From contig CAISEB010000009.1 of assembly GCA_903884235.1 (NCBI GenBank), positions 1-64,000 on the forward strand: a stretch of 64,000 nt of DNA, written 5' to 3'. Numbering within the stretch: the stretch's first letter is position 1; every line of letters begins with the position of its first letter. Below the pieces are notes generated by a model. That model did not search any database, was not told where the DNA came from, and saw only the letters and a list, made by a program, of their open reading frames with translations. This DNA comes from an uncultured Pseudomonadota bacterium. GTDB lineage: Bacteria > Pseudomonadota > Gammaproteobacteria > Steroidobacterales > Steroidobacteraceae. Shown here in pieces: positions 1 through 64,000 of this stretch. Made by a program: the position numbers and the translations under genes.

Positions 1-1
1 C

Positions 2-190
2 GCGGGCCACCGCGGCGCGCGGGCCGCGCGCCCGACCGAGATCCTCGCGCCGCCACCGCGCGCAGCCGCGGCCCGGATCGCGCCCGCGACGCCGGTGACG
101 CTGCCGAACGCCGTCCAGGACGCACCGGTGCCGACGGCGACGGCGTCCGCCGCCGCGACGCCACCCGCGCCGGTGGACACGCCGTTCTAG
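2..190 (+). CDS. C-terminal fragment of a Pro/Ala-rich protein
   Basis: An open frame enters from the left edge and stops at TAG 188-190. The visible 62 residues are rich in Ala, Pro, Thr and Arg, look disordered and end in VDTPF. No domain can be assigned because the body of the protein lies outside the window. The next gene is on the same strand about 70 bases downstream with its own ribosome binding site, so an operon link is possible but not shown. Confidence 0.5.
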
Positions 191-261
191 GTTCGCGCGG
201 CATGACGCCGCGAGCCGGGCGGGGTACGCTGCCGGTCCCTCTACCGGCAGCGGAGCTCCCG

Positions 262-711
262 ATGAAACTCGACATCAACGGCACGGCGCACGAGGTGGAC
301 GCCGCGCCCGACATGCCGCTGCTCTGGGCGCTCAGGGACATCGTCGGCCTCACCGGCACGAAGTTCGGCTGCGGTGCCTCGCTGTGCGGCGCCTGCACGG
401 TGCACGTCGATGGCCAGGCGACGCGCGCCTGCGTGACACCGCTCGCCTCCGTCGCGGGACGCCGGATCACGACGATCGAGGGCGTGGCGGCGAGCGAGCT
501 CGGCCGCAAGGTGCAGGCCGCCTGGATCGCCGAGGACGTGCCGCAGTGCGGCTACTGCCAGTCCGGCCAGATCATGTCGGCCGTGTCGCTGCTCGCCCAG
601 AAGCCGCATCCGTCCGACGCGGAGATCCGTTCGGCGATGAACGGCAACCTCTGCCGTTGCGGGACCTACAACCGGATCCACCAGGCGATCCGTCGCGCGG
701 CGGAGGCCTGA
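262..711 (+). CDS. iorA: (2Fe-2S)-binding subunit of an isoquinoline 1-oxidoreductase-type enzyme
   Basis: 149-residue small subunit of a xanthine-oxidase-family hydroxylase that passes electrons from the molybdenum subunit through two [2Fe-2S] clusters. Residues 1-75 form a plant-ferredoxin fold with C37, C42, C45 and C57. The C-terminal helical domain carries C96, C99, C131 and C133 in CGYCQSG and CRCGTY. An in-frame ATG at 202 exists, but ATG 262 is preceded by GGAG and gives the usual N-terminus MKLDINGT. The stop lies one base before the iorB start, so the two are co-transcribed. This two-subunit layout without a FAD subunit is typical of IorAB-type aldehyde or N-heterocycle oxidoreductases. 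The real substrate cannot be told from sequence. Confidence 0.9.
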
Positions 712-712
712 G

Positions 713-2875
713 ATGAACACCCTCGTCGCCTCGCGCCGCAGCTTCCTGAAGGTCGGCGCCGCCGCCGCCGGCGGCCTCGTGATCGGACTTGCGCTGCCGG
801 TGCGCACGCGCGCCGCGGCGACGGCCGCGCCCGCCGACACCGCGATCAATGCCTACGTGCGCGTCGCGACGGATGGTCGCGTCACGCTGCTGGTGCCGAA
901 GTCCGAGATGGGCCAGGGCATCTACACCGGCTTCGCGCAGGTCCTCGCCGAGGAGCTCGAGGTCCCGCTCGCCACGGTGGTGATCGAGGCGGCGCCGGTC
1001 GCCGCCGTCTACAACGCCTCGTTCGCGCCGATCCAGTTCACGGGCGGCAGCATGAGCATGTCCTCGAGCTTCGAGCTGCTGCGCCGGGCCGGCGCCGCGG
1101 CGCGCTCGATGCTGGTCAGTGCGGCCGCGGCCGAGCTCGGCGTGCCGGCGAGCACGCTCAGCGCCGCCGACGGCCACGTCGTGCATGGCGCGAGCGGCCG
1201 GCGCCTCGCCTACGGCGCGCTCGCGGTGCGCGCCGCGGCGCTGCCGGCGCCGGCGGATCCCGTCCTCAAGTCCCCGGCCGACTGGAAGCTGATCGGCAAG
1301 GCCGTGCCGCGCCTCGACACGCGCGCCAAGGTCGAGGGCAGCGCCGAGTTCGGGCTCGACGTGCGCCTGCCGGGCATGGTGTACGCGGTCGTCGCCCGCG
1401 CGCCGACCTTCGGCGGGAGCGTCGCGAAGCTCGACGCGAGCGCGGCGAAGGCCGTGCCGGGCGTGGTGGCCGTGCGCGAGGTGCCGAGCGGCGTTGCCGT
1501 GCTCGCCACCAACACCTGGGCCGCGACCCGTGGTCGTGCGGCACTCAGGATCGACTGGACCCCGGGTGCCGGCGCCGGCGTATCGACGACGCGGCTCGCG
1601 GCCGAGTTCGCCGCGCGCGCACGCGAACCGGGCACCGTGGTGGTCGAGCGCGGCGACGTCGGCCAGGCCGGTCCCGGCCGCGCGCTCGAGGCCGACTTCG
1701 CGACGCCCTATCTCGCGCACGCGCCGATGGAGCCGCTCAACTGCGCCGTCGCGTTCGCCGACGGTCGCTGCGACGTCTACACCGGGACCCAGTTCCAGAC
1801 CGTCGATCGTGCGGCGGCCGCGGCCGTCGCGGGCCTCGCGCCCGAACAGGTGCACGTCCACACGACGCTGCTCGGTGGCGGGTTCGGCCGGCGCGCCAAC
1901 CCGAGCTCGGACTTCGTGCGCGAGGCGGTCGCGGTCGCCAAGGGCCACCCGACGCCGGTGATGACGGTGTGGACGCGCGAGGACGACCTCCAGGGCGGCT
2001 ACTACCGGCCGCTGTCGCACGATCGCCTGACGGCCACGCTCGGCACCGATGGACATCCGGCGACCTGGACGCACACGATCGTGTCGCAGTCGATCGTCGC
2101 CGGCACGCCCTTCGAGAAGATGATGATCGATCCGAAGACGGGCCTCGACGCGACGCAGCACGAGGGCGCCTCGGACCTGCCGTACGCGATCCCGAGCGTG
2201 CGTGTCGCCGGCCACACCGCGAAGGTCCCGGTGCCGGTGCTGTGGTGGCGCTCGGTGGGCCACACGCACACCGCGTTCGCGGTCGAGAGCTTCATCGACG
2301 AGTGCGCGACCACCGCGCGCCAGGATCCGGTCGCGTACCGCACGGCGCTGCTCGGCGCCGAGCCGCGGCACCTTGCGGTGCTGAAGCTCGCGGCCGAGAA
2401 GGCGGGCTGGGGCACGCCCCTGCCCCACGGCCGCGCGCGCGGCGTCGCGGTGCACGCCTCCTTCGGCAGCGTCGTCGCCGAGGTCGCCGAGGTCTCGCTG
2501 GTCGACGGTCGCCCGAAGGTGCACCGCGTCGTCGCCGCGATCCACTGCGGGCTCGCGGTGAATCCCGGCCAGGTCGCGTACCAGGTCGAGAGCGCGATCT
2601 GCTTCGGGCTCTCGGCCGCGCTCTACGGCGAGATCACGCTGGAGGACGGCCGGGTGCAGCAGTCGAACTTCGGCGACTACGCGCCGCTGCGCCACGAGGA
2701 GATGCCCGCGGTGGAGGTGCACATCGTGCCGTCGTCCGCGGCGCCGACCGGCGTCGGCGAGCCCGGCACGCCGGTGATCGCACCGGCGGTCGCGAACGCG
2801 CTTGCCGCGCTCACCGGCGTGCGCGCGCGGCGCCTGCCGCTCGCGCACACGGCGTTCACCGCGCCCCCGGCCTGA
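713..2875 (+). CDS. iorB: Molybdopterin-binding subunit of an isoquinoline 1-oxidoreductase / aldehyde oxidase-type enzyme
   Basis: 720 residues, normal length for single-chain IorB proteins. The N-terminus has a twin-arginine motif (SRRSFLK) and a hydrophobic stretch, so the folded cofactor-loaded enzyme is probably exported by Tat, with iorA carried along. Cofactor-binding segments include [10 protein letters not shown] near residue 65 and [10 protein letters not shown] near residue 390. The likely catalytic glutamate lies in GVGEPGTP near residue 683, just before the C-terminus. The start follows the iorA stop by one base. Enzymes of this type use the cytosine dinucleotide form of molybdopterin in characterised cases. 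mobB is present elsewhere in the window, but it serves the guanine form. Substrate unknown: aldehyde or N-heteroaromatic. Confidence 0.88.
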
Positions 2876-2878
2876 GGC

Positions 2879-3481
2879 TCAGCGGACCTTCTCGGCCGCC
2901 TGCGCGTCGCGGATCGCGGGACGCGCGGCGAGCCGGGCGAGGTAGTCGGCAAGCACGGGCCAGGCCGCGAGGTCCGGGCCCACGTGCGCGGTCCACGTCA
3001 GCACCGTGTACAGGTACGCGTCCGCGACGGTGAACGTGGCGCCGGTCAGGTACGGTCCCGGCAGCACGCCCGCGACGTAGCCGAGTCGCCGCACGAGCGT
3101 CGCGCGCGCCCGCTCCTTGAGCACGTCCGGTGCCGTCGCCTCGAACAGCGGCCCGAAGGACTTGTGCAGCTCCGAATTGATGAACGCGAGCCACTCCTGC
3201 AGGCGGTAGCGCGCCAGCGTGCCGTTCGGCGGCGCCAGCGCGCGGGCGGGCTCGAAGTCCGCGAGGTACTGCAGGATCGCGGGGCCCTCGGTCAGGATGG
3301 CGCCGTCGTCGAGCTCGAGCGCCGGCACGTAGCCCTTCGGGTTCACCGTGAGGAAGTCGCGGCCGTCGGCGGTGGTCTTGCGCGCGAGGCTGACCGCGAC
3401 GAGCTGGAACGGGCGGCCGAGTTCGCGCAGCACGATGTGCGAGGCCAGCGAGCAGGCGCCGGGGGCGTAGTAGAGCTTCAT
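2879..3481 (-). CDS. Glutathione S-transferase, beta-class-like
   Basis: 200 residues, full length. Residues 1-77 form a thioredoxin-like domain starting MKLYYAPGACSLASHI. Cys10 and His15 match the conserved positions of proteobacterial beta-class GSTs, where Cys10 contacts glutathione. NPKGYVPAL is the cis-proline loop and DGAILTEGPAI binds the gamma-glutamyl group. Residues 85-200 are the helical C-terminal domain. The ATG overlaps the stop of the upstream oligopeptidase gene by four bases, indicating translational coupling. It converges on iorB with a gap of only 3 bases. Cytosolic; conjugates or reduces electrophiles. Physiological substrate unknown. Confidence 0.9.
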   Translation of the reverse strand: MKLYYAPGACSLASHIVLRELGRPFQLVAVSLARKTTADGRDFLTVNPKGYVPALELDDGAILTEGPAILQYLADFEPARALAPPNGTLARYRLQEWLAFINSELHKSFGPLFEATAPDVLKERARATLVRRLGYVAGVLPGPYLTGATFTVADAYLYTVLTWTAHVGPDLAAWPVLADYLARLAARPAIRDAQAAEKVR

Positions 3482-5589
3482 CGTGGGATCTCCTTCTGGT
3501 CATCGGTCACGAGGCCAAGCTCGTCGAGCACGAAGGCGTATTCCTCGGCGATCTCGCGGTAGCGCGCGAATCGGCCCGGCTTGCCGCCGTGGCCGGTGTC
3601 GAGGTTGGTGTGCAGCACGAGGCTGCGCGCGCCCGCGCCGAGTGCGCGCAGGCGCGCGACCCACTTGGCCGGCTCCCAGTACTGGACCTGGCTGTCGTGC
3701 AGGCCGGATGTGACGAGCAGCGCCGGGTAGTCCAGCGCCGCGACGTTGTCGTAGGGCGAATACGCGCACAGGTATTCGTACATCTCGCGCGATTCGGCCG
3801 GGTCGCCCCACTCGTCGTATTCGTTGGTGGTCAGCGGCAGCTCCTCGTCGAGCATCGAGGTGACGACATCGACGAAGGGCACGTGCGCGACCAGCACGCG
3901 ATAGTCGCCCGGTGCGCGGTTGGCGACCGCGCCCACCAGCAGGCCGCCGGCACTGCCGCCGGCCGCGCACACCCGCGCGGCGTCGACGTAGCGCTCGCGG
4001 ACGAGGTGGCGCGTGACGTCGATGAAATCGTCGAAGGTGTTGAGCTTCGAGTACAGCCGGCCGGCGTCGTACCAGGCGCGGCCGAGCTCCTGGCCGCCGC
4101 GCACGTGCGCGATCGCGAACACGACGCCGCGATCGACGAGCGAGAGGATCGTCGAGGAGAAGAGCGGATCCTGCGACAGGCCGTAGCTGCCGTAGGCGTA
4201 CTGATACAGCGGCGCGGCGCCGTCGCGCACGATCCCGCGGCGGTAGAGCAGCGTCACCGGCACGCGCGCGCCGTCGCGCGCGGGCGCCTCGATGAATTCG
4301 GTCGCATAGCGCGACGGGTCGAAGTCGCCCTCGACGGGCTCGCGCTTCAGCAACACGCGTTCGCCGCTCAGCGGGTCGAAGTCATAGGTCGTCGCCGGCG
4401 TGGTCGGGGAGGAGTACACGTAGCGCAGGCGCGTGCTGGCCGGGTCCTCGTTGTCGCCGATCCACATCGCGAAGGCCGGTTCCCCGGCCTCGACGCGGAA
4501 GTCCCGCGCACCGTCCCAGCTGCGGACGTGGATGCGGCGCAGGCCACCGGCGCGCTCGGCGACGGCCAGGAAGCCGCCGAACACCTCGAAGTCGCTGACG
4601 AACACGTCCTCGCGCGGCGCGATCTCGTCGCGCCAGGTCGCGCGGTCGGCGACCGTGGCGATCGGCGCCGAGGCGATGCGGAAGTTGGGCGCGCGGTCGT
4701 TGCTGCGGATGACGAAGCGCTCGCCGAAGTCCTCGAGCTGGTATTCGTGCTCGCGCTCGCGCGGGATCGCCACCGTGAACTCGAGCGGGCCGGAGGTGGC
4801 CGCGGCGTAGCGCACCTCGGTCGCGACGGTGCTGTCGAGCACGATGTAGACGAAGCGACCGCTGCGGCCGCGCTCGACGCCGACGAAGAAGGTGTCGTCC
4901 GGCTCCTCGTGGACGAGCGTGTCCTCGGCGGGTGGCGTGCCGACCACGTGGCGCATCACGCGGTTGCCGAGCAGCGTCTCCGGGTCCTTCGCCACGTACA
5001 GGACCGTGCGCCCGTCGTCGGCCCAGGCGACGTCCGGCTCGGCATTCTCGATGCGCTCCGGGTGCTCGAGCCCGGTGCCGAGGTCGCGAAAGCGCAGCGT
5101 GTACAGGCGCCGGCCGCGCGTGTCCTCGGCGATCGCGAGCGTCCGGTTGTCGGGGCTCACCTCGAGGTTGCCGAGCTCCCAGAACGGGTGGCCGGGCGCC
5201 TCGGCGTTGCCGTCGAGCAGCAGCTGCTCGAGCGCGTCGGGCGCGCTGCGGCGCACGTGCACGGAGTGCTCGCGGCCCGCTTCGTAGCGGCTCTGGTACC
5301 AGTAGCCGTTCCAGTAGGCCGGCACCGTCGCATCGTCCGGTCGCAGGCGGCCGATCAGCTCCGCGTAGAGCGCGTCCTCGAGCGGCCGCAACGGGCGGAG
5401 CAGGCGGGCCCGGTAGTCGTTTTCCGCGGCGAGGTAGGCGAGCACGTCCGGGTCCGTGCGCTCGTCGTCGCGCAGCCAGTAGTACGGGTCGGCGCGCGGT
5501 CCCCACGGGGAGAGCACGTCGAACGGGCGGGATTCGGCTCGGGGTGGCGGGATCGCCATCGGTGCGACACTCGGGATCCGGGGCCTCAT
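3478..5589 (-). CDS. ptrB: S9 family prolyl oligopeptidase (oligopeptidase B type)
   Basis: 703 residues, close to the approximately 690 usual for oligopeptidase B, a cytosolic serine peptidase that cleaves short peptides after basic residues. The N-terminal half is the beta-propeller gate (PYYWLRDDE near residue 37). The C-terminal half is an alpha/beta hydrolase with the nucleophile in GGSAGG (about residue 543), Asp in SGLHDSQV (about 633) and His in DTGHGGK (about 668). The substrate-channel segment SMLDEELPLT also fits this family. The first ATG (5589) gives eleven extra residues; ATG 5559 (MAIPPPR) is an alternative and neither has a clear Shine-Dalgarno. Its stop overlaps the GST start. 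Confidence 0.87.
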   Translation of the reverse strand: MRPRIPSVAPMAIPPPRAESRPFDVLSPWGPRADPYYWLRDDERTDPDVLAYLAAENDYRARLLRPLRPLEDALYAELIGRLRPDDATVPAYWNGYWYQSRYEAGREHSVHVRRSAPDALEQLLLDGNAEAPGHPFWELGNLEVSPDNRTLAIAEDTRGRRLYTLRFRDLGTGLEHPERIENAEPDVAWADDGRTVLYVAKDPETLLGNRVMRHVVGTPPAEDTLVHEEPDDTFFVGVERGRSGRFVYIVLDSTVATEVRYAAATSGPLEFTVAIPREREHEYQLEDFGERFVIRSNDRAPNFRIASAPIATVADRATWRDEIAPREDVFVSDFEVFGGFLAVAERAGGLRRIHVRSWDGARDFRVEAGEPAFAMWIGDNEDPASTRLRYVYSSPTTPATTYDFDPLSGERVLLKREPVEGDFDPSRYATEFIEAPARDGARVPVTLLYRRGIVRDGAAPLYQYAYGSYGLSQDPLFSSTILSLVDRGVVFAIAHVRGGQELGRAWYDAGRLYSKLNTFDDFIDVTRHLVRERYVDAARVCAAGGSAGGLLVGAVANRAPGDYRVLVAHVPFVDVVTSMLDEELPLTTNEYDEWGDPAESREMYEYLCAYSPYDNVAALDYPALLVTSGLHDSQVQYWEPAKWVARLRALGAGARSLVLHTNLDTGHGGKPGRFARYREIAEEYAFVLDELGLVTDDQKEIPR

Positions 5590-5645
5590 CCTATACCCCC
5601 GTCCGGGCGGCGGGCGGCGCCGCGGTCCGTGCTAGCCTTGGCGCC

Positions 5646-6266
5646 ATGCCCGCACCCCCCCCGCACCGCTTCCGTGTCCGCCTCGCGGCCCTCCTCGGCG
5701 GGCTCGGGCTCGCCTGCGCCGCCGTGGCGGCGGACCGGGCGCCGGCGGACCCCGGGGAGTTCCGCTACACGTCCCTGCCGGTGGATGGCACGGTCGAGGC
5801 GCGCATCGACGGCTCGACACCGGCGTTCGAGTTCAAGACCGGGCGCAGCGCGTTCCTCGCCTTCCGGCTGCCGGCCCTCGACCGGCCGTACCTCGTCGAG
5901 GTGCAGAGCCTGCTGAGCGGCGGCGCGGACGCGGCGCGCGGCCGCGTGTTCTACCCGGTCGCGGCGCTGCTCAACGACGATTTCATGGTGTCGCGCCAGA
6001 CCGACCTCGACGCGCTGCGCTTCGACCTGCCCGTGTTCGAGAACGCGCGGGCGCCGGCCTACCGGCTCGCGATCGGCGTGGACCCGGCGCAGGCCAAGGA
6101 GCGCTACCTCGTCGTCTTCACGCCGGCGGCGCTTCTGACGGCGCGGGCGGCGGACGAGGCGACGACGCCGGAGGCCGCCGCCAAGATCGCGCGCGAAGCC
6201 TTCCCGGGCGCGGCCGCGGGCGGCGTGCTCAGGGTGACCGTGCGCTCGGATGCCGGCCCGCGCTGA
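5646..6266 (+). CDS. Secreted MalM-like protein
   Basis: 206 residues with a signal peptide (LAALLGGLGLACAAVAA). The mature part resembles the beta-sandwich repeats of the MalM family of periplasmic proteins: FKTGRSAFLAFRLP, then a region ending ERYLVVFTPAALLTARA. In enterobacteria MalM is the last product of the malK operon and its function is poorly known. No maltose genes occur here, so the family call is tentative and a maltose role should not be assumed. The gene stands alone and abuts the stop of the convergent YbhN-like gene. Start at ATG 5646, just before the signal peptide. Confidence 0.55.
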   Translation: MPAPPPHRFRVRLAALLGGLGLACAAVAADRAPADPGEFRYTSLPVDGTVEARIDGSTPAFEFKTGRSAFLAFRLPALDRPYLVEVQSLLSGGADAARGRVFYPVAALLNDDFMVSRQTDLDALRFDLPVFENARAPAYRLAIGVDPAQAKERYLVVFTPAALLTARAADEATTPEAAAKIAREAFPGAAAGGVLRVTVRSDAGPR

Positions 6267-7268
6267 TCAGTCGGCGCGCTTCTCGGAGGTGCGGATCGCC
6301 GCGACCCGCGCCCGCTGCAGCGGCAGTCGCCACCAGAGCTCATAGGCCGCGAACGCCGACAAGGAGAGGACCAGCGGCACGGCTTCGAGCAGCCCGCGAT
6401 ACGCGATCACCGTGGCGTACAGCTCCGCCTGGTTGAGCGGGGCGACGTGCGGCACCTGCGCGAGCAGGGCGAGCAGCGCGGCCTCGAACGCGCCGAGCCC
6501 GGCGGGGGCGCCGCTGATGAGGCCGGCCAGGATCGCGAGCACGTACACGCCGACGAACACGCCCCACGAGATCTGGATCGACGCCGGCAGCAGCACGTAG
6601 AGGATGCTCGCCGCGGAGCAGACCTCGACGATGCCGACCAGGTACTGGATCGCGGTGAGCCGCGGCGAGGGCAGGGTCAGGTGGTGGCGGCCGAAGGCGA
6701 GCGGCTCGCGCCGGCGCAGCACGAGCGTGAGGTAGGCGACGTGCAGCACGAACAGCGCAAGGCCAATGCCGCGCAGCAGCGACGCACTGGTGTGCAGGAT
6801 CGGCGCCGCGGCCTCGCACTGCATCAGCAGCGAGGCGGACAGCATGAGCCCGAGGCCGCCCGGATACGGCATCGCCACCAGCACGATCATCTTGCCGATG
6901 TCGATCGGCCGCATGCCGGCCGCGCGATACACGCGATAGCGGATCGCGCCACCCGAGACGGTACCGAGCCCGAGCGCGTGGCCGATCGAGGCGGCGAGCA
7001 CGCCACCCATGGCCGCACGACGACGACTGACGGGACCGGCGACGTAGTCCGCGACGATGGCCTCGTAGACGCCGAGCGCGGTGTACAGGACCGCGACGAG
7101 GACACCGCCGATCACCAGCGCATCGACCGGGATGTCGCGCAGCCCGCGCAGCACGTCGGCGAGGCGCAGTCCGCGCGCATCCGACAGCAGGAAGCGGGCC
7201 GCCAGCACGATGACGATCGCCGACACGGCGATCGGCAGCACGCGCCGCACGCTGAAGAATTTCGACAC
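6267..7268 (-). CDS. YbhN/UPF0104-type membrane protein (lysylphosphatidylglycerol synthase TM-domain family)
   Basis: Integral inner-membrane protein of 333 residues if GTG 7268 is the start. It has about eight hydrophobic segments beginning with VLPIAVSAIVIVLAARFLL. The family motif region ASIGHALGLGTVSGGAIRYRVYRAAGM lies near residue 105. The family contains the flippase-like membrane part of MprF and stand-alone proteins such as YbhN. The stand-alone members are poorly characterised and have no synthetase domain. The start is uncertain because the frame stays open upstream, but those residues would overlap the KTSC gene, whose stop is 8 bases before GTG 7268. Likely the last gene of a three-gene operon. 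Confidence 0.75.
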   Translation of the reverse strand: MSKFFSVRRVLPIAVSAIVIVLAARFLLSDARGLRLADVLRGLRDIPVDALVIGGVLVAVLYTALGVYEAIVADYVAGPVSRRRAAMGGVLAASIGHALGLGTVSGGAIRYRVYRAAGMRPIDIGKMIVLVAMPYPGGLGLMLSASLLMQCEAAAPILHTSASLLRGIGLALFVLHVAYLTLVLRRREPLAFGRHHLTLPSPRLTAIQYLVGIVEVCSAASILYVLLPASIQISWGVFVGVYVLAILAGLISGAPAGLGAFEAALLALLAQVPHVAPLNQAELYATVIAYRGLLEAVPLVLSLSAFAAYELWWRLPLQRARVAAIRTSEKRAD

Positions 7269-7276
7269 GATGGGGC

Positions 7277-7489
7277 TCAGCGGACCTGGCGCTCGGAGTA
7301 GTTCTCCTCGATGTTGTCTCGGAAGAAGCTCCACATCGAGGATGCGCTCGAGAATCGTCGCCACGTCTCGGCCGAGACGCCCGTGTACTCGACCAGCTGC
7401 CCGCCGGACATCTCGACGCGCAGGGCGCGGTTGGATTCGTCGTAGCCGATGGCGCGCAGGTTGCCGGCGTTGACGCGCTTCATTTCCAT
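7277..7489 (-). CDS. KTSC domain-containing small protein
   Basis: 70 residues forming one KTSC domain: a Tyr-rich beta sheet (IGYDESNRALRVEMSGGQLVEYTGV) followed by a helix (AETWRRFSSASSMWSFFRDNI). KTSC domains occur alone or fused to lysyl-tRNA synthetase-like and nuclease proteins and may bind nucleic acid; the role is not established. ATG 7489 has GGAG eight bases upstream. The gene begins inside the last 10 bases of the upstream lipoprotein gene and is followed closely by the YbhN-like membrane protein, so the three are probably co-transcribed. Confidence 0.75.
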   Translation of the reverse strand: MEMKRVNAGNLRAIGYDESNRALRVEMSGGQLVEYTGVSAETWRRFSSASSMWSFFRDNIEENYSERQVR

Positions 7490-8133
7490 GTCTTCGCTCC
7501 ACCGCCGGCGGCGACCGGCATGAACTGGACGGGACGGCGCGCGCGCGGCGCGCGGCCTCCATGTTTGACGAGGATCGCCTTCTCGCGGACCGTCTCGGGC
7601 ACTCGGAACGAGAAGTGCGCGACGGGGCGACCCTCGATCGCGAGGTCGAGTTCGTAGGCGCCGGCGGGATCGCCGGAGGCGAGCGACCAGTAGAACCGCG
7701 ACAGCTCGCCGCCCTCGACGAGTTCCTCGCCCTTCGCGAGGGCGCTGCGACCGTCGCGCGACAGCACGATGTCCGGGTCGGACTCGACGTCGCCCCAGTC
7801 GCTCACCGGACCCGGGAAGCGCAGGTGCTCCTGCCAGCGGAGCGAGCTGCGATTGGTCTCGACCTCGACCACCCAGCCGAAGACCTGGCCATCCTCGGCC
7901 GGCACCTCGTCGGCGGCGGCAAAGCGCTCCTCGCCGTCGGGGCCGGTTTCGAGCACGCCGAACTCGGCGCGCTTCACGACGAGGTCCGAGGCGATGCGCA
8001 GCGGGAGATGGGTGCCCGCGTCGCGGTGGCCGCCGAGCCGGCCCGCGCGATGAACCGACCAGTGTCGTTCACCGCAGGCGGCCAACAGGGTTCCCAGCGC
8101 GATCAGCGGCAACAGCCTGGCAGTCAAATGCAC
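7480..8133 (-). CDS. Lipoprotein of unknown function
   Basis: 217 residues from GTG 8133, which has GAGGGGG about nine bases upstream; a TTG two codons later is the alternative. The N-terminus MHLTARLLPLIALGTLLAAC is a lipoprotein signal with lipobox LAAC, so the mature protein is probably membrane anchored in the envelope. The rest is an acidic beta-rich domain of about 190 residues (GQVFGWVVEVETNRSSLRWQ and AYELDLAIEGRPVAHFSFRV) that looks like an immunoglobulin-like fold. I do not recognise the family. Its 3' end overlaps the KTSC gene by 10 bases. Confidence 0.65.
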   Translation of the reverse strand: MHLTARLLPLIALGTLLAACGERHWSVHRAGRLGGHRDAGTHLPLRIASDLVVKRAEFGVLETGPDGEERFAAADEVPAEDGQVFGWVVEVETNRSSLRWQEHLRFPGPVSDWGDVESDPDIVLSRDGRSALAKGEELVEGGELSRFYWSLASGDPAGAYELDLAIEGRPVAHFSFRVPETVREKAILVKHGGRAPRARRPVQFMPVAAGGGAKTWK

Positions 8134-8241
8134 GTCGACGGGCCCCCTCAGTCGGCGGCCATTATCCCTGAATCGCACGGCACCCGCTCGGCGGGCGGCT
8201 GCTAGACTCGATCGGTCGCCAGGCCGGCCATGGAGACTCCG

Positions 8242-8796
8242 ATGACGCGCATTCCCGCCCTCGCCCTGATCCTCGCCGCCGGCCTGCCTGCCTCGACGCT
8301 GGCCGGGGAGTTCGTGCTGTCGAGCCCGGAACTGACACCGGGCGGCCGCTTCGAGGCGCGCCACGTCTTCAACGGCTTCGGCTGCACCGGCGGCAACACC
8401 TCGCCGGCACTGCAGTGGCACGGGGTGCCGGCTGGCACCAAGAGCCTCGCCCTGACGGTGTACGACCCCGACGCGCCCACCGGCAGCGGCTGGTGGCACT
8501 GGGTCATGTTCGACATCCCGGCGGGCGCCACCGGCCTGCCGGCCGGTGCCGGCAACCCGGCCGCCGGCAAGGCACCGAAGGGGGCTGTCCAGACCGGGAC
8601 GGACTTCGGCAAGCCAGGCTTCGGCGGGCCGTGCCCGCCGGCCGGCGATAAGCCGCACCGTTACGTGTTCACGCTGTACGCGCTGAAGGTCGACAAGTTG
8701 GGCGTCGAGCCGTCCTCGACGGCAGCGATGGTCGGCTTCATGCTGAACGCGAACAAGCTCGACCGCGCGAGCTTCACGGTCTACTACGGCCGCTGA
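8242..8796 (+). CDS. YbhB/YbcL family PEBP-like protein, secreted
   Basis: 184 residues. A signal peptide (IPALALILAAGLPASTLAG) is followed by a phosphatidylethanolamine-binding-protein fold. Family signatures are GNTSPALQWHGVPAGTKSLAL (the ligand-pocket D/P-rich loop follows as VYDPDAPTGSGWWHWVMFDIP) and GPCPPAGDKPHRYVFTLYAL. Bacterial members are annotated as Raf-kinase-inhibitor-like, but no kinase role is known in bacteria. ATG 8242 is chosen because GGAG lies six bases upstream; an in-frame ATG at 8230 would add four residues without a clear ribosome binding site. The last 13 bases overlap the convergent tetR-type gene. Confidence 0.88.
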   Translation: MTRIPALALILAAGLPASTLAGEFVLSSPELTPGGRFEARHVFNGFGCTGGNTSPALQWHGVPAGTKSLALTVYDPDAPTGSGWWHWVMFDIPAGATGLPAGAGNPAAGKAPKGAVQTGTDFGKPGFGGPCPPAGDKPHRYVFTLYALKVDKLGVEPSSTAAMVGFMLNANKLDRASFTVYYGR

Positions 8797-9383
8797 TTGC
8801 CGAGGCGCCCGGCGAGGCGCAGGAACCCCCGGCGCGCGCGGCCCAGCGCCGCCGGATCGCGCATGAATCCCGCTGACCAGTGGTGCGCGTAGCGCATCGC
8901 GAGCACCTCGTGGGCGAACTGCGCGACGTCGGTGTCGGGCGGCAGGTGGCCGTGGCGGACCGCCGAGGCGGCGAGCTGCTCGATGACGCCCTGGAAGTCG
9001 CGGAACAGACGCGCGAGGCGTTCGCGGACCGGCCCGTCGGCATCGTCGAACTCGGCGACCGCCGCGAAGAAAGGACACTGGCCGGGCAGCCCGGCGTTGG
9101 CCGGCCAGGCGAGCCAGCGCTCGTAGATGACGGCGAGCCGCGGCAGGCCGGCCGCCTCGGTCTTGGCGGGCGCGACGACGGTCGCCTCGAACAGCTCCGT
9201 CGCATGTTCGAGGGTCGCGAGCTGCAGCGCTTCCTTGGATCCGAAATGGGCGTACAGGCCGCTCTTGGTCATGCCGACTCGGTCGGCCAGCGGCTGCAAG
9301 TTGAGGCCGGCGAAGCCGCCGAGGCTGGCGGTCTCGACCGCCGCCTTCAGGATCGCCGCACGGGTCCGGGCTCCTTTCGCCAT
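8784..9383 (-). CDS. TetR/AcrR family transcriptional regulator
   Basis: 199 residues, typical length. Residues 5-55 form the helix-turn-helix DNA-binding domain (RAAILKAAVETASLGGFAGLNLQPLADRVGMTKSGLYAHFGSKEAL). The variable C-terminal ligand-binding domain includes NAGLPGQCPFFAAVAEFDD, resembling the TetR_C domain seen near NemR/YxaF-type repressors. Ligand unknown. No target operon is obvious: the neighbours are a convergent PEBP gene and, on the other side, a co-directional lipoprotein separated by a terminator-like hairpin. A short dyad 14 bases upstream of the start could serve autoregulation. Confidence 0.88.
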   Translation of the reverse strand: MAKGARTRAAILKAAVETASLGGFAGLNLQPLADRVGMTKSGLYAHFGSKEALQLATLEHATELFEATVVAPAKTEAAGLPRLAVIYERWLAWPANAGLPGQCPFFAAVAEFDDADGPVRERLARLFRDFQGVIEQLAASAVRHGHLPPDTDVAQFAHEVLAMRYAHHWSAGFMRDPAALGRARRGFLRLAGRLGNQRP

Positions 9384-9396
9384 GGGGCTACTTTAG

Positions 9397-9410
9397 CACG
9401 GTCGTTCGTG
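9397..9410. promoter_or_regulatory. Possible operator of the TetR-type gene
   Basis: CACG-N6-CGTG dyad lying 14-27 bases upstream of the regulator's ATG, within the only intergenic space it has. TetR repressors often bind a short dyad overlapping their own promoter. The arms are only four bases long, so chance is a real alternative. Confidence 0.25.
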
Positions 9411-9433
9411 ATTTTACAGATCCGTTTTGCCGG

Positions 9434-9481
9434 ATCTCGTCAAAACAGAACGGACGGTCGGCCCTTTCGGGCCGCCGTCCG
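9434..9481 (-). terminator. Intrinsic terminator of the lipoprotein gene at 9494-9907
   Basis: Read on the minus strand, a hairpin with CGGACGG and CCGTCCG outer arms plus an inner GGCCC/GGGCC stem begins 12 bases after the stop at 9494. It is followed by a T-rich tract (TTCTGTTTTG). This separates the lipoprotein gene from the TetR-type gene. Confidence 0.65.
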
Positions 9482-9493
9482 CCCGATCCGGGC

Positions 9494-9907
9494 TCAGGAG
9501 CAGCTCGGCTCGCCGTCCTTGAAGCCGACCGCCGACGCACCGGCAATGTCGCGCTCGCAGCTGGCGATCTGCGACGGCAGGTTCGCGGTGAACTTCCACT
9601 TGCCCGGGGCCATCGGAATCGTCGCCGCACCCCCGGTGCACGACACGCCGTCCGCACCCTTGGTGAGCTTGATCGGGGTCACGAATTCCTTGTTGTTCGA
9701 CATCTTCGGCGCGCCCGGCAGGATCGAGACCGGCGTCACCTTGACGTTCACATCCTCGCAGTTGCCTTCCTGCGTGATCGACTGGATGTTGATCGTCGTA
9801 TTGATGAGCGGCGCCTCGGTCTCTCCACCACCACAGGCAGCGAGCCCGCTGAAGGCAACGGCGGCGGCCGTCACGAGAAAGAGGCTGGTCTTCGAGGAGA
9901 AGTGCAT
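9494..9907 (-). CDS. Small lipoprotein of unknown function
   Basis: 137 residues with a lipoprotein signal ending in the lipobox LAAC followed by GGGE. The mature part is about 110 residues, beta-rich, with four further cysteines (GNCED, VSCTGG, ASCERD and the C-terminal PSCS) that could form two disulphides. AGGGGA lies five to six bases before ATG 9907. Not recognised as a known family. It lies upstream of the TetR-type gene on the same strand but is isolated from it by the hairpin after its stop. Confidence 0.6.
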   Translation of the reverse strand: MHFSSKTSLFLVTAAAVAFSGLAACGGGETEAPLINTTINIQSITQEGNCEDVNVKVTPVSILPGAPKMSNNKEFVTPIKLTKGADGVSCTGGAATIPMAPGKWKFTANLPSQIASCERDIAGASAVGFKDGEPSCS

Positions 9908-10017
9908 GCGGGTCCCCTTGGATGTCGTTTGAGGTACGGCTGCGCCGGTTGCGCTGCCGCATTGTAGCGTCTGCCGCGCGGCGTCGGGAGTCCGCCGACC
10001 GCCCGGGCAGACAATTG

Positions 10018-10623
10018 TCAGCGCCACGGCTGCTCGAGCTCCCAGAGGATCGGCTCCAGGCTCCGGGCCACGTGCACCCCCGCGCCCACGTGCCGGAAGC
10101 CCAGCCGCAGGCGCCGCCGGTACCAGTCCGCGGTGCGCAGGTGCACCGTCCGGTCGGTGCGCGACTGGTCGGCGGCCTGCGCCCAGTCGCGGCGGGTCAG
10201 CACGCTCAGGTACAGCGCGCCCCGCGACAGGCGCGCGAGGTTGCGGATCGCGCGCGCGGCGGTCGCATCCTCGAGGTACTGCAGCACGTCGTGGCACACG
10301 ACGAGGTCGTACGGCACCTTCGGTGCATAGTCCGCGAGCGAGCCCTCGATCCAGCCGTGACGGCGACACAGGTAGGCGCTGTATTCGAGGCCGTCGTAGC
10401 GGGCCTTCGGAAAGTGCGCAAGGAGCGGCTCCCTCAGCATCCCGACGCCGCAGCCCGCGTCGAGGATCCGCCGCACGGGCAGTTCCACGTAGCGCACGAT
10501 CCCCGCGATCAGGCCGGCAACGCGCTCGGCATCCCCGGTGTCGGCGACGCGCGTCGCGGGGTCGCCGTAGAAGCGTTCGAAGAACGCCTCGTCGAAATCG
10601 GCCGGCTTGCGGCGCATGGGCAT
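10018..10623 (-). CDS. Class I SAM-dependent methyltransferase
   Basis: About 201 residues. Motif I is ILDAGCGVGMLREPLL, followed by DGLEYSAYLCRRHGW (acidic ribose-binding loop) and YDLVVCHDVLQYLED, the pattern of small-molecule methyltransferases of the Methyltransf_11/25 type. The substrate cannot be predicted. ATG 10623 and ATG 10617 are both plausible starts and neither has a clear Shine-Dalgarno; a GTG at 10665 would add 14 poorly conserved-looking residues. The gene is 12 bases or more downstream of the large regulator on the same strand and could be read with it. Confidence 0.8.
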   Translation of the reverse strand: MPMRRKPADFDEAFFERFYGDPATRVADTGDAERVAGLIAGIVRYVELPVRRILDAGCGVGMLREPLLAHFPKARYDGLEYSAYLCRRHGWIEGSLADYAPKVPYDLVVCHDVLQYLEDATAARAIRNLARLSRGALYLSVLTRRDWAQAADQSRTDRTVHLRTADWYRRRLRLGFRHVGAGVHVARSLEPILWELEQPWR

Positions 10624-10677
10624 CCAGTGCTGCGCGGCCGCGGGGCCGCATTGCGATGATGCCACACGCCGCGCGTC

Positions 10678-13161
10678 TCACCGGGTCGCGCGCGGATCCG
10701 GGGCCACGGCCGCGTAGTGGACGAGCGTCGCGACCGCACCGTTGATCGCATCCTCCTCGCGCATCCGCGCGCCCGCGTCGATCCGCTGCGACGCCTCCTC
10801 CGCGCCGAGGGTCGCGACCACGGCCGCCATCGCCTCGTCATGATGGCCGCACCACCAGCGATAGAGCGGCACCGTGCGCACCCGAATCGCCTCCGCCGCC
10901 CCGAGCAGGACTGCCGCCTCGCGCGGGCGGCCGTGCGCAACCTCGAGGTAGGCGCACCCTTCGATGGAGCCCGCAGCGCCACGAACGTGGCCCAGCAGGA
11001 TCGCGATGCGCGCCGCATCGCGCCAGTGGCTCGCCGCAGCGCGCAGATCGCCGAGGCGGAAGTGCGCGAGGCCCAGGTACATCTCGATGAAATGATGCTG
11101 GTGCAGGTCCGTGCCCGTACGCCGCGCGGGCTCCATCGTCGCGATCGCCTCGGCCGGCCGCCCCTCGGCCAGCTGCACCCAGCCCTGCGCGAGCGCGACG
11201 AGGCCGTCGAGCAACGCGTTGCCAAGCGGGACCGCCACCTGGACCGCGGCGGCCACCGCCGCGCGCGCACCCGCCGCGTCGCCGCGATCGGCGAGCAGCA
11301 TGGCCCGGTGCGCCTGTGCGTATGCCTGCACCCAGTCATCGCCGGTGGCCCGCGCGATCGCGATGGCCTCCTCGAGGACCTCGCCGGGATGCAGCTCGTC
11401 GAACGGCAGCGCGGTGACGCCGAGCGTGAGTGTGGCGCGGGCGCGGGAGCGCGTCGGCGTGCGCGGAGCACCGGCCACGGCGCGCGAGCACAGCGGCAGG
11501 CCGGCGACGACGGCACCCCGACCCTTCAGGTAGAACAGCATCGCACCGACGATGTCCAGTGCCGACTGCGGCTCTCGCGGGATCGCATGCGCGACCGCCG
11601 CCTCGAGATTGCCGATCTCCAGCGTCAGTGTCGCGAGGCGCTCCGCCATCTGGCCCGAGAGCATGTCGCGGTGGGCATTGGCGGTCACCGTACGCATCGC
11701 CACGACGTGGGCGTCGCGCGCTGCGTCCGCCTCGGCGGGATCATGGAGTCGCGCCAGCGCAAATTCCCGCACGGTCTCCAGCAGCCGGTAGCGGGGCGGC
11801 GCGAGGGTGGCGTCGACGCTGACGAGTGACTTGTCGGCGAGCCCGCCGAGCAGCTCGACGGCCTGCCCGGCATCGTGGCCAAGCTCCGCGGCGAGGGCGA
11901 TCACGGCGTCCACCGACCAGCCGCGCACGAACACGCCGAGCCAGGAGAGCATGCGGCGCTCCGGCTCGGACAGCAGGCCGTAGCTCCACTCGAGCAGGGC
12001 CAGCAGGTTGCGGTGGCGCGCATCGCGACCCGCGGCATCGCTGCTCAGGAACCGGAACCGCTGGTCGAGCCGCTCGAGGACTTGCGTCGGCGACAGCAGC
12101 GCGAACCGCGCCGCCGCGAGTTCAAGCGCGAGCGGCACGCCGTCGAGTCGGATGCAGATCTCGGCCAGCGTGCCGATATTCTCCGCGGTCGCCTTGAACG
12201 CCGATTGCACGCTGCGGATGCGCGCGAGCAGCAGCGACAGGGCCGGCACGGCGGCCAGCGCCGCGACGTCGGGTGGCGTCGATGTCGCCGACAGTGCGGG
12301 CAGTTCGAGTGGCGAGAGCCTGAATTCGTGCTCGCCCACGAAGTGCAGGGCTCGCTGCGATGTCGCCATCACGCGCAGTCCGTCGGCGCCGACCAGCAGC
12401 GCATGCACGATCTGGCCGAGTTCCAGCGCGAGTCGGTCGCAGTTGTCGAGCAGCAGCAGCGCACGACGGCCGGTCAGCGCGCCGATGATCCGCGCCATCG
12501 TCGGCACCGGATCGGTTGCGCGCGCGCCGAGCGCTTCGGCGAATCCACCAACCCAGTGGGCGGCACTGGGCACCTCGACCAGGTCGAAGAACCACACGCC
12601 GTCGGGGAAGGTCGGCGCAAGCCGCCGGGCGCATTCCAGCGCGCACTGCGTCTTGCCGACCCCACCCGGTCCCAGGATCGTCAGCGCGCGCGTGCTGCCG
12701 AGCAGCCGGGCGAGCGCGGCGAGGTCCGGTTCACGTCCCAGGATCGGCTCGAGGCGCGCGGGCAGCCGCGCGACGAGGGGTGGCGCGAATGACGCGACTC
12801 CCTCGTCGGCCGACGGCAGCCGTTCGACGGGCCCCGAGTAGCGATAGCCGGTGCCGTGGACGGTGTCGATGAAGCGCGGCGCCTGGGCGTCGTCCCCGAA
12901 CGCACGCCGGGCCAGTGCAATGACGCGATTGAGCGTCGAGGGCGTCACGTAGCGGTGGCCCCAGACCTCATCGAGCAGTTGCTCGCGAGTCACGAGCGCG
13001 CCGGCTCTCGCGAGCAGCACGAGCACAACCGCAAAGGCCTTTGGCTCGAGCGGCACCTCTTCGCCGCAGCGCAGCAACATGCGGCGCCGGGCATCGACCT
13101 CGACGTCGCCGCAGCGATAGCGAGGCATCCGCGCGAAGAATTCTACGGCGTGTGGGTCCAC
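10678..13161 (-). CDS. Winged-helix / NB-ARC-like ATPase / TPR transcriptional regulator
   Basis: 827 residues from GTG 13161, chosen because GGAGGGG lies five bases upstream; ATG 13128 is the alternative. Residues about 15-110 form an OmpR/PhoB-type winged helix (VPLEPKAFAVVLVLLARAG, LLDEVWGHRYVTPSTLNRVI, FIDTVHGTGYRY). A STAND-like ATPase follows, with Walker A GPGGVGKTQCA near residue 163 and Walker B RALLLLDNCDRLA near 225. The C-terminal third is helical and TPR-like. This architecture belongs to one-component signal-integrating activators related to the AfsR/MalT group. It is transcribed away from a secreted protein gene through a 203-base region containing three dyads, so that gene and the FAD oxidoreductase behind it are the likely targets. 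Effector unknown. Confidence 0.85.
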   Translation of the reverse strand: MDPHAVEFFARMPRYRCGDVEVDARRRMLLRCGEEVPLEPKAFAVVLVLLARAGALVTREQLLDEVWGHRYVTPSTLNRVIALARRAFGDDAQAPRFIDTVHGTGYRYSGPVERLPSADEGVASFAPPLVARLPARLEPILGREPDLAALARLLGSTRALTILGPGGVGKTQCALECARRLAPTFPDGVWFFDLVEVPSAAHWVGGFAEALGARATDPVPTMARIIGALTGRRALLLLDNCDRLALELGQIVHALLVGADGLRVMATSQRALHFVGEHEFRLSPLELPALSATSTPPDVAALAAVPALSLLLARIRSVQSAFKATAENIGTLAEICIRLDGVPLALELAAARFALLSPTQVLERLDQRFRFLSSDAAGRDARHRNLLALLEWSYGLLSEPERRMLSWLGVFVRGWSVDAVIALAAELGHDAGQAVELLGGLADKSLVSVDATLAPPRYRLLETVREFALARLHDPAEADAARDAHVVAMRTVTANAHRDMLSGQMAERLATLTLEIGNLEAAVAHAIPREPQSALDIVGAMLFYLKGRGAVVAGLPLCSRAVAGAPRTPTRSRARATLTLGVTALPFDELHPGEVLEEAIAIARATGDDWVQAYAQAHRAMLLADRGDAAGARAAVAAAVQVAVPLGNALLDGLVALAQGWVQLAEGRPAEAIATMEPARRTGTDLHQHHFIEMYLGLAHFRLGDLRAAASHWRDAARIAILLGHVRGAAGSIEGCAYLEVAHGRPREAAVLLGAAEAIRVRTVPLYRWWCGHHDEAMAAVVATLGAEEASQRIDAGARMREEDAINGAVATLVHYAAVAPDPRATR

Positions 13162-13252
13162 GCGGCCCCTCCATGGACGACGTGCGCGCGGCCGTTCAGT
13201 GCGCACCCTCACGATTCCCTCACGGGCGCCGGGGTCTATTCCCCCACGGCCA

Positions 13253-13264
13253 GCACTAGAGTGC
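13253..13264. promoter_or_regulatory. Short dyad in the divergent promoter region
   Basis: Perfect inverted repeat GCACT-AG-AGTGC about 100 bases from both divergent start codons. It is a candidate binding site for the adjacent regulator or another factor. Short, so moderate to low confidence. Confidence 0.3.
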
Positions 13265-13271
13265 TCCGCAG

Positions 13272-13295
13272 ATGGCGCGATCTCAACTGCGCCAT
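13272..13295. promoter_or_regulatory. Inverted repeat in the divergent promoter region
   Basis: Perfect arms ATGGCGC and GCGCCAT separated by ten bases. The 17-base centre-to-centre spacing is about one and a half to two helical turns, which suits a dimeric regulator. It lies 70-93 bases upstream of the secreted-protein ATG. Confidence 0.35.
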
Positions 13296-13309
13296 TGGAC
13301 GCACTGCAC

Positions 13310-13338
13310 CGTGCACCGGTCCCGCAGGGACCCGCACG
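13310..13338 (+). promoter_or_regulatory. Hairpin in the probable 5' leader of the secreted-protein gene
   Basis: Outer arms CGTGC and GCACG enclose a perfect GGTCCC-GCA-GGGACC stem. It ends 26 bases before ATG 13365, just before the strong ribosome binding site. It could stabilise the mRNA or control its translation, or act as a DNA operator. Confidence 0.35.
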
Positions 13339-13364
13339 GCCAACCATGTCGAAGGAGGGAACCC

Positions 13365-13925
13365 ATGACGACAACCATCCGCGCCGCACTCGCGGCCACC
13401 TGCCTCGCCTCGATCTCGCTCGTCTATTCGGCCACCGCCGGCGCATCGTGCGCGGCCTACGACGTGACCGCGCCGACGGGCGCGGCCACGAGCGGCTTCA
13501 TCCGCACGGCACTGCACTCGGGACCTGCGGCGAGTGTCGAGGGGGGGCCGGGCATCGTGGGCCTGTGGCGCGCGAAGTTCCTCGCCCCCAACGGCGCGCT
13601 CGTCGACGACGCCAACGTCATGTGGCATGCCGATGGCACGGAACTCATGAACTCCGGCAAGGCACCGATCACGCAGAGCTTCTGCATGGGCACGTGGGTG
13701 CAGACCGGTCACGCGACCTACAAGCTCCATCACTACGCGAAGAGCTGGGACAACACCGGCACCGTCTACGTCGGTCCGGCCGACATCCTCGAGGTGGTGA
13801 CCCTCGACTCCACGGGCAACCGCTACACCGGGACGTTCTCGATCACGCAATACGCGATCGACGAGAAGACCGTGCTCGGCGGCGTCTCCGGGACGATCAG
13901 CGCCACGCGGCTGACGGCGAACTGA
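13365..13925 (+). CDS. Secreted protein of unknown function
   Basis: 186 residues with a clear signal peptide (ALAATCLASISLVYSATAGAS), so periplasmic or extracellular. The mature domain of about 160 residues is beta-rich, with repeated Gly/Thr/Tyr strands such as TGTVYVGPADILEVVTLDSTGN and the motif GIVGLWRAKFL near residue 66. That motif is reminiscent of lipocalin-like domains, but no family assignment is certain. Cysteines near the mature N-terminus (SCAAYD) and in SFCMGTW may form a disulphide. GAAGGAGGG eight bases before ATG 13365 is one of the best ribosome binding sites in the window, suggesting high expression. A strong hairpin follows the stop. Confidence 0.7.
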   Translation: MTTTIRAALAATCLASISLVYSATAGASCAAYDVTAPTGAATSGFIRTALHSGPAASVEGGPGIVGLWRAKFLAPNGALVDDANVMWHADGTELMNSGKAPITQSFCMGTWVQTGHATYKLHHYAKSWDNTGTVYVGPADILEVVTLDSTGNRYTGTFSITQYAIDEKTVLGGVSGTISATRLTAN

Positions 13926-13938
13926 CGCCGGCGGGCGT

Positions 13939-13970
13939 CCGGGGTGGCCTGTACGAGGGGGCCACCCCGG
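13939..13970 (+). terminator. Strong hairpin after the secreted-protein gene
   Basis: Perfect 11-base arms CCGGGGTGGCC and GGCCACCCCGG with a ten-base loop start 13 bases after the stop at 13925. There is no T tract, so it may pause, stabilise or only partly terminate transcription before the FAD oxidoreductase gene 30 bases on. Confidence 0.5.
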
Positions 13971-13999
13971 CGCATGATTGGGGCCGGGAGGTGACCCAC

Positions 14000-15367
14000 A
14001 TGGATGTGCGCCCGATGACGCTCGGTTCTGCCCGCGTCGCCGCGCTTCGGACCCACCTGCGCGGTCCGCTGCTGCTACCGGACGATGCCCGCTACGATGT
14101 CGCGCGGCGTGTCTGGAGCGCGGCCATCGACCGCCACCCGGCGGCGATCGTGCTGTGCGCCGACGCGGAGGATGTCTCGTGGGCGCTGCGGCTCGCCGCC
14201 GAGGCCGGCCTGGCGGCCACCGTGCGCGGCGGCGGCCACAACACCGCAGGGCGCTCGATCCGGGACGGCGCACTGCTCATCGACCTGTCGTCTCTGCGCG
14301 GCATCACGGTCGATGGCCTGGCCGGCCGTGCGTTCGTCCAGGGTGGCGCGCTCTGGCGCGACGTCGATGCGGCGACTGCGAAGCTGGGTCTCGCGACGAC
14401 CGGCGGGCTCGTGTCGAGCACGGGCGTCGGTGGTTTCACGCTCGGCGGCGGCAGCGGTTGGCTGATGCGGCGCGCCGGGCTCGCCTGCGACAACCTGGCG
14501 TCCGCCGACGTCACGCTCCCCGATGGACGCACGGTACGCGCCTCCCCCCACGAGCATGACGATCTGTACTGGTGCCTGCGCGGCGGCGGCGGTGCGCCCG
14601 GCGTCGTGACGCGATTCGAGTTCGCGCTCGAGCCGAGGGTGTCCGTGACCGGCGCCTTCGTCGTGCATCCGCTGGCCGATGCAGAGCTCGTGATGCGGTC
14701 GTTCCGGGATGCGGCGCCGGAGGCGCCGGACGATTTCTGCGCCGTGCTCGTGCTCACGTGCGCACCACCGTTCCCGTTCCTCGATCCGGCATGGCACGGG
14801 CGGCCGGTGCTGATCAGCGCGATGTGCTGGGCGGGCGACCCCGCCGGCGCCGCCGCTGCGTTCGCGTGGAGCCGCGAGCGCGACCCGCTGGGCTTGCACG
14901 AGGGCGTCCTGCCCTATGTCGACTGGCAGCTGGCGCTCGATCCCGGCGCCCCGGCCGGGCGCCATCACTATTGGAAGACGACGAACTTCCGCAACCTCGG
15001 CGACTCGACGATCGGGCGCCTCGTCGACGCCGCGGCCACGCTGCCGACGCCGTTCACCGAGATCCACCTGCAGCACCTCGGCGGCGCCGTCGCGCGCGTG
15101 CCCGCGGAAGAGACGGCGTTCCTGCACCGCGACGTGCCGTTCTTCGTGAACCTGATCGGCTGCTCCCTCGACCGCGACGCCGATGGCGCCGTCAGTCGCT
15201 GGGTCCGGACGCTGCATGGCGCGCTCGCGCCCGAGGCCGCTGCCGGCATGCTGCCGAACTTCGTCGGCGTCGACGACGCCGAGGCGGCGACCGGCGACGC
15301 CCGCGGACGCCGGCTCGAGTCGATCCACCGGCGCTACGATCCCGCCGGCCTGCTGTCGCGCGGCTAG
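14000..15367 (+). CDS. FAD-binding oxidoreductase (BBE-like family)
   Basis: 455 residues. The N-terminal FAD_binding_4 domain contains VRGGGHNTAGRSIRDGALL near residue 75, with the histidine that carries covalent FAD in the family, then GGLVSSTGVGGFTLGGGSGW and CDNLASADVTLPDG. The cysteine here may be the second FAD attachment point. The C-terminus (NFVGVDDAEAATGDARGRRLESIHRRYDPAGLL) is a berberine-bridge-like tail. Such enzymes oxidise alcohols, sugars or amines with O2; substrate unknown. GGAGGTG sits six bases before ATG 14000. It lies downstream of the secreted-protein gene on the same strand and may be partly co-transcribed with it. Confidence 0.87.
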   Translation: MDVRPMTLGSARVAALRTHLRGPLLLPDDARYDVARRVWSAAIDRHPAAIVLCADAEDVSWALRLAAEAGLAATVRGGGHNTAGRSIRDGALLIDLSSLRGITVDGLAGRAFVQGGALWRDVDAATAKLGLATTGGLVSSTGVGGFTLGGGSGWLMRRAGLACDNLASADVTLPDGRTVRASPHEHDDLYWCLRGGGGAPGVVTRFEFALEPRVSVTGAFVVHPLADAELVMRSFRDAAPEAPDDFCAVLVLTCAPPFPFLDPAWHGRPVLISAMCWAGDPAGAAAAFAWSRERDPLGLHEGVLPYVDWQLALDPGAPAGRHHYWKTTNFRNLGDSTIGRLVDAAATLPTPFTEIHLQHLGGAVARVPAEETAFLHRDVPFFVNLIGCSLDRDADGAVSRWVRTLHGALAPEAAAGMLPNFVGVDDAEAATGDARGRRLESIHRRYDPAGLLSRG

Positions 15368-15376
15368 GCGTCGACG

Positions 15377-16573
15377 CTACGGCAGGCGATGCACGACATA
15401 GCGATCCAGGTACGATCGCAACTGGTCGCGGTGTGCCGCGCGATAGGCCGCGTAGTCCTTCGCGATGCCCGCGTCCGGCGCACTGACCAGCACGTACGGC
15501 TCGAGCATGCCGTCGTCGTCGAGCCGCGCGAGGTCGCCATAGTCCTTCGTGTGTCCGGCCTCGCCGCCGGCCACGACGCGCGCCATCTTGAGCGCCGTGA
15601 CCTCCTCCGCCAGTGAGTGCCGGTACGTGGCCTCGCTGGGGTAGGCCTCCTTGAACTTCGACTGCCGCCACAGGCCGCGCGACGCCGAGTACGCGAGCCA
15701 CGCCGCGCCGCTGTGTGCCAACGACTTCGGGTCCACCGAGATCGTCATTCCGCCCTTGTCGTCGACGTCGACGGAATCACGCGGCGCGGGGATCGTGGGC
15801 GGCTTGATCTCGATGTGCAGGGCCTTGGCCCACTGCGCGAGCCCCGCCCAGGCCCGGCGCGAGTAGGGCTCGGCGACGATGGCGTCGAGGAGGTGCCCGT
15901 AGGCGGCGCCGGCCTGGCCGTGGCGCGCGAGCGCATCGCCCCAGTAGCGATGCGCGGTCTCCCGGTCGGGGTCGATCGCGACCGCCTTGCCATACCACTC
16001 GGCGGCACGCGCGAGGTCGTCGCGCTTGAAGTAGACGTCGCCGGCGTACAGGCGGGCGTCGTAGTCGCGCGGGTTCGCCTCGGCGATGCGCAGGTACAGC
16101 GCGAGCGCCGCGTCGAAGTCGCCGCGCGCGAAGGCCGTCTCGGCCTGCGCCATCATGGGGTCGGCGATGATGGCAGCCCCGACCGGCAGTGGCTCGGCGA
16201 CGTGCTCGAAGACGACCTGCAGCAGGCTGCTGGTGTCGCCGAGCGCGCGGGCGCGCTCGGCCGCCGACCGCTCGCGAGCAAAGGCCGCGTCGCGCTCGGC
16301 GCCCGGGGGCATCGTCTGCACGGCGGTCATCAGGCATATCGCCGCGCGCTCGGCATAGCGGACGTCTTCCGGGACGCGCGCCGTCAGCCGCTCGTAAAGC
16401 GGAAGCGCGCCGAGCGCATTGCCCGCGTCGTAGAGCGCGTCGGCCTCACGCGCTTCGGCCTCGGTGTTGGCAGGGGCGGTGGTGGCCGCCGGCTCCGCGG
16501 CGGCGGCCCCGGACGGGGCGCCGGCGAGCAGCGTGGCGACGAGGGCGGTCCCGAGGGCAGCGTGGAGTGTCAT
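15377..16573 (-). CDS. Secreted TPR-repeat protein
   Basis: 398 residues with a signal peptide (LHAALGTALVATLLAGAPSGAAAA). Several tetratricopeptide repeats cover residues about 40-240 (DALYDAGNALGALPLYERL, TAFARGDFDAALALYLRIAE, ARAAEWYGKAVAIDPDRETAHRYWGDALARHG). The C-terminal 150 residues form a separate alpha-helical domain (AWLAYSASRGLWRQSKFKEAYP) that I cannot name. Probably a periplasmic scaffold; partners unknown. GGAGG lies six to eight bases upstream of ATG 16573. Convergent with the FAD oxidoreductase gene (9-base gap) and divergent from the beta-lactamase-like gene. Confidence 0.8.
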   Translation of the reverse strand: MTLHAALGTALVATLLAGAPSGAAAAEPAATTAPANTEAEAREADALYDAGNALGALPLYERLTARVPEDVRYAERAAICLMTAVQTMPPGAERDAAFARERSAAERARALGDTSSLLQVVFEHVAEPLPVGAAIIADPMMAQAETAFARGDFDAALALYLRIAEANPRDYDARLYAGDVYFKRDDLARAAEWYGKAVAIDPDRETAHRYWGDALARHGQAGAAYGHLLDAIVAEPYSRRAWAGLAQWAKALHIEIKPPTIPAPRDSVDVDDKGGMTISVDPKSLAHSGAAWLAYSASRGLWRQSKFKEAYPSEATYRHSLAEEVTALKMARVVAGGEAGHTKDYGDLARLDDDGMLEPYVLVSAPDAGIAKDYAAYRAAHRDQLRSYLDRYVVHRLP

Positions 16574-16658
16574 GGCCGATCCTCCCTGAGCGGATGGCCC
16601 ACGACATCACAGATCGGCGCGACGGGATAGTGGGGATCGCGTCGGGTACCATCCCGCC

Positions 16659-17807
16659 ATGACCACCCCCGACACCGACACCGACGCCCGCGCACGGCAC
16701 GTGCGCACGTTGTACGCCGGCAAGCTGCTGCCGGACGCCGTTGCCGCCACGCTGATGGCGGGCCACACCCTGTTCCCGTCGGCGACGGTCGCCTGCGCCG
16801 CGTTCCCCGGCGACCTGCCCCGCGCGGCGACGCCGCTCACCGACGTCGATCTCGTCGTCGGCGGTCGCCGCTACGATCTCGTCGACTACCTCGCCTACAA
16901 CCGGGTCGCCGGCCTGCTGGTGCTCGCCGACGGCGCGATCGCCCGGGAGGACTACCAGCTCGGCCTCGATCCCGGCGCACGCTGGGCGTCGTTCTCGCTC
17001 GCCAAGTCGGTTTGCTCGACGCTGTATGGCGCCGCGCTCGCGGACGGCGTGCTCGGCGACCTCGACGAGCGGGTCACGAAGTACCTGCCGGCGCTGCACG
17101 CCGGCGCCTACCGCGACGTGTCGCTGCGACAGATCCTCGAAATGTCCTCCGGCGTCGCCTGGGACGAGACGTACACGGACCCGCGCTCCGAGCGGCGGCG
17201 TTTCCTCGACCTGCAGCTCGAGGGCAGGCCGGGCAGCCTCACCGGCATGATGGCCGCACTGCCGCGCGCCATGCCCGCCGGCGGCGGTTTCAACTACAGC
17301 ACCGGCGAGACGTTCCTCGCCGGCGCCGTGCTCGAGGCCGCGCTCGGCCGGCCGCTCGCGCAATACCTCTCCGAGCGGTTGTGGGTGCCGGCGGGCATGC
17401 AGTCGAGCGCGGCCTGGTGGCTCGAGTCGCCGGGCGGCACGGCGATCGGCGGCAGTGGGTTGTCCGCGACGCTGCGCGATTACGCGCGCTTCGCGCGCTT
17501 CGTGCTCGAGGACGGCTGCATCGGCGCGCGCCGCATCGTCCGGGACGGATGGTTTGCGGAGTCGACGGCGCGCACGACGACCCTGGGCACGCCGCGCGAC
17601 TATGGCTACCAGTGGTGGCTACCCGACCGGGCCGACCCCGTGCACGCGGGAGCGTTCCTCGCGATGGGGATCTTCGGCCAGCGGATCTACCTGAACCCGG
17701 CGCGCCGGCTCGCGATCGTCGCGCTGTGCGCGCGTCCGAAGCCCTCCGACGCGCACGTCGTCGAGGACCTCGCGTTCTTCGGCGCGGTGGCCCGCGCGCT
17801 CGGCTGA
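16659..17807 (+). CDS. Serine hydrolase, class C beta-lactamase/penicillin-binding-protein family
   Basis: 382 residues. The nucleophile motif is S113-L-A-K116 in WASFSLAKS, and the second motif is YST in GFNYSTGE near residue 213. HAGAFLAMGIFGQ near residue 328 takes the place of the K/H-T-G triad. No export signal is obvious: the N-terminus is TDTDARARHV. The enzyme may therefore be a cytoplasmic esterase or peptidase rather than a resistance enzyme. Substrate unknown. It stands alone, divergent from the TPR gene and convergent with the prenyltransferase gene, one base apart. Confidence 0.83.
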   Translation: MTTPDTDTDARARHVRTLYAGKLLPDAVAATLMAGHTLFPSATVACAAFPGDLPRAATPLTDVDLVVGGRRYDLVDYLAYNRVAGLLVLADGAIAREDYQLGLDPGARWASFSLAKSVCSTLYGAALADGVLGDLDERVTKYLPALHAGAYRDVSLRQILEMSSGVAWDETYTDPRSERRRFLDLQLEGRPGSLTGMMAALPRAMPAGGGFNYSTGETFLAGAVLEAALGRPLAQYLSERLWVPAGMQSSAAWWLESPGGTAIGGSGLSATLRDYARFARFVLEDGCIGARRIVRDGWFAESTARTTTLGTPRDYGYQWWLPDRADPVHAGAFLAMGIFGQRIYLNPARRLAIVALCARPKPSDAHVVEDLAFFGAVARALG

Positions 17808-17808
17808 C

Positions 17809-18780
17809 TCAGCGCAGCAGTGCCGCGGCGACGAGCGCGAGGCTGCCCATCGCGTGGATGCCGAGCGTCATCTCGATCGACTGGCGCAGCTGGGCGCGGC
17901 GAGCGGGATCGAGGCTGATGCCGGCGGCCGCGCGCAGGCCGCCCGCGCCGAGCAGCAGCACGGGCACGGCGGCCCACCAGGGCAGCGCGCGCGCGAGGAC
18001 GAGCGCGAGGCCGGCCGCGAGCGCCACCGCCGTCAGAAGCCTGTAGAGGACGCGCGTGCCAGCCTCACCGAGTCGCACCGCGAGCGTGCGCTTGCCGGCC
18101 CCGGCGTCCGCGACCGAATCCGGCACCTCGTTGATCAGCAGGATCAGGCTGACCCACACGGCGACCATCGTGCCGAGCAGCCAGGCCGCCGCATCGACGC
18201 GCCCGGCCTGCAGCCATGCGGCACCCGCGACCGGCAGCAGGCCGAGGCCGATCGCACAGGCGAATTCGCCGGTGCCGCGCCCCGACAGCTGCACCCCGGG
18301 CTGCGAATAGAACAGCCCGAGCGCGAGGCCGCCGAGCCCGAGCAGCAAGACGCCGCTGCCACGCAGCATCGTCAGCCACAGGCCGAACGCGAACGCGCCG
18401 ACGGTGAACGCGATCGCGAGCCTGAGCATCTGCTCGCGGCTGAGGATCCCGTTCTGGATGAAGCGCGAGCCGCCGGTGTACGGGTAGATGCGCCCGGTAT
18501 TGGCGGGATCCGTGCCGTTCAGGTCGTCGCCGACGTCGTTGTACACGTTGGTCGCGGCGTGGGCGCACACCGTCGCGAGCAGCGCGAGCGTGAAGGTGAG
18601 GCCGTTGAAGGCGCGATCCGCGGCGCCCGCCCAGGCCGTGCCGACGAGTACCGGCAGCACGGAGGCGGTGAAGAACTTCGGTCGCGAGGCCAGGAAGCCC
18701 CGGCGCAGCGTGGCGAGGACGCCGCTGCCCCCGAGTTCCGCTGGCGAAGGACCATCCGAAACCCGGGTTGCACGTTCCAT
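17809..18780 (-). CDS. UbiA-family prenyltransferase, MenA-like
   Basis: 323 residues, integral inner-membrane protein with about eight or nine hydrophobic segments. The first Asp-rich motif is N78VYND82VGDD86. The second is NEVPDSVADAGAGKRTLAV, which binds the prenyl diphosphate through Mg2+. The pattern NVYND...TGGSRFIQNG is closest to 1,4-dihydroxy-2-naphthoate polyprenyltransferase (MenA), which makes demethylmenaquinone, though other aromatic acceptors are possible. No other men genes are in the window. It begins 12 bases after the mtrB-like stop and is therefore probably the last gene of the multihaem cytochrome operon. Confidence 0.83.
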   Translation of the reverse strand: MERATRVSDGPSPAELGGSGVLATLRRGFLASRPKFFTASVLPVLVGTAWAGAADRAFNGLTFTLALLATVCAHAATNVYNDVGDDLNGTDPANTGRIYPYTGGSRFIQNGILSREQMLRLAIAFTVGAFAFGLWLTMLRGSGVLLLGLGGLALGLFYSQPGVQLSGRGTGEFACAIGLGLLPVAGAAWLQAGRVDAAAWLLGTMVAVWVSLILLINEVPDSVADAGAGKRTLAVRLGEAGTRVLYRLLTAVALAAGLALVLARALPWWAAVPVLLLGAGGLRAAAGISLDPARRAQLRQSIEMTLGIHAMGSLALVAAALLR

Positions 18781-18792
18781 GTGGGTGACGAC

Positions 18793-20895
18793 CTACTGCG
18801 AGGCGGTTCCCCCGAACCGGTAGCCGAAGCTTACGCCGAAAATGCTCGTGTTGTGGCTGCCGGAATCGGCGCCCAGCGCGAGCAGGTTCAGGGCCGTCGC
18901 GGGACCGACGCCGTCGAGCGCCCAGTCGTAGGCCGAGTAGTTCTCGTACACGTACCGGAACTTGACCGACAGTCGCTCGGTGGCGGCGCAGCCGAGCGTG
19001 ACCTTGGCGTTGTTGAACCGCGTCTGCAGGTCGGGGTACCCGGCCAGCGCGCCGATCAGGCCGACGCTGGTCTCGCCGACCGACTTCGCCTGCGCGAGGT
19101 CGATGCCGAGGCTGCACTTCTCGCCCGTGTACTTCGTGCCGGCGCCGACGTTCACGAAGCGGTCCGTGATCGAGGCGTCCCAGATCGCGGAGCTTGTACT
19201 GTACGCGCCCGCCTGCTTGGTCTCGCGGGTCTGCCAGCCGCCATCGACGTAGAACTGCCACTGTTCGCTGGGCACGAACGTCACGGTCGCCGCACCACGG
19301 CGCTCGCGACCGTTCAGCAGCCCGAGCACCGAGCGACCGTAGCGGTCGTTGGTGACGGAACCCTGCAGCGCGAGCGAGAACTTGTCGCTCATCGCCCAGT
19401 GCGCGTCGAGATCGCCGAAGTCGCGGTCCCGGTTCGCGAGGTTGTACATCGCGACGCGCGGATCCTGGCCGACCGGCAGGTAGGTCAGGTCGACGCCACG
19501 GGCCTCCTTGTGGGCCGCACCGCCCTTGGCGACGATCGTGATGCCGAAGCCCGGCGTCCACTTCAGGCGGCCGTAGGTACGGCCGTCCTCGGTGTGCTGC
19601 ACGAGCTGCTGCTCGCGGTTGATCTCCACGCGATCGCCGGCGATTCCGAGGGTCACCGACTTCAGCAGGCGCACGTCCACGCCGCCATCGACGCGGATGC
19701 GCCTGAAGTTGAAGCGCGGCGTCACGACGGTCGGTCCCGGCGCGATGTCGGTCAGGAACTGCTCGAGCGCGAGCGCGTTGCCGAGGTCCTCGCGATTGTC
19801 GTACGCGACCCGGCCGTGCGCGTTGACGCGCGACCACGGATGCGAGCCGAGCGTCAGGGCGTAGTGCGAGAGCCGGACGTCGCCGTCGAAGCCGGTGGCC
19901 GGCGGGGTTGCATCCGGCAGCGTGTTGACGGGGAGCAGCGCCGAATCGTTCTTGATCGTCGTCGTGCCCACGGCGAGCGAGGCGCTCGAGTTGAACGGCA
20001 GCGCGGCACTGAACGTGAAGTTCCAGCTGCGCGCGTCGTTCTCGGGCGCGCCCGAGAGTGCGCCGGTGGCGGGACCGTTCAGGTACTCCGCCAATGGCAG
20101 GTACGGGTTCATGAACGTCAGCACCGGCTGGTCGTTCCTGAACTTCGAATCCGCCGCGGACAGGCGCCACGCCATGCCGTTGCCGGCCCAGGAGGCGCCG
20201 ACCTCGAAGGTCTCGGTCTTGAAGTCGACCGGCGCGGCGAGCTGCATCGCCTGGGTCATGAACGCAGCGCCGACGATCTGGTTGCCGGTCTTGTCCTGGC
20301 GATCGAAGGACGCGAACAGGGTCAGCCCGTGGCCGGGCATCCAGCGCCCTGCGAGACCGTAGCTCTTGCGCAGCGTGCCGATGCGCACCGGGTTGAGCGC
20401 GGCCGACAGGTCGGTCATGCCGGCCGTCGAGCCCGCCTGCACCCAGCCGTCCGGCAGCGTCTGCACCGCACCGCCGCTGAACGGCGTCGCCGTCGTGTCG
20501 TAGCGGCGGTTCGGCTGGCCGTCGTAGGTGAGCGCGACGTCGAAGTGCCCGTAGCGGCCGAACTTGATCGCGCCGGAGCGCGAATCGAGCCCGAGGTCGT
20601 TGAGCGCGTAGGTCGCGAACGAGCCGTCGTCCTTGACGTAGGCGCCGCGGGCGCCGGCGTCGAGGTCGGCGCCTTCGCGATCGATGCCGGTGTAGCGACC
20701 GGAGGCGGCGTTCGCACCCGTCGCGTAGATCACGCCGGCGTTGACCTCGCCCTGGTAGCCCTTGTCGAACGGGCAGGCGGAGCACGTCCACTCGCTCGTG
20801 TCCGGCGGGGCTGCAACCTCGCCGGCGAGGGCCTGTGCGGATGCCGCGGCGAGGACCGAGGCGATGGAGAACTTCATCATTTGACGCGGTGTCAT
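18793..20895 (-). CDS. mtrB: MtrB/PioB family decahaem-associated outer-membrane beta-barrel protein
   Basis: 700 residues, normal family length. A signal peptide (SIASVLAAASAQALA) is followed by the CXXC motif of the family (WTCSACPFD, about residue 38). Alternating beta strands rich in Tyr, Asn, Asp and Arg then cover the rest, ending GVSFGYRFGG. MtrB forms a 26-strand porin that sheathes the periplasmic decahaem cytochrome and lets electrons cross the outer membrane. GGGAG lies seven bases before ATG 20895. It follows the mtrA-like gene by 13 bases in the same operon. Confidence 0.9.
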   Translation of the reverse strand: MTPRQMMKFSIASVLAAASAQALAGEVAAPPDTSEWTCSACPFDKGYQGEVNAGVIYATGANAASGRYTGIDREGADLDAGARGAYVKDDGSFATYALNDLGLDSRSGAIKFGRYGHFDVALTYDGQPNRRYDTTATPFSGGAVQTLPDGWVQAGSTAGMTDLSAALNPVRIGTLRKSYGLAGRWMPGHGLTLFASFDRQDKTGNQIVGAAFMTQAMQLAAPVDFKTETFEVGASWAGNGMAWRLSAADSKFRNDQPVLTFMNPYLPLAEYLNGPATGALSGAPENDARSWNFTFSAALPFNSSASLAVGTTTIKNDSALLPVNTLPDATPPATGFDGDVRLSHYALTLGSHPWSRVNAHGRVAYDNREDLGNALALEQFLTDIAPGPTVVTPRFNFRRIRVDGGVDVRLLKSVTLGIAGDRVEINREQQLVQHTEDGRTYGRLKWTPGFGITIVAKGGAAHKEARGVDLTYLPVGQDPRVAMYNLANRDRDFGDLDAHWAMSDKFSLALQGSVTNDRYGRSVLGLLNGRERRGAATVTFVPSEQWQFYVDGGWQTRETKQAGAYSTSSAIWDASITDRFVNVGAGTKYTGEKCSLGIDLAQAKSVGETSVGLIGALAGYPDLQTRFNNAKVTLGCAATERLSVKFRYVYENYSAYDWALDGVGPATALNLLALGADSGSHNTSIFGVSFGYRFGGTASQ

Positions 20896-20908
20896 GTCGG
20901 GCTCCCGA

Positions 20909-21886
20909 TCAGCGCATCAGCTTCGAACCGGAGGGATGGTTCGAGCCATGCACCTTCGAGTGGCAATTCGTGCAGCTACCGGCGAGCAGGAAGGCACCAC
21001 GCTGGGTACCGCCGCCACCGGGAAGGCCGTCCGGCGTGTAGGACACCGCGGGGTGTCCCTGCACTTCGTGGCACTCCTGGCAGAGGAACGGCGCGCGGGT
21101 CTTCAGCATCGCGGGCTGCGTGGAACCGTGCGGCTGGTGGCAGTTCGCGCAGTCCTCGGCGACCGGCTGGTGCTCCCACAGGAACGGCCCACGGTACTCC
21201 GCGTGACAGGTCGTGCAGGTCTCGTTGACCGAGTCCTTCTTCAGCATCGACGGGCCCGTCGAGCCGTGCGGCGCGTGGCAGCTGCTGCAGGCCATCTTGC
21301 CCTCGCGCATCGGGTGGTGCGACGGCTTCATCGCATCGGAGGCGCGCGTCTGGTGGCAGCTGGTGCAGACCTCGGTCTGGGTCGCGACATCGCGGACCGG
21401 ATCCTTCGGCTGGTGAAGCTTGTGGCAGTCGGAGCATGCCACGTCGTTGTTGGCGTGCGCGTTGCCGGCCCAGTGCGCCGCATTCTTGCGGTGGCACGCG
21501 AGGCAGGTCTCGTTCTGCTCGGCTTTCGGGGTCAGGGCCTTCTTGCCGTACTGGATCAGGTGCGGCCGGTTCTTGCCCTTGCCGTTGGCATGCGCGTCAC
21601 CCGGGCCGTGGCACGCCTCGCACTGCAACTGGCCATGGCCGAACGGTCCCGCATCGTTGGACGGCCGGCCGTGGGCCGTCTTGAAGATGCCGATCACGGC
21701 ATCCTCGGTGTGGCAGTCCAGGCACGTGTCGGCGCCCGCCTTGGAGTACGCGCTGTGGGCAGGCGCGGCTGGCAGGGCGGCGCCTTCGGCGGCGCCGGCC
21801 GGCGTCGACCCGAACACGCTGAACGCGGCCAGGCACGCAGCGAGCGCCCAGTCACGCAGTCGAGCAGTCGGTTGATGGTCGCACAT
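20909..21886 (-). CDS. mtrA: DmsE/MtrA-type periplasmic decahaem c-type cytochrome
   Basis: 325 residues with a signal peptide (LAACLAAFSVFGSTPAGA) and exactly ten CXXCH haem sites: CLDCH, CEACH, CLACH, CSDCH, CTSCH, CSSCH, CTTCH, CANCH, CQECH, CTNCH. Length and count match MtrA of Shewanella (about 333 residues, ten haems), which sits inside the MtrB barrel as an electron wire. The spacing repeat HAPHGSTGPSML...HQPHGSTQPAML reflects the internal duplication of this family. The gene lies between an OmcA/MtrC-type gene and mtrB in one operon. Maturation would need Ccm genes elsewhere. Confidence 0.93.
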   Translation of the reverse strand: MCDHQPTARLRDWALAACLAAFSVFGSTPAGAAEGAALPAAPAHSAYSKAGADTCLDCHTEDAVIGIFKTAHGRPSNDAGPFGHGQLQCEACHGPGDAHANGKGKNRPHLIQYGKKALTPKAEQNETCLACHRKNAAHWAGNAHANNDVACSDCHKLHQPKDPVRDVATQTEVCTSCHQTRASDAMKPSHHPMREGKMACSSCHAPHGSTGPSMLKKDSVNETCTTCHAEYRGPFLWEHQPVAEDCANCHQPHGSTQPAMLKTRAPFLCQECHEVQGHPAVSYTPDGLPGGGGTQRGAFLLAGSCTNCHSKVHGSNHPSGSKLMR

Positions 21887-21942
21887 CGGAAGCCTCTACT
21901 TCTGTTCTGTTCTGGTCCGTTCCGTCTCGGGTCCTGCGTGCC

Positions 21943-21967
21943 GGCGACGGTTCCCGAGCCCGTCGCC
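21943..21967 (-). other. Intercistronic hairpin between the second surface cytochrome and mtrA
   Basis: Perfect 8-base arms GGCGACGG and CCGTCGCC with a nine-base loop, 20 bases after the cytochrome stop. No T tract follows on the minus strand. It could be an RNA-processing or stability element, or a weak terminator. Confidence 0.4.
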
Positions 21968-21986
21968 GCACGTCAGCAGTCCTGCA

Positions 21987-24488
21987 TCAGTTGTACTTGA
22001 ACGTATCCACCTGGTGCACGACCTTCACGTCCGCCGTGGTTCCGGGGCCGTGGCAGACATCGCACGTCTCGGTCTGGTACTGCGGCTTGGTCATGCCCTT
22101 CGCATCCTTGATGTACAGAGGCGAGGCGGACAGGACGTTCGGGGCCATGTACTGCAGGCCGGCCGGGAACTGGTCGGTGATCACGACCGCCCCGTTCTGC
22201 TTCATGTGCGTCTGCGCCGTCTTGTCGACGTGGCAGGAGCCGCACGCGCCGGCATTGGCCGTGATCGCGATGTGCTGCGCCGGGTTGTCGGCGCCGGCGA
22301 GCAGCGTGTTGCTGACCGCCCCGGCGTCGATCGAGGTCGCGGCCACCTTGGTCGGGTCGACCGGGTAGTACGTGTCCTTCTTGTGGCATCCGAGGCAGTT
22401 GTTCAGCACGCCCGGGAAGCCGAGGTCGGTGAAGTCCAGCGTGCCGTACTTGTAGGTCGCCGAGTGGATGCCGTGGATGAAGTACTTGAAGTCCACCGGT
22501 TCCGTGCCGGTCGAGCCGTTGGTGCCGGTGCGCGGCGCCTGGGCCGGGTTGTGGCACATCACGCACAGCTTCGTATTGTCGGAGCGTGCACCGCCATGGA
22601 AGGCGAACGTCTTGTGGCAGCGCAGGCAGTTCGCGGTGTCGACGACGTCGCGGCGGGCGACGGCCGTGGCGTCCGTGATCGGGAAGAACACCGGCTCCGC
22701 CGCCGTGATCGGGATCGGCTGCAGGTTCGGCGCCTCGTCGGGATCGGCGATGTTCATGATCGCGCGGCCTTCCATCGACACGCCGCCGGAGCCGCCATTG
22801 ACGATCGAGGCGTACGTCGCCGGGATCGGCCGTGCCGAGATCAGCGTGTAGGTTCCATCGCTGTTCTGCGCGGGCGGCGCGAACGTGTAGGTGCCGTCCG
22901 CCTGCTTGGTCGCCGGCAGGAAGTCGATCATCTGCGCCTGCGTCGCCGAGCTGCCGGTGTTGGCGCCCGGGTTCGTGTAGTTCAGCGTCGAGTACCCGAT
23001 GCGGGCTCGGATGCGCGCCGTGGTCGCGCTCGCGGATGCCGGCGGGTAGAAGTAGTTCGCGAACGGCGCATCGAGCAGCCCGTAGGCGCTGCCATCCGTC
23101 GGGTTCGTGAGCTTGATCGTGACCTTCAGGAACTCGCCCGGATTGACCTGGCAGCCGGCCACGTTGACCGCGCACGAGGTCGCCCCGGCGACACTGCCAT
23201 CCGCCGAGCCCACGCCCTCGACCCGCACGACCGTCATCCGGAACGTGGCCTGCAGGTTCTGCAGCGGGATCTGGTGGCGCGCGACGACCTGCCAGTCACC
23301 CTGGTTCACGGTCGCATTCGGGCCGTGGCAGGTGACGCAGTCGGCATCGGTCACCGGCTGGTTGGTCGGGCCATGGCCCGCGCCGGTCGTGAAATTCACG
23401 TCGTCATGGCACGCACCGCAGGCGGCGGCGTTCGGGTTGTTCTTGTAGTTGTCCGCATCGGGCGTCAGCGGATCGGACGCGTTGTGGCAGGTGACGCAGT
23501 TGCGGGTGTCCTGCGGCCAGACGACGTCGTTGAAGTTGCTGATCGCGCCGCCGTAGCCCCAGATCGTGTAGCCCACGCCCTGCGCGGGTGCGGTGCTACC
23601 GGCCGCGACGACGGTCGGCATCGTCGCGCCGCGGTGGATCTTGTGGATCATCACCTTGAAGTCGAGCGTGTTGCCGGACTGCGCGTCGGTATTGCCGGGG
23701 TTGTGGCAGATCACGCAGTAGGCGGGATCGTTGCGGGCACCGCCGTGCAGCGCGAGCTGTGCGTGGCAGGCGTCGCACTCCTTGTTGCCGACGATGTCGC
23801 GCGTCACGAGGTTCGTGGTCGCGCCCGTCTGGGGCAACCACGTGTAGACGCCGTTGTTGATGCCGTTGTTCGAGGCGCTGGGGCCGGTGCCGCGCAGCTC
23901 GAGGCCGACGCGATGCGTCAGCGTCGGATCGTAGACGGCGGCGGGACCGGTCGCATCGGCGACCGTGTAGGAACCGAGCGCTTGGGAGAACTTGTAGCTG
24001 TAGGTGCCATCGCCGTTGTCGACGAAGACGCCGCCGGCGGTGCTGGCGACCTCGGCGGTCGGCTGGCGCGTCTGCACCGTCCCCCAGCCCTGCCCGGCGA
24101 CCGGGTTGTCGACCGTGTTGATGTAGGACTGCCAGGCGCTCGAGGTGCCGTTGTTGCCCGGGACGAGCTTGGCGATCGCGAAGCGGACCTGGGCGGCCTG
24201 CAGACCGTACAGCGGATTGCCGGCCTCGCTGACGAGGTTGAAGTAGATCGTCGGCGTCTCGCCGCCGGTCACGCCGGTGATCTGCGCCGTGATGCTCTTG
24301 GCGATGGTGATGTTGCGGGCGAGTGGCGATCCACCCGGTCCCGTCGAGCCGGAGCCGCCCGGGGGACCTGCCGGTCCCGCCGCGCCGCTGCCGCCGCCTC
24401 CGCAGCCCGCCAGCATCACCCCCGCCAGCAGCGAGAGCATGAGAGCGGCCAGCGCCTGGCCCCGAATCGCCTTAGTCATCGCGAACAT
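21987..24488 (-). CDS. OmcA/MtrC-family decahaem outer-membrane lipoprotein cytochrome
   Basis: 833 residues. The lipoprotein signal ends in the lipobox LAGC, followed by a short Gly-X-Y stretch. The N-terminal beta domain (residues about 50-230) is followed by five haem sites (CDACH, CVICH, CVTCH, CGACH, CVTCH), a second beta domain, and five more (CLRCH, CVMCH, CLGCH, CGSCH, CDVCH), ten in total. This split pentahaem-beta-pentahaem plan is that of MtrC/OmcA, the cell-surface reductases of iron and manganese oxides, flavins and electrodes. It is longer than MtrC (about 670) and OmcA (about 735). Substrate here unknown. Close paralogue of the upstream gene. ATG 24488 or ATG 24479 could be the start. 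Confidence 0.92.
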   Translation of the reverse strand: MFAMTKAIRGQALAALMLSLLAGVMLAGCGGGGSGAAGPAGPPGGSGSTGPGGSPLARNITIAKSITAQITGVTGGETPTIYFNLVSEAGNPLYGLQAAQVRFAIAKLVPGNNGTSSAWQSYINTVDNPVAGQGWGTVQTRQPTAEVASTAGGVFVDNGDGTYSYKFSQALGSYTVADATGPAAVYDPTLTHRVGLELRGTGPSASNNGINNGVYTWLPQTGATTNLVTRDIVGNKECDACHAQLALHGGARNDPAYCVICHNPGNTDAQSGNTLDFKVMIHKIHRGATMPTVVAAGSTAPAQGVGYTIWGYGGAISNFNDVVWPQDTRNCVTCHNASDPLTPDADNYKNNPNAAACGACHDDVNFTTGAGHGPTNQPVTDADCVTCHGPNATVNQGDWQVVARHQIPLQNLQATFRMTVVRVEGVGSADGSVAGATSCAVNVAGCQVNPGEFLKVTIKLTNPTDGSAYGLLDAPFANYFYPPASASATTARIRARIGYSTLNYTNPGANTGSSATQAQMIDFLPATKQADGTYTFAPPAQNSDGTYTLISARPIPATYASIVNGGSGGVSMEGRAIMNIADPDEAPNLQPIPITAAEPVFFPITDATAVARRDVVDTANCLRCHKTFAFHGGARSDNTKLCVMCHNPAQAPRTGTNGSTGTEPVDFKYFIHGIHSATYKYGTLDFTDLGFPGVLNNCLGCHKKDTYYPVDPTKVAATSIDAGAVSNTLLAGADNPAQHIAITANAGACGSCHVDKTAQTHMKQNGAVVITDQFPAGLQYMAPNVLSASPLYIKDAKGMTKPQYQTETCDVCHGPGTTADVKVVHQVDTFKYN

Positions 24489-24514
24489 GGTTCGCTCCTC
24501 GTTCGGTCCGTCGT

Positions 24515-24538
24515 GGCCCGGCGCGTCTGCGCCGGGCC
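24515..24538. terminator. Perfect GC-rich hairpin between the two surface cytochrome genes
   Basis: Ten-base arms GGCCCGGCGC and GCGCCGGGCC around the loop GTCT. A T-rich tract (TTTCTCGTT) follows on the plus strand only. Both flanking genes read on the minus strand, where the hairpin comes 17 bases after the upstream stop (24556) and 26 bases before the next ATG (24488). It is therefore best viewed as an attenuating or stabilising intercistronic structure rather than a standard terminator. Confidence 0.5.
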
Positions 24539-24555
24539 TTTCTCGTTGCGTAGGA

Positions 24556-27372
24556 TCAGTTGTACTTGAACGATGCGACGCTATGGACGACCTTCACGTC
24601 CGCCGTCGCGCCCGGTCCGTGGCACACGCCGCAGGACTCGGTCTGGTACTGCGGCAGCGTCGAGCCGCCGATCGCCTTGATGTGCGGCGCGCCGGTCACG
24701 AAGGTGTTCGGCTGTCCGAAGCCGAGCCCGAGGATGCCGGTGCCACCGGTGTTGATGATGTCGCTGACGACCGTCGCACCCTGCTGCTTCATGTGGTTCT
24801 GGGCCGTCGAGTCGACGTGGCACGCGCCGCAGGCCGCCGCGTTGGCGGTGATCGCGTAGTGCTGGGTCGGATCGTCGTAGCCCTGGAACCGCGTGGTGCT
24901 GTAGGTCTGGCCCGGATCGATGGTCGTGCTGAACACGGCCGCCGGATCCACCGGATAGTAGGTGTCGGTCTTGTGGCAGCCGAGGCAGTTGTTGAGCTTG
25001 CCCGGGAAGCCCACCTCGGTCATGTCGACGACACCAGCCTTGTAGTTCGCCGAGTGGATGCCGTGGATGAAGAACTTGAAGTCCACCGGTTCCGAGCCCG
25101 ACGATCCGACGGCCGCGCCGTTGGCCTGCACGCGCGGCGCTTGCGCCGGGTTGTGGCACATCACGCAGAACTGCACGTTGTTGACCCGACTGCCGTGGGC
25201 CACGAGCTTCTTGTGGCAGCGCAGGCAGTTGTTGTAGTCGACGACCTGGCGCCGCGCGACCGGTGTCGCGTCCGTGATCGGGAAGTACACGGGATCCGCG
25301 ACCTGGATCGGCACGTTCGTCGCGTAGATCGCCGGGCTCGAGCCCGAGACCAGCGCCGGGGTCGTGCCGACGTCGGCGACGCCGACCAGGTTGAGCGCCG
25401 CCTGGGCACCGATCGCGCCGGAGCCGCCGACCAGCGCGCGCTCGGAAGCGAGCGGCACCGGGTACGGGAAACGCGCGGTCAGCGTGGTCTTGTCGGCGCT
25501 GACGATCACGGCCGGGATCGACGGGATCACCGAGCTCGAGGTGTTCGTCGCCACGGTCTTCGGGGCCGGCTTCGTCTGCGAGGTGCTCGTCGCGCAGGTG
25601 CCGTCGGCCTTGTCGGCCGTGGTGCAGTTGCCGAGGAAGTTGACGGCCTGGGCCTGCACGGTGCCGGAACCGACGATCGCGCCCGGGTTGGTGTAGTTCA
25701 GCGTCGTCCAGCCGGCGCGAGCCGAGATCGCCGTCTTGTAGGTGCTGAACGGCGGCGCGGTCAGGTCGTACTTCGCGTTGCCGTTGGTCGGGTCGGTGAC
25801 GGTGATCGACACGCGCGGGTAGAAGCCCGGGTGCACCGTGCAGATCACGTTGGCGCCCGCTGCGGCGGCCGCGATCTTGGCGGCACAGGCCGTCTCGACG
25901 GTGTCGACGCCGCCGACGATGGAGATCGCCTCGACGCGCACGATGTTGAGCTTGTACTGCGCCATGTTGCTCTGCACGGCGATGTTGTGCGCCGTGACGG
26001 TGTCGACCTTGCCGCCGCCGACAGCCGCGGTGCCGGTGGTCCCGGCGGCGTGGCAACCCGCGTTCATGCAGGTCGCGTCGGCCTGGGCGACGGTCGTGAG
26101 CGCGCTGCCACCGCCGATCGCCGTGTTCGTGTGCGCGACCATGTCCATCGTGTCGTGGCAGGCGCCGCAGGTGCGCGTGTACGCGAAGTCAGCGTAGTTG
26201 TGCGCATCCGGCGTGCCGGCATCGGCCGGGTTGTGGCAGGTCGTGCAGTTGCGGATGTCCTGCGGGAACACCACGTCGTTGAACGTGCCGGCCGTGGAAC
26301 TCGAGCCGAAGATCGCGAAACCCGCGCCGGGGATGGCGGGCATCGCCGAGGCGAGCGTGCCGGCCGGCTGGGTCGCGAGCCAGGCCTTGACGCTCGGCAG
26401 GTTCGAGCCGGCGTGGATCTTGTGGATCATGAAGCGCAGGTCGACGACGTTGCCCGAACCGGAATCCGTGGAGCCGCCGTTGTGGCAGAGCACGCAGTAC
26501 TGGACGTCGTTGCGGGCGCCACCATGCATCTCGAGGCGCGCATGGCAGGCGTCGCACTCCTTGAGGCTGACGACTTCGCGCGTGTAGAGCGGTGTCCCGG
26601 CGGCGGCGGCGGCCGCGACCGTCATGCCGTCGGAGGGGCGATACGTGTACACGGCGTTGCCCGTGCCGTTGTTCGAGCCGCTCGGCGCGGCGGCGGTCGC
26701 CGGGCCCGTGCCGCGCAGCTCGAGGCCGACGCGATGCGTCAGCGTGCCGTCGTAGGCGAGCGGGACACCCGTCGCGCCGGTCGCGGCGGTGGAGCCGTCG
26801 GCGTTCGTCGGGCCGGCATTCGAGGACGTCGCGGCGAAGTCGGTGAGCGACTTGCTGAACTTGAACGTGTAGGTACCGTCGCCGTTGTCGACGAAGGTGG
26901 TGCCGGCCACGCTCGCCTTCTGCGTCGTGCCCTGCACCGTCGGGACCTGCGGCCAGCCGTCCGCGGCCGGCGCGGCCGAGGGGACGACCCGGGTGACGTA
27001 GTTGCGCCACTCACTGGACCAGCCGGAGCCCGCGACCGGCGGCTTCAGCTGGCCGAGCGCGAAGCTGACCGTCGATGCCTTGAGGCCCTTGAGGGGGTTG
27101 CCGTTCTCGTCGACCAGCTTGAACGAGATCGTCGGCCAGTCGCCGGCGGTGACGTTGGTGATCGTCGGCGTGACGGTCTTCGCGACCGAAATGTCGAGTG
27201 CGAGGACCGGGCCCGAGGGGCCAGTCGAGCCACCGGGACCCTGGGGTCCGGTTGGGCCTGCGGGGCCCGCTGCGCCATCCTTGCCACCGGAGCAACCGGC
27301 GATCATGGCGACGGCGAACAACGCCCATACACAACCGAGAATTCGTGTTCCCCAGCTGCTGCTCACGTTCAT
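24556..27372 (-). CDS. OmcA/MtrC-family multihaem outer-membrane lipoprotein cytochrome with one CX4CH site
   Basis: 938 residues, first gene of the operon. Lipobox IAGC is followed by a Gly-X-Y run (GAAGPAGPTGPQGP). Haem sites in order are CDACH, CVLCH, CTTCH, CGACH, then C435MNAGCH, then CLRCH, CVMCH, CLGCH, CGACH, CGVCH: nine standard sites plus one CX4CH where the paralogue has CVTCH. Domain order is the same beta-pentahaem-beta-pentahaem plan. The protein is probably exposed on the cell surface and passes electrons to or from minerals, humics or other cells. GAGAGGAC lies directly before ATG 27372. The two paralogues share long segments around the C-terminal haems (FFIHGIHSANYKAG, LNNCLGCHKTDTYYPVDP), indicating a tandem duplication. 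Confidence 0.92.
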   Translation of the reverse strand: MNVSSSWGTRILGCVWALFAVAMIAGCSGGKDGAAGPAGPTGPQGPGGSTGPSGPVLALDISVAKTVTPTITNVTAGDWPTISFKLVDENGNPLKGLKASTVSFALGQLKPPVAGSGWSSEWRNYVTRVVPSAAPAADGWPQVPTVQGTTQKASVAGTTFVDNGDGTYTFKFSKSLTDFAATSSNAGPTNADGSTAATGATGVPLAYDGTLTHRVGLELRGTGPATAAAPSGSNNGTGNAVYTYRPSDGMTVAAAAAAGTPLYTREVVSLKECDACHARLEMHGGARNDVQYCVLCHNGGSTDSGSGNVVDLRFMIHKIHAGSNLPSVKAWLATQPAGTLASAMPAIPGAGFAIFGSSSTAGTFNDVVFPQDIRNCTTCHNPADAGTPDAHNYADFAYTRTCGACHDTMDMVAHTNTAIGGGSALTTVAQADATCMNAGCHAAGTTGTAAVGGGKVDTVTAHNIAVQSNMAQYKLNIVRVEAISIVGGVDTVETACAAKIAAAAAGANVICTVHPGFYPRVSITVTDPTNGNAKYDLTAPPFSTYKTAISARAGWTTLNYTNPGAIVGSGTVQAQAVNFLGNCTTADKADGTCATSTSQTKPAPKTVATNTSSSVIPSIPAVIVSADKTTLTARFPYPVPLASERALVGGSGAIGAQAALNLVGVADVGTTPALVSGSSPAIYATNVPIQVADPVYFPITDATPVARRQVVDYNNCLRCHKKLVAHGSRVNNVQFCVMCHNPAQAPRVQANGAAVGSSGSEPVDFKFFIHGIHSANYKAGVVDMTEVGFPGKLNNCLGCHKTDTYYPVDPAAVFSTTIDPGQTYSTTRFQGYDDPTQHYAITANAAACGACHVDSTAQNHMKQQGATVVSDIINTGGTGILGLGFGQPNTFVTGAPHIKAIGGSTLPQYQTESCGVCHGPGATADVKVVHSVASFKYN

Positions 27373-27395
27373 GTCCTCTCTCCCGAAAGACAGTG

Positions 27396-27416
27396 GGTAA
27401 CGTTTGTTGCGTTACC
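27396..27416. promoter_or_regulatory. Inverted repeat upstream of the multihaem cytochrome operon
   Basis: Perfect arms GGTAACG and CGTTACC with a seven-base centre, 23 bases before the first ATG of the operon. It is either an operator overlapping the promoter or a hairpin in the mRNA leader. Confidence 0.5.
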
Positions 27417-27420
27417 GCTA

Positions 27421-27445
27421 TTTCGCTTTTCTGGCGGTGGCGAAA
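27421..27445. promoter_or_regulatory. Second dyad upstream of the multihaem cytochrome operon
   Basis: Arms TTTCGC and GCGAAA separated by 13 bases, directly next to the GGTAACG repeat. The arms are short, but the position beside a stronger dyad makes a compound control region plausible. Confidence 0.3.
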
Positions 27446-27891
27446 GATGCTCTCGTCGCCAGGCTTTGGCAGTAGCGGAATACCCCTAGAACCGATTCAC
27501 GGACTTGCAGCTTTTCCTTGTGGTGGATTGGACACGAGTCCAGTGCCTCAGCAGAATTCCCGGAACGTTTCGGACTGTACCGATGCACGCTAACCCGGCC
27601 AGACCCGGCTCCGGAGTTCGGCAGCGCACGTAGGGGCCCGTTTGCGCGCTTCGAGCGGGCATATCGGGTGTTTCGCCTGCACGACCCGAATTGAGGGACC
27701 GCGATGCGACACCCAGTTGCGGCAAGCCCGCCCCTGCCAAAGCGGCGGTCGGCCAGTCGGTAGATACCTAGTCCGATTTCGAGCGGGCTGGGCTCGGCGT
27801 GGTTGGAACGGATTCCAATCGGTGGCCTGGCGCTCCGCATGCGCTGATCCCTCGCCCGGCGAGCGCGAGCCCGACCGCTGTCGCAGGCCTC
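27446..27891. other. 446-base stretch without a recognisable gene
   Basis: This stretch lies between the cytochrome operon and the GNAT gene. Base composition is less GC-rich than the flanks. Short open frames exist on both strands, but none has a ribosome binding site together with a protein-like sequence. It should hold the promoter of the cytochrome operon. I found no tRNA, small-RNA or sigma-54 pattern that I would defend. Confidence 0.6.
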
Positions 27892-28461
27892 TCAGGGTCG
27901 GACGGCCTTGACCCAGTCGCAGATCACGAGGTCCCAGACCTGGCCCTCGTACCGCAACGAACCGCAGGTCTCGAAGCCCGCACGCCGGTGTGCCGCCAGC
28001 GACCGGACGTTCTCGCGCGCGATGTCGGTGATCACGCAGTCGTAGTCAGGTGCGAATTCCGCGCGCATGCGTCCGTAGAGCCCGGCCAAGATCCCCCTGC
28101 CGCGGTGGCTCTTCGCAACGCAGACCGCGGCACAGACGAGAGAGCGGCGCGCCGAGAGGGCGCGGCCGTCGACGATGGCCGCGTCGATCGATTCGAACAA
28201 GCCCCCGAGCGAGGACGCAAGCGACCGCGCGGCGGGCGTCGCGACGAGCGCGTAGCCGACCACTGCAGCGCCGTCCACGGCGACGACAGCCGGCGCGTGC
28301 CGATGCAGTTCCTCGAGGAACCCGGGCGTGTACTCGGATGTCAGGAAGCCTTCGCGCGTCCGTTCCCCAGGCGGCAGGTGGCGGCCGAGGTTCGCCGCCT
28401 GCAAGGCCTGAATCCCGGCGAGCTCGGTCGGGTCGCTCACGCGCTTGAGGATCGTCGCCAT
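27892..28461 (-). CDS. GNAT family N-acetyltransferase
   Basis: 189 residues. The acetyl-CoA-binding segment is CVAKSHRGRGILAGLYGRMR near residue 115, followed by DCVITDIARENVRSLAAHRRAGFE, the standard GNAT motifs A and B. Substrate unknown. GGAG lies five bases before ATG 28461. The gene starts 47 bases after the glmS stop on the same strand, so it may be a distal member of the glmU-glmS transcript, but no functional link is known. Confidence 0.85.
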   Translation of the reverse strand: MATILKRVSDPTELAGIQALQAANLGRHLPPGERTREGFLTSEYTPGFLEELHRHAPAVVAVDGAAVVGYALVATPAARSLASSLGGLFESIDAAIVDGRALSARRSLVCAAVCVAKSHRGRGILAGLYGRMRAEFAPDYDCVITDIARENVRSLAAHRRAGFETCGSLRYEGQVWDLVICDWVKAVRP

Positions 28462-28508
28462 GCTGGCTCCGTCGCAGGGTTCGCCGCCCGGCTCGGGCGC
28501 GCGTCGCG

Positions 28509-30344
28509 CTACTCGACGGTGACGCTCTTGGCGAGGTTGCGCGGCTGGTCGACGTCCGTGCCGCGCATCGTCGCCACGTGGTAGGCGAGCAGCTGCAGCG
28601 GCACCGTGTAGACGATCGGCGCCTGGAACTGGGCGACATGCCGCGGCATCGTGATCACGTGCACGCCGTCCGACTCCTCGATCCCGGAATCCGGGTCCGC
28701 GAACACGTACAGCTCGCCGCCGCGTGCGCGCACCTCCTGCAGGTTCGACTTGAGCTTCTCGAGCAGGTCGTTGTTCGGCGCGACTGCGATGACCGGCATG
28801 TCGGCATCGACGAGCGCGAGCGGGCCGTGCTTGAGCTCGCCCGCGGCATACGCCTCGGCGTGGATGTAGGAGATCTCCTTCAGCTTCAGCGCCCCTTCCA
28901 TCGCCACCGGCGCGAGCGCACCCCGTCCGAGGAACAGCGCGTGGCGCTTGTCGACGAACTTCGCCGCGAGCGCGCGCACCTCGGCGTCGAGCGCGAGCGT
29001 CTCCTCGACGAGGCGCGGGGTGCCGGTCAGCAGGTCGACGAGTTCGTGCTCCGCCGCGCGATCGAGACCGTGGTGCTTGCCGAGCGCGATGACCAGCATG
29101 CCGAGCGCGGCGAGCTGGGTCGTGAACGCCTTGGTCGAGGCGACGCCGATCTCCGGGCCCGCGCGGGTCAGCATCACGAGCTCGGACTCGCGCACCAGCG
29201 AGGATTCCGGGACGTTGCAGATGGCGAGCGTCGACAGGTAGCCGGAGCGCTTCGCCTGGCGCAGCGCGGCGAGCGTGTCGGCGGTCTCGCCGGACTGCGA
29301 GATCGACACGAACAGCGTGTTCTTGGGGACGACCGGGTTGCGGTAGCGGAACTCGCTCGCGATGTCGACCCAGCACGGCAGGCGGCACACCTGCTCGACG
29401 AAGTAGCGCGCGACGGAGCCGGCGTGCCAGCTGGTGCCGCAGGCGACGATCTGCACGGCCTCGGTGCGCGCGAGCACCTCGGATGCCAGCGGCCCGAACG
29501 CGGCTTCCAGCAGCTTGCCGCCCGCCACGCGCTCCTCGAGCGTCTGCGCGATCGCGCGCGGCTGCTCGTGGATCTCCTTGAGCATGTAGTGGGCGTAGTC
29601 GCCCTTCTCGACGGCGTCCGCGGACAGTTCGCTCTCGCGCAGCGCCCGCTCGACGGGGCGGCCCTCGGCATCGGCGATCCTGACGCCTTCGCGCGAGATC
29701 GCCGCGACGTCGCCCTCCTCCAGGAACTGGAACGTGCGCGTCACGGGCAGCAGCGCCGAGACGTCCGAGGCGACGAAGTTCTCGCCCTGGCCGCGACCGA
29801 TCACGACCGGGCAGCCGGCGCGCGCGACGACGATGAGATCCGGGTCACGCTCGCTGACGACGGCGAGCGCGTACGCGCCGTGCAGCTCGCGCACTGTCGC
29901 CTGCACCGCCCCATACAGGTCGGCGCCACGACGGAGGTGGAAGTGCACGCGATGGGCGATGACTTCGGTGTCGGTCTCGGAAGTGAACTCGTATCCGGCC
30001 GCGACGAGCTCCGTGCGCAGCGCCTCGTGGTTCTCGATGATGCCGTTGTGCACGATCGCGATGCCGTCATGCGAAACGTGCGGATGGGCGTTGCGTTCGC
30101 TCGGCACGCCATGCGTCGCCCAGCGCGTGTGCGCGATGCCGAGGTGACCGGAGGCCGGCGTCGCGGCGAGCGCCTCGGTCAGGCGCACGACCTTGCCGAC
30201 GGTGCGCAGGCGGCGCATGTGCCCGCTGGCGTCCAGCAGCGCGACGCCGGCGGAGTCATAGCCGCGGTACTCGAGCCGCTGCAGGCCCTCGATCAGCACC
30301 GGGAGCACGTCCCGGTCCGCCACCGCCCCGACGATTCCACACAT
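28509..30344 (-). CDS. glmS: Glutamine-fructose-6-phosphate aminotransferase (isomerizing)
   Basis: 611 residues, normal length. Cys2 in MCGIVGAV is the glutaminase nucleophile of the N-terminal Ntn-hydrolase domain (to about residue 240), with AHTRWATHG. Two SIS sugar-isomerase domains follow ([14 protein letters not shown] and [29 protein letters not shown]), and the sequence ends in the conserved [11 protein letters not shown]. It makes glucosamine-6-phosphate for peptidoglycan and LPS. It follows glmU by 32 bases, the usual gammaproteobacterial order. GAGGAGA lies before the ATG. Confidence 0.97.
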
Positions 30345-30376
30345 CCCGATCTCCTCTCAGCGGGCCGTCGGGCCCT

Positions 30377-31795
30377 TCAGCCGGGATCGCCCGACGGGCG
30401 GGCCTTCGCGATGCGCCGGGCGCGTTCCTCGGGAGTCGCCTTGGCGGGCCGGGTCCAACCCTCGAGCGACTGCTGGCGGCTGCGTTCGACGGTCAGCGTG
30501 CCGGCGGGCGCCGCCTTCGTGATCGTCGAGCCGGCGCCGATGGTCGCGCCGGCACCGACGGTCACCGGCGCGACGAGCATGGAGCCCGAGCCGATGAACG
30601 CGCCGTCGCCGATCGTCGTCGGCCACTTGTTGATGCCATCGTAGTTGCAGGTGATCGTGCCGGCGCCGACGTTGACCCGGCTGCCGATCTGGGCGTCGCC
30701 CAGATATGTCAGGTGGTTGGCCTTGCTGCCGGCGCCGAGCGTCGCGTTCTTGAGCTCCACGAAGTTGCCGACGTGGGCGCCGACCTCGAGCCGCGCGCCT
30801 GGACGCAGACGGGCGAACGGTCCGACGGAGCAGTCCTCGCCGATCGTCGCGCCGTCGAGCACGCAGTATGGATGCAGCACGGTACCGGCGCCGACGGTCG
30901 AGTCCTTCAGCACGCAACCGGGGCCGACCACGACCCGGTCGCCGAGCACGACCCGGCCCTCGAGCACCACGTTGACGTCGAGCCGCACGTCGCGACCGCA
31001 CTCGAGCTCGCCGCGCACGTCGATTCGCTCCGGATCCGCGAGCGTGACGCCGTCCTCGAGCAGCGCGCTCGCGCGACGGCGGCGGTACTCGGACTCGAGG
31101 GTGGCGAGCTGGCGGCGGTCGTTGACGCCGAGCACCTCGTTCGCCGACGGTGCTGGGACGGCCTCGACCTTCACGCCTTCCTTGGCCGCGAGGGTCACGA
31201 CGTCGGTGAGGTAGTACTCGCCCTGCGAGTTGTCGTTCGACAACCGACCGAGCCAGCGGCGCAGCGCCGCGGCGGGCGCTGCCATGACCCCGGTGTTCGC
31301 CTCGCGGATCGACTGTTCCTTCCGGTTGGCGTCCTTCTGCTCGACGATCCGGTAGACGTTGCCGGCGTTGTCGCGCAGCACGCGCCCGTACCCCGTTGGG
31401 TCCTCGAGCACGACCGACAGCAAGGCGAGCGAGTCCGGCGCGGCGCGCGCCAGGAGGTCGGCGAGCGTGGCGTGGCTGAGCAGCGGCACGTCGCCGTAGA
31501 GCACGAGCACGCGGTGATCGTCCGGGATTGCCGGCATCGCCTGCATCAGCGCATGGCCGGTGCCGAGCTGTTCGGCCTGCAGCGCCCAGCCGAGGTTCGG
31601 GTCCGGGAACGTCGCGCGCACCTGCTCGGCGCCATGCCCGTAGACGACGTGGATGGCGGCAGGCGACAGGCAGCGCGCGGCCTCGAGGACGTGACCGAGC
31701 AGCGGCCGACGGGCGAGGGGCTGCAGGACCTTCGGGAGGTCGCTCTTCATCCGCTTGCCCTGGCCTGCGGCCAGGATCACGACGCTGAGGGGCAT
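30377..31795 (-). CDS. glmU: Bifunctional UDP-N-acetylglucosamine diphosphorylase / glucosamine-1-phosphate N-acetyltransferase
   Basis: 472 residues. The N-terminal pyrophosphorylase domain starts [20 protein letters not shown] (nucleotide loop) with YGDVPLL for metal binding. The left-handed beta-helix acetyltransferase domain starts near residue 250 and contains [24 protein letters not shown] and [14 protein letters not shown]. It catalyses the last two steps to UDP-GlcNAc in the cytosol. ATG 31795 gives the standard N-terminus; the open frame continues upstream without a better start. It is normally next to atpC in this block, but here four minus- or plus-strand genes lie between. Confidence 0.96.
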
Positions 31796-32115
31796 GGCGC
31801 ATTCCGATCCGAGAAGGACCATTGTCGCACGCGCCTGCCGGCCCCGCCGTGACGGCGCCCGCAGCCGTGTCGCGGGGTTCGCCTGTGTGCCGGCCGGGCG
31901 GCCCGCGGTCGGGGCGCAGGCGGTGCTCCGCCAGGCCGGCAGCCGGTGATGCTGCACCGCAGCATCACCGGCGCTGGGTTGCTTCGCGATTCCCTTATTA
32001 GAGGTGGGCCGCCCGCGTGACACGATCCGGCGTGTCCCAGAACCCGCGGTCGCCCCGACGGCGCACCAGACGTGCGCCGCGCGGCCGCCTTCGCAACGAC
32101 CATCCGAGGATCGTC
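31796..32115. other. 320-base divergent intergenic region between glmU and the aldehyde dehydrogenase gene
   Basis: No gene seen. It holds the promoters of both divergent genes and a striking 14-base perfect inverted repeat at its centre. A TTATTAGAG sequence at 31996-32004 could be part of a -10 region for the plus-strand gene, but no -35 box at good spacing supports it. Confidence 0.55.
31942..31972. promoter_or_regulatory. Fourteen-base perfect inverted repeat upstream of the aldehyde dehydrogenase gene
   Basis: Arms GCCGGTGATGCTGC and GCAGCATCACCGGC with the spacer ACC. It is placed about 145 bases from both divergent start codons, a typical distance for an upstream activator site. Without a T tract on either strand it is unlikely to be a terminator. 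Confidence 0.5.
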
Positions 32116-33636
<1,521 letters not shown>

Positions 33637-33697
33637 TCCGGCTAGAATGCAGCCTCGTCCGCCGCCGGCGGGCGAGGCTGCAGCGGGAGTCACCGAG

Positions 33698-34066
33698 TTG
33701 GTCGATCGGGTCGTCGCGACGCCTGCCACGCTGGAACTGATCGCGCTGCTGCGCAGCCGGCACGGCGACCTGATGTTCCACCAGTCCGGCGGCTGCTGCG
33801 ACAACAGCGCCGCGAACTGCTACCTGCCCGGCGAAATCACGCCGGGCGCCGGCGACGAGCTGCTCGGCGAGATCGGCGGCTGCCCCTTCTACATCAGCAA
33901 GGCCCAGTACGAGTACTGGAAGCACACCCAGCTGATCATCGACGTGATCGACGGCCACGGCGGGACCTTCTCCCTCGAGGGTCCCGAGGGCAAGGCGTTC
34001 CACACGCGCTCGCGCGTGTTCACCGACGCCGAATGGGGGGAGCTGTCCGCCCAACTCGGGCTCTAG
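33698..34066 (+). CDS. DUF779 domain-containing protein
   Basis: About 122 residues covering a complete DUF779 domain: RSRHGDLMFHQSGGCCDNSAANC, GEIGGCPFYISKAQYEYWKHTQLIIDV, then SLEGPEGKAFHTRSRVFTDAEW. The conserved Cys cluster (GCCD, NCY, GGCPF) suggests metal or redox chemistry, but no function is established. It regularly sits beside ExaC-type aldehyde dehydrogenases, as here. TTG 33698 is preceded by GGGAG at eight bases and matches the usual N-terminus. ATG 33647, only 10 bases after the dehydrogenase stop, would add 17 residues and has no clear ribosome binding site. Confidence 0.85.
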   Translation: MVDRVVATPATLELIALLRSRHGDLMFHQSGGCCDNSAANCYLPGEITPGAGDELLGEIGGCPFYISKAQYEYWKHTQLIIDVIDGHGGTFSLEGPEGKAFHTRSRVFTDAEWGELSAQLGL

Positions 34067-34396
34067 GCCGACGGCTGTCGCACAGGGCGGCGTTTGGCGC
34101 ATTGACCGCCCGGTCGCATTGGCGCACCGCCATGCAGGCGAGGTCGTCCGCCGCGACGTTCGGGCCGAATGCCCGTGCGACGATGGCCTCGACCCGAGCC
34201 CGTACAGTCCCGGTCATCCACTCGACGCGGCATGGGCGCCGGTTCGCCGGGCGGTGCCCATGGATCGCCCTCAGGACAGTGAGCGCTCTTTGTCATAGCC
34301 CATGCGCATCAGGCGGCTGCACTCAGTGCCGCGCGGCTCGTCCATCGCTCTCTGCACCGACCTGGCCACCCGCCGTCCCGCAACCTCCGTCGGGGA
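34067..34396. other. 330-base stretch without a confident gene
   Basis: This stretch lies between the convergent DUF779 and Sel1/pilin-like genes. One minus-strand open frame (34217 down to 34020; 65 residues) has a protein-like middle segment (ARAFGPNVAADDLACMAVRQ). It lacks a good ribosome binding site and overlaps the DUF779 gene, so it may be a remnant or chance. No terminator with a T tract was seen. Confidence 0.45.
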
Positions 34397-35272
34397 TCAC
34401 CGGCAGGACGAATCGAAGTACCGCACCGGCACGTGTCCGTGCGCGCAGATCCAGGCCAGCTGGCCGGCGCGCAGCATCGGGATCCAGCCGACTTCCTCGC
34501 CGTCGTACGGCCCGCCACGCAGCGTGACCTGGACCATCGCGCCGGTGCCGAGCGAGACGCGCGAGGTTGCGCCGTCGATCGGATCGAAGCGCGCGTCGCG
34601 GGCGACCGCGTCCGCCGTGGGCAGCTGGTGGTGCGCGTGGATGTACTCGTCGGTGGCGGCGCGCAGCGGCGCGGCGGCGGCGAGCCCGCCGGTCACCTGG
34701 CGCTGGATCTCTTCGTCGCTCAGGTGGGTCGGCGCGCGCGGCCGCGACGGCGCGTCGAGGCGGGCGGCGCGCTCGGGATCCTCGCTCGCGGCGAGCTGCT
34801 GCGCGTTCATGTCGTGTTCCATGGCCGCGAGGCTCTCGTCGATCGTGCGCTTCAGCGAGCCGTCGTCGAGACTGCGCGCGCGCAGCATCCACATGCGCGC
34901 CAGCGCCATGCGCGGGCGACCGTGCGACGGGTTGGCGTAGAGCATGGCGAGGTTGTTCGCGGCGATGGCGCTGCCCGCCTGCGTCGCGCGCTCGTACCAG
35001 CGCATCGCCTCGGCCTCGTCGACCGCGGTGCCGAGGCCCGTCTGGTACGCGAAGCCGAGGTTGAACGCGGCCGCGGCGCTGCCGAGGTCGGCCGCACGCC
35101 GGAACCAGGCCAGCGACTGCGGTCGGGCATCGGCGCCGAAGGTGCCGCCGGCGTACAGCGCGCCGAGGTTGTTGTAGGCGTGCGAGACCAGGAACCGGTG
35201 CGACGTGGGATGCAGCCACAGGCCGGCTGCGAGCGCGGCGACGAACGCGGCGACGATGAGCGAGCGGGACAT
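34397..35272 (-). CDS. Membrane-anchored Sel1-repeat protein with a pilin-like C-terminal domain
   Basis: 291 residues. The N-terminus has one hydrophobic segment (LIVAAFVAALAAGLWL) that may act as an uncleaved anchor. Sel1-like repeats cover residues about 30-115 (NNLGALYAGGTFGADARPQSLAWFRRAADLGSAAAAFNLGFAYQTGLG, then a second and third). After a helical linker, residues about 195-291 resemble the globular head of type IV pilins: DEYIHAHHQLPTADAV, then QLAWICAHGHVPVRYFDSSC with the two C-terminal cysteines spaced like the pilin D-loop disulphide. GGAGG lies five bases before ATG 35272. mobB is 49 bases upstream on the same strand. Function unknown. Confidence 0.72.
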   Translation of the reverse strand: MSRSLIVAAFVAALAAGLWLHPTSHRFLVSHAYNNLGALYAGGTFGADARPQSLAWFRRAADLGSAAAAFNLGFAYQTGLGTAVDEAEAMRWYERATQAGSAIAANNLAMLYANPSHGRPRMALARMWMLRARSLDDGSLKRTIDESLAAMEHDMNAQQLAASEDPERAARLDAPSRPRAPTHLSDEEIQRQVTGGLAAAAPLRAATDEYIHAHHQLPTADAVARDARFDPIDGATSRVSLGTGAMVQVTLRGGPYDGEEVGWIPMLRAGQLAWICAHGHVPVRYFDSSCR

Positions 35273-35321
35273 TGGATCCTCCCTGGACGATGCGGCGGGC
35301 GACCCTGCCCTGCACCCGATC

Positions 35322-35828
35322 TTAGCCGGGGCCGCCCCCGGATCGCACGCGCGCGAGCAGCCAGGCGACGATCCGGTCGGGATCGCCGAGCGCCAGCACC
35401 GGCCGGTCGCAGGTCGGCAGCGGGACGTCGCTCGCGACGACGACGATGGACGGATCCCCGGGCCAGCGCGGCGGCTCGCCGAGCCCGGGCCGGTGCACTT
35501 CCAGCTTCTCGAGGCCGTCGCGGCGGAAGCCCTCGACGAGCACGAGGTCGACCGGCGCGAGCCGGGCCAGCAGGTCCGCGAGCGTGGGCTCGGCCCCGCC
35601 GTTCTCATGCAGCAGCGCCCAGCGACCCGGGGACGCGACCAGGACCTCGCTGGCGCCCGCCTCGCGGTGGCGATGGCTGTCCTTGCCCGGGCGGTCCATG
35701 TCGAAGCCGTGGTGGGCGTGCTTGATCGTGGCGACCGTGATGCCGAGGGCCCGCAGGCGCGGCAGCAGGGCCACGATCAACGTCGTCTTGCCGCTGCCGG
35801 ATGCCCCGGTCACGCCGAATACCTGCAT
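35322..35828 (-). CDS. mobB: Molybdopterin-guanine dinucleotide biosynthesis protein B
   Basis: 168 residues, full length. Walker A is G8ASGSGKTT16, and IKHAHHGFDMDRPGKDSHRHREAGA is the family signature. VDLVLVEGFRRDGLEKLEVHR is the conserved segment before the C-terminal domain. MobB binds GTP and helps MobA form the bis-MGD cofactor. It fits the molybdoenzyme pair at the start of the window only indirectly, since IorAB-type enzymes use the cytosine form. It lies 127 bases after atpC on the same strand, with a GC hairpin between. Confidence 0.93.
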   Translation of the reverse strand: MQVFGVTGASGSGKTTLIVALLPRLRALGITVATIKHAHHGFDMDRPGKDSHRHREAGASEVLVASPGRWALLHENGGAEPTLADLLARLAPVDLVLVEGFRRDGLEKLEVHRPGLGEPPRWPGDPSIVVVASDVPLPTCDRPVLALGDPDRIVAWLLARVRSGGGPG

Positions 35829-35928
35829 CGCGCCTCCGCCTGCCCGGCGCGCACGCGCGGGTCCGGCGCATTGTAGTGCGCCCGCCGGGGTCGGCGGGTG
35901 GGGATCGGGGGAATCGGGTCGGACGGCG

Positions 35929-35948
35929 GCGCGCCCCGACGGGCGCGC
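35929..35948 (-). terminator. GC-rich hairpin after atpC
   Basis: Perfect arms GCGCGCCC and GGGCGCGC around CGAC, beginning 7 bases after the atpC stop on the minus strand. No T tract, so it is either a Rho-dependent pause site or an mRNA 3' stabiliser at the end of the atp operon. Confidence 0.45.
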
Positions 35949-35955
35949 GGTCCGG

Positions 35956-36378
35956 TTACTGGCGCAGCTTGCGGATGCGCTCGAGCATCTTGATCTGCGC
36001 GACGGCGCGCAGCAGCTCGGCCTGCGCCTCGGCGAGCGTGATCTCGTCGGTGCGGTCGCGGATCGCTTCCTCGGCCTTCTGCTTGGCGGCGAGCGCGGCG
36101 GCCTCGTCGAGGTCCTTGGCGCGCAGCGCCGTGTCGGCGAGCACCGTGACGCGCTGCGGCTGGATCTCGAGCGCACCGCCACCGACGTAGAAGCCGTGCT
36201 CGACGCCGTCCGGCGTCTGCACGCGCACTTCGCCCGCCTTCAGCGAGGTCAGCAGCGGCGCGTGGCGGGGCGCGATGCCGAGCTCGCCCTGCGCGGCCGG
36301 CACGAACACCATCGCCGCGACGCCCGAGTAGATCTCGCCTTCGGCGCTGACGATGTCGACGTTGATAGTGTGGGCCAT
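35956..36378 (-). CDS. atpC: F1F0 ATP synthase subunit epsilon
   Basis: 140 residues. The N-terminal beta sandwich (INVDIVSAEGEIYSG, GIAPRHAPLLTSLKAG) and a C-terminal helical hairpin (AALAAKQKAEEAIRDR, AQAELLRAVAQIKMLERIRKL) are both complete, so it can act in rotor contact and in inhibition of hydrolysis. Last gene of the atp operon, 10 bases after atpD. Confidence 0.97.
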   Translation of the reverse strand: MAHTINVDIVSAEGEIYSGVAAMVFVPAAQGELGIAPRHAPLLTSLKAGEVRVQTPDGVEHGFYVGGGALEIQPQRVTVLADTALRAKDLDEAAALAAKQKAEEAIRDRTDEITLAEAQAELLRAVAQIKMLERIRKLRQ

Positions 36379-36388
36379 GGTCTAGTCC

Positions 36389-38709
<2,321 letters not shown>

Positions 38710-38718
38710 GGTCTGCTC

Positions 38719-40260
<1,542 letters not shown>

Positions 40261-40303
40261 GCTGCTTTCCTTAACCTGATTCTGTGCGGCCGCGGCCCGT
40301 GGC

Positions 40304-40852
40304 CTACGGCTGGGACATCTGCTGCTCGAGACGCGCCAGGCGTCCCGTGAGCGATCCGTCGATGACGAGGTCGCCGGCCTTCACGATCGCGCCGCCGAGG
40401 AGACCCGCGTCGACGTGCTCGTGCAGCCGGACCGCGCGACCGAGGCGCTTGCCGAGCGCGCCGGCGAGCTTCTCGCGCTGCGGGCCGGTGAGCGCCATCG
40501 CCGTCGTGACCTCGACGTCGACCGTGTTCTCGAGCTCGGCACGCAATGCCTCGAACTGCGCCGCGATTTCGGCCAGGAGGCCGAGGCGGTGGTTCTCGGC
40601 GAGCAGCGCGAGGAAGTTGCGGCCGTTCGCGTCGACCGCCGCACCGGAGGCCGTGGCGACACCCGCGATCAGCTCGACGAGCTCATTGCCGGTCACCTTC
40701 GGGCTGCCGAACAGCGCCACGGCGGCGGGCTCCGAGGCGACCGCGGCGCCGCTCGCGAGCAGCTGCGACCACGCGCCGAGCGCATGGTGCTCTGCGGCGT
40801 GGCGGAACGCGGCGCGGGCGTAGGGTCGGGCGACGGTGGCGATCTCGGCCAT
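40304..40852 (-). CDS. atpH: F1F0 ATP synthase subunit delta
   Basis: 182 residues. The N-terminal helical bundle ([25 protein letters not shown]) binds the top of F1. The C-terminal conserved segment is [28 protein letters not shown]. It connects the peripheral stalk (subunit b) to alpha. Eleven bases after atpF. Confidence 0.96.
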
Positions 40853-40863
40853 GGCGGCTCCGG

Positions 40864-41346
40864 TCAGCGGGCGACGACGATGCGGTCGGCGAGTTCGTCG
40901 AGCAGCGCCGCGTGGGCACTCGCGTCGACTTCGCGCTTCAGGACCTGGGTCGCCCCGGCGACGGCGAGCTTGGCGACTTCGGCGCGCAGCTCGCCGCGCA
41001 CACGCGCGGTTTCGGTCGCCACCTCGCCACGGGCGGCGGCGATCAGCCGCTCACCCTCGGCGCTGGCCGTGCCCTTGGCCTCCTCGACCATCTCGTTGGC
41101 GCGGCGGCCGGCCTGGTCGACGACCTGGGCGGCCTTGCCGTGCGCCTCGCGGACGATCGCGAGCGCCTGGCTCTTGGCATCCTCGAGGTCCTTCTGGCCA
41201 CGATCGGCGGCGGCGAGGCCGTCGGCGATCTTCTTCTGACGTGCGTCGATCGCGCTGGTCAGCGGCGGCCAGATGACCTTCCAGCTGAACCAGATCAGGA
41301 TCAGGAAGGCTATTGCCTGTCCGATCAGGGTCGCGTTGATCTGCAT
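40864..41346 (-). CDS. atpF: F1F0 ATP synthase subunit b
   Basis: 160 residues. One N-terminal membrane helix ([23 protein letters not shown]) is followed by a long charged, alanine-rich coiled coil ([19 protein letters not shown] and onwards) forming the peripheral stalk dimer. Only one b gene is present, so the stalk is a homodimer. Located between atpE and atpH. Confidence 0.96.
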
Positions 41347-41388
41347 GACGGTACTCGCGGTCCGAACAGGGGCCGGTCGGGCGTTTTC

Positions 41389-42610
<1,222 letters not shown>

Positions 42611-42629
42611 CTATCCCGGCCCGGCCCCC

Positions 42630-43034
42630 TTACCAGCGCGAGGCCGGCCCGTGGGGCGTGAACCAGTAGGCGAGGTAAGTCGCCATGTACCCCGCGAGCA
42701 CCGCCAGTGGCGTCGCCCCTCGGGACCGAAACACCAGGGCCAGCAGCGCCACGGTGAGCAGCACCTTCAGCACCTGGCCGAGGTAGAAGCCGAACGCGAC
42801 CCTCGCCGCCGGCGTGCCCTCCCGATGCCGGAAGAGCGCGAGGACGAAGAACAGCGTCGCCACCACACCCACGCCACCGCCGAGCAGCACCGAGCGCCCG
42901 GCCTCGAATCCGAACCCGAGCCCGGTGGCGAGCGCGAGCGCGAGCGCCACCAGCGCCTGGCGACGAACCACCCCGAGGGCCGCCCGCCTCTCGGCGGCGA
43001 CCGGCGTCAGCAGGCGGGGGCTGGGATCGTTCAC
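42630..43034 (-). CDS. atpI: ATP synthase assembly protein subunit I
   Basis: 134 residues with four hydrophobic segments (ALVALALALATGLGF, VLLGGGVGVVATLFFVLALF, LGQVLKVLLTVALLALVF, LAVLAGYMATYLAYWFTP), matching AtpI, which assists c-ring assembly and is not essential in E. coli. First gene of the atp operon. Its leader contains a near-consensus promoter and a terminator-like hairpin. Confidence 0.88.
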   Translation of the reverse strand: MNDPSPRLLTPVAAERRAALGVVRRQALVALALALATGLGFGFEAGRSVLLGGGVGVVATLFFVLALFRHREGTPAARVAFGFYLGQVLKVLLTVALLALVFRSRGATPLAVLAGYMATYLAYWFTPHGPASRW

Positions 43035-43069
43035 CAGGTTCGCTCACCACCACCGGACGCCGGGACCAC

Positions 43070-43105
43070 AAAAAAGCCACGTCCGGGTCCCCCCGATGGC
43101 GTGGC
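43070..43105 (-). terminator. Terminator-like hairpin with six T residues in the atp leader
   Basis: On the minus strand GCCACG (43105-43100) and CGTGGC (43081-43076) pair around an 18-base loop and are followed at once by TTTTTT (43075-43070), the pattern of an intrinsic terminator. It may end parA-parB transcription, but it also lies downstream of the TATAAT promoter at 43158-43186. It could therefore attenuate the atp operon. Confidence 0.6.
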
Positions 43106-43157
43106 CCACTCGCGCACGTGCGGCGCCCGACAGCCGGACCGGCTGCGAAGCGCGCGC

Positions 43158-43186
43158 ATTATAGGCATCTTTTTGCAGTGCTTCAA
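43158..43186 (-). promoter_or_regulatory. Sigma-70-type promoter of the atp operon
   Basis: On the minus strand TTGAAG (43186-43181), a 17-base spacer, then TATAAT (43163-43158). The predicted transcript starts near 43151 and has a leader of about 115 bases before the atpI ATG. It is the best promoter match noticed in the window. Confidence 0.75.
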
Positions 43187-43268
43187 GAAAGGCGCGGGTC
43201 CGCACTTACCACCACGCGCACTCGGCCGGTTGCGCCAAGTACCTGTTCCTGCTGGGAATAGACGCGGT

Positions 43269-44195
43269 TCAGTGGATGTGCGCGAGGATCCCGTCGAGTT
43301 CTTCGTGGGACGAATAGCTGATCACGAGCTGCCCCCGGCCGCCCGCGCCCTGCTTGAACGCGACCCGGGCGCCCAGCTTCTCGCTGAGTTCGTTCTCGAG
43401 CCGGCGCACGTCCGCGTCCGAACCGCCCTGCCCGGCCCCGCCGGCCGCCGCCCCGCCGCCGCGGGTCGCGGCCGAGAGCCTGCGCACCAGCGCCTCGGTC
43501 TCGCGCACCGACAGCCCCTTCTTGGCCACCTCGGCGGCGAGCTCCACCTGCTGGCGGCGGTTGGCGAGCCCGAGCAGTGCCCGGGCGTGGCCCATCTCGA
43601 TCTCGCGATTGGCGACCAGCACCTTGACCTCGTCGGCGAGCTCGAGGAGCCGCAGCAGGTTCGACACGGTCGCGCGCGAGCGGCCGACCGCCGCCGCCGC
43701 GTCCTGGTGGGTCAGCGAGAACTCGTTGACCAGCCGCTCGAGCGCGCGCGCCTCTTCCAGCGGGTTCAGGTCCTCGCGCTGGATGTTCTCGATCAGCGCC
43801 ATCGCGACCGCGGCCTCGTCCGGCACGTGGCGGACGACGGCGGGGATCTCGGCGAGCCCCGCGATCTGGGCGGCGCGCCAGCGGCGCTCGCCGGCGATGA
43901 TCTCGTAGCGCTGCGAGGCGCCGGGGCCGGCCGTACCGACCGGGCGCACCACGATCGGCTGGACGATGCCCTGCGCCTTGATCGACTCGGCGAGCTCCGT
44001 CAGCGAATCCGCGCGCATGTCGCTGCGCGGCTGGTACTTGCCGCGCTGCAGCAGGTCGAGCGGCAGCCGGGTCAGCTCATCGACCGGCGGGCGCGCGGCG
44101 GCGACCGCGGCGGCGTTCGCCGTGATCTGGCGCGCGGTCGACTCGCCGAGCAGGGCGCCGAGTCCGCGCCCGAGGGCCGGCTTCTTCACGCTCAT
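43269..44195 (-). CDS. parB: Chromosome partitioning protein ParB (Spo0J)
   Basis: 308 residues. N-terminal [17 protein letters not shown] (ParA-stimulating tail), ParB/Srx CTPase domain with LLQRGKYQPRSDM and GERRWRAAQIAGL, helix-turn-helix HQDAAAAVGRSRATVSNLLRLLEL, and a C-terminal dimerisation domain after a Gly/Ala-rich linker near residue 235. It loads at parS and spreads as a clamp. The start overlaps the parA stop. I saw no parS (TGTTTCACGTGAAACA) in the nearby sequence. Confidence 0.96.
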   Translation of the reverse strand: MSVKKPALGRGLGALLGESTARQITANAAAVAAARPPVDELTRLPLDLLQRGKYQPRSDMRADSLTELAESIKAQGIVQPIVVRPVGTAGPGASQRYEIIAGERRWRAAQIAGLAEIPAVVRHVPDEAAVAMALIENIQREDLNPLEEARALERLVNEFSLTHQDAAAAVGRSRATVSNLLRLLELADEVKVLVANREIEMGHARALLGLANRRQQVELAAEVAKKGLSVRETEALVRRLSAATRGGGAAAGGAGQGGSDADVRRLENELSEKLGARVAFKQGAGGRGQLVISYSSHEELDGILAHIH

Positions 44196-45007
44196 CAATC
44201 GCTCTCCGTGTTCTCGGCGAGGGCGGCCCCGGCCGGTTCGTCCTCGCGGCGGATCATCTCGCCCGCGAGCGCGAGGTAGGCGAGCGCGCCGCGGGATTCC
44301 TTGTCGTGGTACAGCGCCGGCAGGCCGAACGAGGGCGCCTCGGCGAGCCGCACGTTGCGCGGGATCACCGTGCGGAACACCTTGTCGTCGAAGTGCTCGA
44401 TCAGCTGCGAGCTGACCTCGTTGGCGAGGTTGTTGCGCGGATCGTGCATCGTGCGCAGGATCCCCTCGAGCCGGAGCGCCGGGTTGATGCTCTCGCGCAC
44501 CTGCTCGATCGTCGACAGCAGCGAGGACAGCCCCTCGAGCGCGTAATACTCGCACTGCATCGGGATCAGCACCGTGTCGGCCGCGACCAGCGCGTTGACC
44601 GTCAGCATGTTGAGCGCCGGCGGGCAGTCGATCAGGATCAGGTCGTAGGGCGCGAGCTTGAGCGGCGCGAGCGCCTGCTTGAGCTTGATTTCACGGCCCG
44701 CGAGCAGGCCGAGCAGCCGCACCTCGGCCGCCGTCAGGTCCTGGTTGCCCGGGATCAGGTCGAAGCCGCCCGGCTCCACGCGCACCACGGCCTCCGCCGC
44801 CGGGCACTCGCCGAGCAGCACCTCGCACGCCGACCGCGCGACGGTGCGCTTGTCGATGCCGCAGCCCATCGTCGCGTTGCCCTGCGGGTCGAGGTCGACG
44901 AGCAGCACGCGCCGCTTGGTCGCCGCCAGCGACGCGGTCAGGTTCACGGCAGTGGTGGTCTTGCCGACGCCCCCCTTCTGGTTGGCGATGGCGATGGTCC
45001 GGTTCAT
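44195..45007 (-). CDS. parA: Chromosome partitioning ATPase ParA (Soj)
   Basis: 270 residues. Deviant Walker A K11GGVGKTT18, Walker A' [16 protein letters not shown] and Walker [19 protein letters not shown] mark a chromosomal Soj/ParA with no N-terminal HTH. It forms DNA-bound ATP dimers that move ParB-parS complexes. Located between the MBL-fold gene and parB. Confidence 0.96.
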
Positions 45008-45038
45008 AGGTCGGCCAGAATAACACCGCGCCCCGCGC

Positions 45039-46079
45039 TCAGCCCCCGGGAGTGGTGGCGACGAACCGCCGCGGGCCGCCGGGGTGCTCCCGGACCTGCA
45101 CCCGCCCCCGGGTCTCGAGCAGCCTGAGGTGCGCGAGCGTCTCGCCGAACGCGAGCACCCGGTTCAGAGGATCGAGCGCCCCGCGATAGAGTTGCATCGC
45201 GGCCTCGGCGGCCGTGACCGGCTCCCGGCAGAGGCGTTCCACGGCCTCGAGGCGCGCCCCGTGGTGGGCCCGCAGCACCCGGATCCGCGCCCGCAGCCCC
45301 TGGAACGGCTCGCCGTGGGAGGGCAGCACCACGGGTTCGGGGGCTAGCGCCTCGAGCGCGTCGAACGAGGCGAGGTACGAGGCGAGCGGGTCGTCGTCAC
45401 GCCGTTCCGGGTAGATGCCGACGTTCGCGCTGATGTGCGGCAGCACCTGGTCGCCAATGATCAGCAGGCCGGCCGCGGGGTCGTGCAACAGCAGCTGCCC
45501 GTCCGTGTGCCCGGCGAGTTCGAGCACCCGCCACGTGCGGCCGCCGGCCTCGAGCGTATCGCCGGCGGCGAGGATGCCGACGTCCGCCGGGCACCCCGAC
45601 ATCACGCCGAGGTAGCCGGCACCGGACAGCACGCGCACCGAACGCTCGTCGACCTCGAGGCCGTCGCGCGCGAACGCCGCGCGGCGCGCGGCCAGGGCCG
45701 CGGCATCCCCGACCTCGCGGTAGGCCCGCTCGACGAGGTCGTACTCGGCGGCCGACATCCAGACCCGCGCGCCGTGGCGCGTCGCGAGCCACCCGGCGAG
45801 ACCGGCGTGGTCCGGATGGTGGTGGGTGCAGACGATGCGCCTGAGCGGCCGCCCGGCGAGGACCCCATCGAGCGGTCCCTCCCACGCGGCACGGGCCTCG
45901 GGGACGTTCATGCCGGTGTCGACGAGCGTCAGGCCGTCGCCATCGTCGAGCAGCCAGACGTTGATGTGCCGCAGCGAGCCTGGCACCGGCAGGCGCAGCC
46001 ATTCGCGGCCGGGCGCGAGCGCGGCGGACGCCCCCGGCGCCGGCGCCGCGACTCCGGTGATCGCGGCCGGGTCGATCAC
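45039..46079 (-). CDS. MBL fold metallo-hydrolase
   Basis: 346 residues from GTG 46079, which overlaps the rsmG stop by four bases (GTGA). Metal site [15 protein letters not shown] near residue 110, further His in LAGHTDGQL and Asp in [10 protein letters not shown]-terminal winged-helix-like extension ([35 protein letters not shown]) resembles the LACTB2/BLACT_WH group, whose members act as thioesterases or RNA endonucleases. The substrate is not predictable. It is inserted between rsmG and parA, which are usually adjacent. Confidence 0.85.
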
Positions 46080-46714
46080 GGCCTCGGCTCGCGCTCGAGC
46101 ACCACGAGGTGCCGCTCGTCGGGCAGGCCCGGCACCGCGAGGTGCGCGACCCCCTTCACGAGCCAGCCGCGCGGCAGGTCGGTGAGCTCGGCCGACGGAT
46201 CGCGGCCCTTCATCGCGAGCATCCGCCCGGCGTTCGCGCACAGGTGCCCGGCGTGGCGCACGAACTCAGGCACGGTCGACAGCGCCCGCGACACGACGGT
46301 CGCGGAGCGCTGCGCGGGCTTCAGCGCCTCGGCGCGCGAGCACACGGCGTCGACCTCGGTGAGGCCGAGCACGTCGATCGCGTGCTCGACGAAGCGGACC
46401 TTCTTGGCGATCGAGTCGACCAGCGTGAAGCGGATCGACGGATTGACGATCGCGAGCGGCAGGCCCGGGAACCCGGCGCCGGTGCCGACGTCGGTGACGA
46501 ACGGACCGCGGATCCACGGCTGCACGGTCAGGCTGTCGAGCAGGTGCTTCTGCACCATCGCCGCGGGCTCGGTGATCGCCGTCAGGTTGATCTTCTGGTT
46601 CCACTCGAGCACGAGGTCCAGCAGCCCGAGCAGCCGGTCGACCTGGCGGTCGTCGAGCGTGAGCCCGAGGTCGAGGGCCCCCGAGGCGAGCAGTGCGCGG
46701 GCGTGTGCATCCAT
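46076..46714 (-). CDS. rsmG: 16S rRNA (guanine527-N7)-methyltransferase
   Basis: 212 residues, normal length. SAM-binding motif TDVGTGAGFPGLPLAI near residue 75 and the upstream KINLTAI family segment. Methylates G527 of 16S rRNA, the site linked to streptomycin sensitivity. In most relatives it lies directly after mnmG; here about 11 kb separates the two. Confidence 0.95.
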   Translation of the reverse strand: MDAHARALLASGALDLGLTLDDRQVDRLLGLLDLVLEWNQKINLTAITEPAAMVQKHLLDSLTVQPWIRGPFVTDVGTGAGFPGLPLAIVNPSIRFTLVDSIAKKVRFVEHAIDVLGLTEVDAVCSRAEALKPAQRSATVVSRALSTVPEFVRHAGHLCANAGRMLAMKGRDPSAELTDLPRGWLVKGVAHLAVPGLPDERHLVVLEREPRP

Positions 46715-46733
46715 CGCGCTAGTCTACGCCGGC

Positions 46734-46761
46734 GCGCGGTCCCGCCGCCGTGGAACCGCGC
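46734..46761 (-). terminator. Possible hairpin after the DUF885 gene
   Basis: Arms GCGCGGT and ACCGCGC with a 14-base loop lie 14 bases after the DUF885 stop on the minus strand and 20 bases before rsmG. No T tract, so only a weak candidate. Confidence 0.3.
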
Positions 46762-46774
46762 CGCCGGTGGCGCC

Positions 46775-48613
46775 TCAGCCGGCGCCCTTGACGCTCGCGA
46801 TCCACTCGTCGACGAAGCGCTCGAGCAGGGTCAGCGGCACGCCGCCGTTCTCGAGCACGACCGCGTGGAACGCCTTGATGTCGAACTTGTCGCCGAGCGC
46901 GAGCTTCGCCTTCTCGCGCAGCGCGAGGATCTTCAGCTGCCCGACCTTGTAGGCGCAGGCCTGGCCCGGCAGGCCCATGTAGCGCTCGACCTCGGAGGTG
47001 ACCTCGGCCTCGTGCATGCCGGCGGTGTCGACCATGTACTTGATCGCCTGCTCGCGGCTCCAGCCGTCGGCGTGCAGGCCCGTGTCGACCACGAGCCGCA
47101 CCGCCCGGAAGAGCTCCGCCTGCAGCCGGCCGAGGTCGCCGAACGGGTCGTCCTTGTAGGCGCCGATCTCGGCGGCGAAGCGCTCCGCATACAGCGCCCA
47201 GCCCTCGGCATACGCCGAGTACAGCGTCTGCTGGCGGATCAGCGGCAGGTCCTTGAGGTTCTGCGCCGTCGCAATCTGGAAGTGATGCCCCGGGATGCCC
47301 TCGTGGTAGGCGAGCGTCTTCATGCCGAAGGTCGGCAGCTCCCCGAGGTCGCGCAGCGTGACGACGAAGCGCCCCGGGCGCGAGCCGTCCATCGCGGCCG
47401 GCTCGTAGTGCGCGCCCGCGGCGCCCTTCTCGGCCGCCAGCGACTCGCGCTCGACGACGAGGTGCGTGGTCGGCACGGTGCGGAAGTACTGCGGCATCCT
47501 CGCGTTCATCTCGTCGAGGATCTTCTGGAAGCGCGCGAGCGCCTCCTTGCGGCCGGCGTCGTCGTTCGGCAGCAGGAACCGCGGGTCCTTCGTGAGCGCC
47601 TGCATGCGCTCGCCGACGGCACCCTTGGCGAGGCCCTGCGCCTTCAAAAGCTCGTCCATCTCGGCCGAGATCCGCTCGACCTCCTTCAGGCCCATCTCGT
47701 GGATCTCGGCGGGCGTGTAGTCGGTCGTCGTCATCTGCTTCAGCATCGCGGCGTAGTACGCCGCGCCATCCGGCAGGCGGCCGACGCCCGCGGCCTGGTT
47801 CGCCGATGCCTCGCGCAGGCCCTCGAGCGCGACCTTCATGCGCGCGAACGCCGGGTAGACCTTGTCGGTCACCGCCGCGATCGCCGCGGCCTTCAGCTCG
47901 TCGCGGGTCTTCGCGTCGAGCTCCTTGACCTTCTCCATCTTGGTGACGAACGAGGTCACGAGCGCGTGGTCGGCAGGCTTGGGCTCGATGGCATCGTGCA
48001 CGAGCACGAGCGAACGCTCGAGCAGCGCGGGCGGCAGCACCACGCCGAGCTTGGCCTGGCGCTCCATTTCCGCGGTCAGGCCGTCGAGCTTCGTGCCGGT
48101 GGCCTCGAGGCGCTTGACGTAGTTGCGCGCCGTCTTCTCGTTCTTCACGACGTGCTGCGACTCGAGGAAGCTCGGCAGCATGACCTCGCCACCCCACATC
48201 GGTGCGATCGGGTACAGGCCTTCGGACGAGAGCCAGTCGAAGCGCTTGAACGCGAGGCTGGTGGAGTACAGATCGACCAGGATGTCGTAGGTGATCTGCT
48301 CCTGGGGCTTCAGCTTCGCGCGGTCGAAGCGCCGCACCTCGGCGAGGTACTGCTCGGCGTCCGCGTAGTCCTGGTCGCGCTTGGCGACGCCGACCGCGGC
48401 CAGCTTGTCGGAGTGATGGTCGAAGACCGTGCCGTCGGCGATGCCGACCGCGGTGAACAGCTCCGGGTTCTTGATCAGGAAGAAGAGCGCCTGGCGGTTC
48501 GCCAGTGCGTTCAGCGTGAAGGGCGTGCCCCAGATCGTCCGGTAGCCGGCGTAGCCGAGCACGATCGCGAGCACGAGGGCGGTCCAGCCCGTGATGCGCC
48601 AGAACTTCTTCAT
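46775..48613 (-). CDS. DUF885 family protein, membrane-anchored putative metallopeptidase
   Basis: 612 residues from ATG 48613, which has GGGGAGA six bases upstream. One N-terminal hydrophobic helix (WTALVLAIVLGYAGY) anchors or exports the protein. The DUF885 domain contains LAYHEGIPGHHFQIATAQN near residue 434, an HEXXXHH zinc-type motif, plus YAEGWALYAERFA about 35 residues later with the third-ligand Glu. Members resemble M32-type carboxypeptidases and are poorly characterised. Stands alone between prpF and rsmG. Confidence 0.85.
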   Translation of the reverse strand: MKKFWRITGWTALVLAIVLGYAGYRTIWGTPFTLNALANRQALFFLIKNPELFTAVGIADGTVFDHHSDKLAAVGVAKRDQDYADAEQYLAEVRRFDRAKLKPQEQITYDILVDLYSTSLAFKRFDWLSSEGLYPIAPMWGGEVMLPSFLESQHVVKNEKTARNYVKRLEATGTKLDGLTAEMERQAKLGVVLPPALLERSLVLVHDAIEPKPADHALVTSFVTKMEKVKELDAKTRDELKAAAIAAVTDKVYPAFARMKVALEGLREASANQAAGVGRLPDGAAYYAAMLKQMTTTDYTPAEIHEMGLKEVERISAEMDELLKAQGLAKGAVGERMQALTKDPRFLLPNDDAGRKEALARFQKILDEMNARMPQYFRTVPTTHLVVERESLAAEKGAAGAHYEPAAMDGSRPGRFVVTLRDLGELPTFGMKTLAYHEGIPGHHFQIATAQNLKDLPLIRQQTLYSAYAEGWALYAERFAAEIGAYKDDPFGDLGRLQAELFRAVRLVVDTGLHADGWSREQAIKYMVDTAGMHEAEVTSEVERYMGLPGQACAYKVGQLKILALREKAKLALGDKFDIKAFHAVVLENGGVPLTLLERFVDEWIASVKGAG

Positions 48614-48805
48614 GGATGTCTCCCCGATCCCTTGGAATGGTGCGCGGGTTCCGCCCGCGAATGCCCGATCATGCCGCATCCGGCGGCGCCCTGGCGCGGC
48701 GAATGCACGGCGCATGGTGGCGTCGCGAGGGGCCCACGGGCCGCGGTTCGTCGCAGCGCGCCGGCGGCCCGTCGCGCCATGGGGGCGACGCGTCGCGGCA
48801 GCAGG

Positions 48806-49996
48806 CTAGAACGCGTCCCCGGGCACGCGCACCCAGCCTTCCATCAGCACGCGCGCGCTGCGGCTCATGATCGCGCGGGTGACGATCCAGTCCGCGCCGG
48901 ACTGGCGCGCCTCGGCGCCGACCCGGAGTGTCCCGGACGGATGGCCGAAGCGGACGGGGCTCTTCGCGCCGCCGCCCGCGGCGAGGCTGACGAGCGTGCC
49001 GGGGATCGCCGCCGCGGTGCCGATCGCGACCGCCGCGGTGCCCATCATCGCGTGGTGCAGCTTGCCCATCGACAGCGCCCGCACCAGCAGGTCGACGTCC
49101 CCGGCCGCGACCGGCCGGCCGCTCGAGGCGACGTAGTCCTTCGGCGGCGCGACGAACGCGACCTTCGGCGTGTGCTGGCGCTTCGTCGCCTCGCCGAGGT
49201 CCCGGATCAGCCCCATCCGCTGCGCGCCGTGGGCGCGGATCGACTCGAACATCGCGAGCGCCTTCGGATCGCCGTTGATCGCGTCCTGCAGCTCCGTGCC
49301 GTCGTAGCCGATCGCCGCGGCGTCGACGAAGATCGTCGGGATGCCGGCGTTGATCATCGTCGCCCGGAGCGTGCCGACGCCGGGGACCTCGAGGTCGTCG
49401 ACGAGCCGGCCGGTCGGGAACATCGCGCCGCCGGCGCCATCCTCCTCCGCGGCCGGGTCCATGAACTCGAGCTCGACCTCGGCGGCGGGGAACGTGACCC
49501 CGTCGAGCTCGAAGCCGCCGGTCTCCTGCACGGCGCCGGCCGCCATCGGCACGTGCGCGAGGATCGTCTTGCCGATGTTCGCCTGCCAGATGCGCACGAG
49601 CGCGACGCCATCGGCGGGCACGCGCGCCGCATCGACGAGCCCGTTCGAGATCGCGAACGGGCCGACCGCGGCCGACAGGTTGCCGCAGTTGCCGCTCCAG
49701 TCGACGAAGGCCTTGTCGATCGACACCTGGCCGAACAGGTAGTCGACGTCGTGGTCGGGGCGCGCGCTCTTCGCGAGCAGCACGGTCTTGCTGGTGCTCG
49801 AGGTGGCGCCGCCCATGCCGTCGATCTGCTTGGCGTAGGGATCGGGGCTGCCGATCACCCTGAGCAGCAGCGCGTCGCGTGCCGCGCCCGGCACGCGCGC
49901 GCGCTCGGGCAGGTCGTCGACGCGGAAGAAGACGCCCTTGCTGGTGCCGCCACGCATGTACGTGGCGGGAATCCGGATCTGCGGTGCGTGTGCCAT
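48806..49996 (-). CDS. prpF: 2-methylaconitate cis-trans isomerase
   Basis: 396 residues, full length for PrpF, which isomerises the 2-methylaconitate made by AcnD. Signature segments RGGTSKGVFF near residue 15, DWSGNCGNLSAAVGPFAI near 102 with the catalytic Cys, and GKLHHAMMGTAAVAIGTAAAIPGT. Distal gene of the prpBC-acnD-prpF operon, 43 bases after acnD. Confidence 0.95.
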   Translation of the reverse strand: MAHAPQIRIPATYMRGGTSKGVFFRVDDLPERARVPGAARDALLLRVIGSPDPYAKQIDGMGGATSSTSKTVLLAKSARPDHDVDYLFGQVSIDKAFVDWSGNCGNLSAAVGPFAISNGLVDAARVPADGVALVRIWQANIGKTILAHVPMAAGAVQETGGFELDGVTFPAAEVELEFMDPAAEEDGAGGAMFPTGRLVDDLEVPGVGTLRATMINAGIPTIFVDAAAIGYDGTELQDAINGDPKALAMFESIRAHGAQRMGLIRDLGEATKRQHTPKVAFVAPPKDYVASSGRPVAAGDVDLLVRALSMGKLHHAMMGTAAVAIGTAAAIPGTLVSLAAGGGAKSPVRFGHPSGTLRVGAEARQSGADWIVTRAIMSRSARVLMEGWVRVPGDAF

Positions 49997-50039
49997 GCGT
50001 GTCCCGTGGCGCCCGGCGGGCGCGTCAGCGGCGCGGCGG

Positions 50040-52634
<2,595 letters not shown>

Positions 52635-52659
52635 GGCGGGGGACCCGGGGCGTCTGGAA

Positions 52660-53820
52660 TCAGCGTGCGGAGATCGGCACGAACTTGCGCGGCTCGGGAC
52701 CGGTGTAGTTGGCGCTCGGTCGGATGATCTTGCCGTCCTCGCGCTGCTCGATCACGTGCGCCGCCCAGCCGGTCGTGCGCGAGATCACGAACAGCGGCGT
52801 GAACATCGCCGTCGGCACGCCCATCAGGTGGTAGCTGACGGCGCTGTACCAGTCGAGGTTGGGGAACATCTTCTTGATGTCCCACATGGTGGTCTCGAGG
52901 CGCGCGGCGATGTCGAACATGCGCGTATCCCCGGCCGCCTCGGCCAGCTCCCGGGCCACGCCCTTGATGACCTCGTTGCGCGGATCGCCGATCGTGTAGA
53001 CCGGGTGGCCGAAGCCGATGACCACTTCCTTGTTCGCGACGCGCGCGCGGATGTCGGCCTCGGCCTCGTCCGGCGTGCGATAGCGCTTCTGGATCTCGAA
53101 GGCGGCCTCGTTGGCGCCGCCGTGCTTCGGGCCCCTGAGCGCGCCGATCGCGGCGGTGATCGCCGAATACATGTCGGACCCGGTGCCCGCGACGACGCGC
53201 GCGGCGAACGTGCTCGCGTTGAATTCGTGCTCGGCGTAGAGGTTCAGCGAGGTGTGCATCGCGCGCACCCACTTGGCCGGCGGCGCCTTGCCGTGCAGCA
53301 TCGTCAGGAAGTGCCCGCCGATCGAGTCGTCGTCGGTCTCGACGTCGATCTGCCGGCCGTTGTGCGCGAAGTGGTACCAGTAGCAGAGCATCGAGCCGGT
53401 GGAGGCGATCAGCCGGTCGGCGATGTCCCTGGCGCCGGCGACGCCGTGGTCGTCCTTCTCCGGCAGTGCGCAGCCGAGCGCCGAGACGCCGGAGCGCATC
53501 ACGTCCATCGGATGCGAGGCGGCGGGCAGGGATTCGAGCACGTCGCGCACGACGAGCGGCAGGCCCCTGAGCGCCTTCAGCTTGGTCTTGTAGGCGGCAA
53601 GCTCGCTCGTCGTCGGCAGGTGGCCGTGGATCAGCAGGTGCGCGATCTCCTCGAACTGGGAGGCGACCGCGGTCTCGAGGATGTCGTAGCCGCGGTAGTG
53701 CAGGTCGTTGCCGCTGCGCCCGACCGTACAGAGCGCGGTGTTGCCGGCGACGACGCCCGACAGGGCGACGGACTTCTTCGGCTTCGGCGCCGCTGCGGGC
53801 GCTTGGGTCTCGGTGCTCAC
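52660..53820 (-). CDS. prpC: 2-methylcitrate synthase
   Basis: 386 residues. Citrate-synthase fold with [28 protein letters not shown] near the N-terminus, catalytic His in [14 protein letters not shown] and in [16 protein letters not shown]. Condenses propionyl-CoA with oxaloacetate. The operon context (prpB upstream, acnD downstream) separates it from housekeeping citrate synthase. Confidence 0.95.
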
Positions 53821-53853
53821 GGCTCTACCCCCTCTGCTCTGGCGTCGGATGTC

Positions 53854-54735
53854 TTACTTCGAGAACAGGCTGTCCAGCTTCTGCTCGTACTCGTGGTAGC
53901 CGAGCACGTCGTAGAGCTCCATGCGCGTCTGCATCCGGTCGAGCACCGCCTTCTGGGTGCCGGACTTGCGCAGCTCGCCATACACGGCGAGCGCGGCCTG
54001 GCTCATCGCGCGGAACGCCGACAGCGGATACAGCGCGAGGCGGATGCCGGCATCGCCGAGCTCCGTCGTCGTAAAGAGCGGCGTCTTGCCGAACTCGGTG
54101 ATGTTGGCGAGTACCGGGACCGTGACCGCGCGCGTGAACTGGCGGTACTCGTCGAGCGTGTTCAGCGCCTCGGCGAAGATCATGTCGGCGCCGGCCTCGA
54201 CGTAGGCGAGCGCCCGGTCGACCGCCGCCTGCTGGCCTTCGACCGCGTGCGCGTCGGTGCGCGCCATGATCACGAACTCGTCGTCCGTGCGGCCGTCGAC
54301 CGCGGCCTTGATGCGGTCGACCATCTCCTCGGTGGAGACCAGCGCCTTGCCGGGCCGGTGGCCGCAGCGCTTGGCCGCGACCTGGTCCTCGAGGTGCATG
54401 CCGGCGGCGCCGGACTTGATCAGGTCGGTCGTCGTGCGCGCGATGTTGAACGCGGCGCCCCAGCCGGTGTCGGCATCGACGAGCAGCGGCAGGTCGGTGG
54501 CGCCGGTGATGCGGCGCACGTCCTCGCAGACATCGTTGAGCGAGGTGATGCCGAGGTCCGGAAGCCCGAACGAGGCGTTCGCGACGCCGGCGCCGGACAG
54601 GTAGATCGCCTTGAAGCCGGCGCGCTCGGCGAGCAGCGCCGAGTACGCATTGACGGCACCGGCGACCTGCAGCGGCCGCTCTGACTCGAGTGCGGCCCGG
54701 AAACGGCCCCCGGCCGATGTCGGTGAACGGGACAT
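53854..54735 (-). CDS. prpB: 2-methylisocitrate lyase
   Basis: 293 residues, full length. PEP mutase/isocitrate lyase fold with [10 protein letters not shown] (metal site) and [11 protein letters not shown], the active-site loop that distinguishes methylisocitrate lyase. Splits 2-methylisocitrate into pyruvate and succinate. First gene of the operon; no prpR regulator is adjacent. Confidence 0.96.
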
Positions 54736-54765
54736 GCGCGTACCCCTCTGCTCGTTGTGCGCCGC

Positions 54766-54771
54766 AGTATA
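54766..54771 (-). promoter_or_regulatory. Possible -10 element of the prp operon
   Basis: TATACT on the minus strand about 30 bases before the prpB ATG. The expected -35 position falls in a GC hairpin without a recognisable TTGACA-like box, so an activator may be needed. Confidence 0.3.
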
Positions 54772-54785
54772 ACCCAGCCCGGGAG

Positions 54786-54806
54786 GCCCGGCGGTGCCCG
54801 CCGGGC
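54786..54806 (-). terminator. GC-rich hairpin between the MBL-fold gene and the prp operon
   Basis: Perfect nine-base arms GCCCGGCGG and CCGCCGGGC around TGC, 17 bases after the MBL-fold stop on the minus strand. It lacks a T tract but is well placed to insulate the prp operon. Confidence 0.45.
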
Positions 54807-54823
54807 GCGCCTTGGTCGATCGT

Positions 54824-55819
54824 TCAGGATCGCCGGCGGGTCAGCCAGGAGAGGACCCCGGCGGCATTCAGGCGGATGTCGTCCCCGAGCACGGCGCGGC
54901 GCTCGGCGTCCCCCTGGCGGTCGCCGTGGTCGTCGAGGCGGGCCCAGTGCCAGGCGGTCATCTCGGCGGTGATCGCCGCGAGGGGATCGGCGTCGCCCGC
55001 CCGGCGCCCGGCGATGGCGACGTACTCCCGGATCGACCGGTGCAGGTCCCGGGCCAGCCGCGCGACCTCCCCGACCCGGCTGTAGTGCGTCAGGAACACG
55101 GCCTCCGGCGCGCAGCCCTCGACCCGGTCGAACGAGGCCTCGAGCTGGTCCGGATCGAACTGCGTCGGGGTCGTCGCCGGCAGCACGAACGGCCGGCCGT
55201 CGACGTCGAGGGCGCGGTACGAGACGCCGAACGTGTCGCCGGTGAACACGACCCGGGCGTCCGGGTCGTGGATCGCGAGATGGTGCAGCGCGTGGCCGGG
55301 CGTATGGACGAACCGGAACCGCCGCCCGGCGAGCGCCAGCTCGCTGCCATCGCCGGCCGGGACGATCCGCTCGACCGGGATCGGCCGGATCGGGCCGTAC
55401 AGCCGGTCGTAGAGCGCATCGCCGTAGACCTCGCGGGTGGCCGCCTCGAGCTTGCGCGGGTCGGCGAGGTGGGCGGCGCCCCGCGGGTGCACGACGGCAC
55501 GGGCCCGGGGCAGCGCCTCGAGCAGGGTGCCGGCACCGCCGGCGTGGTCGAGGTGCACATGCGTCAGGAAGACCCAGTCGACCGCCTCGCGCGCGAGCCC
55601 CTTCGCCTCGAGCGCCGCGAGCAGGTGCGGGACCGACCGGGTCGTGCCCGTGTCGACGAACGCCGCGCGCCCGCCGTGGACGATCAGGTGGCTGGCGTCG
55701 AGCTCGGGACGCACGTAGTGGGTATCGATCGCCGAGATGCCCGCCTCGAAATCACGGACCCCGCAGACGACGAGGCCGGCTTGCGCCGGCCCCGGATCGT
55801 GCGCCGAATCCGCGCCCAC
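54824..55819 (-). CDS. MBL fold metallo-hydrolase
   Basis: 331 residues. Metal site [20 protein letters not shown] near residue 85, [12 protein letters not shown] near 172 and [13 protein letters not shown] near 193. The N-terminal segment [21 protein letters not shown] is typical of a hydrolase subgroup related to glyoxalase II and alkyl sulfatase-like enzymes. Substrate unknown. It starts three bases after the cytochrome c4 stop, so the two are co-transcribed; a redox-linked or thioester role is only speculation. Confidence 0.85.
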
Positions 55820-55822
55820 GGC

Positions 55823-56461
55823 TCAGCGGGCCGAGGCGGTCTTCTGCGGCAGCGGCACCCACAGCGACGGCGACTGCTGCGAGAAGTACAGCGCCAGCGC
55901 ATGGATGTCCTCATCCTTCAACGCCGCAGCCATCGGCGCCATCACGGCGTTCTGGCGCTTGCCCGAGCGGTACGCCTTCAGCGCCTGCTCGATGTAGTCG
56001 GCGTGCTGGCCGGCGAGGGTCGGGAAGTCGCCGGTGATGCCGACGCCGTCCGGGCCGTGGCAGGCGGCGCAGGTCGCAGCGGCGGCCGGCGCGGTGCCGG
56101 TGGCCTTGCCCGAGGACGCGACCGGGGTCGTCGTCGCGAAGTACGCGGCGACGTCGCGGATGTCCTGCTCGGTCACGCTCGAGGCCTGGCCGCGCATCGT
56201 CGGATGCGGGCGGGCGCCGCCGCGGTACTCGGTCAGCGCCGAGACGAGGTACCCCTCGTGCTGGCCGCCGAGCTTCGGCACGCGGTAGTTCGGGTAGGCG
56301 TTCCGGTAGTCGGGGATGCCGTGGCAGCCGAGGCAGGTGTAGGCCACCTTCTGGCCGCGGGCCCGGTCACCGGCCGGCGTGTCCGCCTGGACCGCCGTGG
56401 ACAGACCGAGCGCGCAGCACGCGAGCGCGAACACCGAACGAGTCACCGTGATGAATCCCAT
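55823..56461 (-). CDS. Dihaem cytochrome c4-type protein
   Basis: 212 residues with a signal peptide (SVFALACCALGLSTAVQA). Two class I cytochrome c domains: CLGCHGIP (about residue 43) with its distal Met in PTMRGQASSVTEQDIRDVAAYFA, and CAACHGPDGVG (about residue 133) with VMAPMAAALKDEDIHALALYF. Periplasmic electron carrier between the bc1 complex and terminal oxidases or other acceptors. It could also feed the Mtr-like conduit, which is inference. GGAG lies four to five bases before ATG 56461. Confidence 0.9.
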   Translation of the reverse strand: MGFITVTRSVFALACCALGLSTAVQADTPAGDRARGQKVAYTCLGCHGIPDYRNAYPNYRVPKLGGQHEGYLVSALTEYRGGARPHPTMRGQASSVTEQDIRDVAAYFATTTPVASSGKATGTAPAAAATCAACHGPDGVGITGDFPTLAGQHADYIEQALKAYRSGKRQNAVMAPMAAALKDEDIHALALYFSQQSPSLWVPLPQKTASAR

Positions 56462-56537
56462 ACCACTCCGCCTGCCGCGATCGGCTTGTTCCTGACGCAA
56501 TTCGAAGCCCGCGCATGGTACGGATGCGCCCCGGAAA

Positions 56538-56555
56538 ATTCCACAATCGTGGAAT
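56538..56555. promoter_or_regulatory. Palindrome upstream of the cytochrome c4-type gene
   Basis: Perfect arms ATTCCAC and GTGGAAT around AATC, about 77 bases before the cytochrome start. This A/T-richer patch within very GC-rich DNA is a likely operator or promoter element. The surrounding 231 bases (56462-56692) hold no gene. Confidence 0.45.
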
Positions 56556-56692
56556 CCCGGCGCCGCACCCCCGGGCCGCCCCCAGGCCCCGCGCCCGGAT
56601 CGGGCGCCGAGCCCCGGCCGGTCCCCGGGGCGACCGGAAATCCGAGCAGGCGCAGGCGGTTGCGCGGGGCGCGGGCGCCGCCGCCGCGCGGG

Positions 56693-57619
56693 TCAGTTGC
56701 TCAGGCGCCAGGTCCATTTCATGCGCTGCCAGGACGCGACCGGCTGGCCCTCGCGCCGCTGCGGCTCGAACTCCGCCACGGCACCGATGCAGCCGGCGGC
56801 GGCGACATCGAGTGCCGGGAAGCCGCTCGAGCTGTCCACGAGCACGCTGCCAATGCGCCCGGTCGCGAGCACGTAGACGAGGAGCACGACACTGCCCTCC
56901 TCGTTCAGCCGCCGTGACGTCACCGGGTAGAATGATTCGCAGGCGCTGCCGAGCGAGGCGCCGTTGCGCACGCGGGCGCGCTCGATCGGCGTTCCGGGCG
57001 CGGTGCCCGCCGCCGCTGGCGCCGGGGCGGCGGCCCCGGCCGGCTGCGGCGGCAGCGGCCCGACATCGGCGCGCAGCATCATGCCGAGTTCGTCGTACAG
57101 CGGCCGCGCGAAGCGCTGTCCCCACTGCACGAACGCGAGGTACGCCTCCGCGTCGACGGCACGACGCGCGGCCTCGGCGTGGCGCCCGGCCGGCGAGTCG
57201 AGGTACGCGCGCAGCTGCTCGAACTCCCGCGGCAGCGGCGCCTTCGCGAGTTCCGTGCGCAGGCGCTCGCCGTAGTGCGCGAGCGGCCCGCCCTCGCCGC
57301 CGAGCGCATCGCGCACGCGCTTGTCGCAGGCGGCGCGCAGCTCCGGTGCGGTCGCCTCGAGGTGGCGGCGGTACTCGGCGAGCGGCTCCGTGCCGAGGTC
57401 GGGGCGCTCCTTGTGCACGCGCGCGACGTCGAAGTCGATGAGCGACTGGACGGTGCACAGCTTGTCGACGATCGAGGTCGCGTAGGCCTCGGTGAGCGTG
57501 CGCGTCGCCGCCTCGAGCGGCGCGGCCGTCGCCGCGGGCGCGGCCGCCGGGACCGCGGGCGCGGCCAGCGGCAGCGCAAGCCCGAGCGCGAGCGCGTACT
57601 GGCGCGGGACGCTGTTCAT
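56693..57619 (-). CDS. TonB C-terminal-domain protein, secreted
   Basis: 308 residues. The signal-like N-terminus [20 protein letters not shown] is followed by a helical domain (residues about 45-200) and an Ala/Pro-rich linker. The final 85 residues form a TonB-like domain ([44 protein letters not shown]). Unlike TonB it has no clear uncleaved membrane anchor and no ExbB/ExbD genes nearby, so it may be a periplasmic protein that borrowed this domain. The start codon overlaps the mnmG stop by four bases. Confidence 0.72.
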
Positions 57620-59352
57620 CCGGTCCGGCCGAGGCGCTTCAGGTGCACGAGCAGCAGCGACACCGCCGCCGGCGTCAGTCCCGGGATGCGCGCGGCCTGG
57701 CCGAGCGTGCCGGGCCGGACCTCGGCGAGGCGCTCGCGCACCTCGTTGGAGAGCCCGCGCACGGCGTCGTAGTCGAGATCCACCGGCAGCGCGCGCGACT
57801 CGCTGCGCGCGAGGCGCGCGACCTCGGCCTCCTGGCGCGCGAGGTAGCCGTGGTACTTCGCCTCGACCGCGATCGCGAGCGCGACCTGCGCGCCGAGGCG
57901 CGCGTCGGCGCCCTCCGGCGCGCCGCCCGCGGCGATCGCGGCGCGCTTCGCCTCGTGGAACGCGAAGCGCGCGTCGTCGACGAGGCCGAGCGTGCGGCCG
58001 ACCGGCGTCAGGCGCTCGTCGGCATTGTCCTCGCGCAGGCTGAGGCGGTACTCGGCGCGGCTCGTGAACATCCGGTAGGGCTCGGGCGCGCCGCGGGTGA
58101 CGAGGTCGTCGAGCATGACGCCGATGTAGGCCTCGGCGCGGCGCGGCGCCCAGCCGCCCTGCCCCTGCGCCGCGCGCGCCGCGTTCAGGCCCGCGACGAG
58201 GCCCTGCGCCGCGGCCTCCTCGTAGCCGGTCGTGCCGTTGACCTGGCCGGCGAGGTACAGGCCCGGCAGCGCCTTCGCCTGCAGCGTCACCTCGAGGTCG
58301 CGCGGGTCGAAGAAGTCGTACTCGATCGCGTAGCCCGGCCGGGTCAGGTGGGCGCGCTCGAAGCCACGGATGCTCTGCACCATCGCCACCTGCACGTCGT
58401 AGGGCAGGCTCGTCGAGATGCCGTTCGGGTACAGCTCGTGGGTCTCGAGGCCCTCCGGCTCGACGAAGACCTGATGGCCGGTGCGCGCGGCGAAGCGCAC
58501 CACCTTGTCCTCGATCGAGGGACAGTAGCGCGGGCCGCGCCCCTCGATGAGGCCGGTGTACATCGGCGAGCGGTCGGCGGCGGCGCGGATCAGCTCGTGC
58601 GTGCGCTCGTTGGTCGAGGTCACGTGGCACGGCACCTGGCGCGGATGGTCGGCGGCGGTGCCGAGGTAGGACAGCACCGGCAGCGGATCGTCGCTCGGCT
58701 GCGGCACCATCACCGAGAAGTCCACGCTGCGCCCGTCGATGCGCGGCGGCGTGCCGGTCTTCAGCCGCCCGACGCGCGGCAGCAGCTCGCGCAGCCGGGC
58801 AGCGAGCCGGTTCGAGGCGGGATCGCCGGCGCGACCGCCACTCGTCTGCTCAAGCCCGACGTGGATGCGACCGGCGAGGAACGTGCCGGCGGTCAGCACC
58901 AGCGCGCGCGCGCCGAAGCGCACGCCGGTCGCGGTCACGGCACCGACGATGCGGCCCTGCTCGATCGCGAGGTCGGCGATCTCGGCCTGGAAGATCGCGA
59001 GCCCCGGCTGGTTCTCGACGAGCAGGCGGATCGCGCGCCGGTAGAGCGCCCGGTCCGCCTGCGCCCGGGTCGCGCGCACCGCCGGGCCCTTGCTCGCGTT
59101 CAGCACCCGCAGCTGGATCGCCGCGCGGTCGGCGGCGATCGCCATCGCGCCGCCGAGCGCGTCGATCTCGCGCACCAGGTGGCTCTTGCCGATGCCGCCG
59201 ATCGCCGGGTTGCAGCTCATCGCGCCGAGCGTCTCGATGCTCTGCGTGACGAGCAGCGTGCGCGCGCCGGCCCGGGCCGCGGCGAGCGCCGCCTCGGTAC
59301 CCGCATGGCCGCCACCGACGACCAGCACGTCGTAGTCCTGTGCGTTCTGCAT
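57616..59352 (-). CDS. mnmG: tRNA uridine-5-carboxymethylaminomethyl(34) synthesis enzyme MnmG, shortened
   Basis: 578 residues, about 50 fewer than the usual 629. FAD-binding [19 protein letters not shown] at the N-terminus, [58 protein letters not shown] and the C-terminal domain ending [20 protein letters not shown] are all present. The missing part lies between FHEAKRAAI (about residue 475) and [15 protein letters not shown], in the helical region before the MnmE-contacting C-terminal domain. With MnmE it modifies U34 of tRNAs. Both flanks are in the same frame, so it is a compact in-frame variant, not a frameshift. Confidence 0.94.
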
Positions 59353-59406
59353 CGGGGGATTTTAGCGTCTCTGGCGCCCGGGCGGGCCGCGTTGGACAAT
59401 GTGCGG

Positions 59407-60876
59407 ATGCACCGACTGCACGCCCTGGTCTGGCTCTCGATCGCGCTGTTCGCGCCGGGCCCGGCGGCGCGGGCGGCGGCGGTCCAGGACGCCCTGCCGC
59501 TCGCGGACTGCCGCCTCGAGCACCCGGCGGGGACGGGCTCGGTGGCCGCGCGCTGCGGGCACCTGTCCGTGCCGGAGGACCCGGCCGCGCCAGGGGGGAC
59601 GCGGATCACGCTCGCGGTCGCCGTGGTGCCGGCCCTCGATCGCAGCACGGCGCTCGAGCCCGTGTTCATCGTCGCCGGTGGTCCCGGCCAGGCGGCGAGC
59701 GACTTCTACGCCGCCTACGCCGGCGCCTTCGCCCGGGTGCTGCGCCGGCACGATCTCGTGCTCGTCGACCAGCGCGGCACGGGGCGCTCGAATCGCCTCG
59801 GCTGCGAGGTCCCGGCCGACGTCGAGATCAACACGCCCTCGGCCGCCCGCCTCACCGAGATCGCGACGGCGTGTCGCCATGCCCTGCCCGGGCGGCCCGA
59901 GTACTACACGACGAGCGTCGCGGTGCGCGACCTCGACCTCGTGCGAGGCGCGCTCGGCGCGCCGCGCATCAGCCTGTACGGCGTCTCCTACGGCACGCGC
60001 GTGGTCGAGCACTACGTGCGCCGCCACGCGGCGCACGTGCGTGCGGTCGTGCTCGACGGCGCGCTGCCGCCGGACGAGAGCCCGGAGCCCGCGGTCACCG
60101 ACCACGCGGTTCGCGCCCTCGGGCTCGCGTTCGCGCGCTGCCACGCGGACCCGGCGTGCACACGGGCATTCCCGGATCCGGCCGGGCAGTTCGAGCGCCT
60201 GCGAGCTGCACTCGCGCTGCACCCCGCGCACGTGCGCGTGCCGGACCCCACGAGCGGCCTGCCGCGGGAGCTCGACATCGACGCGACGGCGCTCGCCGGC
60301 ACCGTGCGCATGGCCGGCTACTCGACCGCGACGGTCGCGCTGCTGCCGTACGTGCTCGATCGCGCGAGCCGGGGCGAGTACGCCCCGCTCGCCGCGCAGC
60401 TGCTCGGCTTCGGCTCGCACCTCGAGCGGCAGCTCGCCTACGGCATGAACCTCGCGGTGAGCTGCAGCGAGGACCTGCCGCACGTCACGCCGGCCGACCG
60501 CGCGCGCGCCGCCGGGTCCTACCTCGGCCGGGCGCAGTTCGACCTCCTGGATGCGATGTGTGCCGGCTGGCCGGCCGGACTCGTCGACGCGGACCTGTAC
60601 GCGCCGCTCGCCGCCCCGGTCGCGGCGCTGGTGCTGTCCGGCGAGCTCGATCCGGTGACGCCGCCCGCGTTCGGCGCGCGCGCCGCGGCGGCGTTCGCGG
60701 ATGCGCGCCACGTCGTCGTCCCGGGGCAGGCCCACGGCCAGCTCGCGGTCGGCTGCGCACCGCGGCTGATCGCCGCGTTCCTCGCCGCCGGCACCGCGCG
60801 CGGCCTCGATGCGACCTGCCTCGAGCACGCCGCCCCGGTCCCGTTCGTGCTCGGGCCGTCGGGTCCGGCGCCATGA
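59407..60876 (+). CDS. Secreted alpha/beta hydrolase (S33 / TAP-like family)
   Basis: 489 residues with a signal peptide (LVWLSIALFAPGPAARAAA). Catalytic Ser in LYGVSYGTRVVEHYVRR near residue 201, Asp in LVLSGELDPVTPP near 417, His in PGQAHGQL near 444; the oxyanion loop is FIVAGGPGQAA and VDQRGTGRS. It resembles the tripeptidyl aminopeptidase/proline iminopeptidase group. The stop overlaps the start of the ABC ATPase gene (ATGA), so hydrolase and exporter are translated together. Divergent from mnmG. GTG 59401 is an alternative start. Confidence 0.87.
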   Translation: MHRLHALVWLSIALFAPGPAARAAAVQDALPLADCRLEHPAGTGSVAARCGHLSVPEDPAAPGGTRITLAVAVVPALDRSTALEPVFIVAGGPGQAASDFYAAYAGAFARVLRRHDLVLVDQRGTGRSNRLGCEVPADVEINTPSAARLTEIATACRHALPGRPEYYTTSVAVRDLDLVRGALGAPRISLYGVSYGTRVVEHYVRRHAAHVRAVVLDGALPPDESPEPAVTDHAVRALGLAFARCHADPACTRAFPDPAGQFERLRAALALHPAHVRVPDPTSGLPRELDIDATALAGTVRMAGYSTATVALLPYVLDRASRGEYAPLAAQLLGFGSHLERQLAYGMNLAVSCSEDLPHVTPADRARAAGSYLGRAQFDLLDAMCAGWPAGLVDADLYAPLAAPVAALVLSGELDPVTPPAFGARAAAAFADARHVVVPGQAHGQLAVGCAPRLIAAFLAAGTARGLDATCLEHAAPVPFVLGPSGPAP

Positions 60877-61601
60877 TCCGCCTCGACTCACTCGAGAAGC
60901 GGTTCGGCGACGTCGTCGCGGTGGACGACATCAGCCTCGACGCCCCCGATGGCCGCGTGACCGGCCTGCTCGGCCCGAACGGCGCCGGCAAGAGCACGAC
61001 GCTGCGGCTCGTGTATGGCGTGCAGCGCCCGGACGGCGGGCGCGCGCTCGTCGACGGCATCGACGTCGCGTCCGACCGGCAGCGGGCGCTGGCGCGGCTC
61101 GGCGTGCTGCCGCACAACGCCGGCCTCTATCCGCACCTCAGCGCGCGCGAGAACATCCGCTACTACGGCGAGCTGCAGGGACTCCGTGGCGTGGCACTCG
61201 AGCGGCGCATCGACGTGCTCGCCGAGCTCCTCGAGCTCGGGCCGCTGCTCGCGCGCCGCACCAAGGGGTTCTCGCAGGGCGAGCGCGTCAAGGTGTCGCT
61301 CGCCCGCGCGCTCGTCCACGAGCCGCGCAACCTCGTGCTCGACGAGCCGACCTCCGGGCTCGACGTGCTCGCGACGCGCAACGTGCGCGAGCTGGTGCGG
61401 CGCCTGCGCGACGCGGGCCACTGCATCCTGTTCACCAGCCACGTGATGCAGGAGGTCGCGGCGCTGTGCGATGACATCGCGATCGTGGCGCGCGGCCGGA
61501 TCGTCGCGCGGGGCACGCCCGCCGAGCTCGCCGCGACCGCGCCGGGCGGCTCGCTCGAGGACGCCTTCGTCGCGGCACTGTCCGCCGGGGCGGCGCCATG
61601 A
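60873..61601 (+). CDS. ABC transporter ATP-binding protein (NatA-like)
   Basis: 242 residues. Walker A GPNGAGKST at about residues 34-42, signature region FSQGERVKVSLARAL with SQGE instead of SGGQ, Walker B NLVLDEPTSGLD and switch His in CILFTSHVMQE. ATPase of an ABC-2 exporter of the sodium or drug export NatAB type. Overlaps the hydrolase upstream and the permease downstream by four bases each. Confidence 0.9.
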   Translation: MIRLDSLEKRFGDVVAVDDISLDAPDGRVTGLLGPNGAGKSTTLRLVYGVQRPDGGRALVDGIDVASDRQRALARLGVLPHNAGLYPHLSARENIRYYGELQGLRGVALERRIDVLAELLELGPLLARRTKGFSQGERVKVSLARALVHEPRNLVLDEPTSGLDVLATRNVRELVRRLRDAGHCILFTSHVMQEVAALCDDIAIVARGRIVARGTPAELAATAPGGSLEDAFVAALSAGAAP

Positions 61602-62776
61602 GGGCGCTGCTGACGGTGCTGCGCAAGGAGGTGCTCGAGAACCTGCGCGACCGGCGCACCGTGCTCTCGGCGCTCGTGCTCGGGCCGCTCGGCGCGCCGC
61701 TGCTGTTCGCGGTGATGATGAACGTGACGCTCGAGCGCAACCGCGAGCACGACGAGCGCCCGCTCGAGCTGGCGATGGCCGGACGCGCGGTGGCACCGAA
61801 CCTGGTCGCGTACCTCGAGGGCGAGGGCGTCAGCGTGCGGACGATCCCGGGTGGCGCGGCGGGCGCCGCGGCGGCGGTGCGCGAGCACCGCGTGCGGCTC
61901 GCGCTCGTGATCCCGGACGACTATGCCGAGCGCATCGCCGCCGGCGAGCCGGCCCGGGTGCTGCTCTACACGGACAGTTCGGACACGAGCACGGGCGCCG
62001 ACCGCGGCCGGGCCGAGGGCCTGATCGGCGCATACGCCGCCCGGATCGCGAGCTGGCGGCTCGCGGCCCGCGGCCTGTCCCCGGCCGTCGTGCAACCAAT
62101 CGCGGTCGACGAGATCGACGTGTCCACGCCCGCCGCGCGCGCCACGGCGCTGTTCGGCATGCTGAGCTACTTCATCGTCTTCGCGACGCTGATGGGCGGG
62201 CTGTACATCGCGATCGACGCGACGGCGGGCGAGCGCGAGCGTGGCTCGCTCGAGCCGCTGCTGACGCTGCCGGTGGCCCGCACCTCGCTCGTCTACGGCA
62301 AGATCCTCGCGGCCTGCACCTACATGGCGCTGTCGCTCGCGCTGACGATCACGACGTTCGCGATCAGCCTGCGCTTCGTGCACCTCGACCAGTTCGGCAT
62401 GCAGCTCGACCTCGGCCTCGGCACCGCGGCGTCGATCTACGGCGTGATGCTGCCCTTCGTGCTGCTCGGCGCCGCGCTGCTGACGCTCGTGGCCTCGTTC
62501 ACGCGCAGCTACCGCGAGGCGCAGAGCTGGCTCGGCGGCCTCGTGCTGGTGCCGACGATGCCGATCCTGTTCGCCTCGATATACCAGCTGGCACCGCGCA
62601 TCGGGCTCATGTGGATCCCCTCGCTCAGCCAGCACCTGCTGATCCAGTCGCTGCTGCGCGGCGACCCGGTGGGGGTCGGCGCCGTCGCGCTGTCGGCCGG
62701 CTCCACGCTCGCCTTCGGCATGCTGCTCGCGGCCGCGGCCGCGCGGCTCTACGGACGCGAGCGCATCCTCGGCTGA
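61598..62776 (+). CDS. ABC-2 type transporter permease (NatB-like)
   Basis: 392 residues. One N-terminal membrane helix (LGPLGAPLLFAVMMNVTL), an extracytoplasmic domain of about 150 residues, then five helices (MLSYFIVFATLMGGLYIAIDA, ILAACTYMALSLALTITTFAI, ASIYGVMLPFVLLGAALLTLVASF and others). RERGSLEPLLTLPVARTSL is the conserved cytoplasmic coupling segment. Forms the exporter with the preceding ATPase; sodium export is the family guess, cargo unknown. Confidence 0.88.
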   Translation: MRALLTVLRKEVLENLRDRRTVLSALVLGPLGAPLLFAVMMNVTLERNREHDERPLELAMAGRAVAPNLVAYLEGEGVSVRTIPGGAAGAAAAVREHRVRLALVIPDDYAERIAAGEPARVLLYTDSSDTSTGADRGRAEGLIGAYAARIASWRLAARGLSPAVVQPIAVDEIDVSTPAARATALFGMLSYFIVFATLMGGLYIAIDATAGERERGSLEPLLTLPVARTSLVYGKILAACTYMALSLALTITTFAISLRFVHLDQFGMQLDLGLGTAASIYGVMLPFVLLGAALLTLVASFTRSYREAQSWLGGLVLVPTMPILFASIYQLAPRIGLMWIPSLSQHLLIQSLLRGDPVGVGAVALSAGSTLAFGMLLAAAAARLYGRERILG

Positions 62777-62780
62777 GGAC

Positions 62781-63314
62781 TCAGGGCCTGGCGAGCGAGG
62801 CGAGCTGCTCGCCGAGCACCGCATCGACGCCGACGGCGACCTTCTCGAGGCCACCCGCCGCGTAGCCGGAGACGACGTAGTCGACGACGATGCGCGTCGT
62901 CGCGCCCTCCGCCTTCAGCACGAAGGTCATCGCGCCGCTCACGCCCATGCCCTGCAGCGGGCCGAGGCCGCCCTGCAGCCGCAGCGCCCGACCCGGCGCC
63001 GCGTACAGCACGTCCAGGTGGCGCACGAAGCCACCGTCCGGCAGCGACTCGCACCAGCAGCCGCCCTGCACCGCGGCGAGCGACAGGTGCTTCGCGTCGC
63101 CGGAATACGTGTGGTCGGATGCCCACCAGGTCGAGGGCACGACGAGCCGCGCCCAGGCGGCGGCGGGCGTCCCGGGGAACACGACCTCGTGGTGCAGGGC
63201 GAAGCCGCCGGCGCCGGCCGAGGTGACCGCCGAGGCGGCCGGACCCGCCGCGAGGACCCCGAGCGCGAGCGCCGCGGCGGCGCGGGGGGACCCGTCGAAG
63301 TTCATCCTCGGCAT
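62781..63314 (-). CDS. SRPBCC-family protein with signal peptide
   Basis: 177 residues from ATG 63314, preceded by AAGGAGA at eight bases; ATG 63305 is the next option. The Ala-rich signal AAAALALGVLAAGPAASA is followed by an SRPBCC/polyketide-cyclase-like domain (FALHHEVVFPGTPAAAWARLV, WWASDHTYSGDA, GAMTFVLKAEGATTRIVVDYVVSGYAAGGLEKVAVGVDAVLGEQLASLA). Likely periplasmic and binding a hydrophobic ligand; ligand unknown. Convergent with the ABC permease. Confidence 0.8.
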   Translation of the reverse strand: MPRMNFDGSPRAAAALALGVLAAGPAASAVTSAGAGGFALHHEVVFPGTPAAAWARLVVPSTWWASDHTYSGDAKHLSLAAVQGGCWCESLPDGGFVRHLDVLYAAPGRALRLQGGLGPLQGMGVSGAMTFVLKAEGATTRIVVDYVVSGYAAGGLEKVAVGVDAVLGEQLASLARP

Positions 63315-63343
63315 TGCCTGCTCTCCTTGCGGTGGCGGACGCC

Positions 63344-64000
63344 TCAGTCGTGCAGCGTCCGGTAGTAGTCCTGCACGCCGTAGGCGCGCGCCCGACCCTG
63401 GTCGAGCTCGATCGTCAGGCCGTCGGCATACATCTCGTAGACGATGCCGGCATTCGCATGCAGCAGCCACGCCGGCTGGCCGAAATCCGCGACGAAGCGG
63501 TCGTGCGCCTGGCCGGTGACGTAGAGAAGTTCCGCGGGGGCGTAGGCCTTGTCGCCGCGGTAGAAGATCGCACCGACGGGATCCCCGGCCGCGGCGCCCG
63601 CGCCGGCGGCGCGGAACGTGACCTCGAGCAGCGCCGGGTGGCCGGGGACGCCGAGGTCGTAGACGCGCGTGTTGCGGCCGTCGCGCAGCGGCGCGCCGCG
63701 TGCCGCGTCGAGTTCGGCGCGGGTCTCGCCGAGGCGGATGCCGGCCAGCGACGTCACCGTCGGATGCGGCACGACGCCGGGCACGCCACCGGCGAGGGTC
63801 GCCGAGATCGCCTCGGTGGTCGGCCCGCCGAGGGCGAGGACCGCGAGGACCGCGGCCACCGCGACCGCGAGCCCGAGCGCGTGCTGGCGCTCGCGCGCGG
63901 GGTCGGTGCCGCGGGCGCCCACCGGACGGGCGAGCGTGTAGCCGAGCGCGAACCCCGTCAAGAGCCCACCGAGGTGCGCCGCGTGGTCGACGAACGGGAT
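63344..64000 (-). CDS. C-terminal part of a rhomboid family intramembrane protease with an extra domain
   Basis: The frame is open to the right edge, so the start is missing. The first visible residues (VDHAAHLGGLLTGFALGYTL) contain the conserved His of the rhomboid catalytic dyad in the sixth membrane helix; the GxSG serine must lie outside the window. A further hydrophobic helix (LGLAVAVAAVLAVLALGG) leads to a C-terminal domain of about 135 residues beginning TSLAGIRLGETRAELDAARG, similar to the start of BamE-like or SmpA-like modules. It is separated from the SRPBCC gene by 29 bases on the same strand. Confidence 0.82.
   Translation of the reverse strand: MPFVDHAAHLGGLLTGFALGYTLARPVGARGTDPARERQHALGLAVAVAAVLAVLALGGPTTEAISATLAGGVPGVVPHPTVTSLAGIRLGETRAELDAARGAPLRDGRNTRVYDLGVPGHPALLEVTFRAAGAGAAAGDPVGAIFYRGDKAYAPAELLYVTGQAHDRFVADFGQPAWLLHANAGIVYEMYADGLTIELDQGRARAYGVQDYYRTLHD

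Follow-up and report, generated by a model that had tools for sequence, protein, structure and literature searches.

Five genes lie in tight order on the minus strand at 17809–27372 of the window, by which we mean the whole 64,000-nucleotide stretch of DNA that was analysed. All five are open at these coordinates, as an earlier reading from the sequence alone had described them. The intergenic gaps, in gene order, are 67, 100, 13 and 12 bp, and the first three separate the clustered homologues of mtrC, mtrA and mtrB. The operon and its surroundings comprise:

28509..30344, minus strand: glmS, which marks the upstream edge of the variable island around the mtr operon
24556..27372, minus strand: OMC1, predicted OmcA/MtrC-family surface lipoprotein, 938 aa, nine CXXCH motifs plus one CX4CH
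21987..24488, minus strand: OMC2, predicted OmcA/MtrC-family surface decahaem lipoprotein, 833 aa
20909..21886, minus strand: MtrA/DmsE-family periplasmic decahaem cytochrome, 325 aa, without a long N-terminal extension
18793..20895, minus strand: MtrB/PioB-family outer-membrane barrel, 700 aa, with an N-terminal CXXC
17809..18780, minus strand: UbiA-superfamily (MenA-like) prenyltransferase, UbiA-family by sequence, 323 aa, 12 bp past MtrB
16659..17807, plus strand: serine hydrolase of family PF00144, convergent with the prenyltransferase gene; position matched in G005 and G006
10024..10617, minus strand: methyltransferase-family gene; in relatives, the first gene of the conserved block at the island's other border

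Neither promoter-like sites (1, against 0.4 with sd 0.7 in shuffles) nor terminator-like sites (6, against 4.7 with sd 2.3) exceeded chance at 17300–28600.

A direct motif count gave 9 CXXCH in OMC1 and 10 each in OMC2 and MtrA, confirming the haem counts of the sequence-only reading (10, 10 and 9 plus one variant). In 1000 residue shuffles per protein, the maximum was 2 for MtrA and 1 for each surface cytochrome. The tenth site of OMC1 is CMNAGCH (CX4CH, residue 435). It is conserved in all three OMC1 orthologues that were read, those of G005, G006 and G009; the G001 MtrB row was left out of that comparison. Both surface cytochromes carry an N-terminal lipobox and score above the TIGR03507 cut-off of 209 (382 and 478 bits), which upholds their description as two lipid-anchored OmcA/MtrC-type cytochromes. 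On family, lipobox and haem motifs, OMC1 and OMC2 are predicted surface-anchored decahaem lipoproteins of the MtrC/OmcA type. They are 47% identical to each other, and phmmer matched OMC2 to OmcA (4lmh, E 1.4e-43) and also to 6r2q_C, annotated as OmcA/MtrC family.

MtrA scores 294 bits against a cut-off of 192 for TIGR03508, a model named DmsE, and its first haem motif is at residue 55. MtrB scores 285 bits against a cut-off of 240 for TIGR03509, and its CXXC reads CSAC (residue 38). The proposed identities of a ten-haem MtrA/DmsE-type protein and an MtrB/PioB porin with CXXC both held. The comparison with characterised sets that had been recommended gave near full-length matches to two chains of 6r2q, which we take to be the structure of the Shewanella MtrCAB complex: MtrA to 6r2q_A (E 9.6e-83, residues 36–325; the chain is listed under the misleading name cystathionine beta-synthase) and MtrB to 6r2q_B (E 4.4e-40, residues 17–693). 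By model and sequence match, MtrB is a full-length member of its family and a predicted barrel. These matches, families over cut-off and a kept gene order support the reading of the operon as a conduit.

The window holds no NapC-family match, in agreement with the remark that no CymA-type quinol dehydrogenase was visible there; in the search of the host's own genome, matches occurred only on contigs C25 and C11, and the window is on C9. Looking for NapC-type genes elsewhere in the genome, as had been proposed, turned up a NapC/NirT protein of 199 aa with four CXXCH (C25:41993–42508, E 3.6e-73), which scores 282 bits with TIGR02161, below the cut-off of 310.6. Its first haem motif reads CXXCHXM, and the neighbouring gene encodes a monohaem cytochrome c; the NapC-family proteins of G005 and G009 share both features. 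A place in a nitrate reductase was rejected because no molybdoenzyme was present among the 13 of 14 called genes of the surrounding 16 kb that were scanned. By its sequence, this tetrahaem protein, encoded on another contig, is a candidate quinone oxidoreductase. The check for Shewanella-type menaquinone synthesis found MqnA/D in 0/15 genomes of the genus (4/14 control genomes were positive) and MenD over cut-off in 0/15, versus 7/14 controls. Because no menaquinone pathway was found, the conduit's quinone is probably ubiquinone; from the synthesis side, UbiA-family matches were examined.

The draft genome (59 contigs, 95% complete, contamination 0.15%) has its mtr, photosynthesis, Calvin and NapC genes on four separate contigs, and the photosynthesis and Calvin repertoire is outside the view of the window. 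Among the bacteriochlorophyll genes checked, bchC, X, Y, Z, P, G and E were over cut-off in the host genome, as were pufL, pufM and pufC. Also over cut-off were cbbL, cbbX, fructose-bisphosphatase, phosphoribulokinase and aldolase, and cbbS was present too. By gene content, this is the repertoire of a purple-type phototroph with a form-I Calvin operon. Contamination was rejected as the origin of the photosynthesis genes, given the value of 0.15% and a separate 10-contig genome, G010, in which a single contig carries both reaction-centre and RuBisCO genes. The 16S of the host is 86.4% identical to Methylomagnum, the best among the matches listed, with one record outside that list in the 90–95% band; identities to E. 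coli and Ramlibacter are 84.8% and 83–84%. On these low identities, the host is a deep gammaproteobacterium.

Within the genus, NapC-family and MtrB-family matches occur in the identical 7 of 15 genomes, and the remaining eight have neither (Fisher p = 1.6e-4, kinship ignored). This split makes the genus a natural comparison. The co-occurrence is not that of one orthologous set, since the NapC-family matches of two of the seven genomes (G001 and G012) are weak and the G010 MtrA belongs to another clade. The MtrB match of G012 is also weak (E 6.3e-4) and comes from a fragment on a contig of 4.5 kb. The order OMC1-OMC2-MtrA-MtrB recurs in G005, G006 and G009, and OMC-OMC-MtrA-MtrB in G001. Of the 37 rows in the MtrA tree, 16 belong to G-handle genomes, and the other 21 represent 20 loci of the named set L007–L030, which has 24; L009, L013, L028 and L030 were left out because no frame passed the length and haem filter. 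A lower-GC locus, L067, was read with tblastn. The tree groups this genome (G000) with G005, G006, G009 and G001, then with G034 of the same family, with starred support. A gain of mtr by this genome alone was therefore rejected, and descent with losses or an old transfer would fit better. The 16S of G009 is 99.3% like that of the host, yet GlmS and MtrB are 82% and 47% alike; a misbinned 16S is possible.

The operon is a member of the already known MtrCAB kind; its unusual side is the host's metabolic type. A complete MtrC-MtrA-MtrB set over family cut-offs does occur in this deep-branching gammaproteobacterium, as had been claimed. The further suggestion that such a host widens the known range did not stand, because the available part of PMC8805035 already reports MtrCAB from 148 species, mainly Gamma- and Betaproteobacteria. 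The host shares all three families with Shewanella MtrCAB/OmcA, that is, lipoprotein surface decahaems, a decahaem MtrA and an MtrB-family barrel, and in both the NapC-type gene does not adjoin mtr (PMC8805035, in part). Unlike Shewanella, the host has tandem surface cytochromes and photosynthesis and Calvin genes, belongs to a genus in which no menaquinone pathway was found, and has CXXCHXM in its NapC-family protein, where CymA is reported to lack that methionine (PMC13390432, in part).

The proposed inner end resembles the Mto system (MtoAB, ImoA, PmcA) of Sideroxydans lithotrophicus ES-1. According to the part of PMC13390432 available, ES-1 has no menaquinone genes and has ImoA and PmcA: a NapC/NirT protein with CXXCHXM and, as its likely partner, a monohaem cytochrome c; the host monohaem cytochrome is likened to PmcA by type alone. 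Both have MtrA/MtrB homologues, but ES-1 has none of the MtrC/OmcA-type surface cytochromes of which the host has two (PMC8805035, in part). With PioABC of Rhodopseudomonas palustris TIE-1 the host shares a decahaem cytochrome with an MtrB-family barrel, a type-II reaction centre and Calvin genes, whereas its 325-aa MtrA is without the PioA extension of ~200 residues (PMC6831781, in part). The operon thus differs from PioAB both in that extension and in having two surface decahaems. None of the genes called at 14015–30344 was recognisable as PioC-like, though small frames could escape there. The phototroph-like Ferrovaceae 'Ca. Solisferrum' offers another likeness: one species has a DmsE-MtrB-NapC cluster, in which an MtrA/MtrB-type pair is accompanied by a NapC/NirT protein and a further cytochrome, with no MtrC identified in the portion of PMC13390463 available; the host, by contrast, has surface cytochromes and is a deep gammaproteobacterium. 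The accessible text of PMC6831781 sets PioA-like conduits in phototrophs against MtrCAB in non-phototrophs such as Shewanella. This genome does not respect that division: it combines MtrCAB with a Calvin operon and a type-II reaction centre, and it yielded no menaquinone pathway.

We favour, with a probability of roughly 0.6, an MtrCAB-type conduit linked to ubiquinone. MtrA would be threaded into the MtrB barrel, and the pair would dock on the outside to the two lipid-anchored decahaem cytochromes. The inner end would be formed by the NapC/NirT tetrahaem quinone oxidoreductase and the small monohaem cytochrome, neighbours elsewhere in the genome, which would exchange electrons with ubiquinone. 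Assembly, redox contacts, quinone and direction of flow are all inferred here. There is an even chance that such a ubiquinone-wired conduit can carry electrons inward in this host, drawing on Fe(II) or some other reduced surface and supplying the quinone pool, the reaction centre and the Calvin cycle. Only tentatively do we suggest that MtrCAB with surface decahaems, rather than PioAB, serves as the uptake arm of a gammaproteobacterial purple phototroph that has no known menaquinone pathway. The route would then run from the surface donor through OMC, MtrAB, the monohaem cytochrome and an ImoA-like protein to the quinone pool, photosystem and Calvin cycle. If so, Mtr would be an inward, phototrophic conduit. 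The surface MtrC-type cytochromes, the absence of the PioA extension from MtrA and the lack of a recognised PioC-like gene count against inward flow.

Surface cytochromes of the MtrC type are most familiar from outward systems, and the two decahaem cytochromes here would also suit a respiration in which NapC/NirT oxidises ubiquinol and MtrCAB exports electrons to a high-potential acceptor such as Mn(IV), chelated Fe(III) or humics, as in Shewanella or Rhodoferax. Such outward flow is a serious possibility, though we would not bet on it. NapC-family matches track MtrB, and four of the seven MtrB-bearing genomes (G001, G005, G006 and G009) have no reaction-centre match, three of them (all but G006) having no RuBisCO either, so the operon can be kept without phototrophy. 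On the other side, ubiquinol is a poor donor to low-potential Fe(III) oxides, the search of the genus for a menaquinone pathway was negative, and both RuBisCO (4/7 versus 0/8) and the reaction centre (3/7 versus 0/8; p = 0.077, not significant alone) are confined to its MtrB-bearing members. The host offers a concrete system in which to ask what decides whether electrons run inward or outward through MtrCAB. The match of MtrA to a model named DmsE raises extracellular DMSO respiration of the DmsEF type, with an MtrAB pair feeding a surface molybdoenzyme. This is very improbable, as the surface position is taken by two MtrC/OmcA-type lipoproteins and no DmsA/DmsB-like gene is present among the genes called at 14015–30344, all of which were Pfam-scanned.

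The fifth gene could bear on whether the conduit has a quinone of its own. Its description as a MenA-like prenyltransferase held for the family (UbiA, Pfam E 3.5e-31) and for its place behind MtrB, but not for MenA: it scores 95.7 bits with TIGR00751, below the cut-off of 102.15, and a MenA role in menaquinone synthesis was rejected because the genus yielded no marker enzyme of either known pathway. It might instead prenylate a scavenged naphthoquinone precursor to give a quinone dedicated to the conduit, for which DmkB of the Gram-positive flavin-based system is an analogue. Exogenous DHNA can be used for extracellular electron transfer by Lactiplantibacillus, according to the part of PMC9888254 available. 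An orthologue lies directly after mtrB in three genomes (G000, G005 and G006) and occurs in 5/7 MtrB-bearing genomes versus 0/8 others (p = 0.007, kinship ignored, two G004 fragments outside the search). Yet we consider this role unlikely, and the gene's inclusion among the conduit's parts was not supported. In G010 and G001 it stands downstream of glmS without adjoining mtr, next to HycI and FMN-dehydrogenase genes. It is also missing from the G009 mtr operon and from the 30 other OMC- or MtrB-bearing loci searched, which weakens the case for a fixed operon member. In three genomes of the genus, the gene next after glmS already belongs to the other border of the island.

A tight set of five minus-strand genes spans 17809-27372, as had been proposed from the sequence alone, with intergenic gaps of 67, 100, 13 and 12 bp:

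24556-27372, minus strand, OMC1, OmcA/MtrC-type surface lipoprotein, 938 aa
21987-24488, minus strand, OMC2, OmcA/MtrC-type surface lipoprotein, 833 aa
20909-21886, minus strand, MtrA/DmsE
18793-20895, minus strand, MtrB/PioB
17809-18780, minus strand, UbiA-superfamily enzyme by family model search

OMC1 and OMC2, which are 47% identical, scored 382 and 478 bits against the OmcA/MtrC family model (cut-off 209), MtrA 294 bits against the DmsE-family decahaem model (cut-off 192) and the fourth protein 285 bits against the MtrB/PioB model (cut-off 240). For these four proteins the family assignments of the sequence-only reading hold above cut-off, and its haem counts (10, 10, and 9 plus one variant) were reproduced: OMC2 and MtrA have 10 motifs each and OMC1 has 9 CXXCH and one CX4CH, while shuffled residues never gave more than 2 CXXCH. 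Haem motifs larger than CxxCH are already known (PMC7399161, sections available), and OMC1 is most likely a decahaem protein, because its CX4CH site is kept in all three orthologues read (congeneric genomes G005, G006 and G009). On every feature of MtrCAB that sequence can test, the operon qualifies. In sequence comparisons with solved structures, MtrA residues 36-325 aligned to 6r2q chain A (E 9.6e-83) and MtrB residues 17-693 to chain B (E 4.4e-40); we take 6r2q to be the MtrCAB complex, its chains A and B being labeled "cystathionine beta-synthase" and "uncharacterized protein" in the database. OMC2 matched OmcA 4lmh (E 1.4e-43) as well as 6r2q_C, annotated as OmcA/MtrC family, and OMC1 matched MtrF, UndA and OmcA.

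The host genome (G000) is a 4.12 Mb draft assembly (59 contigs; completeness 95.1%, contamination 0.15%). Its 16S identities of 86.4% to Methylomagnum (the best among the matches listed, with one further record in the 90-95% band), 84.8% to E. coli and 83-84% to Ramlibacter indicate a deep gammaproteobacterium. Such a host had been expected to extend the known range of these conduits. The host class adds no such extension: 148 species, spread over 13 orders and belonging mostly to the Gamma- and Betaproteobacteria, are already reported to have MtrCAB (PMC8805035, sections available).

MtrB-family matches (E up to 1e-3) were found in 18 of the 60 genomes searched, the host included, with 16 above cut-off. 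Seven of the 15 genomes of the genus have one (G000, G001, G005, G006, G009, G010 and, as a fragment, G012). The order OMC1-OMC2-MtrA-MtrB is maintained in G005, G006 and G009; in G001, two OMC2-like cytochromes precede MtrA and MtrB. In an MtrA tree of 37 rows, the host protein groups with G006 and G005 (99/96), and its successive neighbors are G009 (100/97), G001 (98/90) and G034 of the same family (100/98). G010 falls in a different clade. Of the 21 rows that come from named betaproteobacterial loci, 19 form a separate starred group, with L020 and one of the two L015 MtrAs outside it. Longer MtrB-family frames of 944-1022 codons occur at L054 (G010), L053 (G029) and L052 (G031), other full-length matches having 702-740; a NapC gene directly adjoins the G010 frame.

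In relatives, a variable island is bordered by glmS and by a methyltransferase gene with three further genes; the window's copy of the methyltransferase gene lies at 10024-10617. This gene directly follows glmS in G011, G003 and G008 (gaps of 76, 85 and 94 bp). The mtr operon lies inside the interval, on a single contig, in G000, G006 and G009, and adjoins the same right-hand block in G005, where the contig stops inside OMC1. The G010 interval holds a prenyltransferase orthologue with HycI and FMN-dehydrogenase genes and no mtr. In G001 these three genes again lie downstream of glmS, the other border being beyond the stretch read. A serine-hydrolase gene occupies the G014 and G007 intervals, none of the marker genes was found in those of G002, G004 and G013 (2.5 to 6.8 kb), and the G012 contig ends too early for island content to be read.

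These intervals bear on the fifth gene, which had been called a MenA-like part of the conduit. A UbiA-superfamily gene does follow mtrB by 12 bp, but at 95.7 bits it is below the MenA cut-off of 102.15, and the orthologues downstream of glmS without mtr in G010 and G001 argue against its being a conduit part. Where contigs extend far enough to show it, all five orthologues found sit at the island, so the closeness to mtrB may be a neighbor effect. Their restriction to MtrB-bearing genomes (5/7 versus 0/8 others, two G004 fragments being unread) makes a functional link to the conduit possible.

A search for an inner-membrane partner elsewhere in the genome had been suggested, and a NapC/NirT tetrahaem gene was found at C25:41993-42508 (E 3.6e-73; 199 aa). 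It adjoins a monohaem cytochrome c gene, a pair also present in G005 and G009, and no molybdoenzyme is among 13 of the 14 genes called around it. The protein scores 282 bits against the NapC/NirT subfamily model TIGR02161 (cut-off 310.6). NapC-family matches occur in exactly the seven genomes with an MtrB match (p 1.6e-4, kinship ignored), and the five strong copies (G000, G005, G006, G009 and G010) all have CXXCHXM at the first haem motif. In the available sections of PMC13390432, NrfH, certain NapC proteins and ImoA of Sideroxydans lithotrophicus ES-1 are reported to have this methionine, and CymA to lack it; ES-1 is described there as lacking menaquinone genes and pairing ImoA with the monohaem PmcA, and ImoA as able to work outward in Shewanella. 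The host protein thus resembles ImoA in both motif and monohaem neighbor, and differs from CymA in the motif.

PF02621 (MqnA/MqnD) had no match in the 15 genomes of the genus versus matches in 4 of 14 controls, and MenD above cut-off was found in 0/15 versus 7/14. All 15 have sub-cut-off MenD matches, which from their length we infer to be other thiamine-diphosphate enzymes. A second MenA-like gene of the host (contig C18, L154:4758-5612) passes the MenA cut-off at 110.9 bits; the MqnA/MqnD and MenD searches found no pathway in this genome to feed it.

RuBisCO large subunit genes are present in G000, G006, G010 and G012 and in none of the eight genomes without MtrB (p 0.026). The host's form I Calvin operon (C24, L164:4006-11813) continues after the large subunit with small subunit, CbbX, fructose-bisphosphatase, phosphoribulokinase, phosphoglycolate phosphatase and aldolase, beside a divergent LysR regulator gene. 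Type-II reaction-centre genes occur only in G000, G010 and G012 (p 0.077). The host cluster on C20 (L206:9835-18284 and L207:2909-8369) comprises bchC, bchX, bchY, bchZ, pufL, pufM, pufC (tetrahaem), bchP, bchG and bchE (the anaerobic cyclase), all above cut-off. Genetically, these clusters make the host a purple-type phototroph with Calvin-cycle genes.

Photoheterotrophs figure among MtrCAB carriers in PMC8805035, though not by name in the sections available, so MtrCAB with phototrophy has precedent. According to the available sections of PMC6831781, conservation of extended-N-terminus PioA-like proteins is restricted to phototrophs; the MtrCAB systems described there come from non-phototrophs, Shewanella being one. 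One species of the phototroph-like Ferrovaceae has a DmsE-MtrB-NapC cluster without MtrC (PMC13390463, sections available), whereas the operon here has two OmcA/MtrC-type cytochromes. Among the literature matches listed on MtrCAB and phototrophy, a scope outside which lie supplements, many subscription journals and preprints, no gammaproteobacterium combined MtrCAB, a reaction centre and Calvin genes; this absence is weak evidence. The operon itself is an ordinary example of a family already known; what is uncommon is the host, which makes the direction of electron flow worth testing.

From what was observed (genes, families, order, co-occurrence and host repertoire), a path can be proposed in which MtrA sits inside MtrB, OMC1 and OMC2 lie on the outer side, the monohaem cytochrome is periplasmic and the NapC/NirT protein exchanges electrons with ubiquinone. 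We put the probability that electrons would flow inward at about 0.5, because no menaquinone pathway was found in the host, which has an ImoA-like partner and phototrophic and autotrophic genes. Outward flow we consider possible rather than likely; outward or two-way flow is favored by the presence of decahaem cytochromes at the surface and by the four relatives that have an MtrB match but no reaction-centre match.

Outside the window, a PCC3-type cluster lies on host contig C11 (L063:8333-18452):

giant cytochrome, 1813 residues, 47 CXXCH
putative barrel protein, 728 residues, weak TPR matches, C-terminal barrel judged by eye
multihaem cytochrome, 519 residues, 21 haems
HX13H protein, 291 residues, two HX13H motifs (at least two in 28/2000 shuffles)

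For PCC3, the haem-site medians are given as 34 and 21, and an inner-membrane protein of about 300 residues with two HX13H motifs is described (PMC5566968, sections available); the C11 cluster fits this description. In G005, G009 and G014, relatives of all three partner genes adjoin the giant gene. The giant protein has matches in 12 of the 15 genomes of the genus, MtrB-bearing and not. Of 98 relatives, 36 gave a match (E up to 1e-3), and the distant matches may reflect general multihaem similarity. Relatives of the giant protein vary in copies of a repeat unit that spans seven haems and about 268 residues, with 54 CXXCH motifs in both G009 and G014 and the most in two single frames:

L146:4004-16270 (G010), 4089 codons, 106 CXXCH, 12 units between cut points, 67-94% identical
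L147:6020-16915 (G006), 3632 codons, 96 CXXCH, 10 units between cut points, 60-80% identical

No PCC3 porin or membrane protein lies beside either frame in the stretches read. The largest haem number known to PMC5566968, in its available sections, was 85, and 113 sites were later reported in Methanoperedenaceae (PMC7082337, sections available).

Within the window, ARAGORN called a tRNA-like element at 42873-42965 with an undefined four-base anticodon (cgcg), which is probably a false call.
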